DNA from: Pseudolabrys sp.
Lineage (GTDB): Bacteria > Pseudomonadota > Alphaproteobacteria > Rhizobiales > Xanthobacteraceae
Length of the DNA: 64,000 bases
Reading direction: 5' to 3'
Assembly: GCA_017849615.1 (NCBI GenBank)
Contig: JAFIGS010000011.1
Coordinates: 186,001-250,000, forward strand
In this document: one piece after another, positions 1 through 64,000 of the stretch
Layout: the number at the start of each line of letters is the position of its first letter
Position numbering within the stretch: position 1 is the stretch's first letter
Notes under the pieces: model-generated
The model's database searches: none
Told to the model about the DNA's origin: nothing
Seen by the model: only the letters and a program-made list of their open reading frames with translations
Translations under genes and position numbers: made by a program

Positions 1-176
1 GCGCTGCCGACACCGGCACCAACGCCGGCACCAACAACGGCACCGACGGGACCGCCAACAACACCACCAACAACGGCGCCGGTGGCGGCACCACCAACGG
101 TCGACCCCTGCGCGAAAGCCGCGGCAGGCGCCAGCGTAAGAGCGGCCGCAGCCGCCAGCATCGGAAGTTTCATCAT
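1..176 (-). CDS. Gly-rich secreted protein, 5' part only
   Basis: The gene runs off the left edge, so only about 58 N-terminal residues are visible. It starts with two ATG codons (Met-Met-Lys) after a good Shine-Dalgarno (GGAGGA on the minus strand, about 4-9 bases upstream). The first 22 or so residues form a classical signal peptide: a Lys, an Ala/Leu-rich core and an AFAQ-type cleavage site. After that comes a Gly/Val/Ala repeat (GGVVGGPVGAVVGAGVG), which resembles glycine-zipper segments. In Rhizobiales such N-termini often precede a DUF1236-type domain, but that part is outside the window. The function is unknown. Confidence 0.75.
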   Translation of the reverse strand, partial: MMKLPMLAAAAALTLAPAAAFAQGSTVGGAATGAVVGGVVGGPVGAVVGAGVGAGVGS

Positions 177-310
177 GATGTTCCTCCAGAGTCGCTGAAT
201 GTCACGCTCCTTCGAAGGAGCGCAAACCAAACGTCGCATCGTGAGGAGTCGTTCCGGGTTCCGCGTCACGAATTTTACAAATGACACGCGAAATGTGAGC
301 GGAACAAATA

Positions 311-1234
311 TTAGGTCGAACAGAAGCCGGCTTCCCAGCCGAGCATGGCGCGCTTGCGCGTGATGCCCCAGTGATAGCCGGTGAGTTCGCCGCTCTTGCC
401 GATGACCCGGTGGCACGGCACCACGAATGAAATCGGGTTTTTGCCGACGGCTGCGCCGACCGCGCGTGGTGCTTTCGGTGCGCCGGCACAAGCGGCGAGA
501 TCGGAATAGGTCGTCAGCTTGCCGAGCGGAATGGTGAGCAGCTTCTCCCACACGCGCACCTCGAAGTCGGTGCCGATGAGCACGACGCGCAGCGGCTGGT
601 CTTCCTTCCACAAAGTGGGATCGAAGATCCGACGCGCCGTCGGCGCGGTGGCGGCATAGTCCTCGACGTAAGTGGCGCGCGGCCAGCGCCGCTTCATGTC
701 GTCGAGCGCGGCGCGCTCCTCGCCCGGATCGGCGAAAGCCAGGCCGGCGAGTCCGCGCGGCGCCAGCATCACCAGCGCCATGCCGAAAGGCGAGGGGTGA
801 TAGCCGTAATTGATGATGAGGCCTTCGCCTCCGGTCTTCCATTCGCCGGGCGACATCGATTCATGCGTGACGAACAGATCATGCAGACGGCCGGGGCCGG
901 ACAGCCCGACTTCATAAGCGGTGTCGAGAACGCTTGCGCAGGAGCGCAGCAGTTCGCGCGCGCTGTCGAGGGTCAGCGCCTGCAGGAAAGCTTTGGGCGG
1001 CAGGCCACACCAGCGGCGGAATAGATGGTGCAACTCGGTCGGTGTGACGCCGGCGGCATCGGCGATAGCCTCGACCTCGGGCTGGTCACGCCAGTTGCCG
1101 CGGATATGGGCGATGGCGCGGCGCACGATGTCGTAATCCGCCGCCGCGGTGGACAGTTCGGCGAAATCGCCAAAGCGGCTCCGGATGGCCGACTGTGCCG
1201 AGGGGGTGACAATATCTGTGCTCATGCCGGTCAT
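311..1234 (-). CDS. Ada-like AraC-HTH / methylated-DNA-cysteine methyltransferase
   Basis: This 307-aa protein should repair O6-alkylguanine by transferring the alkyl group to its own cysteine. Residues about 35-135 form an AraC-type helix-turn-helix region (IADAAGVTPTELHHLFRRW). The C-terminal part is an Ogt/MGMT domain with the active-site motif PCHRVIG, followed by a conserved G-Y-H-W-G and R-K-R-A-M-L region. The Cys-rich N-terminal phosphotriester-repair domain of E. coli Ada is absent, so this is the short AraC+Ogt architecture. A second in-frame Met lies three codons downstream. Regulation by methyl phosphotriesters is therefore unlikely. It is a single gene with no operon partner visible. 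Confidence 0.9.
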   Translation of the reverse strand: MTGMSTDIVTPSAQSAIRSRFGDFAELSTAAADYDIVRRAIAHIRGNWRDQPEVEAIADAAGVTPTELHHLFRRWCGLPPKAFLQALTLDSARELLRSCASVLDTAYEVGLSGPGRLHDLFVTHESMSPGEWKTGGEGLIINYGYHPSPFGMALVMLAPRGLAGLAFADPGEERAALDDMKRRWPRATYVEDYAATAPTARRIFDPTLWKEDQPLRVVLIGTDFEVRVWEKLLTIPLGKLTTYSDLAACAGAPKAPRAVGAAVGKNPISFVVPCHRVIGKSGELTGYHWGITRKRAMLGWEAGFCST

Positions 1235-1274
1235 CTAAAACGGAGCGCGGTGGCGGGCCACCCGGTTTCTGAGG

Positions 1275-1802
1275 TCAGGACACCGCCGTCCGCACCGGCC
1301 CGCGTTTTGCGTCGCCAAGGGCGCGGGTCAGCGCGTCGGCAAAGCCGGCCTTTTCGTCGGGGCCGAGGAAACTGGCGATGGTGAGCTGTTTGCCATGGCT
1401 GACCAGGAACAGCCGGGAGATGCCGTATTCCTCATACTCGTCCTTCTCCAGCCGCGCCCACAGCGGATTGAGCGACCATTCGCGTGCCCGGCCATTGTGG
1501 CTGACCTTTCGAACGGTGAGCGCCGACGGCGTCACCGTCACTTCCTCGAAGGCGGCGGCGCGGCGATAGTTGATGCGGAAGGCGATGAACAGCAGCAGCA
1601 CGTCGAGGCCGAAGAAACCGAACACCGGCCATGCGCCCATCGCCAGGAAGGTAACGCCGGCGAAAAAGCTCGCCACGCCGAAAACGATCATCAGCACCAG
1701 AAAGCCGAGATTGCCGAGCGAACGGTGCGGCGTGATCACCGCGTAAAACAGCGTCGGCTCCAGCGTGTCGCGCAGATCGTGGCTGATATTGTCCGCCGTC
1801 AT
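1275..1802 (-). CDS. DUF2244 integral membrane protein
   Basis: About 175 aa from the Met of MTADNISHDL. Two closely spaced hydrophobic segments (around residues 30-75, rich in Val/Phe/Gly/Leu) are followed by a soluble domain. This matches the DUF2244 family: a short N-terminus, a TM hairpin, then a basic and aromatic C-terminal domain with a W-S-L-N-P-L-W-A-R-L segment. An upstream in-frame ATG (1826) would overlap the divergent nth start, so 1802 is preferred. The molecular function is unknown; the family is common in alphaproteobacteria. Confidence 0.75.
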   Translation of the reverse strand: MTADNISHDLRDTLEPTLFYAVITPHRSLGNLGFLVLMIVFGVASFFAGVTFLAMGAWPVFGFFGLDVLLLFIAFRINYRRAAAFEEVTVTPSALTVRKVSHNGRAREWSLNPLWARLEKDEYEEYGISRLFLVSHGKQLTIASFLGPDEKAGFADALTRALGDAKRGPVRTAVS

Positions 1803-1824
1803 GGGGCCGATTATACCGGAAATC

Positions 1825-2637
1825 ATGGCGAAAAAATCGGTCGGCAAAGAGGTTTCAGGTGCACCAAAACTGGCTGGGCGGAAGCCCTCCGTGCAGAAGG
1901 CATTGGCGAAGGCCAAAAAGGGCAATGCCGCCAAGGTGAAGCCGGCACCTAAGCGGCAGCAGGCCGACCTCAAGGCAGCGCATGGCGCCTCGAAGCCGAT
2001 GACCGCGGCGCAGATCAAGGAGGCCTTCCGGCGCTGGGAGGCGGCGAGCCCTGAGCCGACCACCGAGCTTCATTATTCGAACGTCTTCACGCTGCTGGTC
2101 GCCGTGGTGCTGTCGGCGCAGGCGACCGACGCCGGGGTCAACAAGGCGACGCCGGCCTTGTTCGCGCTGGCCGATACGCCGGCGAAAATGGCGGCGCTCG
2201 GCGAAGACCGCATTCGCGACCTGATCAAGACCATCGGGCTGTTCCGCACCAAGGCGAAGAACGTGGCCATGCTGGCGCATATTCTCGTCTCGGAGCATGG
2301 CGGCGAGGTGCCGCGAACCCGCGAAGCGCTGGAGGCCTTGCCCGGCGTCGGCCGCAAGACGGCGAATGTCGTTCTCAACACCGCCTTCGGCGAGCACACG
2401 ATCGCGGTCGATACGCACATCTTCCGCGTCGGCAACCGCACCGGCATGGCGCCGGGCAAGACGGTGCACGATGTCGAGACAAAGCTGGAGCAGGTTATCC
2501 CGCCCGAGTACAAGCGCCATGCCCATCACTGGCTGATCCTGCACGGCCGCTACACCTGCATCGCGCGCAAGCCCTTGTGCGAGAAATGTATCGTCGCGGA
2601 TTTGTGCAACTGGCCTGGAAAATCTGTTGCCGCGTAG
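1825..2637 (+). CDS. nth: Endonuclease III (DNA glycosylase/AP lyase)
   Basis: A base-excision repair enzyme that removes oxidised pyrimidines and cleaves AP sites; about 270 aa. It has the helix-hairpin-helix LPGVGRKTANVV with the catalytic Lys, then VDTHIFRV with the catalytic Asp. A C-terminal 4Fe-4S loop follows the pattern C-x6-C-x2-C-x5-C (CIARKPLCEKCIVADLC). The first 55 or so residues are a Lys/Ala-rich tail not found in E. coli Nth, common in Rhizobiales versions. The ATG at 1825 is chosen because the longer frame from 1765 would lie inside the divergent DUF2244 gene. Only 22 bases separate the two starts. Confidence 0.95.
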   Translation: MAKKSVGKEVSGAPKLAGRKPSVQKALAKAKKGNAAKVKPAPKRQQADLKAAHGASKPMTAAQIKEAFRRWEAASPEPTTELHYSNVFTLLVAVVLSAQATDAGVNKATPALFALADTPAKMAALGEDRIRDLIKTIGLFRTKAKNVAMLAHILVSEHGGEVPRTREALEALPGVGRKTANVVLNTAFGEHTIAVDTHIFRVGNRTGMAPGKTVHDVETKLEQVIPPEYKRHAHHWLILHGRYTCIARKPLCEKCIVADLCNWPGKSVAA

Positions 2638-2641
2638 TAAC

Positions 2642-2711
2642 TCCGTCATCATCCGCGCAGCCGGATGATCCGGCAAGTGCTGGGTTCCCGCCTTCGCGGG
2701 GGACGACAAGT
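2642..2711. repeat. Intergenic palindromic repeat
   Basis: The stretch begins CCGTCATCATCCG and ends with TTCCCGCCTTCGCGGGG GACGAC. It contains local inverted repeats (ATCATCCG...CGGATGAT and CCCGC...GCGGG). It lies between the convergent nth and EI24-like genes and resembles the other short palindromic repeats in the window, especially the one at 3489-3597. Confidence 0.5.
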
Positions 2712-2715
2712 TTGG

Positions 2716-3447
2716 TTACCGGTGCGGCTCAATCAACTCGGCACGTCGTTCCGCCAGCCTCTTGTGGATGTGCACCATGAAGGCCATGGCGAAGACGGGC
2801 GTCGCGAAATTGAGGATCGGGATCGAAACGAACAGCGCGATCACCAGACCGGCGATGAAGATGTAGCCCGCGTTCGCTTTGCGCATCGCGGTCGCCTCTG
2901 CGGGCGAGCGGAAGCGCATGGCGGCGAGCTCGAAATATTCGCGGCTGAGCAGATAGGCCGTCGCGACATAAAGGATCAGAAAGCCGAAGCCGGCGAACAG
3001 CACGAAGGGCAGCGCCACAACATAAACCAGCAGCGACAAGAGCGCGATCTTGATGCCTTCAATCACGCCGGTCATCAGCGGCACCGCTGTGCCGGGCGTC
3101 TCGGCCGGATAGTGCTCGCGCTCGACCGCGTCGGCGACGTCGTCGACGAAGAAGCTGCCGACCAGGGCGGACACCGGCGGCATCAGGAACACCGCGCCAG
3201 TGATGATGCCGAGGCTGGCCATGATCGACAGCATCCAGGCCAACGCCGCCCAGACCGAATGCGGGGCAAAGCCGGACGTCTGCTCGGCCCAGTTGGCGCC
3301 CGAGTCGGCCAGACCCGCCAGCAGACGCTGCAGGGCAATGCCGATGATGACAATGAACAGCAGCGCCAGCCCGACGGCTTTTATCAGCACGCCGCGCAGC
3401 GGCGGGGCGAACATCTGGGCGAAGGCTTTGAGGGCGGCATCGAGCAT
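2716..3447 (-). CDS. EI24/CysZ-like membrane protein
   Basis: About 243 aa from the Met of MLDAALKAFAQMF. It has at least four hydrophobic segments (near residues 20-40, 65-90, 135-170 and 200-225). The mix of membrane helices and amphipathic segments (DDVADAVEREHYP, ATAYLLSREYFELAAMRFRS) is typical of the EI24/CysZ family, whose CysZ members transport sulfate. Nothing nearby concerns sulfur, so the substrate cannot be assigned. The frame extends upstream into the adjacent repeat, so the shorter start at 3447 is chosen. Confidence 0.7.
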   Translation of the reverse strand: MLDAALKAFAQMFAPPLRGVLIKAVGLALLFIVIIGIALQRLLAGLADSGANWAEQTSGFAPHSVWAALAWMLSIMASLGIITGAVFLMPPVSALVGSFFVDDVADAVEREHYPAETPGTAVPLMTGVIEGIKIALLSLLVYVVALPFVLFAGFGFLILYVATAYLLSREYFELAAMRFRSPAEATAMRKANAGYIFIAGLVIALFVSIPILNFATPVFAMAFMVHIHKRLAERRAELIEPHR

Positions 3448-3488
3448 GGAGAGAGAAGTAGGGATATGCGGGCGGTGTGGCAAGATAG

Positions 3489-3597
3489 ACTCCGTCGTCC
3501 CGGGCGAGCAAAGCGAGGCCCGGGACCCATAGCCCCCGTACTCGCGATTCGGCACGGCAAGGGGTTATGGGTCCCCGCCTTCGCGGGGACGACAAAT
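3489..3597. repeat. Intergenic palindromic repeat
   Basis: Runs from CCGTCGTCCCGGGC to CGCGGGGACGAC, with GGGACCCATA and its near-complement TATGGGTCCC in the middle. The outer and inner arms are inverted, so the whole can fold back on itself. It lies upstream of the EI24-like gene and touches the 3' end of the YiiX-like gene. Confidence 0.6.
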
Positions 3598-3599
3598 GA

Positions 3600-4421
3600 C
3601 TAAGCCGCCGTCTTCTCGGTCGCCTCTTCCCCGCCCGGCACCAGCGCCACCGCCTCGGCGACAGGCAGGTCGGCCATTTGCAAATCGGCCCAGGCCACCG
3701 ACTTGTAATCGAAGCCGCGTTCGATGGTCGGCTTCACCACCTGAAAGTAGGGCGAGATATCGAAGTCGCGCGGCGCGTAAAGCGAAGAATGGCGGATCTC
3801 GAGGATCTCGGCGCGTTCGGCTTCGCTGTCGGCGCGGGTGATCCGGGGCAGGATCGGGTAGCGCACGTATTCGAAGGCCTGCGCGATCAGCGCCGAGCAG
3901 ATGATGCGCGTCGGGTGTCCGGAACCGAGCGCCAGCATGTGGCGCCGGAAACGGCGCGGCACCGGCAGCGGAAACAAATAGCGCGCCAGATCGAGGATGT
4001 TCTTGACGTCGTAATCGAAGCCGATGCGCTCGCAGGCGAAGTTGCAGACCCGAACGCGGTCGTCGTCGGACAGGCCGACCGGCCGGCAGATGCGCGTATG
4101 GGCGTTGCCGTATTTCGACAGCGGCACGGCGACGACGCCCTTGCCGAGTTCGGCTTCGACCAAAGTGAGCGGCTCGCCGTTGGCCGCGACGCGGTCGCCG
4201 ATCGGCCCGGTGTAAAGCGCGGCGTGCGACCAGGTGGATTGCGTAAGATACTTGATGACGCCGGCGATGTGGCTGTTGCCTTCGATCAGCAGCACGTCGC
4301 CGGGCTTGAGCGCCGCGGCCAGCGCGTCGGCGCGGCCGGGCGTGAATTCGTGATAGCCCGCTTCGGGCTTCCCGAGATAGCGGGCTATCAGATGCCCAAC
4401 GCCGTTGCTGACCCACCCCAT
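3600..4421 (-). CDS. YiiX/YebB-like permuted papain-fold protein
   Basis: A 273-aa protein of the circularly permuted NlpC/P60 (papain-like) superfamily. The His motif comes first (KPGDVLLIEG ... WSHAALY, residues about 40-70) and the Cys motif later (RIICSALIAQAF, about 170). This is the permuted order of YiiX/YaeF/lecithin retinol acyltransferase-like proteins. I see no signal peptide, so it may be cytoplasmic. Such proteins are thought to be amidases, thioesterases or acyltransferases; the substrate is unknown. The stop lies three bases from a palindromic repeat. Confidence 0.7.
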   Translation of the reverse strand: MGWVSNGVGHLIARYLGKPEAGYHEFTPGRADALAAALKPGDVLLIEGNSHIAGVIKYLTQSTWSHAALYTGPIGDRVAANGEPLTLVEAELGKGVVAVPLSKYGNAHTRICRPVGLSDDDRVRVCNFACERIGFDYDVKNILDLARYLFPLPVPRRFRRHMLALGSGHPTRIICSALIAQAFEYVRYPILPRITRADSEAERAEILEIRHSSLYAPRDFDISPYFQVVKPTIERGFDYKSVAWADLQMADLPVAEAVALVPGGEEATEKTAA

Positions 4422-4663
4422 GACGTCTGTGCGCGTCCCCGCGCCCTCGCTGACATTTCCCCGGTGCGCTTTCGCGTCTGGTTGTTGCGCAGCCTAGGCA
4501 AGACAGATTGCGAAACGGTTCCCTGTCGCGCGGTCGCCGCAAGGAATCGTTAGGCAAGAAAATGCCTGTTTTATCGGTGTTTCCGTCGTTCCGGGGGCGC
4601 TGCCGGTAAGCTTTCGCACACCATGTTGCTGCGTGAGGCGCGCCGCCGTGCTAGCCAGTCGTC

Positions 4664-5332
4664 ATGGACAAACCGAGAGCCCTCATCGCCTGGTCGAGTG
4701 GCAAGGACTGCGCCTGGGCGTTGCATGAAGCGCGCCGGCGTGGCGACTACGACATCGTCGGCGCGCTGACGACCGTCACCGACAGCTTCCAGCGCGTGTC
4801 CATGCATGGCGTGCGCGAGGAATTGCTGGCGGCTCAGCTCGATGCAGCGGGGCTGCCGTCGGTGACGGTGCGCATTCCCTATCCCTGCCCGAACGAAATC
4901 TATGAGCGTGCAATGGCGGAGGCGCTGGTGCGTGCGAAGGCCGATGGCGTCACGCATGTCATCTTCGGCGATCTGTTTCTCGCCGATCTGCGCGCTTATC
5001 GAGAAGAGAAGATGAAGTCGGTCGGCATGACCTGCGTGTTTCCGTTGTGGCAACGGCCGACTGCCGCGCTGGCGCGGGAGATGATCGCCGGCGGTGTCGA
5101 GGCCTATCTGGCGGTGGTCGATCTGAGCAAGCTCGATGCGTCCTTCGCGGGGCGGCAATTCGACGAGGTTCTATTGGCCGATCTGCCCGAGGGCGTCGAT
5201 CCCTGCGGCGAGAATGGCGAGTTTCATACCTTCGTCGCCGCCGGGCCGATGCTCGGGCGACGTATCGCGGTGACGAAGGGCGCGGTCGTGGAGCGGGATG
5301 GTTTCGCGTTCGCGGATCTGGTGGCGAACTAA
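4664..5332 (+). CDS. PP-loop ATPase, diphthine-ammonia ligase (DUF71) family
   Basis: 222 aa. It starts with a PP-loop ([12 protein letters not shown], residues 9-20) that binds ATP and forms an adenylated intermediate. The C-terminal motif [15 protein letters not shown] is diagnostic of the Dph6/DUF71 (ATP_bind_4) family. Eukaryotic Dph6 amidates diphthine, but bacteria lack diphthamide, so the bacterial substrate is unknown. The stop overlaps the stop of the convergent pheT by four bases. Confidence 0.85.
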
Positions 5333-7737
5333 CCCCGCAGCACGCCGCCGGTGCGCTTCGAAACGTCCGCGACGATCTTCTGCGCCAGCGCCTCGATCTC
5401 GGCGTCGGTCATGGTCTTGTCGGCGGGCTGGATGGTGACGGCGATCGCCACCGACTTCTTGCCCGGCTCGACGCCCTTGCCTTCGTAGAGGTCGAATACA
5501 GTCACGCCGGCGATCAGTTTCTTGTCGGCGTTCTGCGCGGCGCGGACGATATCGGCGGTCTTGACCTTGGCGTCGACGACAAAGGCGAAGTCGCGGGTCA
5601 CCGGCTGGAACGGCGACAATTCCAGCAACGGCTTGGCGCGAGTCGGCTTCGGCTTGGCCGCCGGGATGTTGTCGAGCAACACCTCGAAGCCGACCAGCGG
5701 GCCGTCGATCTTGAGCGCGGTGAGAATGCGCGGATGGATCTCGCCGAAATGGCCGATGACGTTCTGCGGCCCCATCTGGATGGTGCCGCAGCGTCCGGGA
5801 TGAAACCATGCCGGCCCGCCGGGCACGACCTGCAGCGCGGCCATGGGCGCACCCGCCGCGGCGAGCGCCGCCAGGGCGTCGGCCTTGGCGTCAAAAGCAT
5901 CGACCGGCCTGGCGGCTTGCGACCAGTGGCGGCCGGCGCCTTCCGGCTTCGCCAGCGCGCGGCGCACGCCGCTCGCGGCAATGAACTGGTCTTCCGGCCT
6001 GTCGCCCTTGAAGATCTGCCCGACCTCGAAGAGCGCGACGTCGCCATAGCCGCGATCCGCATTCTTCTGCGCCGAGGCGATCAGGCCGGGCAGCAGGCTC
6101 GGCCGCATATCGGACAATTCGGCCGCGATCGGATTGGCGAGCGCCAGCTCCCTGGCGCCGCCGCCGAACAATTCGGCTTCGCGCTTCGGCACAAACGACC
6201 ATGTGACGGCCTCGACCAGGCCGCGCGCGGCGAGGCCGCGCTTGGCCTTGCGCGTGCGCAACTGGATCGGCGTGAGAACGGGCTTGCGCGCCTCGTCGCC
6301 GCGCGGGAACGGCGTGGAGGGGACGGCATCGACCCCGGTGATGCGCACGAGTTCTTCGACGATGTCGGCGCGGCCGTGCACATCCGGCCGCCATGACGGC
6401 ACCGCGATCTTGAGGCGGTCGCCCTGGCCGGCAGCGAAGAAGCCGAGCCGCTCCAGAATGCGGCGCGTTTCCACCGCCGGCAGCTTGATGCCGGCGAGGC
6501 GCTCGAGTTCGCTCATCGGATAATCGACGACAACGTCGCGGGCCTTCGGACTGCCCGCGACGACGACCTCGGACGGCTCGCCGCCGCACAGGTCCATCAC
6601 CAGTCCGGTCGCCAATTCGAGGCCGGGCAGCATGAAATTCGGATCGACGCCGCGCTCGAAGCGATAACGCGCATCGGTGTTGATGCCGAGCTTGCGGCCG
6701 GTCTGGGCGATGTTGAATTCGTCCCACAGCGCCGATTCGATCAGCACGTCGGTGGTGTTCTCGTCGCAGCCCGATTCCTCGCCGCCCATGATGCCGGCGA
6801 GCGACTCCACGGCGCGCTCGTCGGCGATCACGCACATGGCGCTGTCGAGCTCGTAGGTGCGGCCGTCGAGCGCGAGCAGCGTCTCGCCGTTCTTCGCGCG
6901 GCGCACGGTGAGGTTGCCTTTCACCTTCCTGGCGTCGAACACATGCAGCGGCCGGCCGCGATCGAAGGTGATGTAATTGGTGATGTCGACCAGCGCGTTG
7001 ATCGGACGCAGGCCGATGGCGGTGAGCCGCTTCTGCATCCATTCCGGCGACGGGCCGTTCTTGACGCCGCGAATGAGGCGCAGGCCGAAAGCCGGGCACA
7101 GGACCGCGTCTTCGATGGTCACCGTCACCGGGCACCGGAAGGCGCCGGCGACGCGCTGCGGCGTGTTCTCGATATACTCGCCGATCAAGGTGGCGCCGAG
7201 GTCGCGCGCAATGCCGTTGACGCTCGTGCAGTCCGGGCGGTTCGGCGTCAGGTTGATTTCGATCACGGGCTCGTTGAGGCCGAGCACCTTGGCGAACGGC
7301 TCGCCGATCGGCGCATCCGCCGGCATTTCGATGATGCCATCGCTGTCGGCGGAAAAGCCGATCTCCGCGCCGGAAATCATCATGCCCTGCGATTCGACGC
7401 CGCGAATCTTGCCGACCGACAGTGTGATGTCCTTGGCCGGAATATACGTGCCGGGCAGGCCGAGCACGGTCTTGAGGCCGGCGCGCGCGTTCGGCGCGCC
7501 GCAGACGATCTGCAGCGGCGTGCCCGAGCCGTTATCGACCTTGCAGACGCGCAGGCGGTCGGCGTTGGGATGCTGCACGGCCTCGAGAATTTGTACGACC
7601 TTGAACGGCTCGTACTCCTTGGCCTTGTCCTCGACGTGCTCGACCTCGAGCCCGATCATCGTGAGCTTCTCGACGATCTCGTCGAGCGAGGCCGTGGTGT
7701 TGAAGTGATCCTTCAGCCAGGACAGGGTGAATTTCAT
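5329..7737 (-). CDS. pheT: Phenylalanine-tRNA ligase beta subunit
   Basis: 802 aa, the expected size. The N-terminus has the tRNA-binding EMAPII-like domain (about 38-150, [13 protein letters not shown]). The B3/B4 editing, B5 and catalytic-like domains follow, then a C-terminal ferredoxin-fold anticodon-binding domain ([15 protein letters not shown]). It pairs with PheS as an alpha2-beta2 enzyme charging tRNA-Phe. Its ATG overlaps the TGA of the upstream DUF559 gene (ATGA), so the two are translationally coupled. Confidence 0.97.
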
Positions 7738-8222
7738 GGGAGCTTTCCCGTAACGCGGCGCGACTCCCTCCCCCGCTTGCGGGGGAGGGTTGGGGAGGGG
7801 GAAGTGCCGCTTGCCGCAGCAAATCCCCTCCCCCCTTGAGGGGGAGGGTTAGGGAGGGGGGTAGCTTCGCGCGCTGTGGCGATGATCGTCTCAAGAACCC
7901 CATTTCGGTTCTTGAGCACGTCTGAATTCCAGAAACGAAGAACGCGGTAGCCGTTTAATCCAAACCAACGGTCGCGCTCTGCATCCGCAGTCGAATCGGC
8001 GTGCTGCCCGCCGTCGAGTTCGATGACAAGGCGTCGTTTATGGCAGACGAAGTCGACGATGTATTTTCCAATTGGCGTCTGCCGCCGGAAACTCAGCCCA
8101 TCAAGCCGATGAGCACGCAACGCATGCCATAGCCATGTTTCCGCGTCCGTCATTTCATGACGCAGTTGCCGCGCATGACCGCGCTTTGTTTTAGAAACAA
8201 CGCGATGAGCCGGAGACGCCAT
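7734..8222 (-). CDS. DUF559 nuclease-fold protein between pheS and pheT
   Basis: About 162 aa from the Met of MASPAHRVV. The core (residues 20-125) is a DUF559 domain of the very-short-patch-repair endonuclease-like fold: [44 protein letters not shown]. The D and ExD/Q residues of a PD-(D/E)XK centre are present. The last 40 or so residues ([23 protein letters not shown]) are encoded by a palindromic repeat and are probably not part of the ancestral domain. It sits inside the phe operon and overlaps pheT by four bases. The role is unknown. A longer start at 8297 would read through another repeat. Confidence 0.75.
7764..7861. repeat. Palindromic repeat inside the DUF559 gene's 3' end
   Basis: Two oppositely oriented units of the CCCTCCCCC...GGGGGAGGG type are separated by a short GCCGCTTGCCGC spacer. 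Read on the minus strand it encodes the Pro/Gly/Arg-rich tail of the DUF559 protein. Copies of this TCCCC/GGGGA type are common between genes in Rhizobiales; this one has been read into a coding frame. Confidence 0.65.
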
Positions 8223-8276
8223 ACCCCCCTCCCGCCACGCTTCGCGTGGCGACCTCCCCCTCAAGCGGGGAGGTGA
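8221..8276. repeat. Palindromic repeat at the DUF559 start
   Basis: Contains ACGCTTCGCGT, a perfect short hairpin, between CCCCTCCCGCC and CCTCCCCCTCAAGCGGGGAGG. It fills the gap between the pheS stop and the DUF559 start. With 7764-7861, the DUF559 gene is bracketed by repeats on both sides. Confidence 0.55.
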
Positions 8277-8293
8277 AGAGTGGACTTGGCTAA

Positions 8294-9376
8294 TCACGAA
8301 CTCAATCCCCCAGCCAAGGTCGGGAAGTCGAGCGGGCGGAAGCCGTAGTGGTTGAGCCAGCGTACGTCGGCCTCGAAGAAGGCGCGCAGATCGTTGATGC
8401 CGTATTTGAGCATGGCGATGCGATCGATGCCCATACCCCAGGCGAAGCCCTGATAGACGTCGGGATCGAGGCCGCAGTTCTTCAGCACGTTCGGGTGCAC
8501 CATGCCGCAGCCGAGAATCTCCAGCCAGTCATTGCCTTCGCCGAAGCGAATCTCGCCCTTGTCGCGCCGGCACTGGATGTCGACTTCCATCGACGGCTCG
8601 GTGAAAGGGAAGAACGACGGACGGAAACGCATCTTGACGCTGTCGACTTCGAAAAATGCCTTGCAGAACTCCTCGAGAATCCACTTGAGGTGGCCGAGAT
8701 GCGAGCCCTTGTCGATGACCAGGCCCTCGACCTGATGAAACATCGGCGTGTGCGTCTGGTCGCTATCGCTGCGATAGGTGCGGCCGGGGCAGATGACGCG
8801 GATCGGCGGCTGCTTGGTGAGCATGGTGCGCACCTGCACCGGCGATGTGTGCGTGCGCAGCAGCAGGCGCGAACCGTCGGGCTTTGGCGGGAAATAGAAC
8901 GTGTCGTGCATGTCCCGGGCCGGGTGGCCCTCGGGGAAGTTCAGCTTGGTGAAGTTGTAATCGTCGGTCTCGATATCCGGACCTTCGGCGACCGAGAAAC
9001 CCATGTCGGCAAAGATCGCGGTGAGCTCGTCGATCACCTGGCTGATCGGATGGACGCGGCCGGTTTCGGCCTGCGGTTCGCGCAGTGGCAGCGTGACGTC
9101 GACGGTCTCGGAGGCGAGACGCGCGTCGAGCGCGGCGGCGGCGAGGCTTTCCTTGGCGGTGGCGATGGCCGCGCCGACGCGGTCCTTCAGGCCGTTGATC
9201 GCCGGGCCCTTCTCCTTGCGCTCGTCCGGCGTCATCGCGCCGAGCGTTTTCAGGAGCGCCGACACCGAGCCGCTCTTGCCGAGCGCGGATACGCGCACGG
9301 CTTCCAGCGCCGTTTCGTCCCTGGCGGCGCCGATGGCGGCGAGAAGTTCGGACTCGAGTTTAGTGACGTCGGACAT
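8294..9376 (-). CDS. pheS: Phenylalanine-tRNA ligase alpha subunit
   Basis: 360 aa. The N-terminal coiled-coil arm (residues 1-100) binds tRNA. The class II catalytic domain has motif 2 ([21 protein letters not shown]) and motif 3 ([16 protein letters not shown]). It should be transcribed with rplT upstream and pheT downstream, although repeats separate it from both neighbours. Confidence 0.97.
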
Positions 9377-9416
9377 GGTGGATCAACCTGAACAGTCAGG
9401 ACGGCAGATACCACAC

Positions 9417-9541
9417 TCCGTCATGCCCGCACTTGTTGCGGGCATCCACGACTTGTTTTCGTGGCTTAAGACGTGGATGGCCGGGACATAGGCGTTCTAG
9501 AACGCCGTTCTTCGAACGGCTATGCCCGGCCATGACGACGA
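9417..9541. repeat. Palindromic repeat between rplT and pheS
   Basis: Starts CCGTCATGCCCGCACTTG with a TTGCGGGCAT complement, then GGATGGCCGGGACATAGG, a GTTCTTCGAAC hairpin, and ends with ATGCCCGGCCATGAC. The arms are inverted. It is a common Rhizobiales GTCATGCCCG-type element and could act as a transcript-processing or attenuating structure within the rplT-pheS transcript. Confidence 0.6.
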
Positions 9542-9547
9542 TGGACT

Positions 9548-9916
9548 TTAAGCGGCCTGCGCCGGAAGCGCGGCCTTCACCTTTTCGACGATGGCCGCAA
9601 AGGCCGCCGGCTCATTGATCGCGAGATCCGAGAGAACCTTGCGGTCGAGATTGAGGCCGGACTTGGTGAGGCCGTCGATGAAGCGCGAGTAGTTCAGGCC
9701 GAACGGACGCACGGCGGCGTTGAGGCGCTGGATCCAGAGGGCGCGGAACGTGCGCTTCTTGCGCTTGCGGTCGCGGAACGCGTACTGGCCGGCCTTCTCC
9801 ACCGCCTGCTTGGCGATGCGGATGGTGTTCTTGCGGCGGCCATAAAAGCCCTTGGCGGCCTTGTAGACTTTCTTGTGCTTGGCGTGGGCGGTGACGCCCC
9901 GTTTGACGCGGGCCAT
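9548..9916 (-). CDS. rplT: 50S ribosomal protein L20
   Basis: 122 aa, full length. It begins [17 protein letters not shown] and has the very basic N-terminal helix followed by the globular domain ([14 protein letters not shown]). L20 binds 23S rRNA early in 50S assembly and in many bacteria represses its own operon by binding the mRNA leader. It lies directly downstream of rpmI. Confidence 0.98.
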
Positions 9917-9975
9917 GATGAAACTCCTTCAGCTAAATCTGCAAACGTATGAGGGGATGACGATCAGGAAGCGGC

Positions 9976-10176
9976 TCAGCCGTTCGGCAGCCAGTACTTC
10001 TTGATGTTGTCGCCGTCGGTCTTGAACAGCACAGCGGTGCCGCGATGTTCGCGGATCTGCTTGGTCGTGCGCTTGATCATGCCGTGACGTTTGCCGGACT
10101 GCTGGAATTTCACCTTGCCGGTCGCGGTGATTTTGAAGCGCTTTTTGGCGCCCGATTTGGTCTTCAGCTTGGGCAT
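9976..10176 (-). CDS. rpmI: 50S ribosomal protein L35
   Basis: 66 aa, starting [15 protein letters not shown], with the usual basic composition and the KYWLPNG C-terminus. A strong Shine-Dalgarno (AGGAGA) precedes the ATG. It is followed by rplT after a 59-base gap. In most bacteria rpmI follows infC directly; here two opposite-strand genes intervene. Confidence 0.97.
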
Positions 10177-10547
10177 TTTGCTCTCCTAAAGGCCGCTGGA
10201 TCGAACCACGGCCAAAATTCAGCCCAAGGCCAACAAGCCTTGAGCCGGTGCTCGGAATTGAGCGGGTATCGCCGCCACGGCAGCCCTTGTCGGCCGGTCG
10301 GCGAGAGCGCGGTGTATGCCAGAGGCGGCGGGGATTATCAACAGGATCGCGGCGCTGCCAGTATTCGGCGCCGGCGACCGCGGTCGTGGCGCCGAGTGAC
10401 AGTAATCCGGCCCAAATTTTCTCAATTCGCAAGGAAAATCATAGTCTTGGTGAGTTGCGATGACCGGCCCGATCAGTTATGTTCCATTTACATTCACAAT
10501 ATCGGAGGCTGGGCCGCCGCGGCGCGCGCATAGAGGAGCGTATTCAC
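10177..10547. other. Non-coding gap with divergent promoters
   Basis: This 371-base gap separates rpmI (leftward) from the methyltransferase gene (rightward). It must hold the rpmI-rplT-pheS promoter, because infC lies on the other side of two opposite-strand genes. It also holds the methyltransferase promoter at 10455-10483. The right half is clearly richer in A/T than the surroundings. An L20-binding leader could lie next to rpmI, but I could not fold it reliably. Confidence 0.5.
10455..10483 (+). promoter_or_regulatory. Predicted sigma-70 promoter of the methyltransferase gene
   Basis: TTGCGA (10455-10460), a 17-base spacer, then TATGTT (10478-10483). The predicted start is about 55 bases upstream of the chosen GTG. 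The match is fair but not perfect. Confidence 0.45.
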
Positions 10548-11513
10548 GTGAATATATCGGTCAATTATTCTGAGATAAATCAAGCAAAGGTCGATTTCAC
10601 CGACCTATATACATCAAAAGACCCAAGGAACTACTTCAAGTATCTTGGGCAACTCGACTATATCATCCCTCATCTCGCGCAGCCGATCTTCGCCCAGTTG
10701 ATCCGGGCCCGACAGGAGACCCAGGCGGAACCGGTCACGGTGCTGGATGTAGGCTGCTCCTATGCCATCAACGGCGCGCTCATGAAGTTCGCCATCGACT
10801 ATGAGGCGCTGCGCCAGCGGTACACCGCGCCGTCGCTGCAGGCGCTGAGCAGTGCCGAAATGCTCGAGCATGACCGGCACTTCTATCAGTCCTGGCCACG
10901 GCACCCGGGTGTCCGGGTGATCGGCCTCGATGTCTCGGAGAATGCCGTTCGCTATGCCGAGGATGCCGGCATCCTAGATCACGGCCTTGCCATCGATCTG
11001 GAGAGCCGCGACCCGACCGCGGCGGAAGCGGCGATCCTGGAGAAGGTCGATCTGATCGTCTCGACCGGCTGCGTCGGCTACGTGACGTCCAAGACGTTCC
11101 AGCGCATCGCCAAGGTGGCGCGCAAGGGCCGCGAGGCCTGGGCCGCCAATTTCGTGCTGCGCATGTTCCCGTTCGACGACATCGACCGGACGCTGGCGAC
11201 GCAGGGGCTGGTCACCGAGCGTTACGAGGGCGCGACGTTCGTGCAGCGCCGCTTTGCCGACCGCGACGAGATGGAAAAGGCAATCACCGCGGTCGAGGCG
11301 CGCGGTCTCGATACCGATGGCTTCGAAACCGAGGGCCTGTATCACTCCAACCTGTTCGTCTCGCGTCCGCCGCAGGAAGCCAAGCGCCGTCCGATTCAGG
11401 AACTGGTGACAGTGGTCAGTGGTGCCAACAAGCTGTGGTCGGTCGGCACCAATGTGCTCGGCAGCTACGGCCAGGCGGTGCGCCAGGCGGCCCGGTCGCG
11501 GCGGCCGGCTTAG
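10548..11513 (+). CDS. Class I SAM-dependent methyltransferase
   Basis: 321 aa from the GTG at 10548, which is preceded by AGAGGAG at a 9-base spacing; an upstream ATG (10479) lacks this signal. Motif I (VTVLDVGCSYAINGA) and motif II (VRVIGLDVSENAV) fit a Rossmann-fold methyltransferase, and VDLIVSTGCVGYV fits motif IV. The substrate is unknown. The 5' end is A/T-rich, unlike most neighbours, which could reflect transfer. It lies between rpmI and infC on the opposite strand. Confidence 0.75.
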   Translation: MNISVNYSEINQAKVDFTDLYTSKDPRNYFKYLGQLDYIIPHLAQPIFAQLIRARQETQAEPVTVLDVGCSYAINGALMKFAIDYEALRQRYTAPSLQALSSAEMLEHDRHFYQSWPRHPGVRVIGLDVSENAVRYAEDAGILDHGLAIDLESRDPTAAEAAILEKVDLIVSTGCVGYVTSKTFQRIAKVARKGREAWAANFVLRMFPFDDIDRTLATQGLVTERYEGATFVQRRFADRDEMEKAITAVEARGLDTDGFETEGLYHSNLFVSRPPQEAKRRPIQELVTVVSGANKLWSVGTNVLGSYGQAVRQAARSRRPA

Positions 11514-11638
11514 CGCGCAGCGCAGAACCAAACGGTGCGCGCGGCGTTGGGGGCCGGTCGGCTTCAGCCGCAGCGCGCTACCGCAGGGTTGCGAGCGATG
11601 CGGTGTAAAATCGCCCCGATTCTGGAGGGCGACCGACC

Positions 11639-12070
11639 GTGACATTCTCGATCAAATTCGCTGGCATCGCGCTGGCTCTGATCTTTGCCGCAGTCGCGCC
11701 CGCGCGGGCGGCGCCGCATGACGGGCAATGGTCCGTGGTGATCATCACCGAAAAAGGCAACTGCGATCAGGCCTATCGCTACGAAGTAGCGGTCGATGAC
11801 GGCAAGCTGAGCTATGCCGGCCGCGAGCAGGTCAGCCTTTCGGGGACTGTCGCCGGTAATGGCGCGGTCAAGGTCAGTATCCGCCTCGGCGAGCAGGGCG
11901 CCACCGGCTCCGGCAAACTGTCCGGCGCGAGCGGCTCCGGCACCTGGCAAGGGACGGGCAACAACGGCGCTGGGAAGCGGAGAAGCGATAACCCGTCTCC
12001 GATCGAAACAAAAAACGCGCCGGTTTTCCGGCGCGTTTTTTTTAATTCGGATCGAGGACCGCTGAATTAA
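11639..12070 (+). CDS. Small secreted protein with an apparently frameshifted C-terminus
   Basis: Starts at a GTG preceded by TGGAGGG. The first 24 residues are a signal peptide ending in ARAAP. The mature part ([22 protein letters not shown] ... LSGTV ... GSGTWQG) resembles small heme/large-subunit-like secreted proteins of Rhizobiales with unknown function. After [10 protein letters not shown] the frame reads KRRSDNPSP and continues through a transcription terminator. In the other frame the bases at 11971-11991 read W-E-A-E-K-R-stop, a plausible ancestral end. So a one-base loss (or two-base gain) near 11965-11971, or a sequencing error, is likely. Confidence 0.55.
12010..12043. terminator. 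Bidirectional intrinsic terminator
   Basis: A perfect 14-base inverted repeat (A6-CGCGCCGG, loop TTTT, CCGGCGCG-T6) with T-runs on both strands. It separates the secreted-protein gene from the convergent infC and can end both transcripts. Confidence 0.9.
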
Positions 12071-12606
12071 CGCGGCGCCAGCAGCATGACCATTTGGCGT
12101 CCTTCGAAGCGCGGTTCCGACTCGACCTTGGAAATCTTGTCGGTGTCTTCCTTCACCCGCTGCAGCAGCTTGTAACCGAGTTCCTGGTGCGCCATTTCGC
12201 GGCCGCGGAAACGCAAGGTGATCTTGACCTTGTCGCCTTCCTCGAAGAACCGCTGCATCGAGCGCATCTTCACCTGGTAATCGTGATCGTCGATCATCGG
12301 GCGGAGCTTGATCTCCTTGATCTCGACGACCTTCTGCTTCTTGCGGGCTTCCGCGGCCTTCTTCTGCGCCTGGAATTTGTATTTGCCGTAATCCAGAATC
12401 TTGGCGACAGGCGGCGTGGAATTCGGGGCGATCTCGACGAGATCAAGCCCGGCCGCCTGGGCTAGCCCAATGGCGGTTTCGGTGGTGACGACACCTTTGT
12501 TTTCACCGGTGGCATCGATCAGCTGAACCTCGCGGGAGCGGATCTCTTCATTGACGCGCGGACCATCCTTCGGGGCGGGCATCGCGGCTTTCATCGGACG
12601 ACGAAT
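12067..12606 (-). CDS. infC: Translation initiation factor IF-3 (AUU start)
   Basis: About 179 aa. It has the IF3-N domain ([17 protein letters not shown]), a Lys-rich linker ([14 protein letters not shown]) and the IF3-C domain ([25 protein letters not shown]). The first ATG is at 12594, but a Shine-Dalgarno AGGAGA lies 8-9 bases before an ATT at 12604-12606 that is in frame (ATT-CGT-CGT-CCG-ATG). IF-3 proteins commonly begin with the residues Arg-Arg-Pro encoded here. An AUU start is the known basis of IF-3 autoregulation, because IF-3 rejects non-canonical starts. The adjacent terminator (12010-12043) ends the gene. Confidence 0.93.
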
Positions 12607-12827
12607 GGCACTTCTCTCCTCTGCTGTTGAAACGATGGGCGACTATAGCATCGGGCTCTTTTCGAGTCCAAAAGGCCAAGCCGTCCATGACTAAAGATCG
12701 GTATCGGGCGCCGATAAGTCAACGCGGGTTCCGGCCGGTTTTGCCGCCCATGGCGCACGGCGGGCCTCCCGGAAGGGCCAAGGGGGCCCTGGCGGGCCTG
12801 CCGCAGCGCAGGCGGGGTTCCCCGGCG

Positions 12828-14030
12828 TCAGCGGTCGCGCGCCAGCAGCGAGGTGTAGACGCCGCGGATCGCCTCGGCGACGCTCGACGGCGAGAACATG
12901 AACTCGGCGAACTGCCGCGCGCGGGCGCCGAGCGCCTCGGCGGTGGTGGCGTCGAGCGCCAGCGCGGCGACGGTCGCGCGCGCCAGTTCATTGGCGTTAC
13001 CCGGCCGCACGATCCAGCCGGTGCGCAGGTCCTCGCGCATGCGCGGGGGCGCCAGCACATTCTCCGGCAGCGCGCCGACGGTCGTGGTGACGACGGGGCG
13101 GCCCATGGCCTGGCCTTCGGCGGCGGCGCGTCCGGTGAGCGGCGCCTGCAGCGACGGCACGACGACGACATCGGCGGCCGCGAGCGCGGTCGGCATGTCG
13201 AGGCAATGGCCGGCGATGCGGATCAGGGTGTCGATGCCGTGCTCGCGGGCGCGTTTCGCCAGCGCGTGGCGATAGGCCGGATTGGCGCGGTCGTCGCCGG
13301 CGAAGACGAAGGCGATATTGCGGCTGCCGTTGGCCACCATCAGCCGCGCCGCATCGACCATGACCATCTGGCCGTTCCACGGCGCCAGCCGTCCGGACAC
13401 CAGTACGATACGCATGTGCGGCAGCACGCCCCACGCCCGCCGCATGGCGGCGACGCGGTCGGGATTGACGAGCGTCGGCGAAAATCTCTCGGTATCGACC
13501 GCGCGCGGGATCACGGTGATGCGTTCGCCCGGAATCCGGTAACGCTCGATCATCGCGCGGGACACATAGCTCGACGGCGCGATGACGCGGTCGCCGAGCG
13601 CCAGCGGCCGCTGCAGGAAGGTCTGCAGCGATGAGTTGGCCGGCAGGCGGTCGGGAAACGACGTCACGGTATAGACCGGCTGGCGCGCGGTGGCGGACAG
13701 CGCGCTGCGCGCGGCGGCGGCGCAATGCGCGTGCATGATGTCGATGCGTTCGCCGGCGATGAGCTGTTGCAGATGCCGCGTGTTGCCGCTCACGCGCAGC
13801 GGATTGATCGTGTCGGTCGTCATCGGCAGCCATTCGCCGCCGAAGGCGCGCAGTTCGCCGACCAGCGGGCCGTCGCCGCCGGCGACGATGGCGCGTGCGC
13901 CGGCCTTGAGCAGCGTCAGCGCGATCTCGACCGCGGCCTGGCCGACGGCGTCATCGCGCAGCGACGGAACCATTTGCAGGATGGTGGCCCCGGCGAGCGA
14001 GCGCGGCCGGTCCTGCCGCGGCTGCGGCAT
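12828..14030 (-). CDS. Family 4 glycosyltransferase
   Basis: About 400 aa with a GT-B fold. The N-terminal domain starts ATILQMVPSLRDDAVGQAAVEIA, and [12 protein letters not shown] is the usual conserved His region. In the C-terminal nucleotide-sugar domain I see VIPRAVDTERFSP, VLVSGRLAPWNGQ, VVVPSLQAPLTGRAAAEGQAMGRPVV and the late Glu (G-R-A-A-A-E). The E-x7-E motif of GT4 is partly altered. It may act in envelope polysaccharide synthesis. A TTG at 14084 would add 18 Pro/Gln-rich residues; the ATG is preferred. Confidence 0.8.
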   Translation of the reverse strand: MPQPRQDRPRSLAGATILQMVPSLRDDAVGQAAVEIALTLLKAGARAIVAGGDGPLVGELRAFGGEWLPMTTDTINPLRVSGNTRHLQQLIAGERIDIMHAHCAAAARSALSATARQPVYTVTSFPDRLPANSSLQTFLQRPLALGDRVIAPSSYVSRAMIERYRIPGERITVIPRAVDTERFSPTLVNPDRVAAMRRAWGVLPHMRIVLVSGRLAPWNGQMVMVDAARLMVANGSRNIAFVFAGDDRANPAYRHALAKRAREHGIDTLIRIAGHCLDMPTALAAADVVVVPSLQAPLTGRAAAEGQAMGRPVVTTTVGALPENVLAPPRMREDLRTGWIVRPGNANELARATVAALALDATTAEALGARARQFAEFMFSPSSVAEAIRGVYTSLLARDR

Positions 14031-14126
14031 AGGCTGCGGCCCCTTGCGTTGCGGGGCCGGTTGCGGCGAAAACTGAATGGCCAAGCGGTCTTCACCCTCA
14101 ACCGGTCAATCGCCCTCGAAGGAAGT

Positions 14127-14921
14127 ATGAGCGAAATCCCAGTCACGAATCTGGCGGTCGAATCGCCTCACAGGACCATTGCCGTGCGCGCGCGCGAGGG
14201 CAAGACCCAAGGATCGGGCGAAGCGCAGCACAAGCCCGGCCTGGTCTGGCTCGGCGGTTTCAAGTCGGACATGAAGGGCACCAAGGCGGTAGCCCTGGAT
14301 GCCTGGGCGGAGGCCGAGGGCCGCGCCTGCCTGCGCTTCGATTATTCCGGTCACGGCGAATCGGGCGGCCGCTTCGAGGACGGCACCATCGGCCAGTGGC
14401 TCGAGGAAAGCCTGGCGGTGGTGACGCGGTTCGCCAAGGGGCCGCAGGTGCTGATCGGCTCGTCGATGGGCGGCTGGATCGCTTTATTGTTGGCGGCACA
14501 ACTACGAAAGTTGAAAGGATCTGCGCCGCAACTGGCTGGCATGGTGCTGATCGCGCCGGCGGTGGACTTCACCGAAGCGCTGATGTGGAAGGCCTTCTCC
14601 GACGACATCAAGCGCGAGATCGAAACCAAAGGCTTCTGGACGCGGCCGTCGGAATACGATCCGGTCGGTTATCCGATCACGAGGGCGCTGATCGAGGATG
14701 GCCGCAAGCATCTGATGATGGGCGGCATGATCGAGCCGGGCTGTCCGGTGCATATCCTGCAGGGCGTGCAGGACCCGGACGTGCCGTGGCAGCATGCGGT
14801 CGAGCTGATATCGCGCATCGCGCGCGACGATGTGGTGCTGACCTTGATCAAGGACGGCGACCATCGCCTGTCGCGGGCCGAGGATCTGGAACGGCTGATC
14901 GCGGCGGTGAAGGAGTTTTGA
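14127..14921 (+). CDS. Alpha/beta hydrolase
   Basis: 264 aa from an ATG preceded by GAAGGAAG. The nucleophile elbow is IGSSMGGW (Ser at about residue 114). The probable acid is in GVQDPDVP and the catalytic His in DGDHRLS. W-L-G-G-F-K-S-D-M and R-F-D-Y-S-G-H-G-E-S-G give the oxyanion region, close to the ABHD10/serine-aminopeptidase-like group. No signal peptide is visible. It is divergent from the glycosyltransferase; the substrate is unknown. Confidence 0.82.
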   Translation: MSEIPVTNLAVESPHRTIAVRAREGKTQGSGEAQHKPGLVWLGGFKSDMKGTKAVALDAWAEAEGRACLRFDYSGHGESGGRFEDGTIGQWLEESLAVVTRFAKGPQVLIGSSMGGWIALLLAAQLRKLKGSAPQLAGMVLIAPAVDFTEALMWKAFSDDIKREIETKGFWTRPSEYDPVGYPITRALIEDGRKHLMMGGMIEPGCPVHILQGVQDPDVPWQHAVELISRIARDDVVLTLIKDGDHRLSRAEDLERLIAAVKEF

Positions 14922-14924
14922 CTT

Positions 14925-14999
14925 GTAGCCCGCATGGAGCGAAGCGCAATGCGGGGCGGTCTGTCCCGGATTTCGCTTCGCTTCATCCGGGCTACGACA
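14925..14999. repeat. Palindromic repeat after the hydrolase gene
   Basis: GTAGCCCGCATGGAGCGAAGC at the left and GCTTCATCCGGGCTAC at the right are inverted arms, with GTCCCGGATTTCGCTTCG inside. It is a known type of repeat in Rhizobiales (TAGCCCG...CGGGCTA). It overlaps the 3' end of queG. Confidence 0.6.
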
Positions 15000-16203
15000 A
15001 CGCGACGCTCCATTCTTCTCTTACGCTCACATCCTCATCGTCACGCTTCATCGCCTCGAATGCCTCGCGCGGTTTCAATCGCGATAGCGCCCACACCGCC
15101 GCGCCGCGCACCAGCGGCGACGCATCGTCGAGCAATCGTTCGGCTTCCGGCGCCAGCGTCGCATCGCCCGAATTGCCAATGGCATACAGCACATTGCGCA
15201 CGAAGCGGTCGCGGCCGGTGCGCTTGATCGACGTTTTCGAGAACAGGGTGCGGAATTGCGCATCGTCGAGGCGGGCGAGGTCGGAGAGCTTCGGGGCGCG
15301 GAGTGTATCGCGGGCGGCGAGCTTGGCCTCGCGGCCGGCCTGCGCGAACTTGTTCCACGGGCACACGGCGAGACAATCGTCGCAGCCGTAAATGCGATTG
15401 CCCATCAGCGGGCGCAGATCGCGCGGTATCGGACCTTTGTGCTCGATGGTGAGATAGGACACGCAGCGCCGCGCATCGAGCCGATAAGGTTCGGGGAACG
15501 CAGCCGTCGGGCAGGCGTCGAGACAGGCGCGGCATGAGCCGCAACTGTCAGATACGGCTTCGTCCGCCGGCAAGTCGAGCGTGGTGAAAATCGCGCCGAG
15601 AAACAACCACGAGCCATAGTCGCGCGACACGAGGTTCGTATGCTTGCCCTGCCAGCCGAGGCCGGCCTTGGCGGCAAGCGGCTTTTCCATCACCGCCGCG
15701 GTGTCGACGAACACCTTCACGTCGCCGCCGGCATTGGCGACCAGCCAGCGCGCGATCTCCTTGAGCCGCGTCTTGATCAGGTCGTGATAGTCGTCGCCCT
15801 TGGCATAGACAGAGATGCCGGCGCGGTCGCGCTGCTGCAGAACATCGAGCGGATTACAGTCGGGCCCGTAATTCATGCCGAGCATGATGACGGAGCGCAC
15901 ATCCGGCCACAGCGCCAGCGGCGAGCCGCGGCGTTCGGCGGTCGTCTCCAGCCACGCCATGTCGCCATGCGCGCCGTCGGCGAGAAAGCGTTCGAGCCGT
16001 GCTTTGGTTTCCTGCGCCGCATCGGGCCGCGTCACGCCGGCGACATCGAAGCCGCGTTCCTGCGCCTTCGCGATCAGCGCCGTCTTGATCGCCCCTGCCT
16101 TCTTCCTCTCCCCATTGGGGAGAGGGCCGGGGTGAGGGGGGTACTGAGTATCGATGGTTTGTAACCCCTCACCCGGATCGCTTCGCGATCCGACCTCTCC
16201 CAA
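14992..16203 (-). CDS. queG: Epoxyqueuosine reductase (start uncertain)
   Basis: Catalyses the last step of queuosine synthesis, the cobalamin-dependent reduction of epoxyqueuosine in tRNA. It has [14 protein letters not shown] near the N-terminus and two 4Fe-4S motifs ([16 protein letters not shown] and [11 protein letters not shown]). A C-terminal HEAT-like part ([16 protein letters not shown] ... [20 protein letters not shown]) follows. Family homology begins at [20 protein letters not shown] (about 16115). No ATG, GTG or TTG lies there in frame; the codons upstream come from a palindromic repeat (16098-16214). The nearest in-frame start is a TTG (16201-16203), and an ATG lies at 16365 inside the upstream gene. 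The repeat may have displaced the native start. Confidence 0.8.
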
Positions 16204-16214
16204 TGGGAGAGGTG
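16098..16214. repeat. Palindromic repeat at the queG 5' end
   Basis: Inverted arms CTCTCCCCATTGGGGAGAG (16108-16126) and CCTCTCCCAATGGGAGAGG (16194-16212) enclose GGTGAGGGG...CCCCTCACC and a small hairpin ATCGCTTCGCGAT. It lies between the FzlA-like gene and queG, and queG must be translated through it. Confidence 0.75.
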
Positions 16215-16235
16215 AAGAAGAGGAAGCGCTGTTTG

Positions 16236-16928
16236 TCAGAAGTCCAGATCGGCGTAATGCTTGGCCGGTGGAATGCCGGCCAGCGTTTCCGACAGCAGCG
16301 GACGGAACGACGGGCGCGATTTCACCCGCGCGTACCAGACCTTTGCTGCCTCGTCCTCGTTCCACGGTACATCGCCCAGATAATCGACCGATGACAGATG
16401 CGCCGCCGCCGCCAGATCGGCGAGGCTGAGGCGGTCGCCGGCCAGCCAGTTTCGCGAACGCGCCAGCCAGCCGACATAGGCCAGATGATAGCGGATATTG
16501 TGACGCGCGGCGCGCAAGGACGCGGTGTCCGGCGGGCCGCCGCCTTGCTCCAGCGTCATGTGGCGCTTGAACACGCGTTCGGTGACCAGGGGGCCGGAGA
16601 CCTCGGCGTGGAATTTGTCGTTGAACCAGGACGCCAGCCGGCGGACCTCCACCCGATCGCGCGGCTCGAACGGTAACAAACCGTTAACGCCGTCCGGCGG
16701 CTCGTGGGTCTCTTCGATGAACTCGGCGATGATCGAGGCGCCGGGCACCGGCGGGATTCCGTCGGTGATCAGCACGGGAATCGTGCCGGCCGGATTGAGC
16801 ACCAGGAACTCCTCGCGCCGCTCCCAGAATCGCTCCTCCACCAGTCGCGCGTCGATGTCGTACTCGCCGAGGACCAGGCGGACAAAGCGGGACAGCGGGC
16901 AAAGCGGTTGTTGCAGCAGGGTCAGCAT
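16236..16928 (-). CDS. fzlA: GST-fold protein, probably the FtsZ-binding FzlA
   Basis: About 230 aa. The thioredoxin-like N-terminal domain ([21 protein letters not shown]) has [23 protein letters not shown]. The helical C-terminal domain carries the D-R-L-S-L-A-D motif and ends [13 protein letters not shown]. This conserved tail and the C-P-L-S-R active-site region are typical of FzlA, a GST-like regulator of FtsZ curvature in Caulobacter. The GST Ser/Tyr catalytic residue is not clear, which fits a non-catalytic role. It lies divergent from uppP. Frames starting further upstream read through an unrelated Ala/Pro-rich segment, so 16928 is chosen. Confidence 0.75.
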
Positions 16929-17147
16929 GAAGGGCCCGGGGCAGGCAAATCGGGGTGGGGCAGGGACGCAGCGCGTCCCGGCCAATTGGACCTCTGCTCT
17001 ATATAACGAAACTCCTCCGCGCAAATTGAGCGTAAAGAATGGCGCAGATCATTCTTTTTCCAATTGCCAGCGCGGCAGCTTCTAAGCCAAAAGCGCGCAG
17101 TTTCGTCGTCCCCTCCCGCGCCTTCCCATCTTCCGGAGTTACGCCTC

Positions 17148-17987
<840 letters not shown>

Positions 17988-17997
17988 CCAGGGGCGC

Positions 17998-19161
17998 TCA
18001 GATATTGCGCCGCTTGTCGTCGTAGCTGTCGTAAAGGATGTCGCGGCTGATGCCGCCGATATCCCTGACGCCGGTGAGCGACATCGACACGCGCAACTCC
18101 TCGCGGATGAGGCCGAGCGCCTTGGCGACGCCTTCCTCACCCATGGCGGCGAGGCCGTAGAGATAGGCGCGGCCGATGAAGCAGCCCTTGGCGCCGAGCG
18201 CGAGCGCCTTGAGCACGTCCTGCCCGCCGCGAATGCCGCTGTCGAGAAACACTTCAAGCCTGTCGCCGACCGCTTCGGCGATGTCCGGCAGCACGGTGAT
18301 GGTGCCTGGCGTGCCGTCGAGCTGACGGCCGCCATGGTTCGACACCACGATGCCGTCGGCCCCTTCATTGGCTGCGAGCTTGGCGTCTTCGGGATCGAGA
18401 ATGCCCTTGATGACCAGCTTGCCGGGCCAGCGCTTGCGCAGCCAGGCGATGTCCTTCCACGACAAGGTCGGATCGAGATTGTCGCCGCCCCAGCGGCCGG
18501 CGGCCCAGATGCCGCCTTTCTTCTTCAGGTAATGGTCGATATTGCCGAACGACTTGCGCTTGCCCATCAGCACGCTGGCGAGCCAGCCGGGCTTCGATAT
18601 AAGGTCGAACACATTGCCCGGCGTGATGCGCGGCGGCACGGTGAGGCCGTTCTTGATGTCGCAATGGCGCTGGCCGCGCATCGGCAGGTCGACGGTGACG
18701 AACAGCGCGGTGCAGCCGGCGGCCTTGGCGCGCTCGACCACTTCCTCGCTGAAGCCGCGATCCTTGAAGACGTAAAGCTGGAACCAGAACGGCCCCTTGA
18801 TCGCCGAGCGGACGTCCTCGATCGAGCAGATCGACATGGTCGAGAGCGTGAAACGGATGCCGGCGGCTTCGGCGGCGCGGGCGGCGAGCATCTCGCCGTC
18901 GCCATGCATCAGCCCGGTGAGGCCGGTCGGCGCGATGGCCACCGGCATCGACACCTCCTCGCCGAGCATCGTCGTTTTCAGATCGCGCGTCGCGGCGTCG
19001 ATCAGCACGCGCTGGCGAAAGCGGATGGCGTTGATGTCGTTGCGGTTGTTGGCGAGCGATAGCTGGTCGTAGGAACCGTGGTCGATATATTCGAAGATCG
19101 CTTTGGGCACCTTGCGCCTAGCAAGCTGGCGCAGGTCTTCGACATTGGTGATGACCGGCAT
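17998..19161 (-). CDS. FMN alpha-hydroxyacid dehydrogenase, LldD type
   Basis: 387 aa. An FMN-dependent TIM-barrel enzyme oxidising L-lactate or a related 2-hydroxyacid. The active-site region IVVSNHGGRQLDGTPGT contains the catalytic His and substrate-binding Arg; IAPTGLTGLMHGDGE and FWFQLYVFKDRGF bind FMN. GCTALFVTVDLPMRGQR is also typical. Sequence alone cannot separate lactate dehydrogenase from glycolate, mandelate or related oxidases. Confidence 0.87.
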   Translation of the reverse strand: MPVITNVEDLRQLARRKVPKAIFEYIDHGSYDQLSLANNRNDINAIRFRQRVLIDAATRDLKTTMLGEEVSMPVAIAPTGLTGLMHGDGEMLAARAAEAAGIRFTLSTMSICSIEDVRSAIKGPFWFQLYVFKDRGFSEEVVERAKAAGCTALFVTVDLPMRGQRHCDIKNGLTVPPRITPGNVFDLISKPGWLASVLMGKRKSFGNIDHYLKKKGGIWAAGRWGGDNLDPTLSWKDIAWLRKRWPGKLVIKGILDPEDAKLAANEGADGIVVSNHGGRQLDGTPGTITVLPDIAEAVGDRLEVFLDSGIRGGQDVLKALALGAKGCFIGRAYLYGLAAMGEEGVAKALGLIREELRVSMSLTGVRDIGGISRDILYDSYDDKRRNI

Positions 19162-19238
19162 TTCACTCCCCGTATGGTGTCGCGTCGCGATCCCGCCGGC
19201 TCTGCGTCCGGCTTGGTGGAGGGGATCGCGTCAGAAGG

Positions 19239-20213
19239 TCAGGCGGCGTGGCTCTTGAACTGGCCGGTCTTGCGGAAGCGCCACAGATAGGACGGCACGA
19301 TCGCCTCGACCGGCTCCGGCGAGATGCCGATGCCGGCCAATATGCGCCTCTCGGCGATGGCGGCGTCGGACACGACGTTGTCGGTGCGCAGCATCTCGAC
19401 CTGGCCCGGCGTCAGGGTCAGCGGCGAGGGCGCGAACTGCAGAAGGCGCGCCGCGGCGCCCGCGGCGAAGAACGGCAGCGGCAGCAACAGGCGGCGGCGC
19501 TCGATCGTCGCGAGGATGTACTGCATCAGCTCCCTGAACGTGTAGACGTTCGGGCCGCCGAGCTCATAGGTCGCGCCGGCATCGAGGCGGCCATCGACCG
19601 CATCGGCAATCGCGGCTGCGACGTCGCCGACGAACACCGGTTGAAAGCGCGTCTTGCCGCCGCCGATCAGCGGCAGCGCCGGCGACATGCGCGCCATCGC
19701 GGCGAAGCGGTTGAAGAAATCGTCTTCCGGGCCGAACTGGATCGACGGCCGCATGACGATGGCGCCGGGCTGCGCCTCGCGCACGAGGCGCTCGGCCGCG
19801 CCCTTGGAGCGCGCATAGCCGACGTTCGAATTCTCGTCGGCGCCGATCGCGGAGACGTGGATCACGCGGGCGCCCTGCGCCTTCGCGGCGAGCGCCACCC
19901 GCTCGGCGCCGCGGCTGTGAACCGCGTCGAAGCGCTGGCGGCCGCTTTCCTGCAGGATGCCGACGAGGTTGATCAGCACCGACGCATCGCGCGCCGCGGC
20001 CTCAACCGAGCGGGCGTCGCGGATATTGGCCTGCACGGCGTGAATCTGCCCGACCTTGCCGAGCGGCTGCAGGTGGAAGGCGAGTTCCGGGCGGCGCACC
20101 GCGACGCGGATTCGGTAATCGCGCTTGGCCAGCGCCCGCACCAGATGCCGCCCGAGGAAGCCCGAGCCGCCATACACGGTGACCAGGGTCTCGTTATTGC
20201 TATGGGCGGTCAT
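19239..20213 (-). CDS. Complex I NDUFA9-like NAD(P)-binding protein
   Basis: 324 aa. Rossmann start TVYGGSGFLGRHLVRALAKR (Gly motif), then VSAIGADENSNVGYARSKGAAE with the Ser/Tyr/Lys of atypical SDRs. The C-terminal half matches the NDUFA9/complex I assembly-like group (R-F-Q-P-V-F-V-G-D-V, Y-E-L-G-G-P-N-V-Y-T-F-R-E-L). It often neighbours uppP in Rhizobiales. A bacterial role in complex I or in quinone metabolism is suggested but not established. Confidence 0.8.
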   Translation of the reverse strand: MTAHSNNETLVTVYGGSGFLGRHLVRALAKRDYRIRVAVRRPELAFHLQPLGKVGQIHAVQANIRDARSVEAAARDASVLINLVGILQESGRQRFDAVHSRGAERVALAAKAQGARVIHVSAIGADENSNVGYARSKGAAERLVREAQPGAIVMRPSIQFGPEDDFFNRFAAMARMSPALPLIGGGKTRFQPVFVGDVAAAIADAVDGRLDAGATYELGGPNVYTFRELMQYILATIERRRLLLPLPFFAAGAAARLLQFAPSPLTLTPGQVEMLRTDNVVSDAAIAERRILAGIGISPEPVEAIVPSYLWRFRKTGQFKSHAA

Positions 20214-20395
20214 GGCGGCGCTCGCGTCGGGATAAGAGGAAATCGGCCTTGCTTTCAGCCTTTATAGGCCGGCTGGGGTTGGCTTCAAGCCTGCGTTGAG
20301 GGTGTCCCGGCAAGGGAGCCGCGCGAAAGCGGCAGGCGCCACCGAAACCGTCAATTGACAAGCCGGATCATGGTCCTTACTAGACCCCGGCCCCT

Positions 20396-20482
<87 letters not shown>

Positions 20483-20568
20483 TCATCTCGCGAAACCCTT
20501 GTTTCGCCGCTGCTTTCCTAATTCCTTGGGTTTGAAGCCGCCTCGCTGGTACACAGAGGTGGTGCACA

Positions 20569-22104
20569 ATGATTTGGAGGATGCCCTCGCTCGTGCGGCG
20601 CGACGGTTCGGATGTGAAGTATCTGCGGCAGCGAGTGCCCGCAGACGTGCTTGGGAAGGCCACGGGGATGACCTTGCGCGTTCCCGTCGGGAACGGCGAG
20701 GCGGTCGTGAAGGTCGGCTCAGCGGGCGTCGTAAAGGCGTCTATGCGCACTCACGATCCGGTCGAAGGCAGGGCACGGCTCGCGAAGGCGCAGGCCCACC
20801 TTGAGGCGGTCTGGAAGTCTCTTCGCGAAGGCCCGCAGCATCTAAGTAGACGCCAAGTCAGCGCCCTCGCTGGCGATGCCTATGAGCGTGCGAAGGCGAA
20901 ATGGGAAGACGAACCCGGCCCCGCTCCGATCTGGCAGGTTCTCGGTGAAGCCGCCGAGCGATGGGACGAGAATGCGACCCGCCGTGAGATGGCTCCGTTT
21001 GTCGATGAGCTTCTCCAGCGGCACGCGATGGCGGTGGATGCCGACAGCCGCGACAGGCTTCTGTTCGCGCTTCGGGACGTCTGGCGCGATACCGCCAAGC
21101 TCATGCGTCGCCGCGCAAACAACGATTACGGCCCAGACACTGCGGCAGAGCGAGCGTCGTTGCCGAATGCGGCATCGGTAGCCGGGGGGCAAAAGATCAG
21201 CGATCTGCTGGAGGCGTGGACCAAAGAGGCAAAGGCCACAGACCGGGCTCCTTCGACCATCAACGGCTATCGAGCCGTCATCAATGGCTTCATCGCCTTC
21301 GTCGGCCACGACGACGCTGGACGTGTCACTCCGCACAATGTGGTGGCTTACAAGGACAAGCGCCTCGCAGACGGCATAAGCCCCAAGACGGTCAACGACG
21401 GCGACCTCGTGGCACTCAAATCACTCTTTGGGTGGGCGAAGCGCAATCACCGCGCGTCCGCCAATCCGGCAGAGGGCATCTCCGTAAAGGTTGGAAAGAA
21501 GAAGCGCAGCCGCTCGCCCGGCTATACCGACCAAGAGGCCAAGACCGTATTGGCCGCCGCGCTGGCATACAGCCCGACGAAGCGGGAGCTTGATAAAACC
21601 GCAGCGGCGAAGCGGTGGACACCTTGGCTTGCGGCGTACACGGGGGCCCGAATTGGCGAGCTTGTTCAGCTTCGTCGCGACGACGTGCAACAAAAGGGCA
21701 ACCACTGGGTGATCAGGATTACGCCAGAGGCGGGCACAGTGAAGAACCGAGAGCAGCGCGAGGTGCCGCTTCACCCGCACCTTATCGAACTTGGCTTTGT
21801 GGGGTACGTGCTCGCGCAGAAGGGATATCTGTTTCTCAATGCGAAGAAGCCTGCCGAGGTCTCTGGTAGGCTTCGCGCGGTCAAGAACCGAGTGCGCGAG
21901 TTTGTCAGCGGTGTAGTCGCAGTCGAAGGCTTGGCCCCAAACCATGCGTGGCGTCATCGCTTCATCACGCAGGCCCGCAAGCACGGGCTCGATCCCGAGA
22001 AGCGTCGAATGATCACAGGGCATGCGGGCGAGGGTATCGACGAGCAAGTCTATGGCGAGCCCGAGGGGCTCTACGAAGAGATCGTTAAGCTGCCGCGCTA
22101 CTGA
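20569..22104 (+). CDS. Tyrosine-type integrase
   Basis: 511 aa, next to the tRNA. The N-terminal part (PSLVRRDGSDVKYLRQRVPADV) matches the DUF6538 arm-binding region, followed by a SAM-like core-binding domain (STINGYRAVINGFIAFVG). The catalytic domain carries Arg (AYTGARIGEL, about residue 360), His-x-x-Arg (HAWRHRF, about 458-461), a second His (ITGHAGEG, about 485) and the nucleophile Tyr (DEQVYG, about 494). A complete set of catalytic residues is present. It probably inserts the element at tRNA-Leu. Confidence 0.95.
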   Translation: MIWRMPSLVRRDGSDVKYLRQRVPADVLGKATGMTLRVPVGNGEAVVKVGSAGVVKASMRTHDPVEGRARLAKAQAHLEAVWKSLREGPQHLSRRQVSALAGDAYERAKAKWEDEPGPAPIWQVLGEAAERWDENATRREMAPFVDELLQRHAMAVDADSRDRLLFALRDVWRDTAKLMRRRANNDYGPDTAAERASLPNAASVAGGQKISDLLEAWTKEAKATDRAPSTINGYRAVINGFIAFVGHDDAGRVTPHNVVAYKDKRLADGISPKTVNDGDLVALKSLFGWAKRNHRASANPAEGISVKVGKKKRSRSPGYTDQEAKTVLAAALAYSPTKRELDKTAAAKRWTPWLAAYTGARIGELVQLRRDDVQQKGNHWVIRITPEAGTVKNREQREVPLHPHLIELGFVGYVLAQKGYLFLNAKKPAEVSGRLRAVKNRVREFVSGVVAVEGLAPNHAWRHRFITQARKHGLDPEKRRMITGHAGEGIDEQVYGEPEGLYEEIVKLPRY

Positions 22105-22176
22105 TCTGAGCAGGCCGTTGAAGTCATTGCCCCGCTGCGACTCTCGCGGTTATGCTCTTCCGCAGGAGTTCGTGGG

Positions 22177-23319
22177 ATGCCCGGCGAGCCGAAGCGCAAG
22201 AACAATCATTTTGTTCCGCAAAGCTACTTGAAGCGTTTCAAGTCGGTCAGCGAGAAGCAGGTCGGCCTGTTTAATTTGAAGTCGGGTCTCATTGTTGAGA
22301 CCGCTCCAATCAAAAGCCAGTGCTCTCGCGACTATTTCTATACGAAGAACCCAGTTTTTGAGCAGATGTTTGGAGACTTGGAAGGGCAACACAAGAGGTT
22401 GGTCACCCGGATACTTGAAGAAGATTACGTTCCGGGGCCTCTCAGTAACGATCATCACTCGCTTTTGAGCATGATAATGTTTCAGGCGGGGCGCACCGAG
22501 GCTGTTGTCGCCCATCAAGATCATTTAGCCGACGAGTTCGGTAGGGCTATTATGCGTAAGCACTTTGAAAAGGAACGGAAACACGATCTGCTTGCGTATC
22601 TGGACAAAGTTCGCATTACGATGCCCGACGCGATCTTGGACGCTATTGCTCAGCATCTGTCTATGTATCCGCTTATCAGCGATCTTGATGTTTCGTTGTT
22701 TGTCAATAGAACAGCTGAGGATTTCCTAACCAGTGACCATCCGGTTGCTCGATGCAATAATCTTCCAGCGACCGCCGCGCCTTACGGAGCAAATATTGGC
22801 TTTGCATCGCGCGGTCTTCTTATCCTGATGCCGCTGTCGCCTCGTTCCCTTCTGCTTCTTAGTGACCCCGAGGTATACAATGTCACGAAGCGCTCCGATA
22901 ATGTTGTGCCGCTCACCAAGGTTGATGATGTCGTTGGTCTGAACTTGGCCCAGTGCTTTGAAGCCACTCAGAATTTATACTTCGCCTCTGGGGCGAGAGT
23001 TCAAAGCACTCTGGCTGCGTTCCGCAAGCGCTCTGCGAGCTTGCGCAAGGGCGTGCCGCCATTGACTGAGACCCCGACGGTTATGCCCGATGGGCGAACT
23101 GGCGTTCTGTTTTCGATGGTGCCGCACAACCATCGAATGGCCTTGCCCAAGGCCATCGCGCTACGTCGCGCCGCGCTTACGGGCAAATACCGATGTGGAG
23201 ACGGATTAAGACGTGATCCGGTTCGGGTTGCGTTAGTTAGTGCCGAGCTTGATAGGTTGAAGTCCCGACAAGAAGAGGCGATTAGGAAGGCGGAAGCTAA
23301 TGCGCAAAGTAGTTGTTAG
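22177..23319 (+). CDS. DUF4238 protein
   Basis: 380 aa; ATG with AGGAG upstream. It has the diagnostic N-terminal motif NNHFVPQSYLKRF and the later F-L-T-S-D-H-P-V segment of DUF4238 (residues about 5-270). DUF4238 proteins are often carried by mobile elements and are of unknown function; some are near defence genes. Base use is less GC-rich than the integrase. The next gene follows 12 bases downstream, so they may share an mRNA. Confidence 0.8.
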   Translation: MPGEPKRKNNHFVPQSYLKRFKSVSEKQVGLFNLKSGLIVETAPIKSQCSRDYFYTKNPVFEQMFGDLEGQHKRLVTRILEEDYVPGPLSNDHHSLLSMIMFQAGRTEAVVAHQDHLADEFGRAIMRKHFEKERKHDLLAYLDKVRITMPDAILDAIAQHLSMYPLISDLDVSLFVNRTAEDFLTSDHPVARCNNLPATAAPYGANIGFASRGLLILMPLSPRSLLLLSDPEVYNVTKRSDNVVPLTKVDDVVGLNLAQCFEATQNLYFASGARVQSTLAAFRKRSASLRKGVPPLTETPTVMPDGRTGVLFSMVPHNHRMALPKAIALRRAALTGKYRCGDGLRRDPVRVALVSAELDRLKSRQEEAIRKAEANAQSSC

Positions 23320-23331
23320 GGAGCGTGCGTC

Positions 23332-24270
23332 ATGGGTCCAAATAGCGCGGTTCGCCCTGTGCACTTTGAAGATTTCGACGGCCGTGACTTTGAGCGGTTG
23401 GCGTTTGCTTACCATGTGCGCTCCGGCTGGAGCGATGTGGCGTGGTATGGCGAGGGCGGGTCCGACGCAGGACGGGACATCATCGGAACGGCGACTTCCG
23501 GTGACGCGCCGCCGCGCCGCACTGTTGTTCAATGTGCAAACCGCGACGACCTTACGGTAGCCAAGGTCATCGATGATGTTCGCAAGGCGCTCGCGACAGC
23601 GCCACCGCCGGATGCTTTCCGGTTTATTTGTCGCGGCAAAGTGTCAGCTAAGAAGCGTGACGCACTAGGTCTGGCAGTGAAGGCGCTCGGGGTAGATCAC
23701 TTTGAGGTGTGGTCCGGCGCAGACTTTGAAGAACACCTCAGGCTTTCGGGAGAAGACTTGCTCCGCAGGTTCTGCGCGGGTGAGCACTTCCCTTCCGATG
23801 TCGGGTCGCTTCAAGCGCTTGCCGATGAGTACCCCGGCATCTCCGACGACGCTGCACTTGCGATTATGGCGGCCGTCTTTGATCGCCCTGCCTTCCGCAC
23901 TCCGTTCCGCCAAGAGAGTTCGCTGCCGGATTTCCAGCTAGCCATTGAAGATACGGTCAGGGCCCTCAACACAGGCGTCTGGCGGACCAGAGAGGGCGAC
24001 GAGATACGCCGTATTCCCACGGTGCATTCGCTTCGAGACCCCCAAGTTCGAGCGGCGGCCTCCAGCATTGTTCAAGCGGTTGATGGTTTGCGCCGCCTCT
24101 TCATTGCGAGGCTGAGGGACGGGAGCATTAGACACTGCACATGCGGCGATCAGCGCTGCCCGGTGTTCATGCTCCAACCCGCGACGTGCCGCGAGCTTGA
24201 TGAAGCTCGCGACAAGCTCCTTGAGGGGTTTGGACGAATATACCCGGCCTTTGCCGGGAGGGTGGGCTAA
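23332..24270 (+). CDS. Mrr-like restriction-endonuclease-fold protein
   Basis: 312 aa. Residues about 10-150 look like an Mrr-type PD-(D/E)XK domain: D-F-E-R-L-A, then GEGGSDAGRDIIGT (the Asp of the centre), then VVQCANRDDL, where Mrr proteins have Q-x-K. The Lys is not in the expected place, so it may be inactive or use another residue. The C-terminal part contains HCTCGDQRCPVF, a possible Zn-binding Cys cluster. It directly follows DUF4238. The role is unknown; a DNA-damage or defence function is only a guess. Confidence 0.6.
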   Translation: MGPNSAVRPVHFEDFDGRDFERLAFAYHVRSGWSDVAWYGEGGSDAGRDIIGTATSGDAPPRRTVVQCANRDDLTVAKVIDDVRKALATAPPPDAFRFICRGKVSAKKRDALGLAVKALGVDHFEVWSGADFEEHLRLSGEDLLRRFCAGEHFPSDVGSLQALADEYPGISDDAALAIMAAVFDRPAFRTPFRQESSLPDFQLAIEDTVRALNTGVWRTREGDEIRRIPTVHSLRDPQVRAAASSIVQAVDGLRRLFIARLRDGSIRHCTCGDQRCPVFMLQPATCRELDEARDKLLEGFGRIYPAFAGRVG

Positions 24271-24321
24271 TCCGCCTCGTTAGAAAAACACCGATAGCCA
24301 AGGCCCGGTAGGTTTACCCGC

Positions 24322-25005
24322 TCAAACGCGCAGCCCTGCTCGAACTAGGACCCGCTGAACCTGCACCGCCGTCCACCCGGTTTTGCCGCGCGAGGTGGGT
24401 ATCCGCCGGGCCGTGAGCGCCCTCGCCATTGCTGCCAACGACGTGACGCCCGCCGAATGAAGCTCACGCAACACCGGCCCTAGATCGGCGGCTCTTTCGT
24501 CCGCTCGCTTCGCCATCGTCGCGTGCCCGGCATCTCGCGCCTTACGGCTGAGCCGACTGCCTCGGTCACCGCCGAGCGTCACGCCGCGCCGCTTCGCCGC
24601 TGCCAGCGCCGCCTTAGTCCGCGCTGAGATCATCCGCCGCTCTTCGTCAGCGACCATGGCCATGATCCCGACGGTCAAGCGGTTCGCCATTGGCATGTCA
24701 GCCGCGACGAAGTCGACGCCAGCTTTCTCAAGGCCCAGCAGGAAGTGCGCGTCGCGCGAGAGCCGGTCCAGCTTTGCGATGACCAGCTTCGCTCCGTAGA
24801 CGCGGCATGCCTGTAGGGCGTTCGCCAACTCCGGGCGGTCGCTGCGCTTTCCGCTTTCCACCTCCGTGAACTCTTGGGCGAGGCTCCAACTGCCGCCATT
24901 GAGGAACGCGGCGACGGCGTCCCGTTGCGCCTCCAGCCCGAGCCCGGAGCGGCCCTGCTTCGCGGTCGAAACCCGGTAGTAGGCGACGTAAACCCCTTCG
25001 GCCAT
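24322..25005 (-). CDS. Serine recombinase (resolvase/invertase type)
   Basis: About 227 aa from the Met of MAEGVYVAYYRVST. The N-terminal catalytic domain has Y-Y-R-V-S-T with the nucleophile Ser, the E-S-G-K-R-S-D-R-P motif and IAKLDRLSRDA. A helix-turn-helix-like region follows (AAMARALTARRIPTSRGKTGW). It looks like a small Pin/TnpR-type recombinase. A TTG at 25029 would add 8 residues. Confidence 0.88.
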   Translation of the reverse strand: MAEGVYVAYYRVSTAKQGRSGLGLEAQRDAVAAFLNGGSWSLAQEFTEVESGKRSDRPELANALQACRVYGAKLVIAKLDRLSRDAHFLLGLEKAGVDFVAADMPMANRLTVGIMAMVADEERRMISARTKAALAAAKRRGVTLGGDRGSRLSRKARDAGHATMAKRADERAADLGPVLRELHSAGVTSLAAMARALTARRIPTSRGKTGWTAVQVQRVLVRAGLRV

Positions 25006-25036
25006 TACTGCCGTTCCATTACATTTCAATCAACGA

Positions 25037-25052
25037 ACATTGACACAAATGT
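25037..25052. promoter_or_regulatory. Inverted repeat upstream of the serine recombinase
   Basis: ACATT-GACACA-AATGT lies in the divergent gap just before the serine recombinase start. It could be an operator for the PadR-type regulator or for the recombinase. A -35-like TTGACA on the minus strand is also near. Confidence 0.35.
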
Positions 25053-25081
25053 AATAAAGCGACTGTGCTGTCAAGGGGATG

Positions 25082-25110
25082 TTGACGAGCGCTAACGTTA
25101 TCACTATATA
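25082..25110 (+). promoter_or_regulatory. Sigma-70 promoter of the PadR-type gene with a palindrome in the spacer
   Basis: TTGACG (25082-25087), exactly 17 bases, then TATATA (25105-25110). The spacer contains the perfect palindrome TAACGTTA (25093-25100). This placement would suit an autorepressor. Confidence 0.65.
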
Positions 25111-25209
25111 AGTACCGACTCGAGGTTGGCCGACGTGGGGTCGGTCTGCCGTTCGAGGAGCAAGCAGCTGAGCGGAATGGTCCGCACAGCTTCATCAAGG
25201 AAAGGATGG

Positions 25210-25614
25210 ATGCATGGATTTTCGGAAACGGAACGAGTGACGGAGGGCAATGAGCTGCACGTTCGAACTCTCCACCCGTTCGAACACGCGGTTCTTCTCT
25301 CCGTCTCTCACCTGGGGCCGATGGCGTTCCCTGCCGAGATAACTCGTCGCCTGACAGATGTTCTGCAGCGACGTGTCTCTCTGGCTCAAGTCTTCATCAC
25401 GCTGGAGCGAATGGAAGACAAGGGAATGGTCTCGTCTCAGGACACAAGACCTGAGCCCGTGCGCGGTGGTCGTCGCAGACGTGTCTTCCGCTTGGAAGCG
25501 TCCGGCAAGCACGCGCTCAGTCAGATGGCGGCCACCTATCGCCGGATGTCTTCTCAGCCAGATCGGTTGGAGACCTCCGATGAGAAAGAGCAAGCAATCG
25601 CATCAACCTCGTAA
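25210..25614 (+). CDS. PadR-type transcriptional regulator
   Basis: 134 aa from the ATG at 25210, which follows AAGGAAAGG. The winged-helix core reads HLGPMAFPAEITRRLTDVL, V-F-I-T-L-E-R-M-E-D-K-G-M-V, then GGRRRRVFRLEASGKHAL, a PadR/MarR-like wing and recognition helix. No ligand domain is evident. Other in-frame starts upstream (25126) are possible. The stop overlaps the next gene's start by 35 bases. Confidence 0.75.
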   Translation: MHGFSETERVTEGNELHVRTLHPFEHAVLLSVSHLGPMAFPAEITRRLTDVLQRRVSLAQVFITLERMEDKGMVSSQDTRPEPVRGGRRRRVFRLEASGKHALSQMAATYRRMSSQPDRLETSDEKEQAIASTS

Positions 25615-25852
25615 GTGGTTGTTGCAAGCCTACCGCCTCCTTGCGGCAGGTCGATACGCGGCACTCTGGTTGCCCGAACTGATGCACCTGTACGACCTCG
25701 TCTTGCGGGAGCAAGGGCAGCACGAAGCCGATAAGTTGGTGCTAAACGAAGTGATGGATGCGGTACCTTGGAGCACTTGGCTCCGCTTCTATCGTCTATT
25801 CCGGTTGGCTTACGCTGGCTGGAAGCTTTACCGGAAGATCGCGAAGGACTGA
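25580..25852 (+). CDS. 90-aa protein overlapping the PadR-type gene
   Basis: Starts at ATG 25580 (GGAG about 8 bases before) in a different frame within the padR-like 3' end. Sequence: MRKSKQSHQPRKW..., then LLAAGRYAALWLPELMHLYDLV, and a basic aromatic C-terminus (STWLRFYRLFRLAYAGWKLY). No known domain is recognised. Translational coupling with the regulator is likely. It is followed by an intrinsic terminator, so the pair is an operon. Confidence 0.65.
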   Translation: MRKSKQSHQPRKWLLQAYRLLAAGRYAALWLPELMHLYDLVLREQGQHEADKLVLNEVMDAVPWSTWLRFYRLFRLAYAGWKLYRKIAKD

Positions 25853-25879
25853 GAGGTCTGTTCGTCTTCAACCGACACA

Positions 25880-25917
25880 AGGGGCTAGCGGCGCAATCCG
25901 CTGGCCCTTTCTGTTTT
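25880..25917 (+). terminator. Intrinsic terminator after the PadR operon
   Basis: GGGCTAGCGG (25882-25891), a 6-base loop, CCGCTGGCCC (25898-25907), then TTTCTGTTTTT. One G-T pair. Confidence 0.85.
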
Positions 25918-26167
25918 TAAGTTGGCCGAGTCCTCCCCGCCCCTCTTGATCACTTCGCCGGTCGAAGTCGTGGGGTTGCGGCGTGCCGCTCGTGACTTGC
26001 TCTTTGCGCGGACATTGTTCGGACTGGCAACGACCGGGGGCATGCTCGCTATTGGGCTGCTGGCGGCGACGGGGGAAACCGCTGACAGTTATGTGGTGGA
26101 GGCCCGGCTCAGATTTCTCCACCAACTATCCGGGACCTACTCTCAGCGGCCTGCCTTCCGTCGGTGC
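25918..26167. other. Gap with no convincing gene
   Basis: About 250 bases between the terminator and the convergent GNAT-like gene. There is an open frame on the plus strand (starting near 25922 with a TTG, about 100 codons). It contains a hydrophobic stretch (FGLATTGGMLAIGLLAATG) but has no ATG start, no clear Shine-Dalgarno and no recognisable domain. It may be a remnant or a small membrane protein. Confidence 0.4.
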
Positions 26168-26644
26168 TTACCATTCCACTTCGAACGGCCCGAACGAGGC
26201 ATCCGTTGTACCGATCTCGACTGACGCCGAGGCGCGCCAATGAGCGGGGATGCGGACATCGTAGCCCTTCCTCTGGAGCTTTTGGAACAACGGCTGCACT
26301 TGGTCGGGCACGAACTGGTTGACGAAGAAGCGCAGATTATTGTCAGCGGCGTATTTGATCGCCCGCTGCACGAGCGCGTAGCCGTAACCGCGCCGCGTGT
26401 TCTGGTACTTCGTGCGACCGTCACCGTCGTTCGCGCCGACATAGAGCAATATCAGCTTGTCGTGATTGCGCACCATGCCCATCGTCATGCTCTCGCCAAC
26501 GTGGAAATTCACGGCACGCACATCGCGCCCTTTATGGTCCTTGTAAGGCTCATCCGTAATGCGCACCGCGCGGGCGGCGGGGCTTATGTCGTGAACAGCG
26601 TGAAGGTCGGCAGGCTCGTGTGTCTCGTAGTTCTTAGCAATCAT
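26168..26644 (-). CDS. GNAT-like protein
   Basis: 158 aa from the Met of MIAKNYETHEP. The segment TRRGYGYALVQRAIKYAADN, then LRFFVNQFVPDQVQPLFQKLQRKGYDV, resembles GNAT motif A (R-x-G-x-G) and the following helix-strand. The similarity is short and I am not sure of it. It may be an acetyltransferase of the element. Another 21 codons upstream are possible. Confidence 0.45.
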   Translation of the reverse strand: MIAKNYETHEPADLHAVHDISPAARAVRITDEPYKDHKGRDVRAVNFHVGESMTMGMVRNHDKLILLYVGANDGDGRTKYQNTRRGYGYALVQRAIKYAADNNLRFFVNQFVPDQVQPLFQKLQRKGYDVRIPAHWRASASVEIGTTDASFGPFEVEW

Positions 26645-26817
26645 AGGCGCCTGTGATCTCTGTGTGATTGGACGAAGTTGAAGTCTTGGAAAGATCCGTT
26701 GCAGCAATCGGCGGCAGGGGGTGACGCGACGGACGCGTCACGGAGAGCCGGACGGATTGGACGAATGCCGCGCGAACGCGCGACGGTTCGTGCATGTCGG
26801 GCGGATGCGACAGCGTG

Positions 26818-27285
26818 TCAGCCATCGAGCGCCGCTCTAACCTTCTCCATCGCACTGACGAAGTTCCACGGACGTTTGCGCCCGTTTGCGAACCGGGAGA
26901 TGTCGCATGGCACGGCGTTACGCCGCCGGGCGTTCACTAGGGTGCCGCGTGACATGACGATCACATTGGAGCGGCGCAGATCGAGGTGGTTGCCGTTGCG
27001 AAAGATGACGGCGCGGTCGGGACTGCAATCGATGCCGGTGATGAAGCGGACCACCAGCCGGGTACGCGGCCCATCGACAGCGCGGACGCCGTAACGGCCC
27101 ATCCGCAAGCGCGTGAGTCTGAACCGCTGTAGCAACGCCCAGTCAGCGGCGCACATTACAACCGCAAGACCCGACGGCTCCGATCCCACGGCAACGATGT
27201 CTTCACCGCCGACGATCAGAGACCGCACCTCACCGACGGCAAGCGTCGCGGGAGTGACGACGCCTTCGCCCAGTACGCCGCTCAC
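26818..27285 (-). CDS. HNH/AP2-like protein downstream of the HTH gene
   Basis: 155 aa from a GTG at 27283-27285 whose GTGA overlaps the stop of the upstream HTH gene, so it is translationally coupled. C-terminal part: DCSPDRAVIFRNGNHLDLRRSNVIVMS, the N-x-x-D-x-R-x-x-N-L pattern of homing-endonuclease-like HNH/AP2 proteins, but I do not see the His pair of a full HNH centre. A longer start at 27384 would read into the HTH gene. The function is unknown. Confidence 0.55.
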   Translation of the reverse strand: MSGVLGEGVVTPATLAVGEVRSLIVGGEDIVAVGSEPSGLAVVMCAADWALLQRFRLTRLRMGRYGVRAVDGPRTRLVVRFITGIDCSPDRAVIFRNGNHLDLRRSNVIVMSRGTLVNARRRNAVPCDISRFANGRKRPWNFVSAMEKVRAALDG

Positions 27286-27530
27286 GCCAGCATCTCCCGG
27301 CGGACGCGAGCGTGCAGCAGCGAGAGCCGCCACGCGGTCGGGGCAACCAAGCCGGAGTTCAATAGCCGTGCCTTCCAACGGCACGCAGTGGCCTTGTCGA
27401 CTCCATAGGCGGAGGCGATCTCTGTCAGCGAGACGAACTCGCCAGCGCGGACGCGGGCGAGCATCTCGGGAAGAACGATGTCGAGATCGAGCCGGGCTGA
27501 TACCTGGCTCTGTGATGTCTTAGTTTGCAT
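27282..27530 (-). CDS. Small helix-turn-helix protein
   Basis: 82 aa from ATG 27530 with AAGGAT upstream. The core (FVSLTEIASAYGVDKATACRWKARLLNSGLV) is a typical helix-turn-helix. It starts 5 bases after the helicase-like gene stops and overlaps the HNH-like gene. The gene order suggests that it regulates replication or excision of the element. Confidence 0.65.
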   Translation of the reverse strand: MQTKTSQSQVSARLDLDIVLPEMLARVRAGEFVSLTEIASAYGVDKATACRWKARLLNSGLVAPTAWRLSLLHARVRREMLA

Positions 27531-27535
27531 GATCC

Positions 27536-29431
27536 TTAGTTCTCGTTGCCGAAGTACATGGCGTAGGCGCGTGCGAAGCCAATCGGACGCTGTGGCGGCC
27601 ATTCCACAATGCCTTGTTCCGCGATGACCTCGGCGAACTCAGCGTGGTGACGGATGCTGCGATTGAAGTTGGCGGCGTTGCCGACGCCGATGTGTTGCCG
27701 CACCGCCGAGAACGGCACCGACTGTGCTCCGTCCGCGAGGGTGTCGATGATGAAGCGCGTAGCGTCCCCTGCCTTACCCTTGAGGGCCCGCTGTACGGGC
27801 CGCCACGGCACTACGTTGACGCCCGGAAAGATCACCGGAAGTTGCTCCCCGATGCCCGACCTGCTGCTGGCGATAATGTATGCGTCGACCTTTGGGCAGG
27901 ACGCGCCATTGCACTTGCGGACAGCGCCCCGGCAGAGGGCTTGCAGGATGACGTGACGGTGCTCGCCTAGCTCGACATCCTTGATGTCTTGCGCGGGCAT
28001 GTCGCCGGCAGCTGAGGGCTTGCCAGCGGCAGCGCGGCCGAGCGCCTCGTAATACGACGGCGGGAAAAACAGCGTCCCGGCAAGGATCACGTTGGGGATA
28101 TGCGCGAAGTCGTTCGTCGCCTCGTGAGCACCCCAGTTGAGGAAGTGAACATCGCCCGTGCGGACCTTGTCGAGGCGGCTGCGCACCGCCGTCTCGGTGT
28201 CGGTGCCCTTGTGGAAGACGACAAGCCACGGCTCATCAGGCTTGGCGTTGACGGTGTTCGCGATGCCGTCCGCGAGGTCATCGCGATCCCTTCCCCGGAA
28301 CGCGGCCTTGCCTCCACCCCGCCTCCAGAGATGGATTGTAAGCGGGCTGTAGTTCTTCGGCGCTTCGGGGAGGCGGACGACCCCGCCCCGGTGGTCAGCC
28401 CATAGGCGATACGTAGCGCGCACCTGCTCGCGAGACGACGCGTCAAGAACGAGCAGTGGCGTGAGACCGGCGGGCAGTGTCTCTTTGTAGTCGAGGATTG
28501 TGGTGCCGTATTTGCCATCACGCCGGACCGTCACGACGCGACCGAACAGGAACCAAAGGGAGCTAATGGCCTCGCGACGCTCAGGCCGCTCGTCGGCACC
28601 GGTCGCATTCAGCGCTGTGGTCATGTCGACGCCGTGAACGGCGACAAGGTCGGGGACGAGGAACGACGAACCGTCGGCGACGCCTTCTAGCTCGCTGTTC
28701 ATTCGGTCGAGGGCAGCGGCGAGCGCCGGGTGCGGACCACGAAGCGGCTTCAGGAGCAACGACACGTCGTCGCGCGACAGCGTCATGGCGCGGCCCGGAA
28801 CGATTGCTTCGTCCCAGACCCGCACGTCCCGTGGACGACCGCGATAGTGGAACTCACCCACGTCCGGGAACGGACGACCTTCGCAGCGGCTCTCAACCAT
28901 GCTGTGCGTCGTGAAGAGCACACGAGCGCTCCGGGGATCGCCGGTGCCGAGCTTGTTCAGCGCAGTGTCGGAGGTGAAGACGGCGAAGTCGGCGTTGCTG
29001 AGACCAGCGTCGCGGATGAAGTCCTCAATCTGTCGCTTGCGGCCAGCGCAGACCAACAGCGACACGCCTTCATGGGCGTCGGATTGCAACAGCGCACGGG
29101 TGAAGTGCGAGACGGCCTGTGTCTTCCCGATACCCGGATCGAGGCTGGCAAGGTGGACGGCGGGAGCGGCGCGGCCATCGGCCATCGCCTCCAACGTGTT
29201 GGCGACCGCCGTAAGTGCGTTCCACATCTCGGGAGATGGGCGGTGGTTCTTGGCGTCGAAGAAAGCGCGGAGACTGTGAGTGGTCGCGGCGGCGAGCGGA
29301 CCAGCCGGGGTAGTCAAAACATGTAAGGAAGGCTCTTCTCTACGTAACTTGACTACTTCTACAACGGGCTTGGTCGGGTAGCACGGGGCGTTCAGCCCCG
29401 AGGATGTCGGGTCAGCTATAATAGCGTGCAT
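27536..29431 (-). CDS. Element helicase-like P-loop NTPase
   Basis: 631 aa. Walker A DPGIGKTQAV at about residues 98-107, a DEA(x)-type Walker B VRVWDEAIV at about 203-211, and a later P-L-L-V-L-D-A-S segment. The C-terminal part has a winged-helix-like region (SVPFSAVRQHIGVGNAANFNRSIRHHAEF). The fold is closest to superfamily 2 DEAD-like helicases, although motifs V-VI are not clear. It probably replicates the element. The repeats at 29514-29796 are immediately upstream. The Shine-Dalgarno of the ATG is weak (CAGAGAC), so the start may be elsewhere. Confidence 0.65.
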   Translation of the reverse strand: MHAIIADPTSSGLNAPCYPTKPVVEVVKLRREEPSLHVLTTPAGPLAAATTHSLRAFFDAKNHRPSPEMWNALTAVANTLEAMADGRAAPAVHLASLDPGIGKTQAVSHFTRALLQSDAHEGVSLLVCAGRKRQIEDFIRDAGLSNADFAVFTSDTALNKLGTGDPRSARVLFTTHSMVESRCEGRPFPDVGEFHYRGRPRDVRVWDEAIVPGRAMTLSRDDVSLLLKPLRGPHPALAAALDRMNSELEGVADGSSFLVPDLVAVHGVDMTTALNATGADERPERREAISSLWFLFGRVVTVRRDGKYGTTILDYKETLPAGLTPLLVLDASSREQVRATYRLWADHRGGVVRLPEAPKNYSPLTIHLWRRGGGKAAFRGRDRDDLADGIANTVNAKPDEPWLVVFHKGTDTETAVRSRLDKVRTGDVHFLNWGAHEATNDFAHIPNVILAGTLFFPPSYYEALGRAAAGKPSAAGDMPAQDIKDVELGEHRHVILQALCRGAVRKCNGASCPKVDAYIIASSRSGIGEQLPVIFPGVNVVPWRPVQRALKGKAGDATRFIIDTLADGAQSVPFSAVRQHIGVGNAANFNRSIRHHAEFAEVIAEQGIVEWPPQRPIGFARAYAMYFGNEN

Positions 29432-29513
29432 GTCTCTGGGTATGCGTGGGTGGGTATCCCCAAGAGGGCCCGTCCAGAACGGCGGGAGCGACCCGTCACG
29501 GGGCCTTCAAGGG

Positions 29514-29796
29514 GATGGTTCTTGTTAGGGTGGTCCCTTATCTCGCAACGGCGGTTGCACCGTCCGCGAAAGATGGTTCTGTGTAAGAGTGCACCCTAAT
29601 TCCAGCACCCTCAGAGGGCCATTCTCGAGTCCGCTCAGCGGATTTTTGAGGGTGTCGGGGACCGGGCCTCGCGGAAGCTTGCCGAACGCATCAGCGAGCC
29701 CCGCAGAGGACCTAGCGCGAGTCATAATAGGGAAACGTCACGGGGCACGTAGTCAGCGCCAGGGCTAGATGGTCCTATGTTAGAGTGGGCCCTAAT
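29514..29796 (-). repeat. Three 28-29-bp repeats with internal palindromes
   Basis: Copies at 29514-29541, 29572-29600 and 29768-29796, all in the same orientation. Each starts GATGGT and ends in a TTAG-like...CCCT(A/T)AT sequence; copies 2 and 3 share 24 of 29 bases. The second half of each is an imperfect palindrome (for example TTAGAG-TGGG-CCCTAA). They could be iterons (a replication origin) or operators of the helicase-like gene. Confidence 0.6.
29606..29654. repeat. Nested inverted repeat
   Basis: CACCCTCA (29606-29613) and TGAGGGTG (29647-29654) enclose TCCGCT-C-AGCGGA. It lies between the second and third 28-29-bp repeats. It could be an origin hairpin or a weak terminator. Confidence 0.45.
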
Positions 29797-29847
29797 GCAC
29801 CGAAGGGTGCGGACGGCAGCGCGCAACCGCCGCCCGCCTCCTCGATC

Positions 29848-30180
29848 CTAAGGGGCCGCCGGATAGCGCCGCGCCAAAAGCACTTCGGGATACGCCCGCT
29901 CGTACTCAACGCCAAGCGCGGCCAAGGCCGGGCAAGCCCTTACCAAGACCTCAGGAACATCCCGAGCAGCGATGAGGCTTTGCAGCTTGGCGTCTTCTTC
30001 TCGAAGCGTTGCGAAAGGGTCCGCCATTAGCCCTAGCGCGGGGCGCTCTTCGACCGCCCACCACGTCGCGACGGTTGACCATCCGGCAGGCGCGGAGGTG
30101 ATGAGGCTAGCGGGATCGACGGTGTTGAAGACGACGAAGCCTTCTGTGGCGTTCGCTTGGTTTTCGTAGCTGAGCGGCAT
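29848..30180 (-). CDS. 110-aa element protein
   Basis: Starts with the Met of MPLSYENQANATEGFVVFN, preceded by AAAGGGAC. No recognised domain. The last 40 residues are helical and charged. The longer frame from 30285 extends into the promoter region. It lies between the repeats and attR and may be the first gene of the leftward transcript. Confidence 0.5.
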   Translation of the reverse strand: MPLSYENQANATEGFVVFNTVDPASLITSAPAGWSTVATWWAVEERPALGLMADPFATLREEDAKLQSLIAARDVPEVLVRACPALAALGVEYERAYPEVLLARRYPAAP

Positions 30181-30419
30181 TCTTACGGTCCCTTTGGAGA
30201 TGATTGCCGAACGTAGACTGTCTACGATTGGCAGGAGGGACGACCCTTCGTCAGGCTCGCAGTTGGGTTCAGCGCCGTCAATCACATCGGTCTTGCTTCC
30301 ACTCGTCAGAACAGCCCACGTATTTTGGTTTGCATTAGGTCACGGCAGTGGTACACAGCGCGGCAAGAGACGGTCTAAAACCCTAACAGTTACAGCATCT
30401 TGCCTTGGCTGGGGCGCGT

Positions 30420-30437
30420 TCCTTTCCTGGGCACCAT
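30420..30437 (+). repeat. Right attachment site (attR core)
   Basis: Exact copy of the 18-bp tRNA-Leu 3' sequence at 20466-20483. The tRNA body is absent here, so this is the end of the element. Downstream chromosomal sequence begins with a GCGCC-TTGA-GGCGC hairpin (30463-30476), which may be the original tRNA terminator. Confidence 0.9.
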
Positions 30438-30571
30438 GGCTAAAGGCATTTTCGGTCATTTTGCGCCTTGAGGCGCTTGAAAATGCGCCCCTTTCGTCGT
30501 TTCTGGCGGCGTAGGATAGCGATTCGGCGGGCTGCCCCCTGCGCGCCGCGCCTGAACAACCGGATTTGCGA

Positions 30572-31198
30572 ATGACCGTCCGACTGCACCGTGGCGATCT
30601 GCCCAGCCTCGACGCCTACAAGGGCGCCGTCGCCATCGATACCGAGACGCTGGGGCTCGCCATCAATCGCGACCGGCTCTGCGTGGTGCAGCTCTCGCCC
30701 GGCGACGGTTCCGCCGACGTGGTGCAGATCGCCCCCGGCCAGAAGAACGCGCCGAACATCGAGAAGCTGCTCGCCGATCCGTCGATCCTCAAGATCTTCC
30801 ACTACGGCCGTTTCGACATCGGCGTGATGTTCAATGCCTTCGGCGTCATGGCGCAGCCGGTCTATTGCACCAAGATCGCGTCGCGGCTGACGCGCACCTA
30901 CACCGACCGGCACGGCCTGAAGGATCTCACGCGCGAACTCATTGGCGTCGATCTGTCCAAGCAGCAGCAATCGTCCGACTGGGGCGCGCCGGAACTCTCC
31001 GATGCCCAGGTGACCTATGCCGCGAGCGACGTGCTGTATCTGCATGCGCTGCGCGACAAGCTCGACGTCATGCTGGCGCGCGAAGGGCGCACGGCGCTGG
31101 CGCAGGCCTGCTTCGACTTCCTGCCCGAACGCGTGAGGCTCGATCTGGCCGGCTGGGAAGACGAAGATATCTTCTCGCATTCGGTCAAGCCGGGCTGA
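30572..31198 (+). CDS. RNase D-like 3'-5' exonuclease
   Basis: 208 aa. It has the DEDDy exonuclease motifs: AIDTETLGL (Exo I), FHYGRFDIGVMF (Exo II) and YAASDVLYLHALRD (Exo III with the Tyr). It lacks the HRDC domain of full RNase D, so it is the short class frequent in alphaproteobacteria. Its 3' end overlaps a terminator. A TTG at 30566 is also possible. Confidence 0.88.
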   Translation: MTVRLHRGDLPSLDAYKGAVAIDTETLGLAINRDRLCVVQLSPGDGSADVVQIAPGQKNAPNIEKLLADPSILKIFHYGRFDIGVMFNAFGVMAQPVYCTKIASRLTRTYTDRHGLKDLTRELIGVDLSKQQQSSDWGAPELSDAQVTYAASDVLYLHALRDKLDVMLAREGRTALAQACFDFLPERVRLDLAGWEDEDIFSHSVKPG

Positions 31199-31212
31199 AA
31201 GCCCCGGTTTTT
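31190..31212 (+). terminator. Intrinsic terminator overlapping the RNase D-like stop
   Basis: CCGGGCT (31190-31196), loop GAA, AGCCCCGG (31200-31207) and TTTTT. The TGA stop lies in the loop. One bulged base. Confidence 0.75.
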
Positions 31213-31340
31213 GCGGGCGTTCCAGCGTTCGAATTGCTACGTTCCGCCGCGCAGGGGCCATAATCTCGCGGCAGCGTGCGGCGCCATCGGGGCAGGATTT
31301 CTCTGACGGATCAAACAAGGAGCGCGGACCGCTTCCCAGC

Positions 31341-32054
31341 ATGAACCGGGTCATCGCAGCCAAGGTCGATCTCGAGACGGCGCGCGCGCACTGGGTGCGA
31401 AGCCAGTCGCAGAGCGATCGTGCGTTCCGCAATGCGCGCGCCCACAGCCGGCTGGTGCGGCTGCTGCGCGTCGCCATTCCGGTATCGATCGTCGCCGTTC
31501 TGGTCGGCGGATTTCTCGTTTCCTATTTCAACCCGGCGCGGATGCTGAAGGCGCTGCCGATCAACCTCGATAACCTCGTCGTCTCCGGCACCAAGATCAC
31601 GATGGAGAAGCCGCGCCTGTCGGGCTTCACCAAGGATCAGCGCGCTTATGAATTCGTCGCCGAGGCGGCCGCGCAGGATCTCACCAAGCCGGACTTCGTC
31701 GAGCTGCGCAACATCGACGCCAAGGTGCAGATGGAAGACAAGAGCACGATGAAGATGACGGCCGCGACCGGTCTCTACGACACCAAGAAGGAAACGCTCA
31801 AGCTCGAGCAGCAGATCGTTCTGTCGTCCGACACCGGTTACAAAGGCCGTCTGACCGAGGCTCTGGTCGATACGCGCACCGGCAACGTCGTGTCCGAGAA
31901 GCCGGTCGTGCTCGAGATGCTGCAGGGCATCCTCAATGCCAAGCGTCTCGAGATCACCGAGTCAGGCGACGTCATCCGCTTCGAGAACGGCGTCAACATG
32001 ACGGTGATGCTCAACGGCCAGCCGTTGCCCAAAGAAAAGATCCCAGCGCGATGA
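31341..32054 (+). CDS. lptC: LPS export protein LptC
   Basis: 237 aa. A single N-terminal membrane helix (LRVAIPVSIVAVLVGGFLVSYF, about residues 45-66) is followed by a periplasmic beta-jellyroll. KPRLSGFTKDQRAYEFVAEAAAQD is typical. LptC joins the LptBFG ABC transporter to LptA, moving lipopolysaccharide across the periplasm. Its stop overlaps the lptA start (ATGATG), forming an operon. Confidence 0.92.
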   Translation: MNRVIAAKVDLETARAHWVRSQSQSDRAFRNARAHSRLVRLLRVAIPVSIVAVLVGGFLVSYFNPARMLKALPINLDNLVVSGTKITMEKPRLSGFTKDQRAYEFVAEAAAQDLTKPDFVELRNIDAKVQMEDKSTMKMTAATGLYDTKKETLKLEQQIVLSSDTGYKGRLTEALVDTRTGNVVSEKPVVLEMLQGILNAKRLEITESGDVIRFENGVNMTVMLNGQPLPKEKIPAR

Positions 32055-32761
32055 TGTTGTCTCGTTACGCCGCTATTGCCGTTCTTGCCGTGCCGACGCT
32101 GGTGTTCGCCATGACGGCCGCCCAGGCGCAAGGACAGGGACAAGGGCAGGCGCAGCAGAACAAGGGCCCGCCCAACGCGCTGCAGGGCTTCTCGCAGAAT
32201 CGCGACGAGCCGGTGCACATCGAATCCAATACGCTCGAGGTCCGCGACAAGGAGAAGGTCGCGACCTTCTCGGGCGATGTGCGGGTGAAGCAGGGCGACA
32301 CCGCGATGCGAAGCCGCGATCTGGTCGTGTTCTACGAGCAGGAGGGCGGCGCCCAGTCGGCTTCCGCGTCGGGCGGCAAGCCGATGCCGGCCGCGACCGC
32401 CGGTCCGGGCGGCAGTCAGAAGATCAAGCGGCTTGAAGCGCGCGGCGACGTCATCGTGACGCAGAAGGATCAGACCGCGACCGGCGAGACCGGTATCTTC
32501 GACATGAAGACCAATACGGTGACGCTCAACGGCAATGTCGTCATGACGCAAGGCAAGAACGTGCTGCGCGGCGACAGGCTGGTGGTGGACATGACCAGCG
32601 GTGTGTCGCGCGTCGAGTCCGGCAGGAACAGCCGCGGCCGCGTGCAGGGACTTTTCCTGCCGGGTGGCGATGGTGCCTCGGGCGCCGCGCCCGGGCCGGC
32701 ATCGCCCCGTGAAGCGCCCAAGCCGTCGCAAGGACCGCTGCAATTGCGGCCGCCCAATTGA
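32051..32761 (+). CDS. lptA: LPS transport periplasmic protein LptA
   Basis: 236 aa with a signal peptide (YAAIAVLAVPTLVFAMTAAQAQ). The OstA/LptA domain begins PVHIESNTLEVRDKEKVATFSGDVRVKQGD and continues with a Gly/Ala-rich loop and ...TGIFDMKTNTVTLNGNVVMTQGKNVLRGD. It forms the periplasmic bridge for LPS. The C-terminus is rich in Pro/Ala. Confidence 0.92.
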   Translation: MMLSRYAAIAVLAVPTLVFAMTAAQAQGQGQGQAQQNKGPPNALQGFSQNRDEPVHIESNTLEVRDKEKVATFSGDVRVKQGDTAMRSRDLVVFYEQEGGAQSASASGGKPMPAATAGPGGSQKIKRLEARGDVIVTQKDQTATGETGIFDMKTNTVTLNGNVVMTQGKNVLRGDRLVVDMTSGVSRVESGRNSRGRVQGLFLPGGDGASGAAPGPASPREAPKPSQGPLQLRPPN

Positions 32762-32927
32762 GACGGCCACGATTGACCCCGTTGCCCGCAACCGGTACGC
32801 CGCATGCCTTGAATCGGGCTGACCGGGCCGCGCCCGCGGCCGGGAATCAGCTAGGCTCAGGCCAGCAGACGTCGTTATCGGCCGGCTTCCAGCGCGCCGG
32901 CCTTCTCACGCACCGCGGGGTCGCCGG

Positions 32928-33845
<918 letters not shown>

Positions 33846-33980
33846 TTGGCGGCCCGGCCCACCGCTAGCGCCCAATAATGAGGCAATGCCGCAGCGCGGA
33901 ATCCCGGCTTCCCTGCGCTGCTAAAGTGGTATAGCGTCACAAGCAAGAATCGGACCAGTTTCCGCCGGGAAACCCCATAG

Positions 33981-35564
33981 ATGGCGTTGTCGCAACGACT
34001 CGAGTTCCGTCAGACGCAAGCTCTGGTGATGACGCCGCAGCTGATGCAAGCCATCAAGCTGCTGCAGCTCTCGAGTCTCGATCTTCAGGCCTATGTCGAG
34101 AACGAGCTCGAAAAGAACCCGTTGCTCGAGCGTGGCAGCGCCGAGGACGGTCCGGCCGAGGCTGCGGATCGCGGCGGCGAGGATGCCGGCGACTTCAACG
34201 ACAGCCATGGCGAGGGCGGCTACGACGGCGCTCCGGAGGCCGGGCGTGAATCCGGCCTGGAAGGCCCGCAGGACTGGATCGGCGCCGATCTGGAAACCAG
34301 CCGCTCCTCGATGGAGCAGGGCCTCGGGACCGAGCTCGAGAACGTGTTTCCCGATGACGGCGGCGAGAAATCCGCGCCGGCCGAAGCGCCGCCCCCGGCC
34401 TATTCCGAATGGTCCGGCTCGGGCGGCGGCGGCGCCGACGATGGCGACTACAACCTGGAAGCTTTCGTCGCCGCGGACCTGACGCTCGGCGACCATCTCG
34501 CCGAGCAGATGGCGCTCGCCATCGGCGATCACAAGCAACGCATGATCGGTCAGTACCTGATCGATATGGTGGACGAGACCGGTTACCTCGCCGGCGATCT
34601 GGGCTCCGTTGCCGAGAAGCTCGGTTGTCCGGTCGGAGAAGTCGAGGCGGTGCTGTCGGTGCTGCAGACGCTCGATCCGCCGGGAATTTGCGCGCGCAAT
34701 CTCACCGAATGTCTGGCGCTGCAACTCAAGGAGCGCGATCGTTTCGATCCGGCGATGCAGAAGCTGGTCGAGAACCTGCCTTTGCTGGCCAAACGCGACC
34801 TCGCGGCGCTGCGCCGCATCTGCGGCGTCGATGACGAGGATCTTGTCGACATGATCGCCGAGATCCGAAGCCTCAATCCCAAACCCGGTCTCGCCTTCGG
34901 TTCAACACTGGTGCAGCCGATCGTGCCCGACGTCTTCGTGCGCGCGGCGCCCGACGGTTCATGGCAGGTGGAGCTCAATTCGGACACGTTGCCGAAAGTG
35001 CTCATCGCCCAGAAATATCATACGCAGGTGTCGAAGACGGCGCGTAACGACAAGGACAAGGCTTATCTCGCCGATTGTCTGCAGACAGCGACCTGGCTGG
35101 TGCGCGCGCTCGATCAGCGCGCCAAGACCATCCTCAAGGTGTCCAGCGAAATCGTGCGCCAGCAGGACGGCTTTTTCGCCAAAGGCGTTCAGCATTTGCG
35201 GCCGCTCAATCTCAAGACCGTCGCCGACGCCATCGGCATGCACGAATCCACGGTGTCGCGCGTGACCGCCAACAAATACATGGCGACCAGCCGCGGCATC
35301 TTCGAACTGAAATATTTCTTCACGTCGTCGATCGCATCCGCCGATGGCGGCGAAGCGCATTCGGCGGAAGCGGTTCGTCATCGTATCCGCAGCCTGATTG
35401 ACGCAGAATGTCCCAGTGACGTTTTGTCCGACGACACGATTGTCGAAAAGCTGCGCGGCGCCGGCGTCGATATTGCGCGCCGCACGGTCGCCAAGTACCG
35501 CGAAGCCATGCGTATTCCGTCGTCGGTGCAACGGCGGCGCGAGAAACTGGCGGCGAGTGCGTGA
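33981..35564 (+). CDS. rpoN: RNA polymerase sigma-54 factor
   Basis: 527 aa. Region I (LEFRQTQALVMTPQLMQAIKLLQLSS) is Gln-rich and interacts with enhancer-binding proteins. Region II is acidic. The core-binding domain and the C-terminal RpoN box (ARRTVAKYREAMRIPSSVQRR) are intact. It directs transcription of nitrogen- and carbon-related genes from -24/-12 promoters. It is followed by hpf and ptsN. Confidence 0.97.
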   Translation: MALSQRLEFRQTQALVMTPQLMQAIKLLQLSSLDLQAYVENELEKNPLLERGSAEDGPAEAADRGGEDAGDFNDSHGEGGYDGAPEAGRESGLEGPQDWIGADLETSRSSMEQGLGTELENVFPDDGGEKSAPAEAPPPAYSEWSGSGGGGADDGDYNLEAFVAADLTLGDHLAEQMALAIGDHKQRMIGQYLIDMVDETGYLAGDLGSVAEKLGCPVGEVEAVLSVLQTLDPPGICARNLTECLALQLKERDRFDPAMQKLVENLPLLAKRDLAALRRICGVDDEDLVDMIAEIRSLNPKPGLAFGSTLVQPIVPDVFVRAAPDGSWQVELNSDTLPKVLIAQKYHTQVSKTARNDKDKAYLADCLQTATWLVRALDQRAKTILKVSSEIVRQQDGFFAKGVQHLRPLNLKTVADAIGMHESTVSRVTANKYMATSRGIFELKYFFTSSIASADGGEAHSAEAVRHRIRSLIDAECPSDVLSDDTIVEKLRGAGVDIARRTVAKYREAMRIPSSVQRRREKLAASA

Positions 35565-35796
35565 TCGCCGCCCGGCGCGAGCCGCCGATGAGCGAAGAGG
35601 TTAACATTGCGCGCCCGCCGAAAGTTGAGCGAACGGGCATTGACCTGCGGAACGATTCCCACATGATATGATTGAGAGCCCGCCGGGAGCACCACCGGCA
35701 CCGGTCAATGGGAGGCAAAAAGAGGATCAGGACCGAAAAGAAGATCAAGACTTCGCTACGTCCAGACGACCCAGCAAGACCAAAGACAAGGAGGCC

Positions 35797-36114
35797 ATGT
35801 CTATGCCTTTACGCGTCTCGGGGAAGAACATCAGCATCGGCACGTCGCTGCAGCAGCGCATAACGGACAGGGTCGAGGAAGCGACCGCGAAGTATTTCCG
35901 GGGGGGTTATTCCGGCCACGCCACGGTGGGCCGCGACGGTTTCGGTTTCAAAACGGAATGCGTCTTGCATCTGGACTCGGGCGCCCTGCTCGAAGCGCAG
36001 GGCAGTGCGGCCGATGCCTACGGAAGTGCCGATGACGCGGCGAACCATATCGAGAAAAGGCTGCGCCGCTACAAGCGGCGGCGAAAGGACAATCAGGCCC
36101 GCCGCGGCGGCTGA
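35797..36114 (+). CDS. hpf: Short ribosome hibernation/translation-inhibitor protein
   Basis: 105 aa from ATG 35797 with AAGGAGG 3-9 bases upstream. The RaiA/HPF domain (LRVSGKNISIGTSLQQRITDRVEEATAKYF ... DAYGSADDAANHIEKRLRRYKRRRKDN) binds the small ribosomal subunit. Most alphaproteobacterial HPFs are about 190 aa with a C-terminal dimerisation domain, which is absent here. Sequence to 36255 does not show it in any frame. Confidence 0.85.
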   Translation: MSMPLRVSGKNISIGTSLQQRITDRVEEATAKYFRGGYSGHATVGRDGFGFKTECVLHLDSGALLEAQGSAADAYGSADDAANHIEKRLRRYKRRRKDNQARRGG

Positions 36115-36255
36115 TGTGTCATACAATCTGATAATTCGCGGGTATTTCAATGGCTTGCCTGCCATTGACGGCGCTCATTGCCGCTCCTATGGTCCGCCGC
36201 CTTCACCCCTCCGACAAACCGAACCCACGCTCGCCGACATTTCCGTTATCCGGAC

Positions 36256-36723
36256 ATGACCATGACGCTTACCGATATAGTCGCGCCGGCCGCGATCATC
36301 CCGGCCCTCAAGGTCAACGGCAAGAAGCAGGCGCTTCAGGAGCTGGCCGCGCGCGCGGCCGAGCTGACCGGGCAGAGCGAGCGTGCGATCTTCGAGATCC
36401 TGTTGCAGCGTGAGAAGCTCGGCTCGACCGCCGTCGGCAACGGCATTGCCATCCCGCATGGCAAGATGCCCAAGCTTGGCCGTCTGTTCGGCATGTTCGC
36501 GCGACTCGAGCGCCCGATCGATTTCGAGGCGCTCGATTCGCAGCCGGTCGATCTGATCTTTTTGCTGCTGGCGCCGGAAGCGGCGGGTGCCGATCATCTC
36601 AAGGCGCTGGCGCGCGTGGCCCGGATGCTGCGCGATCCCAATACGGCCCGCAAACTGCGCGAGTCGAGCGACACCGACGCGCTCTATGCCGTGCTGGCCA
36701 TGCCGCAGAGCAGCGCGGCTTAA
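36256..36723 (+). CDS. ptsN: Nitrogen-related PTS enzyme IIA
   Basis: 155 aa from ATG 36256; a second ATG lies two codons on. It has the IIA-Ntr fold with the phosphorylated His in AIPHGKMPKLG (the motif before it is STAVGNGI). It probably receives phosphate from the PtsP/PtsO chain and affects nitrogen and potassium regulation. Its place downstream of rpoN and hpf is conserved. Confidence 0.94.
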   Translation: MTMTLTDIVAPAAIIPALKVNGKKQALQELAARAAELTGQSERAIFEILLQREKLGSTAVGNGIAIPHGKMPKLGRLFGMFARLERPIDFEALDSQPVDLIFLLLAPEAAGADHLKALARVARMLRDPNTARKLRESSDTDALYAVLAMPQSSAA

Positions 36724-36732
36724 GTTCTTCTT

Positions 36733-36759
36733 CCCTCTTCCCGCTATGCGGGGAGAGGG
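36733..36759. repeat. Inverted repeat between ptsN and DUF1150
   Basis: CCCTCTTCCCGC (36733-36744), loop TAT, GCGGGGAGAGGG (36748-36759). It may terminate both convergent transcripts. Confidence 0.6.
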
Positions 36760-36767
36760 GAAACAGG

Positions 36768-37052
36768 TCAGTGCACGCTGACGGCTTCGAGCTCGTTGCT
36801 CCAGGCGCTGGCGAGCGCGCTCTCGCGCGTATCGGTCAGCATGATCGGCGTGCCGTCCGCGGCATGCAGCGCGAACAAGGTCAGGCCGGGGGCGATTTGC
36901 GGCGCCTGCGGGAACATGTTGGCGACATCTTCCGAGCGAATCGGCTTCACATAGGCCAGCCGCCCATCGCCCAGATGCGCCAGCGCATCCTGCGTGATGG
37001 CAGCCTCGTTTGCGGTGTCAGCCAGCTTTGTTTCGGTCATATTGTTAGCCAT
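36768..37052 (-). CDS. DUF1150 protein
   Basis: 94 aa (MANNMTETKLADTANEAA ...; ALHAADGTPIMLTDTRESALASAW). It matches the DUF1150 family of alphaproteobacteria, found beside small heat shock genes. The function is unknown. It follows the hsp20 gene and is likely in the same transcript. Confidence 0.85.
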   Translation of the reverse strand: MANNMTETKLADTANEAAITQDALAHLGDGRLAYVKPIRSEDVANMFPQAPQIAPGLTLFALHAADGTPIMLTDTRESALASAWSNELEAVSVH

Positions 37053-37119
37053 GGCCCTCGATCCTTTCCCATTGAACGCTTAACGCGGTCGAGTCCTGTT
37101 TCGTTGCTTCAAAGTTCCG

Positions 37120-37548
37120 TCATTGCTCCAGATCGTTGATCGCGATCGACCGGACGATCCGTTCCGGCTGCGGCCGGATCAAATCGACCGACAGCAACCC
37201 GTGCTTCAGGTCGGCGCCCATCACCTCCATGCCGTCGGCCAGCACGAAGGTGCGCTGGAACTGGCGCGCCGCAATGCCGCGGTGGAGATACTGACGGGAC
37301 TTGTCGTCCTGCTGCCGCCCGCGGATGACCAACTGGTTCTCTTCGACGGACACGTCGAGCTGGTCGCGGGTGAAGCCCGCAACAGCCAGCGTAATGCGCA
37401 AACGCTCGGGATTGCTCTCCTCGCGCGGCAGACGCTCGATGTTGTAGGGCGGGTAGCCATCGGCCCCCTTGGCAACGCGGTCGAGCACGCGCTCGATTTC
37501 ATCGAAGCCAAGCAGGAACGGGCTGGAAAGTGACGGCACTCGAGACAT
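37120..37548 (-). CDS. Small heat shock protein (Hsp20)
   Basis: 142 aa from the Met of MSRVPSLSSPFLLGFDEIER. The alpha-crystallin domain spans residues 30-130 (PYNIERL, LRITLAVAGFTRDQLDVSVEENQLVIRG, LHRGIAARQFQRTFVLADGMEV, ADLKHGLLSVDL). It is an ATP-independent holdase. The upstream sequence has an RpoH-type promoter and a ROSE-like thermometer. Confidence 0.95.
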   Translation of the reverse strand: MSRVPSLSSPFLLGFDEIERVLDRVAKGADGYPPYNIERLPREESNPERLRITLAVAGFTRDQLDVSVEENQLVIRGRQQDDKSRQYLHRGIAARQFQRTFVLADGMEVMGADLKHGLLSVDLIRPQPERIVRSIAINDLEQ

Positions 37549-37640
37549 GTTTCCAAAGTCCTCGCTGTGAAGCGACTTTGCAGTGAGGCCCCTTTCGGGC
37601 ACCCCTTTTTCCGCACCCGGAAATCCCTCCGGGGGCGGCA
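37549..37640 (-). promoter_or_regulatory. ROSE-like RNA thermometer
   Basis: In the hsp20 5' UTR at least three hairpins can form: 37554-37580 (CAAAGTC pairs with GACTTTG, GCT with AGC, with a bulge), 37588-37600 (GCCC-CTTT-CGGGC) and 37616-37633 (CCCGG...CCGGG). The first sequesters GAGGA, the Shine-Dalgarno 10 bases before the ATG. A stem of this kind would melt at heat-shock temperature. This is a known feature of rhizobial hsp20 genes. Confidence 0.65.
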
Positions 37641-37677
37641 CTCGCGCCAGGGAGGCCTTCGCCGCCCTGACTGCAGC

Positions 37678-37708
37678 TAATATGGGCAGACCCGGTTAAA
37701 GGTTCAAG
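37678..37708 (-). promoter_or_regulatory. RpoH (sigma-32)-type promoter of hsp20
   Basis: On the minus strand: CTTGAA (37703-37708), a 16-base spacer, then CCCATATTA (37678-37686). It resembles the alphaproteobacterial heat-shock consensus and would give a roughly 125-base leader that includes the ROSE-like element. Confidence 0.65.
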
Positions 37709-38179
37709 AACGGGGAAATTTCGGCGCCGGGGTCCGTTTTCCGGGCGGCCGGAGCGTTTTTCGGGGCGGATGGGCCTATTCCGCCGCTTCCAACGGTCCG
37801 GCGGCCGGGGCGGCGCCGGCCGCCGTTTTTCGCGATTTCCCCGTGCGCCCGCGCCGGCAGGCCCGCGCAAGCGGTCCCCGGCTGCCTGCTCTCATTGAGC
37901 CGCTCGGCGCGCGATGCACGCAAGTGACAGCGTCGCGACGTGCGATGACTTGTTTGTTTTAAAACAGCACACGGCGTCACTGTTTATTAATCGCTACGGC
38001 GGCCGCATTTCGATTTAACGAATTTCGGTTAAATCGGCCGCGTCAGTTTGGTTAAATTAATCACGCCTGTTTGCCGTATTTGGCTAAAATTCTCCTAACA
38101 GTCGCGCCAGTTCGTTTGCGTCCCGATAAGATCGCTTCGTTCGCCGGTTTGTTTATTCGGCATGTAGCGGAGCGTAACC
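37709..38179. other. AT-rich intergenic region with a palindrome
   Basis: About 470 bases between hsp20 and the SleB gene. The left part is GC-rich without visible features. The right part is A/T-rich, with CGATTTAAC (38011-38019) and GTTAAATCG (38028-38036) as inverted arms, and a further GGTTAAATTAAT. They may bind a regulator. No CtrA site (TTAA-N7-TTAA) is seen. Confidence 0.5.
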
Positions 38180-39514
38180 GTGTTAGCGCGCAGCATCGAT
38201 GACGAAGCTTCGGGTCCCACGCTCGAGGAGCGGCTGTTCGGCCGGGCCAAGACCGTCAGCATCGTGTTGGCCGTCGGCGCCATCGGCATCGCGGCGCTCG
38301 ATCTCGTCAACGCCAGCGCGCTGACGAACATCTCGGCGCTCATCCATGACAGTCGCCTGCATTACGATGAGCTGCCCGATCGCATTCTCGGCGGCATTCG
38401 TCAGATCGCAATCTACAACGATCGCTCGTCCGTGGTGGTCGCCATTCCGCGCGATGTCGCCGAGCCGAGGCCGGTGGCGCAGTTGCGCCCGGCGGCAACG
38501 CTGAACGATCCCGCGAAGCTCACGCCCGTCGCGGCCGAGCGGCAGCGCCTCGCGCTCAACAGCCCCGAGCCGGTGAAGCCTGCTGCCGCAAAGGCCGATG
38601 TCGTGAAGTCTGACATTGTGAAGCCGCGCGCTGCCGCGCCGAAGACCAACAGCGCGGCGGTCGCCGCCCTGGCCGATGTGAAGCACATCGACGCCGTCGA
38701 GATGGCGATGTTGCAGCCGGCCTCCGAATTGCGCGGCAGCATGGTCACGATGACGTCCCTGACGCCGGTGGGCCCGGCTGCGCCGCAGCCCGCCGCGATG
38801 GCGAGGGAGGATTACGCCAGCACTCCTGCATCGCAGGCGAATGCCATGGTGCCGGCCTACGATCATGACGATGCGCCGCCGGTGCGACTCGCCAGCCTCA
38901 ACGCCGGCGTCATGCCGATGCCGCCGGTGCAACCGGAAGCAACAACCGTCTCCTTGCCGCCGCTGAACATGGTGCCGCTGCCGACGCCGGCGCCGGGCGT
39001 GCCGCCGCCGTCACCGGCGCAGCGGCTCAATCTCGACGCCAAGGAATACGCCAAGGCCGAGCGATGCCTCGCCAACGCGATCTATTGGGAAGCGCGCAGC
39101 GAGCCGGTGCGCGGCCAGATGGCCGTGGCGCAGGTGGTGATGAACCGCGTGTTCTCGCCGTTCTATCCCAAGGATGTGTGCTCCGTGGTCTATCAGAACG
39201 CGCATCGTCACCTGTCGTGCCAGTTCACTTTCGCCTGCGACGGCAAGCGCAAGACCATCACCGAGCGCGGCCACTGGGCGCGCGCCAACCGCATCGCCAA
39301 GCAGACGCTGGATGGTCAGATTTACGTGCAGGAAGTCGCCAAGTCGACGCACTACCACGCGGCTTACGTCAATCCGATCTGGAATCGCGAGATGAAGAAG
39401 TTGGTGCGCTTCGGTCTGCACTCGTTCTATCGGCCTTATGCCTGGGGCAATGGCGCCGACATGCCGGTCTGGGGCAAGACCGCGATGGCCAAGGACGACC
39501 GCAAGAAAAAGTAA
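38180..39514 (+). CDS. SleB-type cell wall hydrolase
   Basis: 444 aa, GTG with GGAG about 7 bases before. An N-terminal hydrophobic segment (VSIVLAVGAIGIAALDLVNA, about residues 30-50) anchors it in the membrane. An Ala/Pro-rich linker (about 100-290) is followed by a SleB domain (about 295-415): RCLANAIYWEARSEPVRGQ with the catalytic Glu, QVVMNRVFSPFYP, C-S-V-V-Y-Q. It cuts peptidoglycan, probably as a lytic transglycosylase. It is convergent with the next gene. Confidence 0.9.
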   Translation: MLARSIDDEASGPTLEERLFGRAKTVSIVLAVGAIGIAALDLVNASALTNISALIHDSRLHYDELPDRILGGIRQIAIYNDRSSVVVAIPRDVAEPRPVAQLRPAATLNDPAKLTPVAAERQRLALNSPEPVKPAAAKADVVKSDIVKPRAAAPKTNSAAVAALADVKHIDAVEMAMLQPASELRGSMVTMTSLTPVGPAAPQPAAMAREDYASTPASQANAMVPAYDHDDAPPVRLASLNAGVMPMPPVQPEATTVSLPPLNMVPLPTPAPGVPPPSPAQRLNLDAKEYAKAERCLANAIYWEARSEPVRGQMAVAQVVMNRVFSPFYPKDVCSVVYQNAHRHLSCQFTFACDGKRKTITERGHWARANRIAKQTLDGQIYVQEVAKSTHYHAAYVNPIWNREMKKLVRFGLHSFYRPYAWGNGADMPVWGKTAMAKDDRKKK

Positions 39515-39523
39515 GTTGGAGAA

Positions 39524-40495
39524 CTAGATCTTCAGCTTCAGCAGCCTGATCGCATTGTCGCGCCCGATCTGCGCGCGCTGCGCGTCGGATAGCGGCGCTG
39601 CGTCGAACCAGCGGCTGCCCTGGCCGATATCCTCGAACGGCCAGTCCACCGAGAACAGCACATGGTCGAGGGCGACTTCGGCCATGACATTGGCCAGCGC
39701 CGGGTCATGAAAATTGCCGGCGGTGGTGATGTAGAAATGGCGGCGGAAGTAATCGCCGACGCTTTGTTTCGCGGCGTAGCGATGCGGCAGGTTCATCCAG
39801 CCATTGCGGTTGTCGATGCGCCAGAGCAGTGCCGGGATGGCCTCGCCGAGATGGCCGAGGATGATCTTGAGCCCCGGATGGTCGTCGAACAGGCCTGAGC
39901 CGATCAGGCGCAGGGCGTGGATCGCGGTCTCGGCGCCGAAGGCCCAGTTCGGCCCCAGCATCCAGGCATGGCCCTGATACTGCGGCGCATGGGCGGGCAG
40001 CGGATTGCGCGGGTGCAGGTAGAACGGCACATCGAGCGCTTCGACCGTGCGCCAGAACGGCCGGTATGCGGGCCCGTCGTAATAGGTGGCGTTATCCGCG
40101 CTGCCGACCTGTGAAAAGCCGTTCACCAGCGCGCCGACGAAACCGAGTTCCCTGACGCAGCGGGTCAGCTCCGCGGCGGCGGCGTCCGGGTCCTGCATCG
40201 GCAGGGCGGCGAAGCCGGCAAAGCGCGTCGGGTGCCGGGCGATGACCTCGGCGAGGCGGTCATTGGCCTTGCGCGCGACGCCGATCGCCGTCGCGGTATT
40301 CGGGATGCCCTGTACCGCCGGCGCGTTCAGCGACATCACCATCATCTCGATGCCGTTCGCGTCCATGTCGACGAGACAAGTGTCGGCGTTGAGCAGCCGC
40401 CGCGACAACTCCGGCCACACCGGGGCGAAGGGGTGCGGTTCTCCGAGGGTCTCTTCAATGGCGAAATGTTCTTCGAGCGCGATCTTGCCGTCCAT
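39524..40495 (-). CDS. Gamma-resorcylate decarboxylase-like amidohydrolase
   Basis: 323 aa. It has the metal-binding MDGKIALEEHF (Glu8, His10), a conserved YLHPRNPLP (His) and late FSVDWPFE (Asp). The overall pattern (NAPAVQGIPNTATAI, FAALPMQDPDAAA, FVGALVNGFSQ) closely matches 2,6-dihydroxybenzoate (gamma-resorcylate) decarboxylases of the amidohydrolase superfamily. It is the last gene of the dpp-like operon, 25 bases behind dppF, so its substrate might be imported or unrelated. Confidence 0.82.
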   Translation of the reverse strand: MDGKIALEEHFAIEETLGEPHPFAPVWPELSRRLLNADTCLVDMDANGIEMMVMSLNAPAVQGIPNTATAIGVARKANDRLAEVIARHPTRFAGFAALPMQDPDAAAAELTRCVRELGFVGALVNGFSQVGSADNATYYDGPAYRPFWRTVEALDVPFYLHPRNPLPAHAPQYQGHAWMLGPNWAFGAETAIHALRLIGSGLFDDHPGLKIILGHLGEAIPALLWRIDNRNGWMNLPHRYAAKQSVGDYFRRHFYITTAGNFHDPALANVMAEVALDHVLFSVDWPFEDIGQGSRWFDAAPLSDAQRAQIGRDNAIRLLKLKI

Positions 40496-40520
40496 TGCCT
40501 TACCGGGGATGTCCTTGCCG

Positions 40521-41488
<968 letters not shown>

Positions 41489-41492
<4 letters not shown>

Positions 41493-42523
41493 GCGGCGGC
41501 TCCCGCCGTGACTCTGGCCCGATCGGCCGCGATCTTCGCATCGCGCTCGGGATCGCCGAGCGGATAGTGACAGCGCACCGCGCCGCCATTCCAGTCGCGC
41601 AGGTCCGGCCGGTCGGCGAAACAGCGCGGCGTCGCATACTGACAGCGCGGCGCGAACAGGCAGCCGGAGGGCCGCTCGTACAGGCTTGGTACGGTGCCGG
41701 GAATGGTGGCGAGGCGCTCGCCGATGCGGTTCTCCGGGCGCGCGGCCATCAGCGCGGCCGTGTAGGGATGCTGCGGGTCGGCGAACAGGCGCTCGGTGGC
41801 GTTCTGCTCCATCACCTGGCCGGAATACATCACGGCGACACGCTGCGCCGTTTCCGACACCACGCCCATATTGTGGGTGATGAGGATGAGCGCCATGCCG
41901 CGCTCGCGCTGCAGGCTCATCAGCAGATCGAGAATTTGCGCCTGAATGGTGACGTCGAGCGCCGTGGTCGGCTCGTCGGCGATCAGAAGCTTCGGATTGC
42001 AGGCGATCGCCATCGCGATCATCACGCGCTGGTTCATGCCGCCGGACAACTGATGCGGATAGGCCTCAAGCCGCTTCTCCGGCGCCGGAATGCCGACCTG
42101 CTCCAGCAGTTCGATCGAACGCCTGTGCGCGGCCTTGCGATCCATCTTCTCGTGCAGCCGCAAGGTTTCCATGATCTGGAAGCCGACGGTGTAGCAGGGG
42201 TTCAGGCTGGTCGCCGGTTCCTGGAAGATCATCGACATATCGTTGCCGACGATCCTGCGGCGCTGCTTGTCGCTCAAGGAGAGAATGTCCTGGCCTTCGA
42301 CCTTCAGTTTGTCGGCGCGCACGATGCCGGGATAGGGCACCAACCCCATCGCCGCGAGCATGGCGACGCTCTTGCCCGAACCGGATTCGCCAACGATGCC
42401 GAGCACCTCGCCCTGCTCGACCTTGAGCGAGAGGCCATCGACCGCGCGCAGCATGCCCTGCGACGACGGAAACTCGACCGTCAGATTTTCGATCTCGATT
42501 GCGAGCTGATGCTGGGTGGCCAT
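41489..42523 (-). CDS. dppD: Oligo/dipeptide ABC transporter ATPase DppD
   Basis: 344 aa from [13 protein letters not shown]. Walker [13 protein letters not shown], signature [15 protein letters not shown], Walker [14 protein letters not shown], and the Cys motif [14 protein letters not shown]. The gap to dppC is 5 bases. A longer frame exists but crosses dppC. Confidence 0.94.
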
Positions 42524-42528
42524 GACCG

Positions 42529-43440
42529 TCACCGCTTCAGCTTCGGATCGAGGGCATCGCGCAAGCCGTCGCCGAGCAGGTTGAAGGCGAGCACGGTGAT
42601 CAGGATCATGATGCCGGGGAAAGTGACGACCCACCAGGCGCGCAGCACGAATTCGCGGGCGTCGGCGAGCATGGTGCCCCATTCCGGCGTCGGCGGTTGC
42701 GCGCCGAGGCCGATGAAGCCGAGCGCGGCGGCGTCGAGGATGGCGGTGGAGATGCCGAGCGTCGCCTGCACGATCAGCGGGGCGGCGCAGTTCGGCAGGA
42801 TTTCCTTGACGATGAGGCGCAGATTGCTGGCGCCGGTCAGCCGCGCGGCGGTGACGTAGTCCTTCGCGGTTTCGGCGATCACCGTGGCGCGCACGATGCG
42901 CACGTAGTGCGGCAGCAGCACGATGGCGACCGCGATCAGCGCGTTGACGATGCCGGGGCCGAGAATGGCGACGATGATGATGGCGAGCAGCAAGGTCGGC
43001 AGCGTCAGCAGGATGTCCATCATGCGCATGATGACGATCTCGACGATGCCGCGGAAAAACCCGGCGATCAGGCCGAGAATGGTGCCGGCCGTCACCGACA
43101 GCGCCACCACGGCAAAGCCGATCAGCAGCGACAGCCGCGCGCCGTAGATCAGGCGCGAAAGCATGTCGCGGCCGATGGCGTCGGTGCCGAGCCAGTGGCC
43201 GGCGACGCCGCCCGCCTGCCAGACGGGCGGCTTGAGGAAGACCTGGCTGTTGGTCTGGGTCGGCGAGAACGGCGCGAGGAACTCGGCGAACAGACCGAGG
43301 ATCGCCAGGACGCCGATGACGCCGAGCCCGATCACGGCGCCGCGGTTGGCGCTGAAATAGGAGACGAACTCCATGAACGGATGCGGCGGGCCGGCGGAGG
43401 CGCGGGGCGCGGTGGGAGCGGGGGTGGCTTCAACGGTCAT
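42529..43440 (-). CDS. dppC: Oligo/dipeptide ABC transporter permease DppC
   Basis: 303 aa. A cytoplasmic N-terminus ([13 protein letters not shown]) and six membrane segments. The EAA loop ([20 protein letters not shown]) contacts the ATPases. [22 protein letters not shown] is typical of DppC/OppC. Start overlaps the dppB stop (ATGA). Confidence 0.94.
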
Positions 43441-44447
43441 CGCTGGTGCCTGATGCGCGGGTTGATCAAGCCATAGGTCATGTCGACCAGAAGGTTGATC
43501 GACATGATGATCGAGCCGATGAGCAGCGTGCCGCCTTGCAGCACCGGGTAGTCGCGGCGGGCGATGGCGTTGATCAGCCACGAGCCGACGCCCGGCCAGG
43601 AAAAGATCGTTTCGGTGAGGATCGCGCCGGTGAACAGCACGCCGACCTGGAGCCCGATCACCGTGACGATCGGGATCAGCGCGTTGCGGAAGGCGTGCAC
43701 GGTGACGACGCGGAAGTTGGACAGGCCCTTGGCGCGGGCGGTCCGGATGTAGTCTTCGCCCAGCACTTCGAGCATCGCCGAGCGGGTCATGCGGGCGATG
43801 ACGGCGAGCGGCACGGTGCCGAGCACGATAGCCGGCAGGATCAGGTGCGACACCGCCGAGCGGAAGGCGTCGAATTCGCCGGCCAGCAAGGTGTCGATGA
43901 GCAGGAAGCCGGTTTTCGCCTCGACGAAGTACAGAACCGCGATCCGTCCGGACACGGGCGTCCAGCCGAGCTGCACCGAGAATAGAAGGATCAGCAGCAG
44001 GCCCCACCAGAAGATCGGCATCGAATAGCCGGTCAGGGACAGGCCCATGATGCCCTGATCGAAGATCGAATTGCGCTTCACGGCGGCGAGGATGCCGGCG
44101 GGAATTCCGATCAGGAGCGCGAAGGCGATGGCGCACAACGACAATTCGATCGTCGCCGGAAACAGCGCGAGGAATTCCTCGATCACCGGCTTGTGCGAGA
44201 CGATCGAGCGGCCGAGATCGCCCTGCACGACCCGCAGGATGTAATAGCCGTACTGCACGATGACCGGCTGATCGAAACCATACTCGTGCACGAGGCGGGC
44301 ATGCTCTTTGGCGTCGATGCCGCGTTCGCCCGCCATCGTCTCGATGGGGTCGCCGGGGATGAGCCGAATGAGGACGAAGACCAGCAAGGTGATGCCGATG
44401 AAGGTCGGGATCACCAGGCTGACGCGTGTGAAAAGGAACCGGAGCAT
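43437..44447 (-). CDS. dppB: Oligo/dipeptide ABC transporter permease DppB
   Basis: 336 aa from MLRFLFTRV. It begins with a membrane segment and RLIPGDPIETMAG; the EAA loop is RTARAKGLSNFRVVTVHAFRNALIP. Six helices. A hairpin at 44460-44485 separates it from dppA. Confidence 0.94.
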   Translation of the reverse strand: MLRFLFTRVSLVIPTFIGITLLVFVLIRLIPGDPIETMAGERGIDAKEHARLVHEYGFDQPVIVQYGYYILRVVQGDLGRSIVSHKPVIEEFLALFPATIELSLCAIAFALLIGIPAGILAAVKRNSIFDQGIMGLSLTGYSMPIFWWGLLLILLFSVQLGWTPVSGRIAVLYFVEAKTGFLLIDTLLAGEFDAFRSAVSHLILPAIVLGTVPLAVIARMTRSAMLEVLGEDYIRTARAKGLSNFRVVTVHAFRNALIPIVTVIGLQVGVLFTGAILTETIFSWPGVGSWLINAIARRDYPVLQGGTLLIGSIIMSINLLVDMTYGLINPRIRHQR

Positions 44448-44459
44448 GGAAATGGAAAC

Positions 44460-44485
44460 GGGGCGGACCGGAAAAGGTCCGCCCC
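44460..44485 (-). terminator. Intercistronic hairpin between dppA and dppB
   Basis: GGGGCGGACC and GGTCCGCCCC form a perfect 10-bp stem with a 6-base loop. No T-run follows, so it may act as an RNA-stabilising or partially attenuating hairpin that makes dppA mRNA more abundant than the rest. Confidence 0.6.
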
Positions 44486-44494
44486 GTCTTCCGC

Positions 44495-46087
44495 TTACTT
44501 CAGATCGACGCCGTAGAAGGTGTGACGCCCGAAGGGCGACAGCTTGAAGTCCACCACTTCCTTGCGCACCGGCTTGAGCTGCACCGAGTGCGCGATGGTG
44601 AACCACGGCGCCTGTTCCTTGAAGATCACCTGCGCCTGCTCGTAGAGCTTGGTGCGCTCGGCCTGATCGCTGATCGACTTGGCCTTGAGCACCAGGTCTT
44701 CGAACGGCTGGTAGCAGAACTTGGCGATGTTCGAACCGTTGCCCTTGGCCGAAGAGCAGCCGAGCAGGGTGTTGAGGAAGTTGTCCGGATCGCCGTTGTC
44801 GCCGGTCCAGCCGAGTTGCGCCGTCTGGTGCTCGCCCGCCTGCGCGCGCTTGCGGTACTCGCCCCATTCGAAGCTCTTGATCTCGGCCTTGATGCCGACC
44901 TTGGCGAGATCGGCCTGCATCAGTTCGGCGATGCGCTTGGCGTTCGGATTATACGGACGCTGCACCGGCATGGCCCACAGATCGGTCTCGAAGCCGTTGG
45001 GGAAGCCTGCTTCCGCGAGCAGCTTCTTGGCCGCTTCCGGATCGTAGGGATCGTCCTTCACGGCGTTGTTGTACGACCACATGGTTGGCGGGATCGGGTT
45101 GGTCGCCGGCACGCCGCTCGACAGGAACACCGCTTCGACGATGGCCTTCTTGTTCATGGCCATGTTCATGGCCTTGCGCACGCGCACGTCGTCGAAAGGC
45201 TTCTTGGTGGTGTTGTAGGCGAGATAGCCGATGTTCAGGCCGGGCTGCTCGAGGATGGTGACGTTGGCATCCTTGCGGATGGCTTCGAGGTCGGCCGGGT
45301 TCGGATAGGGCATGACATGGCATTCGCCCTTCTGCAGCTTGGCCCAGCGCACCGAAGCATCCGGCGTGATCGAGAAGATAAGATCGTCGATCTTGGCCTT
45401 GCCGCCCCAGAACTGCGGGAACGCCTTGTAACGGATGATGGCATCCTTCTGGTACTGCACCAGATAGAACGGGCCCGAACCGATCGGTTCCTGATCGACC
45501 TTCTCCGGCGTGCCGGCTTTCAGCATCGCGTCGGCATATTCCTTCGACTGCACGCCGGCATATTCCATGGCGAGGTCGGACAGGAACGGCGCTTCCGGTG
45601 CGGTCAGCGTCACCTTGACGGTGTAGTCATCGACCTTCTCCACCGACTTGAGCAGCTTCGGCAGGCCCATGTCGTTGAAGTAGGAATGGTTCGAGCTCGT
45701 GACCTTGAAATACGGGTGCGAATCCTTCCACTGCCGCTCGAACATGAAAAGGATGTCGTCGGCGTTCAGGTCGCGCGTCGGTTTGAAGTTGGCGTTGGAG
45801 TGCCACTTCACGCCCTTGCGCAGATGGAAGGTGTAGACGGTGCCGTCAGCGGAAATGTCCCACTTCTCGGCGAGACCGGGGACCACCTTGGTGGTGCCGC
45901 GTTCGAAATCGACGACACGGCTGTAGATCTGGCTGTTGGCGTCGAACGACGTGCCGGTGGTCTGGATGCCGGGATAGAAGTTTTCCGGGCTTCCTTCCGA
46001 GCAATACACCAGCGTCTTGGCGGACAAAGGCGTGGCAAACAGCGTCGCCGTGATGGCGAGCGCGGACAGTGTACGGATGTGTGGCAT
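44495..46087 (-). CDS. dppA: Periplasmic oligo/dipeptide-binding protein DppA
   Basis: 530 aa from MPHIRTLSALAI, a signal peptide ending LSAKT, with AGAGGGG before the ATG. SBP family 5: LVYCSEGSPENFYPGIQTTGT, ...YTFHLRKGVKWHSNANFKPTRDLNADDI. It binds peptides (or related nitrogenous solutes) and delivers them to DppBC. It opens the operon. Confidence 0.93.
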   Translation of the reverse strand: MPHIRTLSALAITATLFATPLSAKTLVYCSEGSPENFYPGIQTTGTSFDANSQIYSRVVDFERGTTKVVPGLAEKWDISADGTVYTFHLRKGVKWHSNANFKPTRDLNADDILFMFERQWKDSHPYFKVTSSNHSYFNDMGLPKLLKSVEKVDDYTVKVTLTAPEAPFLSDLAMEYAGVQSKEYADAMLKAGTPEKVDQEPIGSGPFYLVQYQKDAIIRYKAFPQFWGGKAKIDDLIFSITPDASVRWAKLQKGECHVMPYPNPADLEAIRKDANVTILEQPGLNIGYLAYNTTKKPFDDVRVRKAMNMAMNKKAIVEAVFLSSGVPATNPIPPTMWSYNNAVKDDPYDPEAAKKLLAEAGFPNGFETDLWAMPVQRPYNPNAKRIAELMQADLAKVGIKAEIKSFEWGEYRKRAQAGEHQTAQLGWTGDNGDPDNFLNTLLGCSSAKGNGSNIAKFCYQPFEDLVLKAKSISDQAERTKLYEQAQVIFKEQAPWFTIAHSVQLKPVRKEVVDFKLSPFGRHTFYGVDLK

Positions 46088-46259
46088 AGGCCCCTCTCGA
46101 CAGTCCGGGGAACGCCCCTCTGCGTTCATGCCCAGACGACTGATGGGAAATGGTAGCCTAATGCCAAAGGCGCGTCACGCTGCCGCGCGGCGCATCTTCT
46201 CGTGAATTGGTTGGAGATGGAACCGGACGGCTTTCGCAACTGCGCGGCGTCCGGGGAAT

Positions 46260-46335
46260 TGGTGGAGCCAGGCGGGATCGAACCGCCGACCTCCTGCATG
46301 CCATGCAGGCGCTCTCCCAGCTGAGCTATGGCCCC
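46260..46335 (-). tRNA. tRNA-Ala (GGC)
   Basis: On the minus strand: GGGGCCA pairs with TGGCTCC, D-arm GCTCAGCTGGGAGAGC, anticodon arm CCTGC-ATGGCAT-GCAGG (anticodon GGC), T-arm GGCGGTTCGATCCCGCC and an encoded ACCA end. Confidence 0.95.
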
Positions 46336-46398
46336 GTAACGGGTGGAGATGACTAGTCGGAAACGAAAGAAAAAGCAAAGGGTCCTGTTGGACCGGCC

Positions 46399-46806
46399 TT
46401 ACTGTTCCTCATCCTTCTCGATGCCGTCGCCGATGATATCGGTGACGTCGTCATCGCCTTCTTCCTCTTCCTGGATGAAGGCATCATCGTCAAGACCTTC
46501 GTCGTCGCCTTCGATTTCATCGTCGTCGGCGGCGATTTCGCCCTTCTTCTTGGGCTTGCCCTTCTGTTCGTTGTCGGCGTCCTCCAGCGAGACGAATTCG
46601 GCGTCTGCGGTCTCCGGAGCGACGACCTCGGCCTCCTGCGCCTGGGCGGGGCGAGCCGCCTCCGGGCGTCCGCGCGACTGCGGCGGCGCGACGATGGGAA
46701 CGATCTTGCCCGTATAGGGCGAAATCACCGGCGACTTGCCCATGTCGTAAAATTTACGACCGGTATCCGGGCAGATGCGCTTGGTGCCGAGTTCAGGTTT
46801 GGCCAC
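46399..46806 (-). CDS. TIGR02300-type acidic protein
   Basis: 135 aa. Begins MAKPELGTKRICPDTGRKFYDM, the FYDLN-type motif with CPDTG that may bind metal. After residue 60 it is very acidic (EEEEGDDDVTDIIGDG). The family is restricted to alphaproteobacteria and has no known function. It is next to tRNA-Ala. Confidence 0.9.
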   Translation of the reverse strand: MAKPELGTKRICPDTGRKFYDMGKSPVISPYTGKIVPIVAPPQSRGRPEAARPAQAQEAEVVAPETADAEFVSLEDADNEQKGKPKKKGEIAADDDEIEGDDEGLDDDAFIQEEEEGDDDVTDIIGDGIEKDEEQ

Positions 46807-47006
46807 GTTAGAGCGTCCTAAGAAATGCCGTTGAAATTCATGGGTCGGATTGGCGCTTCACTTGGCTAGTTGCGAGCGCCCTGTCAATAGCGGGAAACAG
46901 GCTGGAATCGGGCAGGCCGTGGAAGGATGACGCCCCGCGGATCGCCGTGATACGAGGACCCGGCTTCCACTCCGCCGTCCGACCCGTTTCGAAGGATACC
47001 AGTCAC

Positions 47007-48353
47007 TTGAGCGAGGCTCTCCTCACCCCCCTGACCGCCCGGCGTGGCGGCCCCCTGACCGGCCGCATCCGGGTGCCCGGCGACAAGTCCATCTCGCACC
47101 GGGCGCTGATTCTGGGTGCCATGACGGTAGGGGAAACCAGGATTTCCGGGCTGCTCGAAGGCGAGGACGTCCTGAATACCGCCAGCGCCATGCGCGCACT
47201 GGGCGCCCGGGTCGAGAGCCTGGGTGGGGGGAACTGGAGTATCCATGGCGTCGGCGTCGGCGGCTTTGCCGAGCCCGCCGCGCCGCTCGATTTCGGCAAT
47301 TCCGGCACGGGCTGCCGGCTGGTGATGGGGGCCGTGGCCGGCTGCCCGATCACGGCGGTTTTCGATGGCGACGCCTCGTTGCGGAAGCGCCCGATGCGCC
47401 GAATCGTCGATCCGCTGGTGAAAATGGGCGCCCGGGTGCTCGATCAGGCCGACGGCGGCCGTCTGCCGCTGACCCTCAAGGGCGCGACCGACCCGCTGCC
47501 GCTCGAATATGAGACTCCGGTGGCCTCGGCCCAGATCAAGTCGGCGGTGCTGCTCGCCGGCCTCGCGGCTCCGGGCGAAACGATTGTCATCGAGACGGAG
47601 GCCTCGCGCGATCACACCGAGAAGATGCTCAAGCACTTCGGCGCCAGGATCGCGTCCAAGCCGCATGGCGACCACGGCCGCCGCATCGTGTTGCAGGGAC
47701 AGCCCGAATTGGAGCCGGCGGCCATTGCCGTCCCGGCCGACCCGTCCTCGGCGGCGTTCCCGCTGGTCGGTGCGCTGATCGTGCCCGGCTCCGAGGTGAT
47801 CCTCGACGGCGTGATGCTCAACCCGTTGCGCACCGGACTGTTTACCACCTTGCGCGAAATGGGCGCCAGGATCGCGGAAGAGAACAAGCGCGATGAGGGC
47901 GGCGAGGAGGTGGCGGACTTGCGCGTGAGCTATTCCACGCTCAAGGGTGTCGAGGTACCGGCGGCGCGGGCGCCGTCGATGATCGACGAATACCTCATCC
48001 TCGCGGTGGCCGCGGCTTTCGCCGAAGGCACGACGCGCATGCGCGGCCTCAAGGAATTGCGGGTCAAGGAAAGCGACCGGCTCGAGGCGACCGCCGACAT
48101 GCTGCGCGTCAACGGTGTCAAGGTCGAGATCGAGGACGACGACCTGATCGTCCACGGCGGCGGCGGCGTGACCGGCGGCGGCAACGTCAACACGCACATG
48201 GATCACCGCATCGCCATGTCGGCGCTGATGATGGGCCTCGCATCGAAAGAGCCCGTGCGCATTGACGATTCGGCGTTCATCGCCACCAGCTTCCCGGCCT
48301 TCGTCGATCTGATGAAGGGCCTGGGCGCGAATTTGAGCGCGGATCTGTCGTGA
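47007..48353 (+). CDS. aroA: EPSP synthase
   Basis: 448 aa from the TTG at 47007, with GAAGGA ten bases before. A GTG at 46947 would add 20 residues. It converts shikimate-3-phosphate and PEP to EPSP. The motifs [33 protein letters not shown] and [14 protein letters not shown] are all present. The 97-101 region (G-N-S-G-T-G) looks like the class II type. It overlaps cmk by four bases. Confidence 0.95.
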
Positions 48354-48976
48354 TCATCGCCATCGACGGACCGGCGGCGTCCGGCAAGGGCACCATCGGC
48401 AAACGCATCGCCGGCCATTACGGCTTGCGCCATCTCGACACCGGTCTGCTCTATCGCGCGGTCGGCAAGAGCGTGCTCAATGCCGGCAAGGTGCCGGACG
48501 ACAAAGCAGCCGCCATCGCCGCCGCGCAGTCGCTCGACCTCACGCGTTTCGATGAAGCGGCGCTGAAGAGCGCCGAAGCCGGCGAGGCCGCCTCGCACGT
48601 CTCGGCCATCCCGGAAGTGCGCGCGGCGCTCGTCGATTATCAGCGCGCCTTCGCCGCGCAAAAGCCCGGCGCGGTGCTCGACGGCCGCGACATCGGCACC
48701 GTGATCTGTCCCGATGCCGACGTGAAGATCTTCGTCACCGCGAGCCCTGAAGTACGGGCGGCGCGCCGCGGCAATGAATATCGCGCCGGCGGCAAGACGA
48801 TCGACGACGCCACGGTGCTGGCGGACATCCGCAAGCGCGACGAGCGGGACTCCTCGCGCGCCGCCTCGCCTTTGAAGCAGGCCGACGATGCCGTGCTGCT
48901 CGACACCACGGCCATGGGCGTTGAGGAGGCGGTCGCCGCGGCGATCGCCATCGTCGAGGCCCGCCGCCGGGGCTAA
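48350..48976 (+). CDS. cmk: Cytidylate kinase
   Basis: 208 aa, GTG start in GTGA overlapping aroA. P-loop [16 protein letters not shown], then [11 protein letters not shown] and the D-G-R-D-I-G-T-V segment. It phosphorylates CMP and dCMP. It is upstream of rpsA, as in many bacteria. Confidence 0.96.
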
Positions 48977-49370
48977 ACCCCTGAAATCATGGTGTTTACG
49001 GACAGCGGGCGCTTGCCGGCCGCGCCGTGCCTGGAGTCGATTTCTCAAGCTTTTGAAGCGCTTAGGACTTGCCGGCTGCGCCCGCCTTCGCTATATCCGC
49101 GCGCATCCGGGCCGCTTCAAATCAGGCGTTGAAGCAACCCGAGCGGGCCGAGGCGCGACACCAAATCGCCCCTCGCTGTTGGAGGACAAAAGCCCCGCTC
49201 GTGTTTCAGCGTTAAGCGCGCTCCGAACATCGATCCATCGTTCCGACCGTACGGCATGAGCGCCGGCTGTCCGTCTTCGCGCGGATAGTCGCCGAACGTC
49301 GTGCCAGACATTCGGCCCGTCCGGGCGGAACGCCATTTTCAAACACCGGCGCAGGCAAACAGGAGACTAC
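48977..49370. other. rpsA leader region
   Basis: 394 bases between cmk and rpsA. It contains a promoter at 49069-49097 and a leader of about 270 bases. I could not identify an S1-binding leader structure reliably. No gene is seen. Confidence 0.5.
49069..49097 (+). promoter_or_regulatory. Predicted sigma-70 promoter of rpsA
   Basis: TTGCCG (49069-49074), 17 bases, TATATC (49092-49097). Confidence 0.55.
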
Positions 49371-51083
49371 ATGGCCACCGCTACTGCTGCTGCACCCACG
49401 CGTGAAGATTTCGCCGCGATGCTCGAAGAGTCCTTCAACCAGGGCAGCCCCCAGGAAGGGACCGTCGTTACCGGCAAGATCGTCGGTATCGAAAAGGACA
49501 TGGCCGTCATCGACGTCGGCGCCAAGACCGAAGGCCGCGTCGCGCTGCGCGAGTTCGCCGCGCCGGGCCGCACCGCCGAGCTGAAGGTCGGCGACGAGGT
49601 CGAGGTCTATCTGGAGCGCGTGGAAAATGCGCTGGGTGAAGCCGTGCTGTCGCGCGACAAGGCGCGCCGCGAGGAAAGCTGGGGCAAGCTCGAGAAGAGC
49701 TTCAACAACAACGAGAAGGTGTCGGGCGTCATCTTCAATCAGGTCAAGGGCGGTTTCACCGTCGACCTCGACGGCGCCGTGGCGTTCCTGCCGCGCTCGC
49801 AGGTGGACATTCGTCCGATCCGCGACGTCACCCCGCTGATGAACAACGCGCAGCAGTTCCAGATCCTCAAGATGGATCGCCGCCGCGGCAACATCGTCGT
49901 GTCGCGCCGTACCGTCCTCGAAGAGACCCGCGCCGAACAGCGCCAGGAGCTGGTGCAGAACCTCGAAGAGGGTCAGGTCATCGACGGCGTGGTCAAGAAC
50001 ATCACCGATTACGGTGCGTTCGTTGATCTCGGCGGTATCGACGGCCTGCTGCACGTCACCGATATCGCGTGGCGGAGAGTCAATCACCCGACCGAAGTGC
50101 TCAACATCGGCCAGCAGGTGAAGGTCAAGATCATCAAGATCAACCACGAGACGCACCGCATCTCGCTCGGCATGAAGCAGTTGCTGGACGATCCGTGGCA
50201 GGGCATCGAGGCCAAGTACCCGATCCAGGCCAAGTTCAAGGGTCGCGTGACCAACATCACCGACTACGGCGCGTTCGTCGAGCTGGAGCCGGGCATCGAA
50301 GGCCTCATCCACGTCTCGGAAATGTCCTGGACGAAGAAGAACGTTCACCCCGGCAAGATCGTCTCGACCTCGCAGGAAGTCGAAGTGCAAATCCTCGAAG
50401 TCGATCCGGTCAAGCGCCGCATTTCGCTCGGTCTCAAGCAGACCATGCGCAATCCGTGGGAAGTGTTCGTCGAAACGCACCCGCCGGGCTCGATCGTCGA
50501 AGGCGAAGTCAAGAACAAGACCGAGTTCGGCCTGTTCCTCGGCCTCGACGGTGACGTTGACGGCATGGTCCACCTCTCGGATCTGGACTGGAAGCGTCCG
50601 GGCGAGCAGGTGATCGACGAGTACAACAAGGGCGACATGGTCAAGGCGCAGGTTCTCGACGTCGATGTCGAGAAGGAGCGCATCTCGCTCGGCATCAAGC
50701 AGCTCGGCGGCGATCCGATGTCGTCGGGCACGGCCGGCGAGATGAAGAAGGGCTCGGTCGTGACCTGCGAAGTCACCGCGATCAACGACGGCGGCATCGA
50801 CGTGAAGATCGTCGATACCGATCTCACCGCGTTTATCCGCCGTGCCGATCTCGCGCGCGAGCGCGCCGATCAGCGTCCGGAGCGCTTCTCGGTCGGTCAG
50901 AAGGTTGACGCCCGCGTCACCCAGTTCGACCGCAAGACCCACAAGCTCGCCATCTCCATCAAGGCGCTCGAAGTCGCCGAGGAGAAGGAAGCCATGGCGC
51001 AGTACGGTTCGGCCGATTCGGGTGCGTCGCTCGGCGACATTCTCGGCGCCGCGCTCAAGCAGCGCGACGAAAAGGCCGAATAA
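49371..51083 (+). CDS. rpsA: 30S ribosomal protein S1
   Basis: 570 aa. Six S1 RNA-binding domains. The first two are divergent and bind the ribosome; the others repeat the pattern ...NITDYGAFVDLGGIDGLLHVTDIAW. It helps mRNA bind to the 30S subunit. Followed by an intrinsic terminator. An upstream promoter lies in the leader. Confidence 0.98.
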   Translation: MATATAAAPTREDFAAMLEESFNQGSPQEGTVVTGKIVGIEKDMAVIDVGAKTEGRVALREFAAPGRTAELKVGDEVEVYLERVENALGEAVLSRDKARREESWGKLEKSFNNNEKVSGVIFNQVKGGFTVDLDGAVAFLPRSQVDIRPIRDVTPLMNNAQQFQILKMDRRRGNIVVSRRTVLEETRAEQRQELVQNLEEGQVIDGVVKNITDYGAFVDLGGIDGLLHVTDIAWRRVNHPTEVLNIGQQVKVKIIKINHETHRISLGMKQLLDDPWQGIEAKYPIQAKFKGRVTNITDYGAFVELEPGIEGLIHVSEMSWTKKNVHPGKIVSTSQEVEVQILEVDPVKRRISLGLKQTMRNPWEVFVETHPPGSIVEGEVKNKTEFGLFLGLDGDVDGMVHLSDLDWKRPGEQVIDEYNKGDMVKAQVLDVDVEKERISLGIKQLGGDPMSSGTAGEMKKGSVVTCEVTAINDGGIDVKIVDTDLTAFIRRADLARERADQRPERFSVGQKVDARVTQFDRKTHKLAISIKALEVAEEKEAMAQYGSADSGASLGDILGAALKQRDEKAE

Positions 51084-51114
51084 GGTTTCCGCCTTGTAAA
51101 GGCGGAATGGCCAG

Positions 51115-51147
51115 AACCCCGGAGCGAAAGCTCCGGGGTTTTTGTTT
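51115..51147 (+). terminator. Intrinsic terminator after rpsA
   Basis: AACCCCGGAGC (51115-51125), loop GAAA, GCTCCGGGGTT (51130-51140), then a T-rich tail. A second hairpin (TTCCGCC/GGCGGAA, 51087-51107) precedes it. Confidence 0.92.
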
Positions 51148-51191
51148 TGGCGTAAGCGTGCCAAAAGCACGGAAGCCGGTTAAATTCTCTG

Positions 51192-51279
51192 GTCATTCCG
51201 GGGCGCGGCCGCAGGCCCGCTCGCCATAGCGCGTCGAAGACGCGCGTTGACGCGCTTATGGCTCGCGTCCCGGAATGAC
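51192..51279. repeat. Palindromic repeat upstream of sppA
   Basis: GTCATTCCGGGGCGCG at the left pairs with CGCGTCCCGGAATGAC at the right. The centre contains ATAGCGCGTCGAAGACGCGC, which recurs in the addB-addA repeat. Confidence 0.75.
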
Positions 51280-51299
51280 GATGAAGCGGGAGATTTCAA

Positions 51300-52274
51300 A
51301 TGTCGCTCGATGCCGATGCCATCGTCGATCGCCGCCGGCTGCGGCGCAAACTGACCTTCTGGCGCGTCGCCGCGCTGCTGATCGTGCTCGTCGCGGTCGG
51401 CATCGGAGCCGTGATGATGATGCCGGGCAGCGGCATCAAGCCGGGTGACGACTCGATCGCCCGCATCAAGATTCAGGGGCTGATCCGCGGCAATCAGGAC
51501 CGCGTCGATGCGCTGGAGCGGCTCGGCAAGTCGCGCGCCAAGGCCGTCATCGTCCATCTCGATTCGCCCGGCGGCACCACCGCCGGCTCCGAGCAGCTTT
51601 ACGACGCGCTGCGCACCTTGCAGTCGCAGAAGCCGATCGTGGTGGTGGTCGACGGCCTCGCCGCCTCGGGCGCCTATATCGCCGCGCTGGCCTCCGACCA
51701 CATCATCGCCCACGACACCTCGCTGGTCGGCTCGATCGGCGTGCTGTTCCAGTATCCCAACTTCACCGAAGTCCTGAAGACCCTCGGCATCAAGGTCGAG
51801 GAGGTAAAATCCTCTCCGCTGAAGGCCGCGCCGAACGGCTTCGAACCGACCAGCCCGGAGGCGCGAGCCGCCATCGAGGCGATCGTGCTCGACTCCTATG
51901 CGTGGTTCAAAGGGCTGGTGAAGGATCGCCGCAAGCTCGACGACGCCGAACTCTCCAAAGTCGCCGACGGCCGCGTCTTCACGGGCCGGCAGGGCGTGCC
52001 ACTCAAGCTGGTGGATCAGCTCGGCAACGAAAAAACCGCTCTGGCCTGGCTGGAAAAGGAAAAGAAAATTCCGGCTACGACCCCGGTCCGGGATTTCTCG
52101 CTGGAGCCGCGGTTCCGCGAGCTTTCGTTTCTGCATGTCGCCGCCTATGGCTTTCAGCAGGTCGGGCTGAAAAGCCTCGGCGAGCAGGTGCAGGCCTGGT
52201 CCGGCGCCGCTGCGGTCGAAAGACTCAATCTTGACGGGCTCTTAGCGCTTTGGCACCCTTCGAGCGCCAATTGA
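51300..52274 (+). CDS. sppA: Signal peptide peptidase SppA (short)
   Basis: 324 aa with an N-terminal membrane helix (VAALLIVLVAVGIGAVMMM). The S49 serine peptidase domain has VIVHLDSPGGTTAGSEQLY, and the catalytic Ser in VDGLAASGAYIAALA. The Lys of the dyad should follow. It degrades cleaved signal peptides. It is a single-domain version, half the size of E. coli SppA. Its ATG is preceded by GGGAG. Confidence 0.9.
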   Translation: MSLDADAIVDRRRLRRKLTFWRVAALLIVLVAVGIGAVMMMPGSGIKPGDDSIARIKIQGLIRGNQDRVDALERLGKSRAKAVIVHLDSPGGTTAGSEQLYDALRTLQSQKPIVVVVDGLAASGAYIAALASDHIIAHDTSLVGSIGVLFQYPNFTEVLKTLGIKVEEVKSSPLKAAPNGFEPTSPEARAAIEAIVLDSYAWFKGLVKDRRKLDDAELSKVADGRVFTGRQGVPLKLVDQLGNEKTALAWLEKEKKIPATTPVRDFSLEPRFRELSFLHVAAYGFQQVGLKSLGEQVQAWSGAAAVERLNLDGLLALWHPSSAN

Positions 52275-52298
52275 CAAAGTAAGGCAGAGGCGGCGTCC

Positions 52299-52616
52299 AT
52301 GATCAAATCGGAGCTGGTGCAACGCATCGCGGCCCAGAATCCCCACCTCTACCAGCGCGACGTCGAGAACATCGTCAACGCGATCCTCAACGAGATCACC
52401 GGCGCCATGGCGCAGGGCGACCGCGTCGAATTGCGCGGTTTTGGCGCCTTTTCGGTGAAACATCGCCCGGCCCGCACCGGCCGCAACCCGCGCACCGGCG
52501 CTCATGTCTCGGTCGAGCAGAAGTCGGTGCCGTTCTTCAAGACCGGCAAGGAGATGCGCGAGCGCCTCAATAAAGGCGAGGGCGGCGCGGACATTCCCGA
52601 CGACGACGTGGATTGA
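52299..52616 (+). CDS. ihfB: Integration host factor beta subunit
   Basis: 105 aa. [30 protein letters not shown], then [26 protein letters not shown], which contains the intercalating Pro arm. It bends DNA as a heterodimer with IHF-alpha. sppA ends 24 bases upstream. Confidence 0.96.
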
Positions 52617-52707
52617 GGGCTGGTCGCGTCCCGGACAGGCGAATTGAAGTGATCGCCGATTCGAGACCCAGCCAAGCAACTGCCGTCTTCCGCATGAAGG
52701 TGGCGCT

Positions 52708-52995
52708 GTGGCAGAGCCGTATTTCGTCTACATGCTGGCCAGCAAGAGGAATGGCACGCTGTATGTCGGCGTCACCAATGATCTGAGCCGCCGTGTCGGC
52801 GAGCATAAATCGGGGGCTGTACCCGGCTTTACAAGGCAATACCGGGTCGATCGGCTCGTATATGTCGAGGGCTATTCCTCCATCCTCGAAGCCCGGGCGC
52901 GGGAGCGTTCGCTCAAGCGCTGGCGGCGAGACTGGAAAATCCAGCTCATCGAAAAAGACAATCCGAACTGGAATGATTTGACCGACTGGCTCTAG
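52708..52995 (+). CDS. GIY-YIG nuclease family protein
   Basis: 95 aa from a GTG. Its GIY-YIG core is FVYMLASKRNGTLYVGVTNDLSRRVGEHK, with the Arg and then E-G-Y-S-S-I-L-E-A-R (the Glu). It is a small solitary GIY-YIG protein of the YhbQ type, with unknown target. Confidence 0.85.
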   Translation: MAEPYFVYMLASKRNGTLYVGVTNDLSRRVGEHKSGAVPGFTRQYRVDRLVYVEGYSSILEARARERSLKRWRRDWKIQLIEKDNPNWNDLTDWL

Positions 52996-53000
52996 GCTCG

Positions 53001-53130
53001 TGTCCCGGGCGCAGCGCAACGCGCAGTATTGCGCTGCAGACCCGGGACCCAGGTGCTAGTCTGCCGATTGACTCATGATGGGTCCCGGCTCTGCGGCGCG
53101 GCACTTCGCGCCGCACCGCGTCCGGGACAC
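53001..53130. repeat. Palindromic repeat upstream of the LapA-domain gene
   Basis: TGTCCCGGGCGCAGCGCAA at the left and GGTCCCGGCTCTGCGG...TCCGGGACA at the right. The right half (53081-53129) recurs, in inverted orientation and nearly identical, in the addB-addA repeat at 63159-63208. Confidence 0.75.
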
Positions 53131-53140
53131 GAGGTTCCCC

Positions 53141-53554
53141 ATGCTCCGCAAGATTGCCACTCTCGTCATCGTCGTGCCCCTCGCGGCCGTCATCATCGCT
53201 TTCGCGGTGGCGAACCGGCATGCCGTGACGGTGGCGTTCGATCCGTTCTCGACGGCGAATCCGGCCTATGCGGCTACCGTGCCGCTGTTCGTCCTGATCT
53301 TCATTCTGGTGGTTCTCGGCGTCATCGTCGGCGGCGCGGCGGCCTGGCTGCGCCAGTCCAAATGGCGGCGGGTGGCGCGCCGGCTCGACAGCGAGAACCG
53401 CCGGCTGCTGCAGGAACTCTCCGCCACGCGCGAGCGGCTGGTCACCGAGACCCAGCGTGCCGCTGCCGCCGAGGCGGCAGCCCGCGAAGGTGCCAAAGCC
53501 CTGGAAACCCGGCGGGCCGAGGCTCCTGCGCTGGCCCCTCCGGGGACCGCCTGA
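53141..53554 (+). CDS. LapA-domain (DUF1049) membrane protein
   Basis: 137 aa from MLRKIATLVIVVPLAAVII, with GAGG upstream. Two membrane helices with the LapA signature (A-V-A-N-R-H-A-V-T-V-A-F-D-P-F) and a cytoplasmic coiled coil (RRLDSENRRLLQELSATRERL). In E. coli the LapAB pair controls LpxC levels; no lapB is here. Confidence 0.85.
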   Translation: MLRKIATLVIVVPLAAVIIAFAVANRHAVTVAFDPFSTANPAYAATVPLFVLIFILVVLGVIVGGAAAWLRQSKWRRVARRLDSENRRLLQELSATRERLVTETQRAAAAEAAAREGAKALETRRAEAPALAPPGTA

Positions 53555-53664
53555 GTAACGCCAAGCCTTGGACGCCACGGTAATAAGGGGTTCCTTTTTG
53601 ACGCGTTTTCGTCACGCGAACCGGTTTCCACTTCGCCTGAAAACGCTATAGAACCCGCTCCGAG

Positions 53665-54333
53665 ATGGCACTGACGATCAAAATCTGCGGCCTGCGCACC
53701 CCCGAAACCCTTGATGTGGCGATCGAATCCGGCGCCGATCAGGCCGGCTTCGTGTTTTTTCCGCCGAGCCCGCGCTCGCTCGGTATCGAGGCGGCGCGCC
53801 TGCTCGGCGCCCGCGCGCAGGGCCGCGTCCAGAAGGTGGCGCTGACGGTCGATGCGTCCAACGACGCCATCGCCGCCATCGTCGCCGCCCTCAAGCCGGA
53901 CATGCTGCAGCTCCACGGCAACGAGACGCCGGAGCGCGTCGCCGTGGTGCGCTCCCGCTTCGGCCTGCCGGTGATGAAGGCGCTGCCGATCGCGACCCGC
54001 GCCGACCTGTCGCCGATCCTCGAATATTCCAAGGTGGCCGACCGGCTGCTGTTCGATGCCCGCGCGCCGCAGGATGCGACCCGGCCCGGCGGCCTCGGCA
54101 AAACCTTCGACTGGACCTTGCTGGCCGGGCTCAAGACCGGCGTACCCTATATGCTGTCGGGCGGGCTCGATGCCGGCAACGTCGCCGAGGCCCTGCGCAT
54201 CACGCGCGCGCCGGGCGTCGATGTGTCGTCCGGTGTCGAGCGGGCGCCCGGCGAGAAAGACCCGGACAAGATCCGCGCCTTCATTCGCGCGGCGCGCGCG
54301 GCCGACGCCGCGCTGGAAAAGGTGAGCGCATGA
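53665..54333 (+). CDS. trpF: Phosphoribosylanthranilate isomerase
   Basis: 222 aa. (beta/alpha)8 barrel with [24 protein letters not shown] (the catalytic Cys), [15 protein letters not shown] and [14 protein letters not shown]. Third enzyme of tryptophan synthesis. First gene of the trpFBA group. Confidence 0.96.
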
Positions 54334-54346
54334 GTTTCAATTTGCC

Positions 54347-54451
54347 GTCATTCCGGACGGCTTGCGCAGCAAGCCGATCCGGAATCCAGATCGAAATTCA
54401 GCGCGTGTTTCTGGATTCCGGGTTCGCCGCTTCGCGGCGACCTGGAATGAC
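54347..54451. repeat. Palindromic repeat between trpF and trpB
   Basis: GTCATTCCGGACGGCTTGCG and CTGGAATGAC are the outer arms; TCCGGAATCCAG and CTGGATTCCGG are inner arms. Highly similar to the copy between trpB and trpA. Confidence 0.8.
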
Positions 54452-54463
54452 AGTGAGGTTAGG

Positions 54464-55687
54464 ATGACCGTACAGCAGCAACCCAACTCCTTCCGCACCG
54501 GGCCCGACGAGCGCGGCCACTTCGGCATCTTTGGTGGCCGCTTCGTCGCCGAGACCTTGATGCCGCTGATCCTCGATCTGGAGAAGGCCTATAACGAGGC
54601 CAAGGCCGATCCTTCGTTCAAGAAGGAGATGGACTCTTATCTCGCGCATTATGTCGGCCGGCCGTCGCCTCTTTATTTCGCCGAGCGGCTGACGAAAAAA
54701 TTTGGCGGCGCGAAGATCTATTTCAAGCGCGAAGACCTCAACCACACCGGCGCGCACAAGGTGAACAACGTCACCGGCCAGATCATGCTGGCGCAGCGCA
54801 TGGGGAAGAAGCGCATCATCGCCGAGACCGGCGCCGGCATGCATGGCGTCGCGACCGCGACCCTGTGCGCCAAGTTCGGCCTGCCCTGCATCGTTTATAT
54901 GGGGGCGGTGGACGTTGAGCGGCAGCAGCCCAATGTGCTGCGCATGAAGATGCTGGGCGCCGAAGTGCGCCCCGTCACCTCCGGCTCGAGCACGCTCAAG
55001 GACGCGATGAACGAAGCGCTGCGCGACTGGGTCACCAATGTCAGCGATACGTTCTATTGCATCGGCACGGTGGCCGGCCCGCATCCCTATCCGGCGATGG
55101 TGCGCGACTTTCAGTGCATCATCGGCGACGAGACGCGCGCGCAAATGCAGGAGCTCGAAGGCCGCCTGCCGGATTCGCTCATTGCCTGCATTGGCGGCGG
55201 CTCCAATGCCATGGGGCTTTTCCATCCCTTCCTCGACGACCGCTCGGTCGAGATCTACGGCGTCGAGGCGGCCGGCCATGGCATTCCGTCCGGCCAGCAC
55301 GCGGCTTCCGTCACCGGCGGCCGCCCCGGCGTGCTGCATGGCAACCGCACGTATTTGCTGATGGACGACGACGGCCAGATCACCGAGGCGCATTCAATTT
55401 CCGCCGGCCTCGATTATCCCGGCATCGGCCCCGAACATGCTTGGCTGGGTGAAATGGGCCGCGTGAAGTTCCTTTCGGCGACCGACGAGGAAGCGGTGGC
55501 GGCGTTCCAATTGTGCTCTCAGCTCGAGGGCATCATTCCGGCACTGGAGCCGGCGCATGCGCTGGCCCGCGTGTTCGATCTGGCGCCGAAGCTGCCGAAG
55601 GATCACCTGATGGTGGTCAACCTGTCCGGCCGCGGCGACAAGGATCTCGCCAGCGTGCAGGCCTGGCTGGAGGCGCACAAGAAATGA
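54464..55687 (+). CDS. trpB: Tryptophan synthase beta subunit
   Basis: 407 aa from [21 protein letters not shown]-binding Lys in [22 protein letters not shown] phosphate loop. Condenses indole and serine. The frame reads from the repeat, so the ATG at 54464 is chosen. Confidence 0.97.
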
Positions 55688-55698
55688 CTTGGCCAGTA

Positions 55699-55803
55699 GT
55701 CATTCCGGACGACCTGCGCAGCAGGTCGATCCGGAATCCAGCAACGTACGCCGAGAATGTTTCTGGATTCCGGGTTCGCGCTTTCAGCGCGCCCCGGAAT
55801 GAC
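55699..55803. repeat. Palindromic repeat between trpB and trpA
   Basis: GTCATTCCGGACGACCTGCG and GCCCCGGAATGAC outer arms, with TCCGGAATCCAG and CTGGATTCCGG inside, as in the trpF-trpB gap. Confidence 0.8.
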
Positions 55804-55814
55804 GGAGAGGGACA

Positions 55815-56654
55815 ATGACAACCCGCATCGAAAAACGTTTCGCCGACCTCAAGAGCGAAGGCCGCGCCGCGCTCGTGACGTTCGTGATGTCCGGCGATCC
55901 GGACCACGCAACGTCGATGGCGATCATCAAGGCGCTGCCGAAGGCCGGCGCCGATGTGATCGAGCTCGGCATGCCGTTCACCGATCCGATGGCCGACGGC
56001 CCGTCGATTCAGGCGGCCGGCGTGCGCGCGCTGAAAGCGGGGCAGACGCTGAAGAAGACGCTGGCAATGGTGCGCGACTTCCGCAAGGACGACAGCGCCA
56101 CGCCGATCGTGCTGATGGGTTATTACAATCCGATCTACATCTACGGCGTCGACAGGTTTCTCGTCGATGCGAAAGAGGGTGGCGTCGATGGCCTCATCGT
56201 CGTCGATCTGCCGCCGGAAGAAGACGAGGAGCTGTGCCTGCCGGCGCTGAAGGCGGGGCTCAATTTCATCCGTCTCGCGACGCCGACCACCGACGACAAG
56301 CGCCTGCCGGCGGTGCTCAACAACACCTCGGGCTTTGTCTATTACGTGTCGATCACCGGCATCACCGGCTCGGCCGCGCCGGATGCTACCAAGGTTTCGG
56401 CGGCGGTGCAGCGGATCAAGAAGCACACGAAGCTGCCGGTCGCCGTCGGCTTCGGCGTCAAGAATGCGGAAAGCGCCCGCGCCATCGCGGCCGGCGCCGA
56501 CGGCGTCGTGGTTGGCTCGGCGCTGATCGACGCGCTGAAAAAGACCCTCGACGACACCGGCAAAGGCGGGCCGGCGACGGTCAAGGCGGTGGCCGATCTG
56601 GTCGCCGACATTGCCAGGGGCGTGCGCGCGACGGGTAAAGTGGCGCCGGAGTAG
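55815..56654 (+). CDS. trpA: Tryptophan synthase alpha subunit
   Basis: 279 aa. The catalytic Glu is in [19 protein letters not shown] and the Asp further on; [10 protein letters not shown] near the end. Converts indole-glycerol phosphate to indole. Follows trpB through the repeat. Confidence 0.96.
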
Positions 56655-56727
56655 CCGCACCATAATTCGTTCATAGTGGCGGCTTAGGAATCGGATTCTC
56701 ATCTATCGGCAGCCCGTACGGACGGGC

Positions 56728-57630
56728 ATGACCGTCGGAGCGAACATGAACTGGATCAACAACGTCGTACGGCCGAAGATCCGCAGCTTCCTGCGCCGCG
56801 AGACGCCGGACAATCTCTGGATCAAATGCCCGGAAACCGGCCAGCTCGTGTTCTACAAGGACGTCGAGCAGAACCAGTTCGTCATTCCCGCGTCCGGCTA
56901 TCACATGCGCATCTCGGCGCCGAAGCGCCTGGCGGGCATGTTCGACGGCGGCGAATATGAAGACATCGCGCTGCCCGAGGTGCAGGTCGATCCGCTCAAA
57001 TTCCGCGACGAGCGCCGCTATGCCGACCGCCTCAAGGATGCGCGCACCAAGACCGGTTATCAGGACGCGGTGAAGGTCGGTCTCGGCCGCCTCGAAGGCC
57101 AGATGGTGACCATCGGCGTTCAGGACTTCGATTTCATGGGCGGCTCGCTCGGCATGGCCGCCGGCGAGGCGATCATTGCGGGGCTGGAAACCGCGATCAA
57201 GCGGGAGACGCCGTTCATCATGTTCGCGGCGTCGGGCGGCGCGCGCATGCAGGAAGGCATCCTGTCGCTGATGCAGTTGCCGCGCACCACGGTCGCAGTG
57301 CAGTTGCTGCGCGAGGCCAGGAAGCCCTACATCGTCGTGCTCACCAACCCGACCACCGGCGGGGTCACGGCATCCTATGCCATGTTGGGTGACGTGCATG
57401 TCGCCGAGCCCGGCGCGCTGATCGGCTTCGCCGGCCCGCGCGTCATCGAGCAGACCATTCGCGAAAAGCTGCCGGCCGGCTTCCAGCGCTCGGAATATCT
57501 CGCCGAGCACGGCATGGTCGACATGGTCGTCCATCGTCATCAGTTGCGCGCGACGCTCGCCAATCTCTGCCGCCTGCTGACCAAGCAGCCGGCCTACGTT
57601 CCGGCAGACAAACAACTGCCGGCGGCGTGA
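56728..57630 (+). CDS. accD: Acetyl-CoA carboxylase beta subunit
   Basis: 300 aa from [17 protein letters not shown] (a second ATG at MNWIN is possible). It has the carboxyltransferase fold: [45 protein letters not shown]. The N-terminal zinc ribbon is degenerate: [19 protein letters not shown] keeps only one Cys where E. coli has four. It transfers carboxylate to acetyl-CoA with AccA. Its place after trpFBA is usual in Rhizobiales. Confidence 0.94.
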
Positions 57631-57666
57631 GGCCTTTAATTTAACTCGGGCGCGACCACATACTCC

Positions 57667-57757
57667 GCTCATCCCCGCGAAAGCGGGGATCCAGTTTATC
57701 TTTCATAGTCTATGCTATATCGCTCTGGACCCCCGCTTTCGCGGGGGTGAGCGGAGA
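57667..57757. repeat. Palindromic repeat between accD and folC
   Basis: CCCCGCGAAAGCGGGG at the left (its own short hairpin) and CCCCGCTTTCGCGGGGG at the right; the arms are inverted. Confidence 0.65.
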
Positions 57758-57789
57758 TAAGATGCGCATGCGCGCGCTACAATGATCAA

Positions 57790-59112
57790 ATGAACCCCGT
57801 CGATCTCATCCTCGCGCGGCTGACCGCGCTGCATCCCAAGCGTATCGACCTGTCGCTCGAGCGGCTGGAACGGTTGCTGGCCGCGCTTGGCCATCCGGAG
57901 CGCAAACTGCCGCCGGTCATTCATGTCGCCGGCACCAATGGCAAGGGATCGACCATCGCCTTCCTGCGCGCCATTCTCGAAGCGGCCGGGTTATCGGTGC
58001 ATGTCTATACCTCGCCGCATCTGGTGCATTTCAACGAGCGCTTCCGCCTCGGCCAAAAAGGCGGCGAGGGCGCGCTGGTGGGCGATGTCGAACTGTCGGC
58101 GGCGCTGGAGGAATGCGAGCGCGCCAATGGCGATGCGCCGATCACGGTGTTCGAGATCACCACCGCCGCCGGCATGCTGCTGTTTTCGCGTAACCCGGCC
58201 GATGTGCTTCTGCTCGAGGTCGGTCTCGGCGGCCGGCTGGATGCCACCAATGTCATCGACAAGCCGCTGGTCAGCGTTATCACGCCGGTGTCGCTCGATC
58301 ATCTCGACTTCCTCGGCGACACTTTGGAGAAGATCGCCTCCGAGAAGGCCGGCATCATCAAGCCGAACGTGCCCGTGGTGGTCGCCGCGCAGCAGCGCGA
58401 TGCGCTCGCCGTGATCGAGCGGCAGGCCGCGCGCATGAAGGCGCCGATCCGCATTGCCGGCGAGAACTGGACCGCGACCGAAGAACGCGGACGCCTCGTA
58501 TACCAGGACGACAACGGTCTGCTCGATCTGCCGGCGCCGAAACTGTTCGGCCGCCATCAGTTCGAGAATGCCGGGTTGGCGATCGCGGCCTTGCGCACCG
58601 TGTCGTCGCTGAAAATTGCGCCGCCGGCCTTCGAGAACGGCATCGCCAAAGCCGACTGGCCGGCGCGGCTGCAGCGCCTGAGCGCCGGCCATCTGGTCGA
58701 TCTCATTCCGCCGGGTGCCGAGCTATGGCTCGACGGCGGGCACAATCCCGATGGCGGTCGCACCATCGCAGCGGCGCTGGCCGATATCGAGGAACGTGTG
58801 TCGCGGCCGCTGGTGATGATCGTCGGCATGCTGGCGACCAAGGACGCGGCGGGCTTCCTGCGCAATTTCACCGGGCTGGCGCGCCACATGATCACGGTGC
58901 CGGTCCCCGGCGCCGACAAGGGCCTGAGCGCGGCCGATGTCGCCGAGGCGGCCAAGGGCGTCGGCTTGCCGGCGCTGGCCCGCGGCAGCGTTGCGGAAGC
59001 GCTGGAGACGGTGCGTAAACTCGATTTCGATGCACCGCCGCGCATTCTCATTACCGGCTCGCTTTATCTCGCGGGCGAGGTGCTGCGCGAGAACGGCACG
59101 GAGCCAATCTGA
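57790..59112 (+). CDS. folC: Bifunctional folylpolyglutamate/dihydrofolate synthase
   Basis: 440 aa. P-loop VAGTNGKGSTIAF, Mur-ligase-like GLGGRLDATN, TPVSLDHLDFLGDT, DGGHNPDGG. It adds glutamates to folates. Follows accD, the common folC location. Confidence 0.94.
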   Translation: MNPVDLILARLTALHPKRIDLSLERLERLLAALGHPERKLPPVIHVAGTNGKGSTIAFLRAILEAAGLSVHVYTSPHLVHFNERFRLGQKGGEGALVGDVELSAALEECERANGDAPITVFEITTAAGMLLFSRNPADVLLLEVGLGGRLDATNVIDKPLVSVITPVSLDHLDFLGDTLEKIASEKAGIIKPNVPVVVAAQQRDALAVIERQAARMKAPIRIAGENWTATEERGRLVYQDDNGLLDLPAPKLFGRHQFENAGLAIAALRTVSSLKIAPPAFENGIAKADWPARLQRLSAGHLVDLIPPGAELWLDGGHNPDGGRTIAAALADIEERVSRPLVMIVGMLATKDAAGFLRNFTGLARHMITVPVPGADKGLSAADVAEAAKGVGLPALARGSVAEALETVRKLDFDAPPRILITGSLYLAGEVLRENGTEPI

Positions 59113-59115
59113 CTC

Positions 59116-59216
59116 GTCATTCCGGGACGACGCGTAGCATCGGGCCCGGAATCCATAGTCCGCAGCGCCGGGGTTATGGATTCCGGGTTTGCGACTTCGT
59201 CGCGCCCCGGAATGAC
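59116..59216. repeat. Palindromic repeat after folC
   Basis: GTCATTCCGGGACGACGCG and GCCCCGGAATGAC outer arms with GGAATCCATA and TATGGATTCC inside. Confidence 0.75.
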
Positions 59217-59223
59217 GGAAACA

Positions 59224-59252
59224 AAAGCGGCCGGGGATCACCCGGCCGCTTT
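59224..59252. terminator. Bidirectional intrinsic terminator
   Basis: AAAGCGGCCGGG (59224-59235) and CCCGGCCGCTTT (59241-59252), with T-rich tracts on the minus strand. It ends trxA and possibly folC. Confidence 0.8.
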
Positions 59253-59274
59253 AACCTTGAACCTTGCGCGCGGA

Positions 59275-59595
59275 TCAGACCGCGGCGGTGATCCACTGCT
59301 GCAGCTTCTGCTTCGGCGCGGCGCCGACCTGGCGATCGGCGATCTCGCCGTTCTTGAACAGCAGCAAGGTCGGGATCGACATGATGCCGTACTTGGCGGC
59401 GATGTTCGGGTTCTCGTCGACGTTCAGCTTGACGATCTTCACCTTGTCGCCGATTGCGCCGGAAATCTCCTCGAGCGCCGGGGCGATCATGCGGCACGGG
59501 CCGCACCATTCCGCCCAGAAATCCACGACCACCGGCTCGGACGACTTGAGAACGTCCGTGTCGAAGCTTGCATCCGTAGTCTTGCCGACGGCCAT
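59275..59595 (-). CDS. trxA: Thioredoxin
   Basis: 106 aa with the redox motif [15 protein letters not shown] and the cis-Pro in S-I-P-T-L-L-L. A general disulfide reductant, downstream of addA. Confidence 0.97.
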
Positions 59596-59690
59596 GATGA
59601 GCCCCTTTACCTGTGACTGGCGGCCCTGGAATCGAGCCGCAAAATTGCGAGGCCCGGAACGTATGGACGGGCCCCCGGAGCGTCAAGGCG

Positions 59691-62600
59691 CTATCGCGGG
59701 GTCGTGACCGGCACCAAAGCATGGGTCAGCGCCTCGCCGGAAAACTCCATCAGATCAGGGACTTCGGTCCAGATCAGGGCGCAGCGTACGGCTTTTTGCG
59801 GGTATAATTTGGCGAGCACCGCCCGGTACAGCGCCAATTGCCGGATGTATTGGGGCGGCACCTCCGGCAGGGACCGCGGCGCGGGACGATTCGTCTTGTA
59901 GTCCGCGATCAGCACCCAGTCGGGCGTGACGACGAGGCGGTCGATCTGGCCGTTGACCCGCCGGGTTTCGCCGTCGATCTCGATGAGGCCGACGATCGGC
60001 ACCTCGGCGCGGCTGCCGGGGCCGAACAGGGCGCCGAAGCGGGCATCGTCGAGCACGCGCATGACGTCGGCGATCAGCGGCGCGTGGTCGGCGGCGGCGA
60101 GCTTCTCGCCCTCGCGAACGACGTAATCCTGCGCCGCCTTGAGCCGCCGCTCGGGCGGAATGCCGGGCAGCGACTGCAGCAGCCGGTGGGTGAGCGAACC
60201 GCGCAGCATCGCCATGTCCTGCGCCTTGTTCTGTCCGTTCACCGGCAGCGGCGGCCGCGCGCTCTCGTCAAAGCCCGACGGCGTGATGACGCGGGGTGTC
60301 GTGTCGCGCGGCGCGTCGTGTCTGAGCCAGTCAGGGACGACGACGGTGGGCTCGGGCTCGTCCGGTGAAGACGTGCGCGGTTCCGCGCCGGCTTCCTCTG
60401 CCGCGTGAGGATCGGTCTTGCGGAAGCGCCGCACGGTGCCGTCGCCATCGCCGATCGTGTCGTCGGCCGCTTCGCGCACCGCGATCTCGCCCAAGGCATT
60501 CTCGACCAATTGATACCAGCAGCCATCCGGGATCTTGCGGTCGCCCTTGATGCCGCAAACGACCAGCCGCTCGGCGGCGCGCGTCATCGCCACATAGAGC
60601 AGGCGCCGATACTCGTCGGTCGCCTCGCGTAGTTTCGCCTCGCGCGCCGCCGCCATGGCGGCGCTGTCATTGGCCTTGCGACCCGACCAAACAAGCGGCG
60701 ACGCCGCGCCGGGCACCGCTCTGTCCGGCACGAGCGTCAGCAGTTTCGGCGGAATGGCGCCTTCCGGCTTCGTCGTCGTATCGGCGAGAATGACGAATCG
60801 CGCCTCGAGGCCCTTGGCCCCGTGCACGGTCATGACGCGCACTTCGTCGCGCTCCATTTCCATGTCGCGCTTCACTTCCGCTTCGGCGGCGCGCAGCCAG
60901 GCGACGAAGCCCTGCAAGGTCGGCGTCTCGCGCGCTTCGTAATCGAGCGCGAGATTGAGGAATTCGTCGAGCGCGTCGGACGCCTCGTGGCCGAGCCGCG
61001 CCAGGAATTGTTTGCGGCCGTCATGAGCGCCGAGCAGCCACGCATAGAAGGCGAAGGGCGAAAGTTCGCGCGCCTTGCCGCGCAGCAGATCGAATTGCGT
61101 GGCCAGCTCCGACCGCTGCGCGCGCAGTGTCGCATGAAGGCTGTTGCCACCGCGATCATAGGCGAGTTGTTCAAGCGTGACGTCGGTGAGGCCGAACAGC
61201 GGGCTCTTGAGGATGGTGGCGAGCGCCAGATCGTCCTCCGGCAGCAGCAGTGCGTCGGCCAGCACCATCAGGTCCATCACCGCGATATGCTCGGTGAGGA
61301 CGAGACGGTCGGCGCCGGCGACCGGAATGTTGGCCTGCTTGAGGGCGCGAATGACGGCTTCGAACAAAGGCCCGCGCTGGCGCACCAGAATGAGTACGTC
61401 CTTGGGCGACACGCCTTGCCGCCGCCACGCCGCGATGGTGCTGGCGATGCGCTCGGCGAGCTTGGCCGGCGCGCTGCGCGCCGTCTGCAGGTCGAACGGC
61501 GCCTGCCAGGCCGGCTTCTTCTCGATCAGGTCGGCCTCGGTGAGATCCCACAGCTCGACGAGGCCCGGCGCCTTGTCGGGCAATGACTCATGGATGGGAC
61601 CGACATTATCGGCGCTGAGACCCGCATGCGCGGCCTCGCTTTTGAACACGGTATCGACCGCGCCGAGCACATTGGCGCCGGAGCGGAAAGAGGCTTTGAA
61701 CGCAATTCCTTGAAACCTGAGTTCGGCGCTGTCATGCAGCCGTTTGAAATAGTCGCGGCTGTCAGCAAATTGCTTCGGCTCCGCGCCCTGAAACGAGAAG
61801 ATCGACTGCTTCTCGTCGCCGACGGCAAAGATGGTGCGCGTGCGCTCATGCGCGCCCTTGCCGGCGAAGAATTCGGACACGAGGGCTTTCACGATGGCCC
61901 ATTGCTTGGGGCTCGTGTCCTGCGCCTCGTCGATCAGCACATGATGAATGCCGCTGTCGAGCTTGTAATGCACCCAGGCGGCGCTTTGCTCGGTAAGCAA
62001 TTCCAGTGTCTTGTCGATGAGGTCGTCGTAGTCCAGCAGTCCGCGCCTGTTCTTTTCCTTCTCGAAGCCGCCGATCACGGCATGAGCAATAGCGAACAGC
62101 GCCATGCTGCGGTCGCGGGCTTCGACGGCGCGCTTCTTCGTCAGCAGCGCCCAGACGCGGTCGCGCTCGCGCATCAGGCGTTCGCACAGGTCGGGATGCG
62201 CCTTTTGCACGCCGCTGGTGGCGATGCGCTCGCGCGTCTTGTCGCGCGTGCTGGTGCAGAAGATGTCGAGATAGGTTTCGATGCGCGCGACGGCGTCGAG
62301 CGCGGCCAGCGCGCGGAAGCGGCCGCCGTGTTCCTTGTCGGTCTTGCCGCCGGTCTCCAGCGCCGCGGCGACGGACGGCCATTCGGTCTGGATGAACAGG
62401 CTCTCCGCGAACATGGCTGCGTCCGCCGCCTCCGCGGTGTCGCCGGGCTGGAGGCCGAGCGTTTGCGATAGTTGCGCCGCCGCGCCGTCGATGCCGCCGG
62501 CGCCCGCGATCCAGCGCGTGAGCGCGTCGCGCGCGCGGATGGCGCTGCGCACCATGTCCTGAAAGGTCTGGTCGGCGGCAGCGAGCACGGCCTGCTTGAG

Positions 62601-63146
62601 CGCGCGGCCGAGCGGCGTGTCCGGATTCTGCGCCGCCTCAAGCAGCACCTTCATGGTGAGATCGTGCAGAAGCTGATGTTCGGTGGCTTCGTCCAGCACC
62701 TCGAAGCGCGCCGGCACATTGGCCTCGAACGGAAACAGATGCAGCAGCTGGGTGCAGAAGGCGTGGATGGTCTGCACCTTGAGCCCGCCGGGCGTATCGA
62801 GCGCCAGCGCGAACAGTTGCCGGGCGCGCAGGCGCAATTGCGGGGTTATTGTCTTGACACCAGTCTTGCGAATTGCGTCGTCGAGCTGGATGTCATTAAG
62901 CGCGGTCCACTCGCGCAAATCCTTGAACACCTTATTCGCCATATTCGCGGCGGCGGCCTTGGTGAAGGTGATGCAGAGAATGCGCGCCGGATCGGTACCG
63001 TTGAGAAGCAACCGCGTGACGCGCTGCGCCAGCACATGCGTCTTGCCGGAGCCGGCATTGGCCGACACCCACGCCGATTGCGCCGGATCGGATGCCGAGG
63101 TCTGCAGCGCGATAACGTCGGGCGGAATGGTGAGCGGCTTGCTCAT
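59691..63146 (-). CDS. addA: Helicase-nuclease AddA
   Basis: 1151 aa from MSKPLTIPPDVIALQ. UvrD-like helicase with Walker A NAGSGKTHVLAQRV (31-36) and VLIDEAQDTSPKQW, and a C-terminal RecB-like nuclease with ADYKTNRPAP (Asp, Lys). With AddB it resects DNA breaks for RecA. Its first six codons are duplicated 188 bases upstream, with a repeat between. Confidence 0.96.
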   Translation of the reverse strand: MSKPLTIPPDVIALQTSASDPAQSAWVSANAGSGKTHVLAQRVTRLLLNGTDPARILCITFTKAAAANMANKVFKDLREWTALNDIQLDDAIRKTGVKTITPQLRLRARQLFALALDTPGGLKVQTIHAFCTQLLHLFPFEANVPARFEVLDEATEHQLLHDLTMKVLLEAAQNPDTPLGRALKQAVLAAADQTFQDMVRSAIRARDALTRWIAGAGGIDGAAAQLSQTLGLQPGDTAEAADAAMFAESLFIQTEWPSVAAALETGGKTDKEHGGRFRALAALDAVARIETYLDIFCTSTRDKTRERIATSGVQKAHPDLCERLMRERDRVWALLTKKRAVEARDRSMALFAIAHAVIGGFEKEKNRRGLLDYDDLIDKTLELLTEQSAAWVHYKLDSGIHHVLIDEAQDTSPKQWAIVKALVSEFFAGKGAHERTRTIFAVGDEKQSIFSFQGAEPKQFADSRDYFKRLHDSAELRFQGIAFKASFRSGANVLGAVDTVFKSEAAHAGLSADNVGPIHESLPDKAPGLVELWDLTEADLIEKKPAWQAPFDLQTARSAPAKLAERIASTIAAWRRQGVSPKDVLILVRQRGPLFEAVIRALKQANIPVAGADRLVLTEHIAVMDLMVLADALLLPEDDLALATILKSPLFGLTDVTLEQLAYDRGGNSLHATLRAQRSELATQFDLLRGKARELSPFAFYAWLLGAHDGRKQFLARLGHEASDALDEFLNLALDYEARETPTLQGFVAWLRAAEAEVKRDMEMERDEVRVMTVHGAKGLEARFVILADTTTKPEGAIPPKLLTLVPDRAVPGAASPLVWSGRKANDSAAMAAAREAKLREATDEYRRLLYVAMTRAAERLVVCGIKGDRKIPDGCWYQLVENALGEIAVREAADDTIGDGDGTVRRFRKTDPHAAEEAGAEPRTSSPDEPEPTVVVPDWLRHDAPRDTTPRVITPSGFDESARPPLPVNGQNKAQDMAMLRGSLTHRLLQSLPGIPPERRLKAAQDYVVREGEKLAAADHAPLIADVMRVLDDARFGALFGPGSRAEVPIVGLIEIDGETRRVNGQIDRLVVTPDWVLIADYKTNRPAPRSLPEVPPQYIRQLALYRAVLAKLYPQKAVRCALIWTEVPDLMEFSGEALTHALVPVTTPR

Positions 63147-63334
63147 TCGTCCCCCAACTGTCCCGGACGCGGTGCGGCGCGAAGTGCCGCACCGCAGAGC
63201 CGGGACCGTTCCAGATTGCGGCGGTCTCGGTTCTGCAGCGCACCACCATAGCGCGTCGAAGACGCGCGTAAACGCGCTGATGAGGGTGCTGCGCTGCGCC
63301 CGGGACAAAGCAAGGAGGTGAGCGGCTTGCTCAT
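63129..63334. repeat. Palindromic repeat flanked by an 18-bp direct repeat
   Basis: GGTGAGCGGCTTGCTCAT occurs at 63129-63146 and 63317-63334. Between them (63147-63316) lie an inverted-repeat element (TGTCCCGGACGCGG...CGCCCGGGACA) including ATAGCGCGTCGAAGACGCGC. The direct repeat is the first six codons of addA plus the addB stop region. Confidence 0.85.
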
Positions 63335-64000
63335 GCGCCGGCCTCCTCGTCGAGACCGCCGGTCAGCGACCATTCCTTGATGCGGGCGAGGTGGTCGTAA
63401 GTGCCGTAGTGGTTCTTCCACATCGGATGGCGCAGCGAGAGATAAGGGCTGTTAGGGTCGGCGAACTGCGCCAGCACGTTGGTCAGCTCGGCCAGCGCCT
63501 CATCGGCCTTCATGTCCGGCGTGCTGTCCTTGAACTTGACCGGGCGCTCTTCGCCGGCTTCGACGCCGCCGCTCAGCCGCACATAGAGCAGTTCGGCGAC
63601 CGAGCCGCCGGCCGGGATGTCCTTGAAGCCGCCGTCCTTCACGATCGCGGCTTCCAGCGTGAGCTGTGGCGACAGGCCGGCGCCGACCTGATTGTCGGAT
63701 GGCGGCGCGCCGGTCTTGTAGTCGATAATGGCGTAGCGCCCGTCAGCGAGGCATTCGATGCGGTCGGCGCGCACGGTGAGGGTGAACGTCTCATTGCCGA
63801 ATGGAATGTCGATGCGGCCGCCGACTTCGATCGACAGCGACTGCGCGCCGGCGCGGCGCCTGGCGTCGAAGCCGACGAACCACGCGGCAATGAGCTCGAA
63901 ACGCGGCCACCAGAACGCCTTGGCCTCCGGGAAATTCTCCAGCGGCGCGAAGTGGCTCCTGCCGATGGCGAGCAAAGCCGAGAGCGCATCGGACGGCAGT
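63331..64000 (-). CDS. addB: AddB, C-terminal part only
   Basis: The 5' end lies beyond the right edge; about 222 codons are visible. The segment contains KAFWWPRFELIAAWFVGFD and the RecB-type nuclease motif ADGRYAIIDYKTGAPP. In related genomes addB and addA usually overlap; here the stop TGA is inside the second copy of the 18-bp repeat. Confidence 0.92.
   Translation of the reverse strand, partial: LPSDALSALLAIGRSHFAPLENFPEAKAFWWPRFELIAAWFVGFDARRRAGAQSLSIEVGGRIDIPFGNETFTLTVRADRIECLADGRYAIIDYKTGAPPSDNQVGAGLSPQLTLEAAIVKDGGFKDIPAGGSVAELLYVRLSGGVEAGEERPVKFKDSTPDMKADEALAELTNVLAQFADPNSPYLSLRHPMWKNHYGTYDHLARIKEWSLTGGLDEEAGA

Follow-up and report, generated by a model that had tools for sequence, protein, structure and literature searches.

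Several kinds of small integrative element resemble the locus studied here. PICMI and other satellites (PICI, cf-PICI, P4-like, PLE) are likewise small chromosomal elements with a site-specific integrase, a replication gene of their own and, in some cases, defence genes; the text describing them gives the PICMI criteria as an integrase, AlpA, Fis and a DUF3987/DUF5906 primase, and also names tycheposons and VEIMEs (PMC10803314). Tycheposons, of 4-200 kbp, share a tRNA border, a tyrosine recombinase and variable cargo with our element (PMC10872708). Both tycheposons and VEIMEs were described from Prochlorococcus and other taxa. Pseudomonas fluorescens SBW25 captured three islands, I23, I44 and I55, that occupy the tmRNA site, and a jumbo phage moved I55 (PMC12595487). 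They too combine an RNA-gene site, a short direct repeat (14 bp in their case), a tyrosine integrase and putative phage defence with a lack of autonomous-transfer genes; in contrast to our element they carry AlpA and use another site, and the passages on them make no mention of the helicase found here (PMC12595487). Satellite-like or hitchhiking islands are a kind already known.

When the ten ORFs of our element were scanned against Pfam, PHROGs, NCBIfam and PADLOC, the integrase alone was found of the PICMI set, and none of the ORFs matched AlpA, Fis or packaging families. Contrary to PICMI, the element has no DUF3987/DUF5906 primase, its replication-type gene is an XPD/DinG-like helicase, and no helper phage is known for it.

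Insertion into the tRNA-Leu(CAG) gene

The element spans 9,954 bp of the window (the whole 64,000-nucleotide stretch of Pseudolabrys sp. DNA analysed here) and lies at the 3′ end of a tRNA-Leu(CAG) gene, its integration target (20396..20482, plus strand, by ARAGORN; Rfam RF00005 at 20396-20479). The 18-bp repeats that the earlier note had placed at both ends are exact: TCCTTTCCTGGGCACCAT is found as attL at 20466..20483 and as attR at 30420..30437, both on the plus strand, and the match does not extend by a single base on either side. These are the only two copies in the genome of 4,396,131 bases, where a backwards-read control pattern gave none. Since the ARAGORN prediction ends at 20482, attL consists of the last 17 bases of the tRNA plus one, and the target gene is left intact. 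The locus thus has the make-up of a tRNA-gene integrative element, with an integrase gene that starts 86 bp past the tRNA and, at the opposite border, a second copy of the sequence that closes the tRNA gene.

The search for empty sites proposed in the earlier note found one in 26 of the 29 congener loci fetched, where tRNA-Leu and rnd are separated by 15-173 bp as against 10,083 bp here. The other three comprise a locus occupied by another element, a locus cut by a contig end and a locus in which the tRNA was not found. In six aligned empty-site loci the right flank matches at 80-91%, no more than some 50 bp away from where the tRNA ends. The note had held that its reading would be refuted if the repeat lay on both sides in empty-site relatives, or if the genes were conserved in the chromosome of all close relatives. 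Neither is the case: each of the 26 empty-site loci has a single copy of the core CCTGGGCACCA on the tRNA strand of its fetched stretch, and with up to six candidates scored per genome, element DNA matched four of 42 other genomes of the genus, each time solely within the serine recombinase. In the occupied locus, from one congener, a different element of 5.1 kb sits in the same tRNA.

This locus is an integrated mobile element inserted at the 3′ end of tRNA-Leu(CAG), with the 18-bp repeats as its attL and attR. The identical repeats and the intact integrase ORF are consistent with an element that may still excise.

Genes and repeats of the element

The adjacent integrase of the earlier note (20569..22104, plus strand, 511 aa) is a tyrosine integrase with a DUF6538 N-terminus, as identified by Pfam (PF00589, E 6.9e-09, above the cut-off; PF20172) and PHROG 1 (integrase, E 3e-37). 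ARIGEL, HAWRHRF and GHAG...VYG, picked out by eye, we take to be its catalytic residues. Two further plus-strand genes encode a DUF4238 protein that is probably cargo (22177..23319, 380 aa; PF14022, E 1.3e-34) and an Mrr-type restriction-endonuclease-like protein that is a candidate for defence cargo (23332..24270, 312 aa; PF04471, E 7.6e-05, 23.2 bits against a cut-off of 21; PADLOC PDC-M58A, E 8.4e-07). On the minus strand lies a serine recombinase of the resolvase/invertase type (24322..25029, 235 aa; PF00239, E 9.9e-28; PHROG 125 DNA invertase, E 3.9e-30), which, like the Mrr-type gene, was absent from the earlier note. An inverted repeat with 8-bp arms, read from the sequence at the start of this gene (25019..25054), is a candidate resolution or operator site; conservation of the region upstream of the recombinase was sought in locus L048 and none was found.

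The remaining smaller genes encode a PadR-like transcriptional regulator (25126..25614, plus strand, 162 aa; PF03551, E 1.5e-06) and, all on the minus strand, a 179-aa protein with a very weak GNAT resemblance (26168..26707; PF00583, E 0.11, below the cut-off), a 188-aa protein with no family match in the four scans (26818..27384) and a 145-aa protein of no clear family, whose PHROG matches reach just E 0.025 and 0.061 (29848..30285). The HTH gene of the earlier note is retained as a weak match only: this 106-aa ORF (27282..27602, minus strand; HTH_23, E 8.8e-05, under its cut-off) overlaps both neighbours, was dropped by the codon model and may not be a gene as listed.

Among the ten ORFs there is no structural PHROG (capsid, terminase, portal or tail), which sets the element apart from a prophage, and Pfam recognises no relaxase family. 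These results agree with the earlier claim that phage structural and conjugation genes are lacking. Support thus extends to an integrative element that brings a helicase of its own and in which genes of neither kind are recognised.

The repeat region reported earlier corresponds to three copies of an imperfect 16-bp palindrome beside the helicase gene (29525..29540, 29584..29599 and 29780..29795, plus strand, by pattern scan), against 0.18 expected in the window for a pattern written after the copies had been seen. We retain the copies only as a putative origin or operator. None of 17 relatives has the palindrome in the region upstream of the helicase at up to two mismatches; at three, L054, L059 and L061 give one hit each. 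The 14-mer repeat count of this copy does not exceed that of its six shuffles, and it does so in just two of the 17 relatives (L064 and L067), where other sequences are repeated. With the palindrome missing from the relatives and the 14-mer count at shuffle level here, iterons were rejected as a shared feature of the set.

The helicase and its relatives

The helicase-like gene of the earlier note is real (27536..29431, minus strand) and encodes a 631-aa protein with no informative match in Pfam (SOCS_box at E 0.18 only), PHROGs, NCBIfam or PADLOC. It was characterised by an AlphaFold2 model (pLDDT 88.4), Foldseek and 25 aligned relatives. The top PDB matches were XPD and DinG, the best being 3crw (XPD, E 3.8e-13) in a match that covers the helicase core only, with a TM of about 0.4-0.5 and an rmsd of 8.6. 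With its Walker A and DExx motifs and this fold match, the protein models as a superfamily-2 helicase of the XPD/DinG type in its core. For the C-terminal region no fold in the PDB reached E <= 0.001, so that the description of it as winged-helix-like is based on the order of helices and strands and on weak matches. Among 26 members of the family, five match ResIII and one Herpes_ori_bp. A sequence search for solved relatives returned six matches, none better than E 0.089 and most of them to RNA polymerase subunits, which were rejected as chance.

Scanning genomes with this one protein as query gave no relatives; with the alignment as query, 29 loci were recovered. In all, 38 unique loci with the helicase were collected, mostly alphaproteobacterial, from host genera including Bradyrhizobium, Mesorhizobium, Azospirillum, Ruegeria and Microvirga. 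This count leaves out distant homologues (L037-L039 and L045-L047, two of which, when aligned, were 21-23% identical) and weak matches (L113-L119); L050 and L108-L109 were among the rows set aside beforehand, and L040, L043 and L044 duplicate L056, L060 and L072, each pair being counted once. The helicase lies between direct repeats in 14 of the 38; the elements so bounded measure 5.5-16.5 kb and sit at tRNA genes, of which there are ten kinds, or at the end of a protein gene. No direct repeat was found at the tRNA-adjacent L041, L060, L082, L099 and L121, or at L065, L066 and L073, which are on cut contigs. Within the stretch fetched per locus an integrase is present in 26 of the 38. The serine recombinase was found in 14 and not in the other 24, so it is not a defining gene and was discarded as an essential partner.

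We propose as a set those elements that carry an XPD/DinG-like helicase and an integrase between att repeats, as this one does. The earlier note had taken the element to be undescribed from this group; this copy is not a one-off, as the same helicase recurs scattered over the Alphaproteobacteria, and what is new may therefore be the helicase-marked set and not the single copy. Small tRNA-integrated elements of Alphaproteobacteria are marked by this helicase, for which four family libraries gave no informative match.

Two relatives have the helicase joined to a primase region. In L044/L072 a single 932-aa ORF comprises RepB_primase, PriCT_2 and the helicase, and in L067 tblastn places a primase region inside one 917-aa open frame with the helicase; the primase part is missing in our element, and no other primase was recognised there. 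On account of these fusions the protein is probably a replication helicase, shared by a family of small integrative elements and used to copy the element that carries it. Helicases of related kinds also occur in defence systems, which favours a decaying genomic island in which the integrase and att sites are relics and an immobile element keeps a helicase for defence or DNA repair. The presence of the helicase in only one of 43 genus genomes fits this too. However, integrase, recombinase and helicase all have unbroken ORFs, the att repeats are identical, and besides its fusion to primase regions the helicase adjoins integrases whose best query integrase differs between loci by sequence matches; we regard decay as distinctly unlikely.

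Proposed course of the element and its transfer

We give roughly 65% to the reading that this is a member of the helicase-marked set, inserted by its own tyrosine integrase and following a course of excision, replication, resolution and helper-borne transfer. What was observed is the insertion with its att sites, the empty sites in congeners, the repeated presence of the helicase in bounded elements, the fold model and the primase fusion in relatives; we infer excision, the replication role, the origin, resolution, defence and transfer. Several results weigh against this reading: the palindrome's absence from the 17 relatives, which lowered our confidence in it slightly, the core-only match to XPD, the primase not recognised in this copy, the loci without a serine recombinase and the tRNA-adjacent relatives that lack direct repeats. 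Recombination of attL with attR by the integrase would release a circle and leave the tRNA whole. The helicase would open this circle, perhaps at the adjacent palindrome cluster and through its winged-helix-like C-terminal region, for copying by host replication proteins, and the serine recombinase would resolve multimers. As cargo, the Mrr-type and DUF4238 genes would benefit the host in return by defending it against phages, and to reach new cells the element would depend on a helper, whether a phage, a gene transfer agent or a conjugative element.

If the helper were a phage, it would induce excision and its capsids would package the element once replicated by the helicase. Its small size, specific site, integrase and replication-type gene accord with the general plan of such satellites (PMC10803314), as does the candidate defence cargo. 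In L059, a relative of 11.5 kb at tRNA-Val, one of the proteins is an internal virion protein of the T7 gp14 type (Pfam, E 5.3e-22; PHROG 805, E 2e-11), and in L099 a relative and a prophage-like block, its phage genes recognised by eye, flank one tRNA-Arg. Set against this, AlpA, Fis, capsid, terminase and packaging families are absent from the ten ORFs, there are no matches in 50,697 phage records, and IMG/VR gave no locus in one scan and one in a second. For this copy the analysis turned up neither a helper nor a packaging site nor a capsid gene, and we consider the satellite identity suggested earlier possible but on the unlikely side.

Conjugal movement as an integrative mobilizable element, with an origin of transfer recognised by a helper relaxase, appears quite improbable: it would suit a small element without recognised transfer genes, and two of 72,556 plasmid records contain the helicase, both very large (the Ruegeria TM1040 megaplasmid and Azospirillum p1), but the ten ORFs include no relaxase family. 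With phage and plasmid collections hardly containing such islands (0/50,697 and 2/72,556), a search by helicase offers a handle on them.

More broadly, the helicase-marked elements could be a family of alphaproteobacterial satellites that has so far gone unrecognised, self-replicating yet dependent on helpers, in which an origin-binding XPD/DinG-like helicase starts replication and host defence genes are captured and exchanged at many tRNA sites. We offer this only tentatively and hold it to be rather doubtful as a whole. We know of no case in which a helicase of the XPD/DinG-like branch starts replication by binding an origin.

A cargo census covered 55 chosen proteins of the relatives, among them some from loci whose ends are not known (L040, L041 and L043) and two from L048, a locus without the helicase. 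Restriction-modification and other defence families occur among the proteins of the relatives. As some of the helicase-marked elements carry such genes, defence systems may spread by way of them.

Insertion of the element at tRNA-Leu(CAG)

The element is bounded by an exact 18-bp repeat, TCCTTTCCTGGGCACCAT, at 20466-20483 and 30420-30437, which bears out the earlier note's report of repeats at both ends. No further extension of the match is possible, and the sequence occurs twice in the whole genome (4,396,131 bases), where the reversed pattern, taken as control, occurs 0 times. The left copy forms the 3' end of tRNA-Leu(CAG) (20396-20482), which was the sole match of an Rfam search. From repeat to repeat the element measures 9,954 bp, with a G+C content of 61.0% vs 64.8% in the remaining window.

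The gene following the element, which we take to be rnd (RNase D-like), is present in 42 of 43 genomes of the genus, and 29 rnd loci from other genomes of the genus were fetched for the empty-site comparison that the earlier note had proposed. For 26 of them, the 1.5 kb upstream of rnd contain tRNA-Leu(CAG), and the gap between the two is 15-173 bp vs 10,083 bp in the window. A second copy of the repeat was looked for in these 26 empty-site loci, and the core CCTGGGCACCA was found once on the tRNA strand. When six loci were aligned, the left flank of the window matched at 81-98% and the right flank at 80-91% (longest piece), starting no more than about 50 bp from where the tRNA ends; the exception is L005, in which the longest right-flank piece begins further on and the start is covered by a 77% piece. 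L024 begins at a contig end, 151 bp before rnd, and a search of some 14 kb of L025/L049 revealed no tRNA. The gene block was likewise sought in congeners: with up to six candidates scored per genome, DNA of the element gave matches in 4 of 42 further genomes of the genus, solely inside the serine recombinase gene (24322..25029, minus strand). The att repeats and the empty sites in congeners together show that the element was inserted at the tRNA.

In one congener (L010/L048) the same tRNA is occupied by another element of 5,127 bp with a 21-bp repeat. This element (L048 13233-18447) is without the helicase and shares the serine recombinase (75% at the amino acid level, opposite orientation), and its integrase is 34% identical. 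A second serine recombinase in the window's own genome (L097, G000:C9:3532-4233) is 60% identical and has a stop within the matched stretch.

The element encodes an integrase with PF00589 and DUF6538 (20569..22104, plus strand), a DUF4238 protein, the serine recombinase, a PadR-like regulator (25126..25614, plus strand), an Mrr-type protein that also matches PADLOC PDC-M58A, several proteins without an assigned family and a 631-aa helicase-like protein (27536..29431, minus strand). As the earlier note had claimed for phage structural and conjugation genes, scanning ten ORFs revealed neither phage structural genes nor a recognisable relaxase or AlpA. A possible 90-aa ORF in a different frame (25580-25852) overlaps the end of the PadR-like gene.

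The helicase-like protein

Searches with the 631-aa protein gave no informative match in Pfam (SOCS_box, E 0.18) and nothing at E 0.1 in PHROGs, NCBIfam or PADLOC. Aligned with 25 relatives, it has invariant G100, G102, K103, W206-D207-E208, D330-A331-S332, Q497, R501 and R505; among these 26 members, five have a match to ResIII and one to Herpes_ori_bp (E <= 0.01). An AlphaFold2 model created from this alignment (mean pLDDT 88.4, pTM 0.83) was compared with the PDB using Foldseek. XPD and DinG helicases ranked first (best match 3crw, E 3.8e-13, TM 0.42/0.51, rmsd 8.6), followed by DEAD-box helicases and SecA, in agreement with the original description of the gene as helicase-like. We take this modelled likeness to reflect the common helicase core rather than a whole-protein match. 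Among predicted viral proteins, Sinorhizobium phage phiM9 supplied the first-ranked match, a putative ATP-dependent helicase, and the proteins after it were mostly unnamed. The final 86 residues are modelled as helices and then two strands, a winged-helix-like order, and matched no PDB fold at E 0.001.

The main argument for a replication role of the helicase is its fusion to primase domains. In a Rhodoplanes piscinae MAG (L044/L072), a 932-aa protein carries RepB_primase and PriCT_2 first and the helicase C-terminally, and in a Mesorhizobium locus (L067) a primase region (tblastn match) and the helicase lie within one 917-aa open frame.

Distribution and the set of helicase-marked elements

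Across the genomes searched, the helicase gene occurs sporadically. It was found in 1 of 43 genomes of the genus, in 9 of 391 of the family (6 strong) and in 14 of 397 of the order at E <= 1e-10 (7 above 400 bits), with up to three candidates scored per genome in the latter two scans; the fused L044 protein as query found 2 of 289 genomes of the class, its own included. Plasmid records contained it in 2 of 72,556 cases and phage records in 0 of 50,697, while viral contigs gave no locus in a first scan and one in a second. A profile search of genome contigs returned 29 helicase loci, 26 of them alphaproteobacterial by title and three from a Gammaproteobacteria MAG, a Flavobacteriaceae MAG and Geomonas. 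In the sole viral-contig relative, L099, a tRNA-Arg (12065-12141) separates the relative from a block of genes that look phage-like by eye; the end of this tRNA-Arg was not found repeated there.

These 29 loci, together with L041, L042, L052, L053, L099, L120-L122 and the window, make 38 unique loci, for which counts are limited because in 11 of them a contig ends 2.5 kb or less from the helicase match. In the fetched stretch, an integrase was found for 26, with matches that are weak or several kb off in L058, L064, L079 and L122, while 14 have a serine recombinase (tblastn, E <= 1e-4, or 1e-3 for L099; Pfam for the window). Direct repeats enclose the helicase in 14 of the 38: besides the window element, these are L042 (8,131 bp, Thr-GGT), L072 (7,162 bp, Ala-CGC), L052 (12,753 bp, Phe), L053 (7,190 bp, Gln-TTG), L057 (10,724 bp, Arg-CCG), L059 (11,484 bp, Val-CAC), L061 (10,310 bp, the end of a protein gene), L067 (8,170 bp, Val-GAC), L074 (5,763 bp, Ala-GGC), L075 (8,612 bp, Thr-GGT), L080 (16,534 bp, Thr-TGT), L081 (5,497 bp, Phe, with a partial match to the helicase) and L120 (11,106 bp, Leu-CAG). 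L063, with a 14-bp att copy at the contig end, was left out of this count. G+C is below that of the flanks in 11 of 12 elements compared (one of them, L048, without the helicase), the exception being L052.

The direct-repeat search covered the sequence downstream of each tRNA; it gave no repeat from tRNAs distant from element ends, nor from tRNAs adjacent to a helicase or integrase gene in L041, L060 and L082 and in the cut contigs L065, L066 and L073. Once the pattern had been seen, two loci from single-contig genomes, L120 and L121, were added as a test. L120 fits, again at tRNA-Leu(CAG); in L121 the helicase lies close to a tRNA-Pro, but no integrase or direct repeat was found; and L122, fetched with them, is cut at the helicase. 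Of the two testable loci, one therefore followed the pattern.

In L061 (Azospirillum melinis), the bounding 51-bp repeat (8247-8296 and 18557-18607) corresponds to the 3' end of a gene that encodes a protein, presumably glutamine synthetase. The L059 element, at tRNA-Val in a MAG labelled Gammaproteobacteria, encodes a T7 gp14-type internal virion protein (13983-14525).

Proposed mechanism, known systems and inverted repeats

We propose that the element may excise and that the helicase would drive replication of the excised circle, with the serine recombinase resolving multimers; transfer would be helper-dependent, and the cargo genes could give defence. Three imperfect 16-bp palindromes beside the helicase gene (29525-29540, 29584-29599 and 29780-29795) are a candidate origin. 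This is the weakest part of the proposal, because none of the 17 relatives tested has the palindrome upstream of its helicase gene when up to 2 mismatches are allowed. When 55 other proteins of the relatives were scanned, type I restriction-modification, DNA methyltransferases, a CAP12/Pycsar TIR domain, NO VEIN and AAA domains were among the 25 best-represented of 46 Pfam and of 422 PADLOC families; a type I restriction system is annotated in the Ruegeria TM1040 element.

In the sources compared, in part PMC10872708, PMC10803314, PMC11389934 and PMC12595487, the nearest kinds are phage satellites, tycheposons/VEIMEs and Pseudomonas tmRNA-site islands, and the element falls outside the PICMI definition. 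The literature searched, without most subscription papers or the original tycheposon paper, gave no description of elements marked by this helicase, which we propose as a family. We file the element as a new form within a broad kind that is already known, the small integrative hitchhiking island; what may be new is the set of elements more than this copy.

In six relatives the integrase gene lies between 82-86 bp inverted repeats overlapping the tRNA 3' end: L052 (101-185/1359-1443), L063 (12047-12132/13303-13388), L065 (2618-2699/3876-3957), L081 (5532-5617/6788-6873), L082 (9557-9640/10820-10903) and L120 (12188-12269/13443-13524). The repeats are identical (100%) in five and 98.8% identical in L082. 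Five of the six relatives are Rhodobacterales by title, an order that we presume for some. The layout resembles that of an invertible integrase cassette. Longer inverted repeats bracket the inner part of two elements, spanning 1,148 bp at 100% identity in L052 (1427-2574 and 11723-12870) and 2,316 bp at 99.96% identity in L063 (1-2316 and 9745-12060), where each copy contains a helicase gene.
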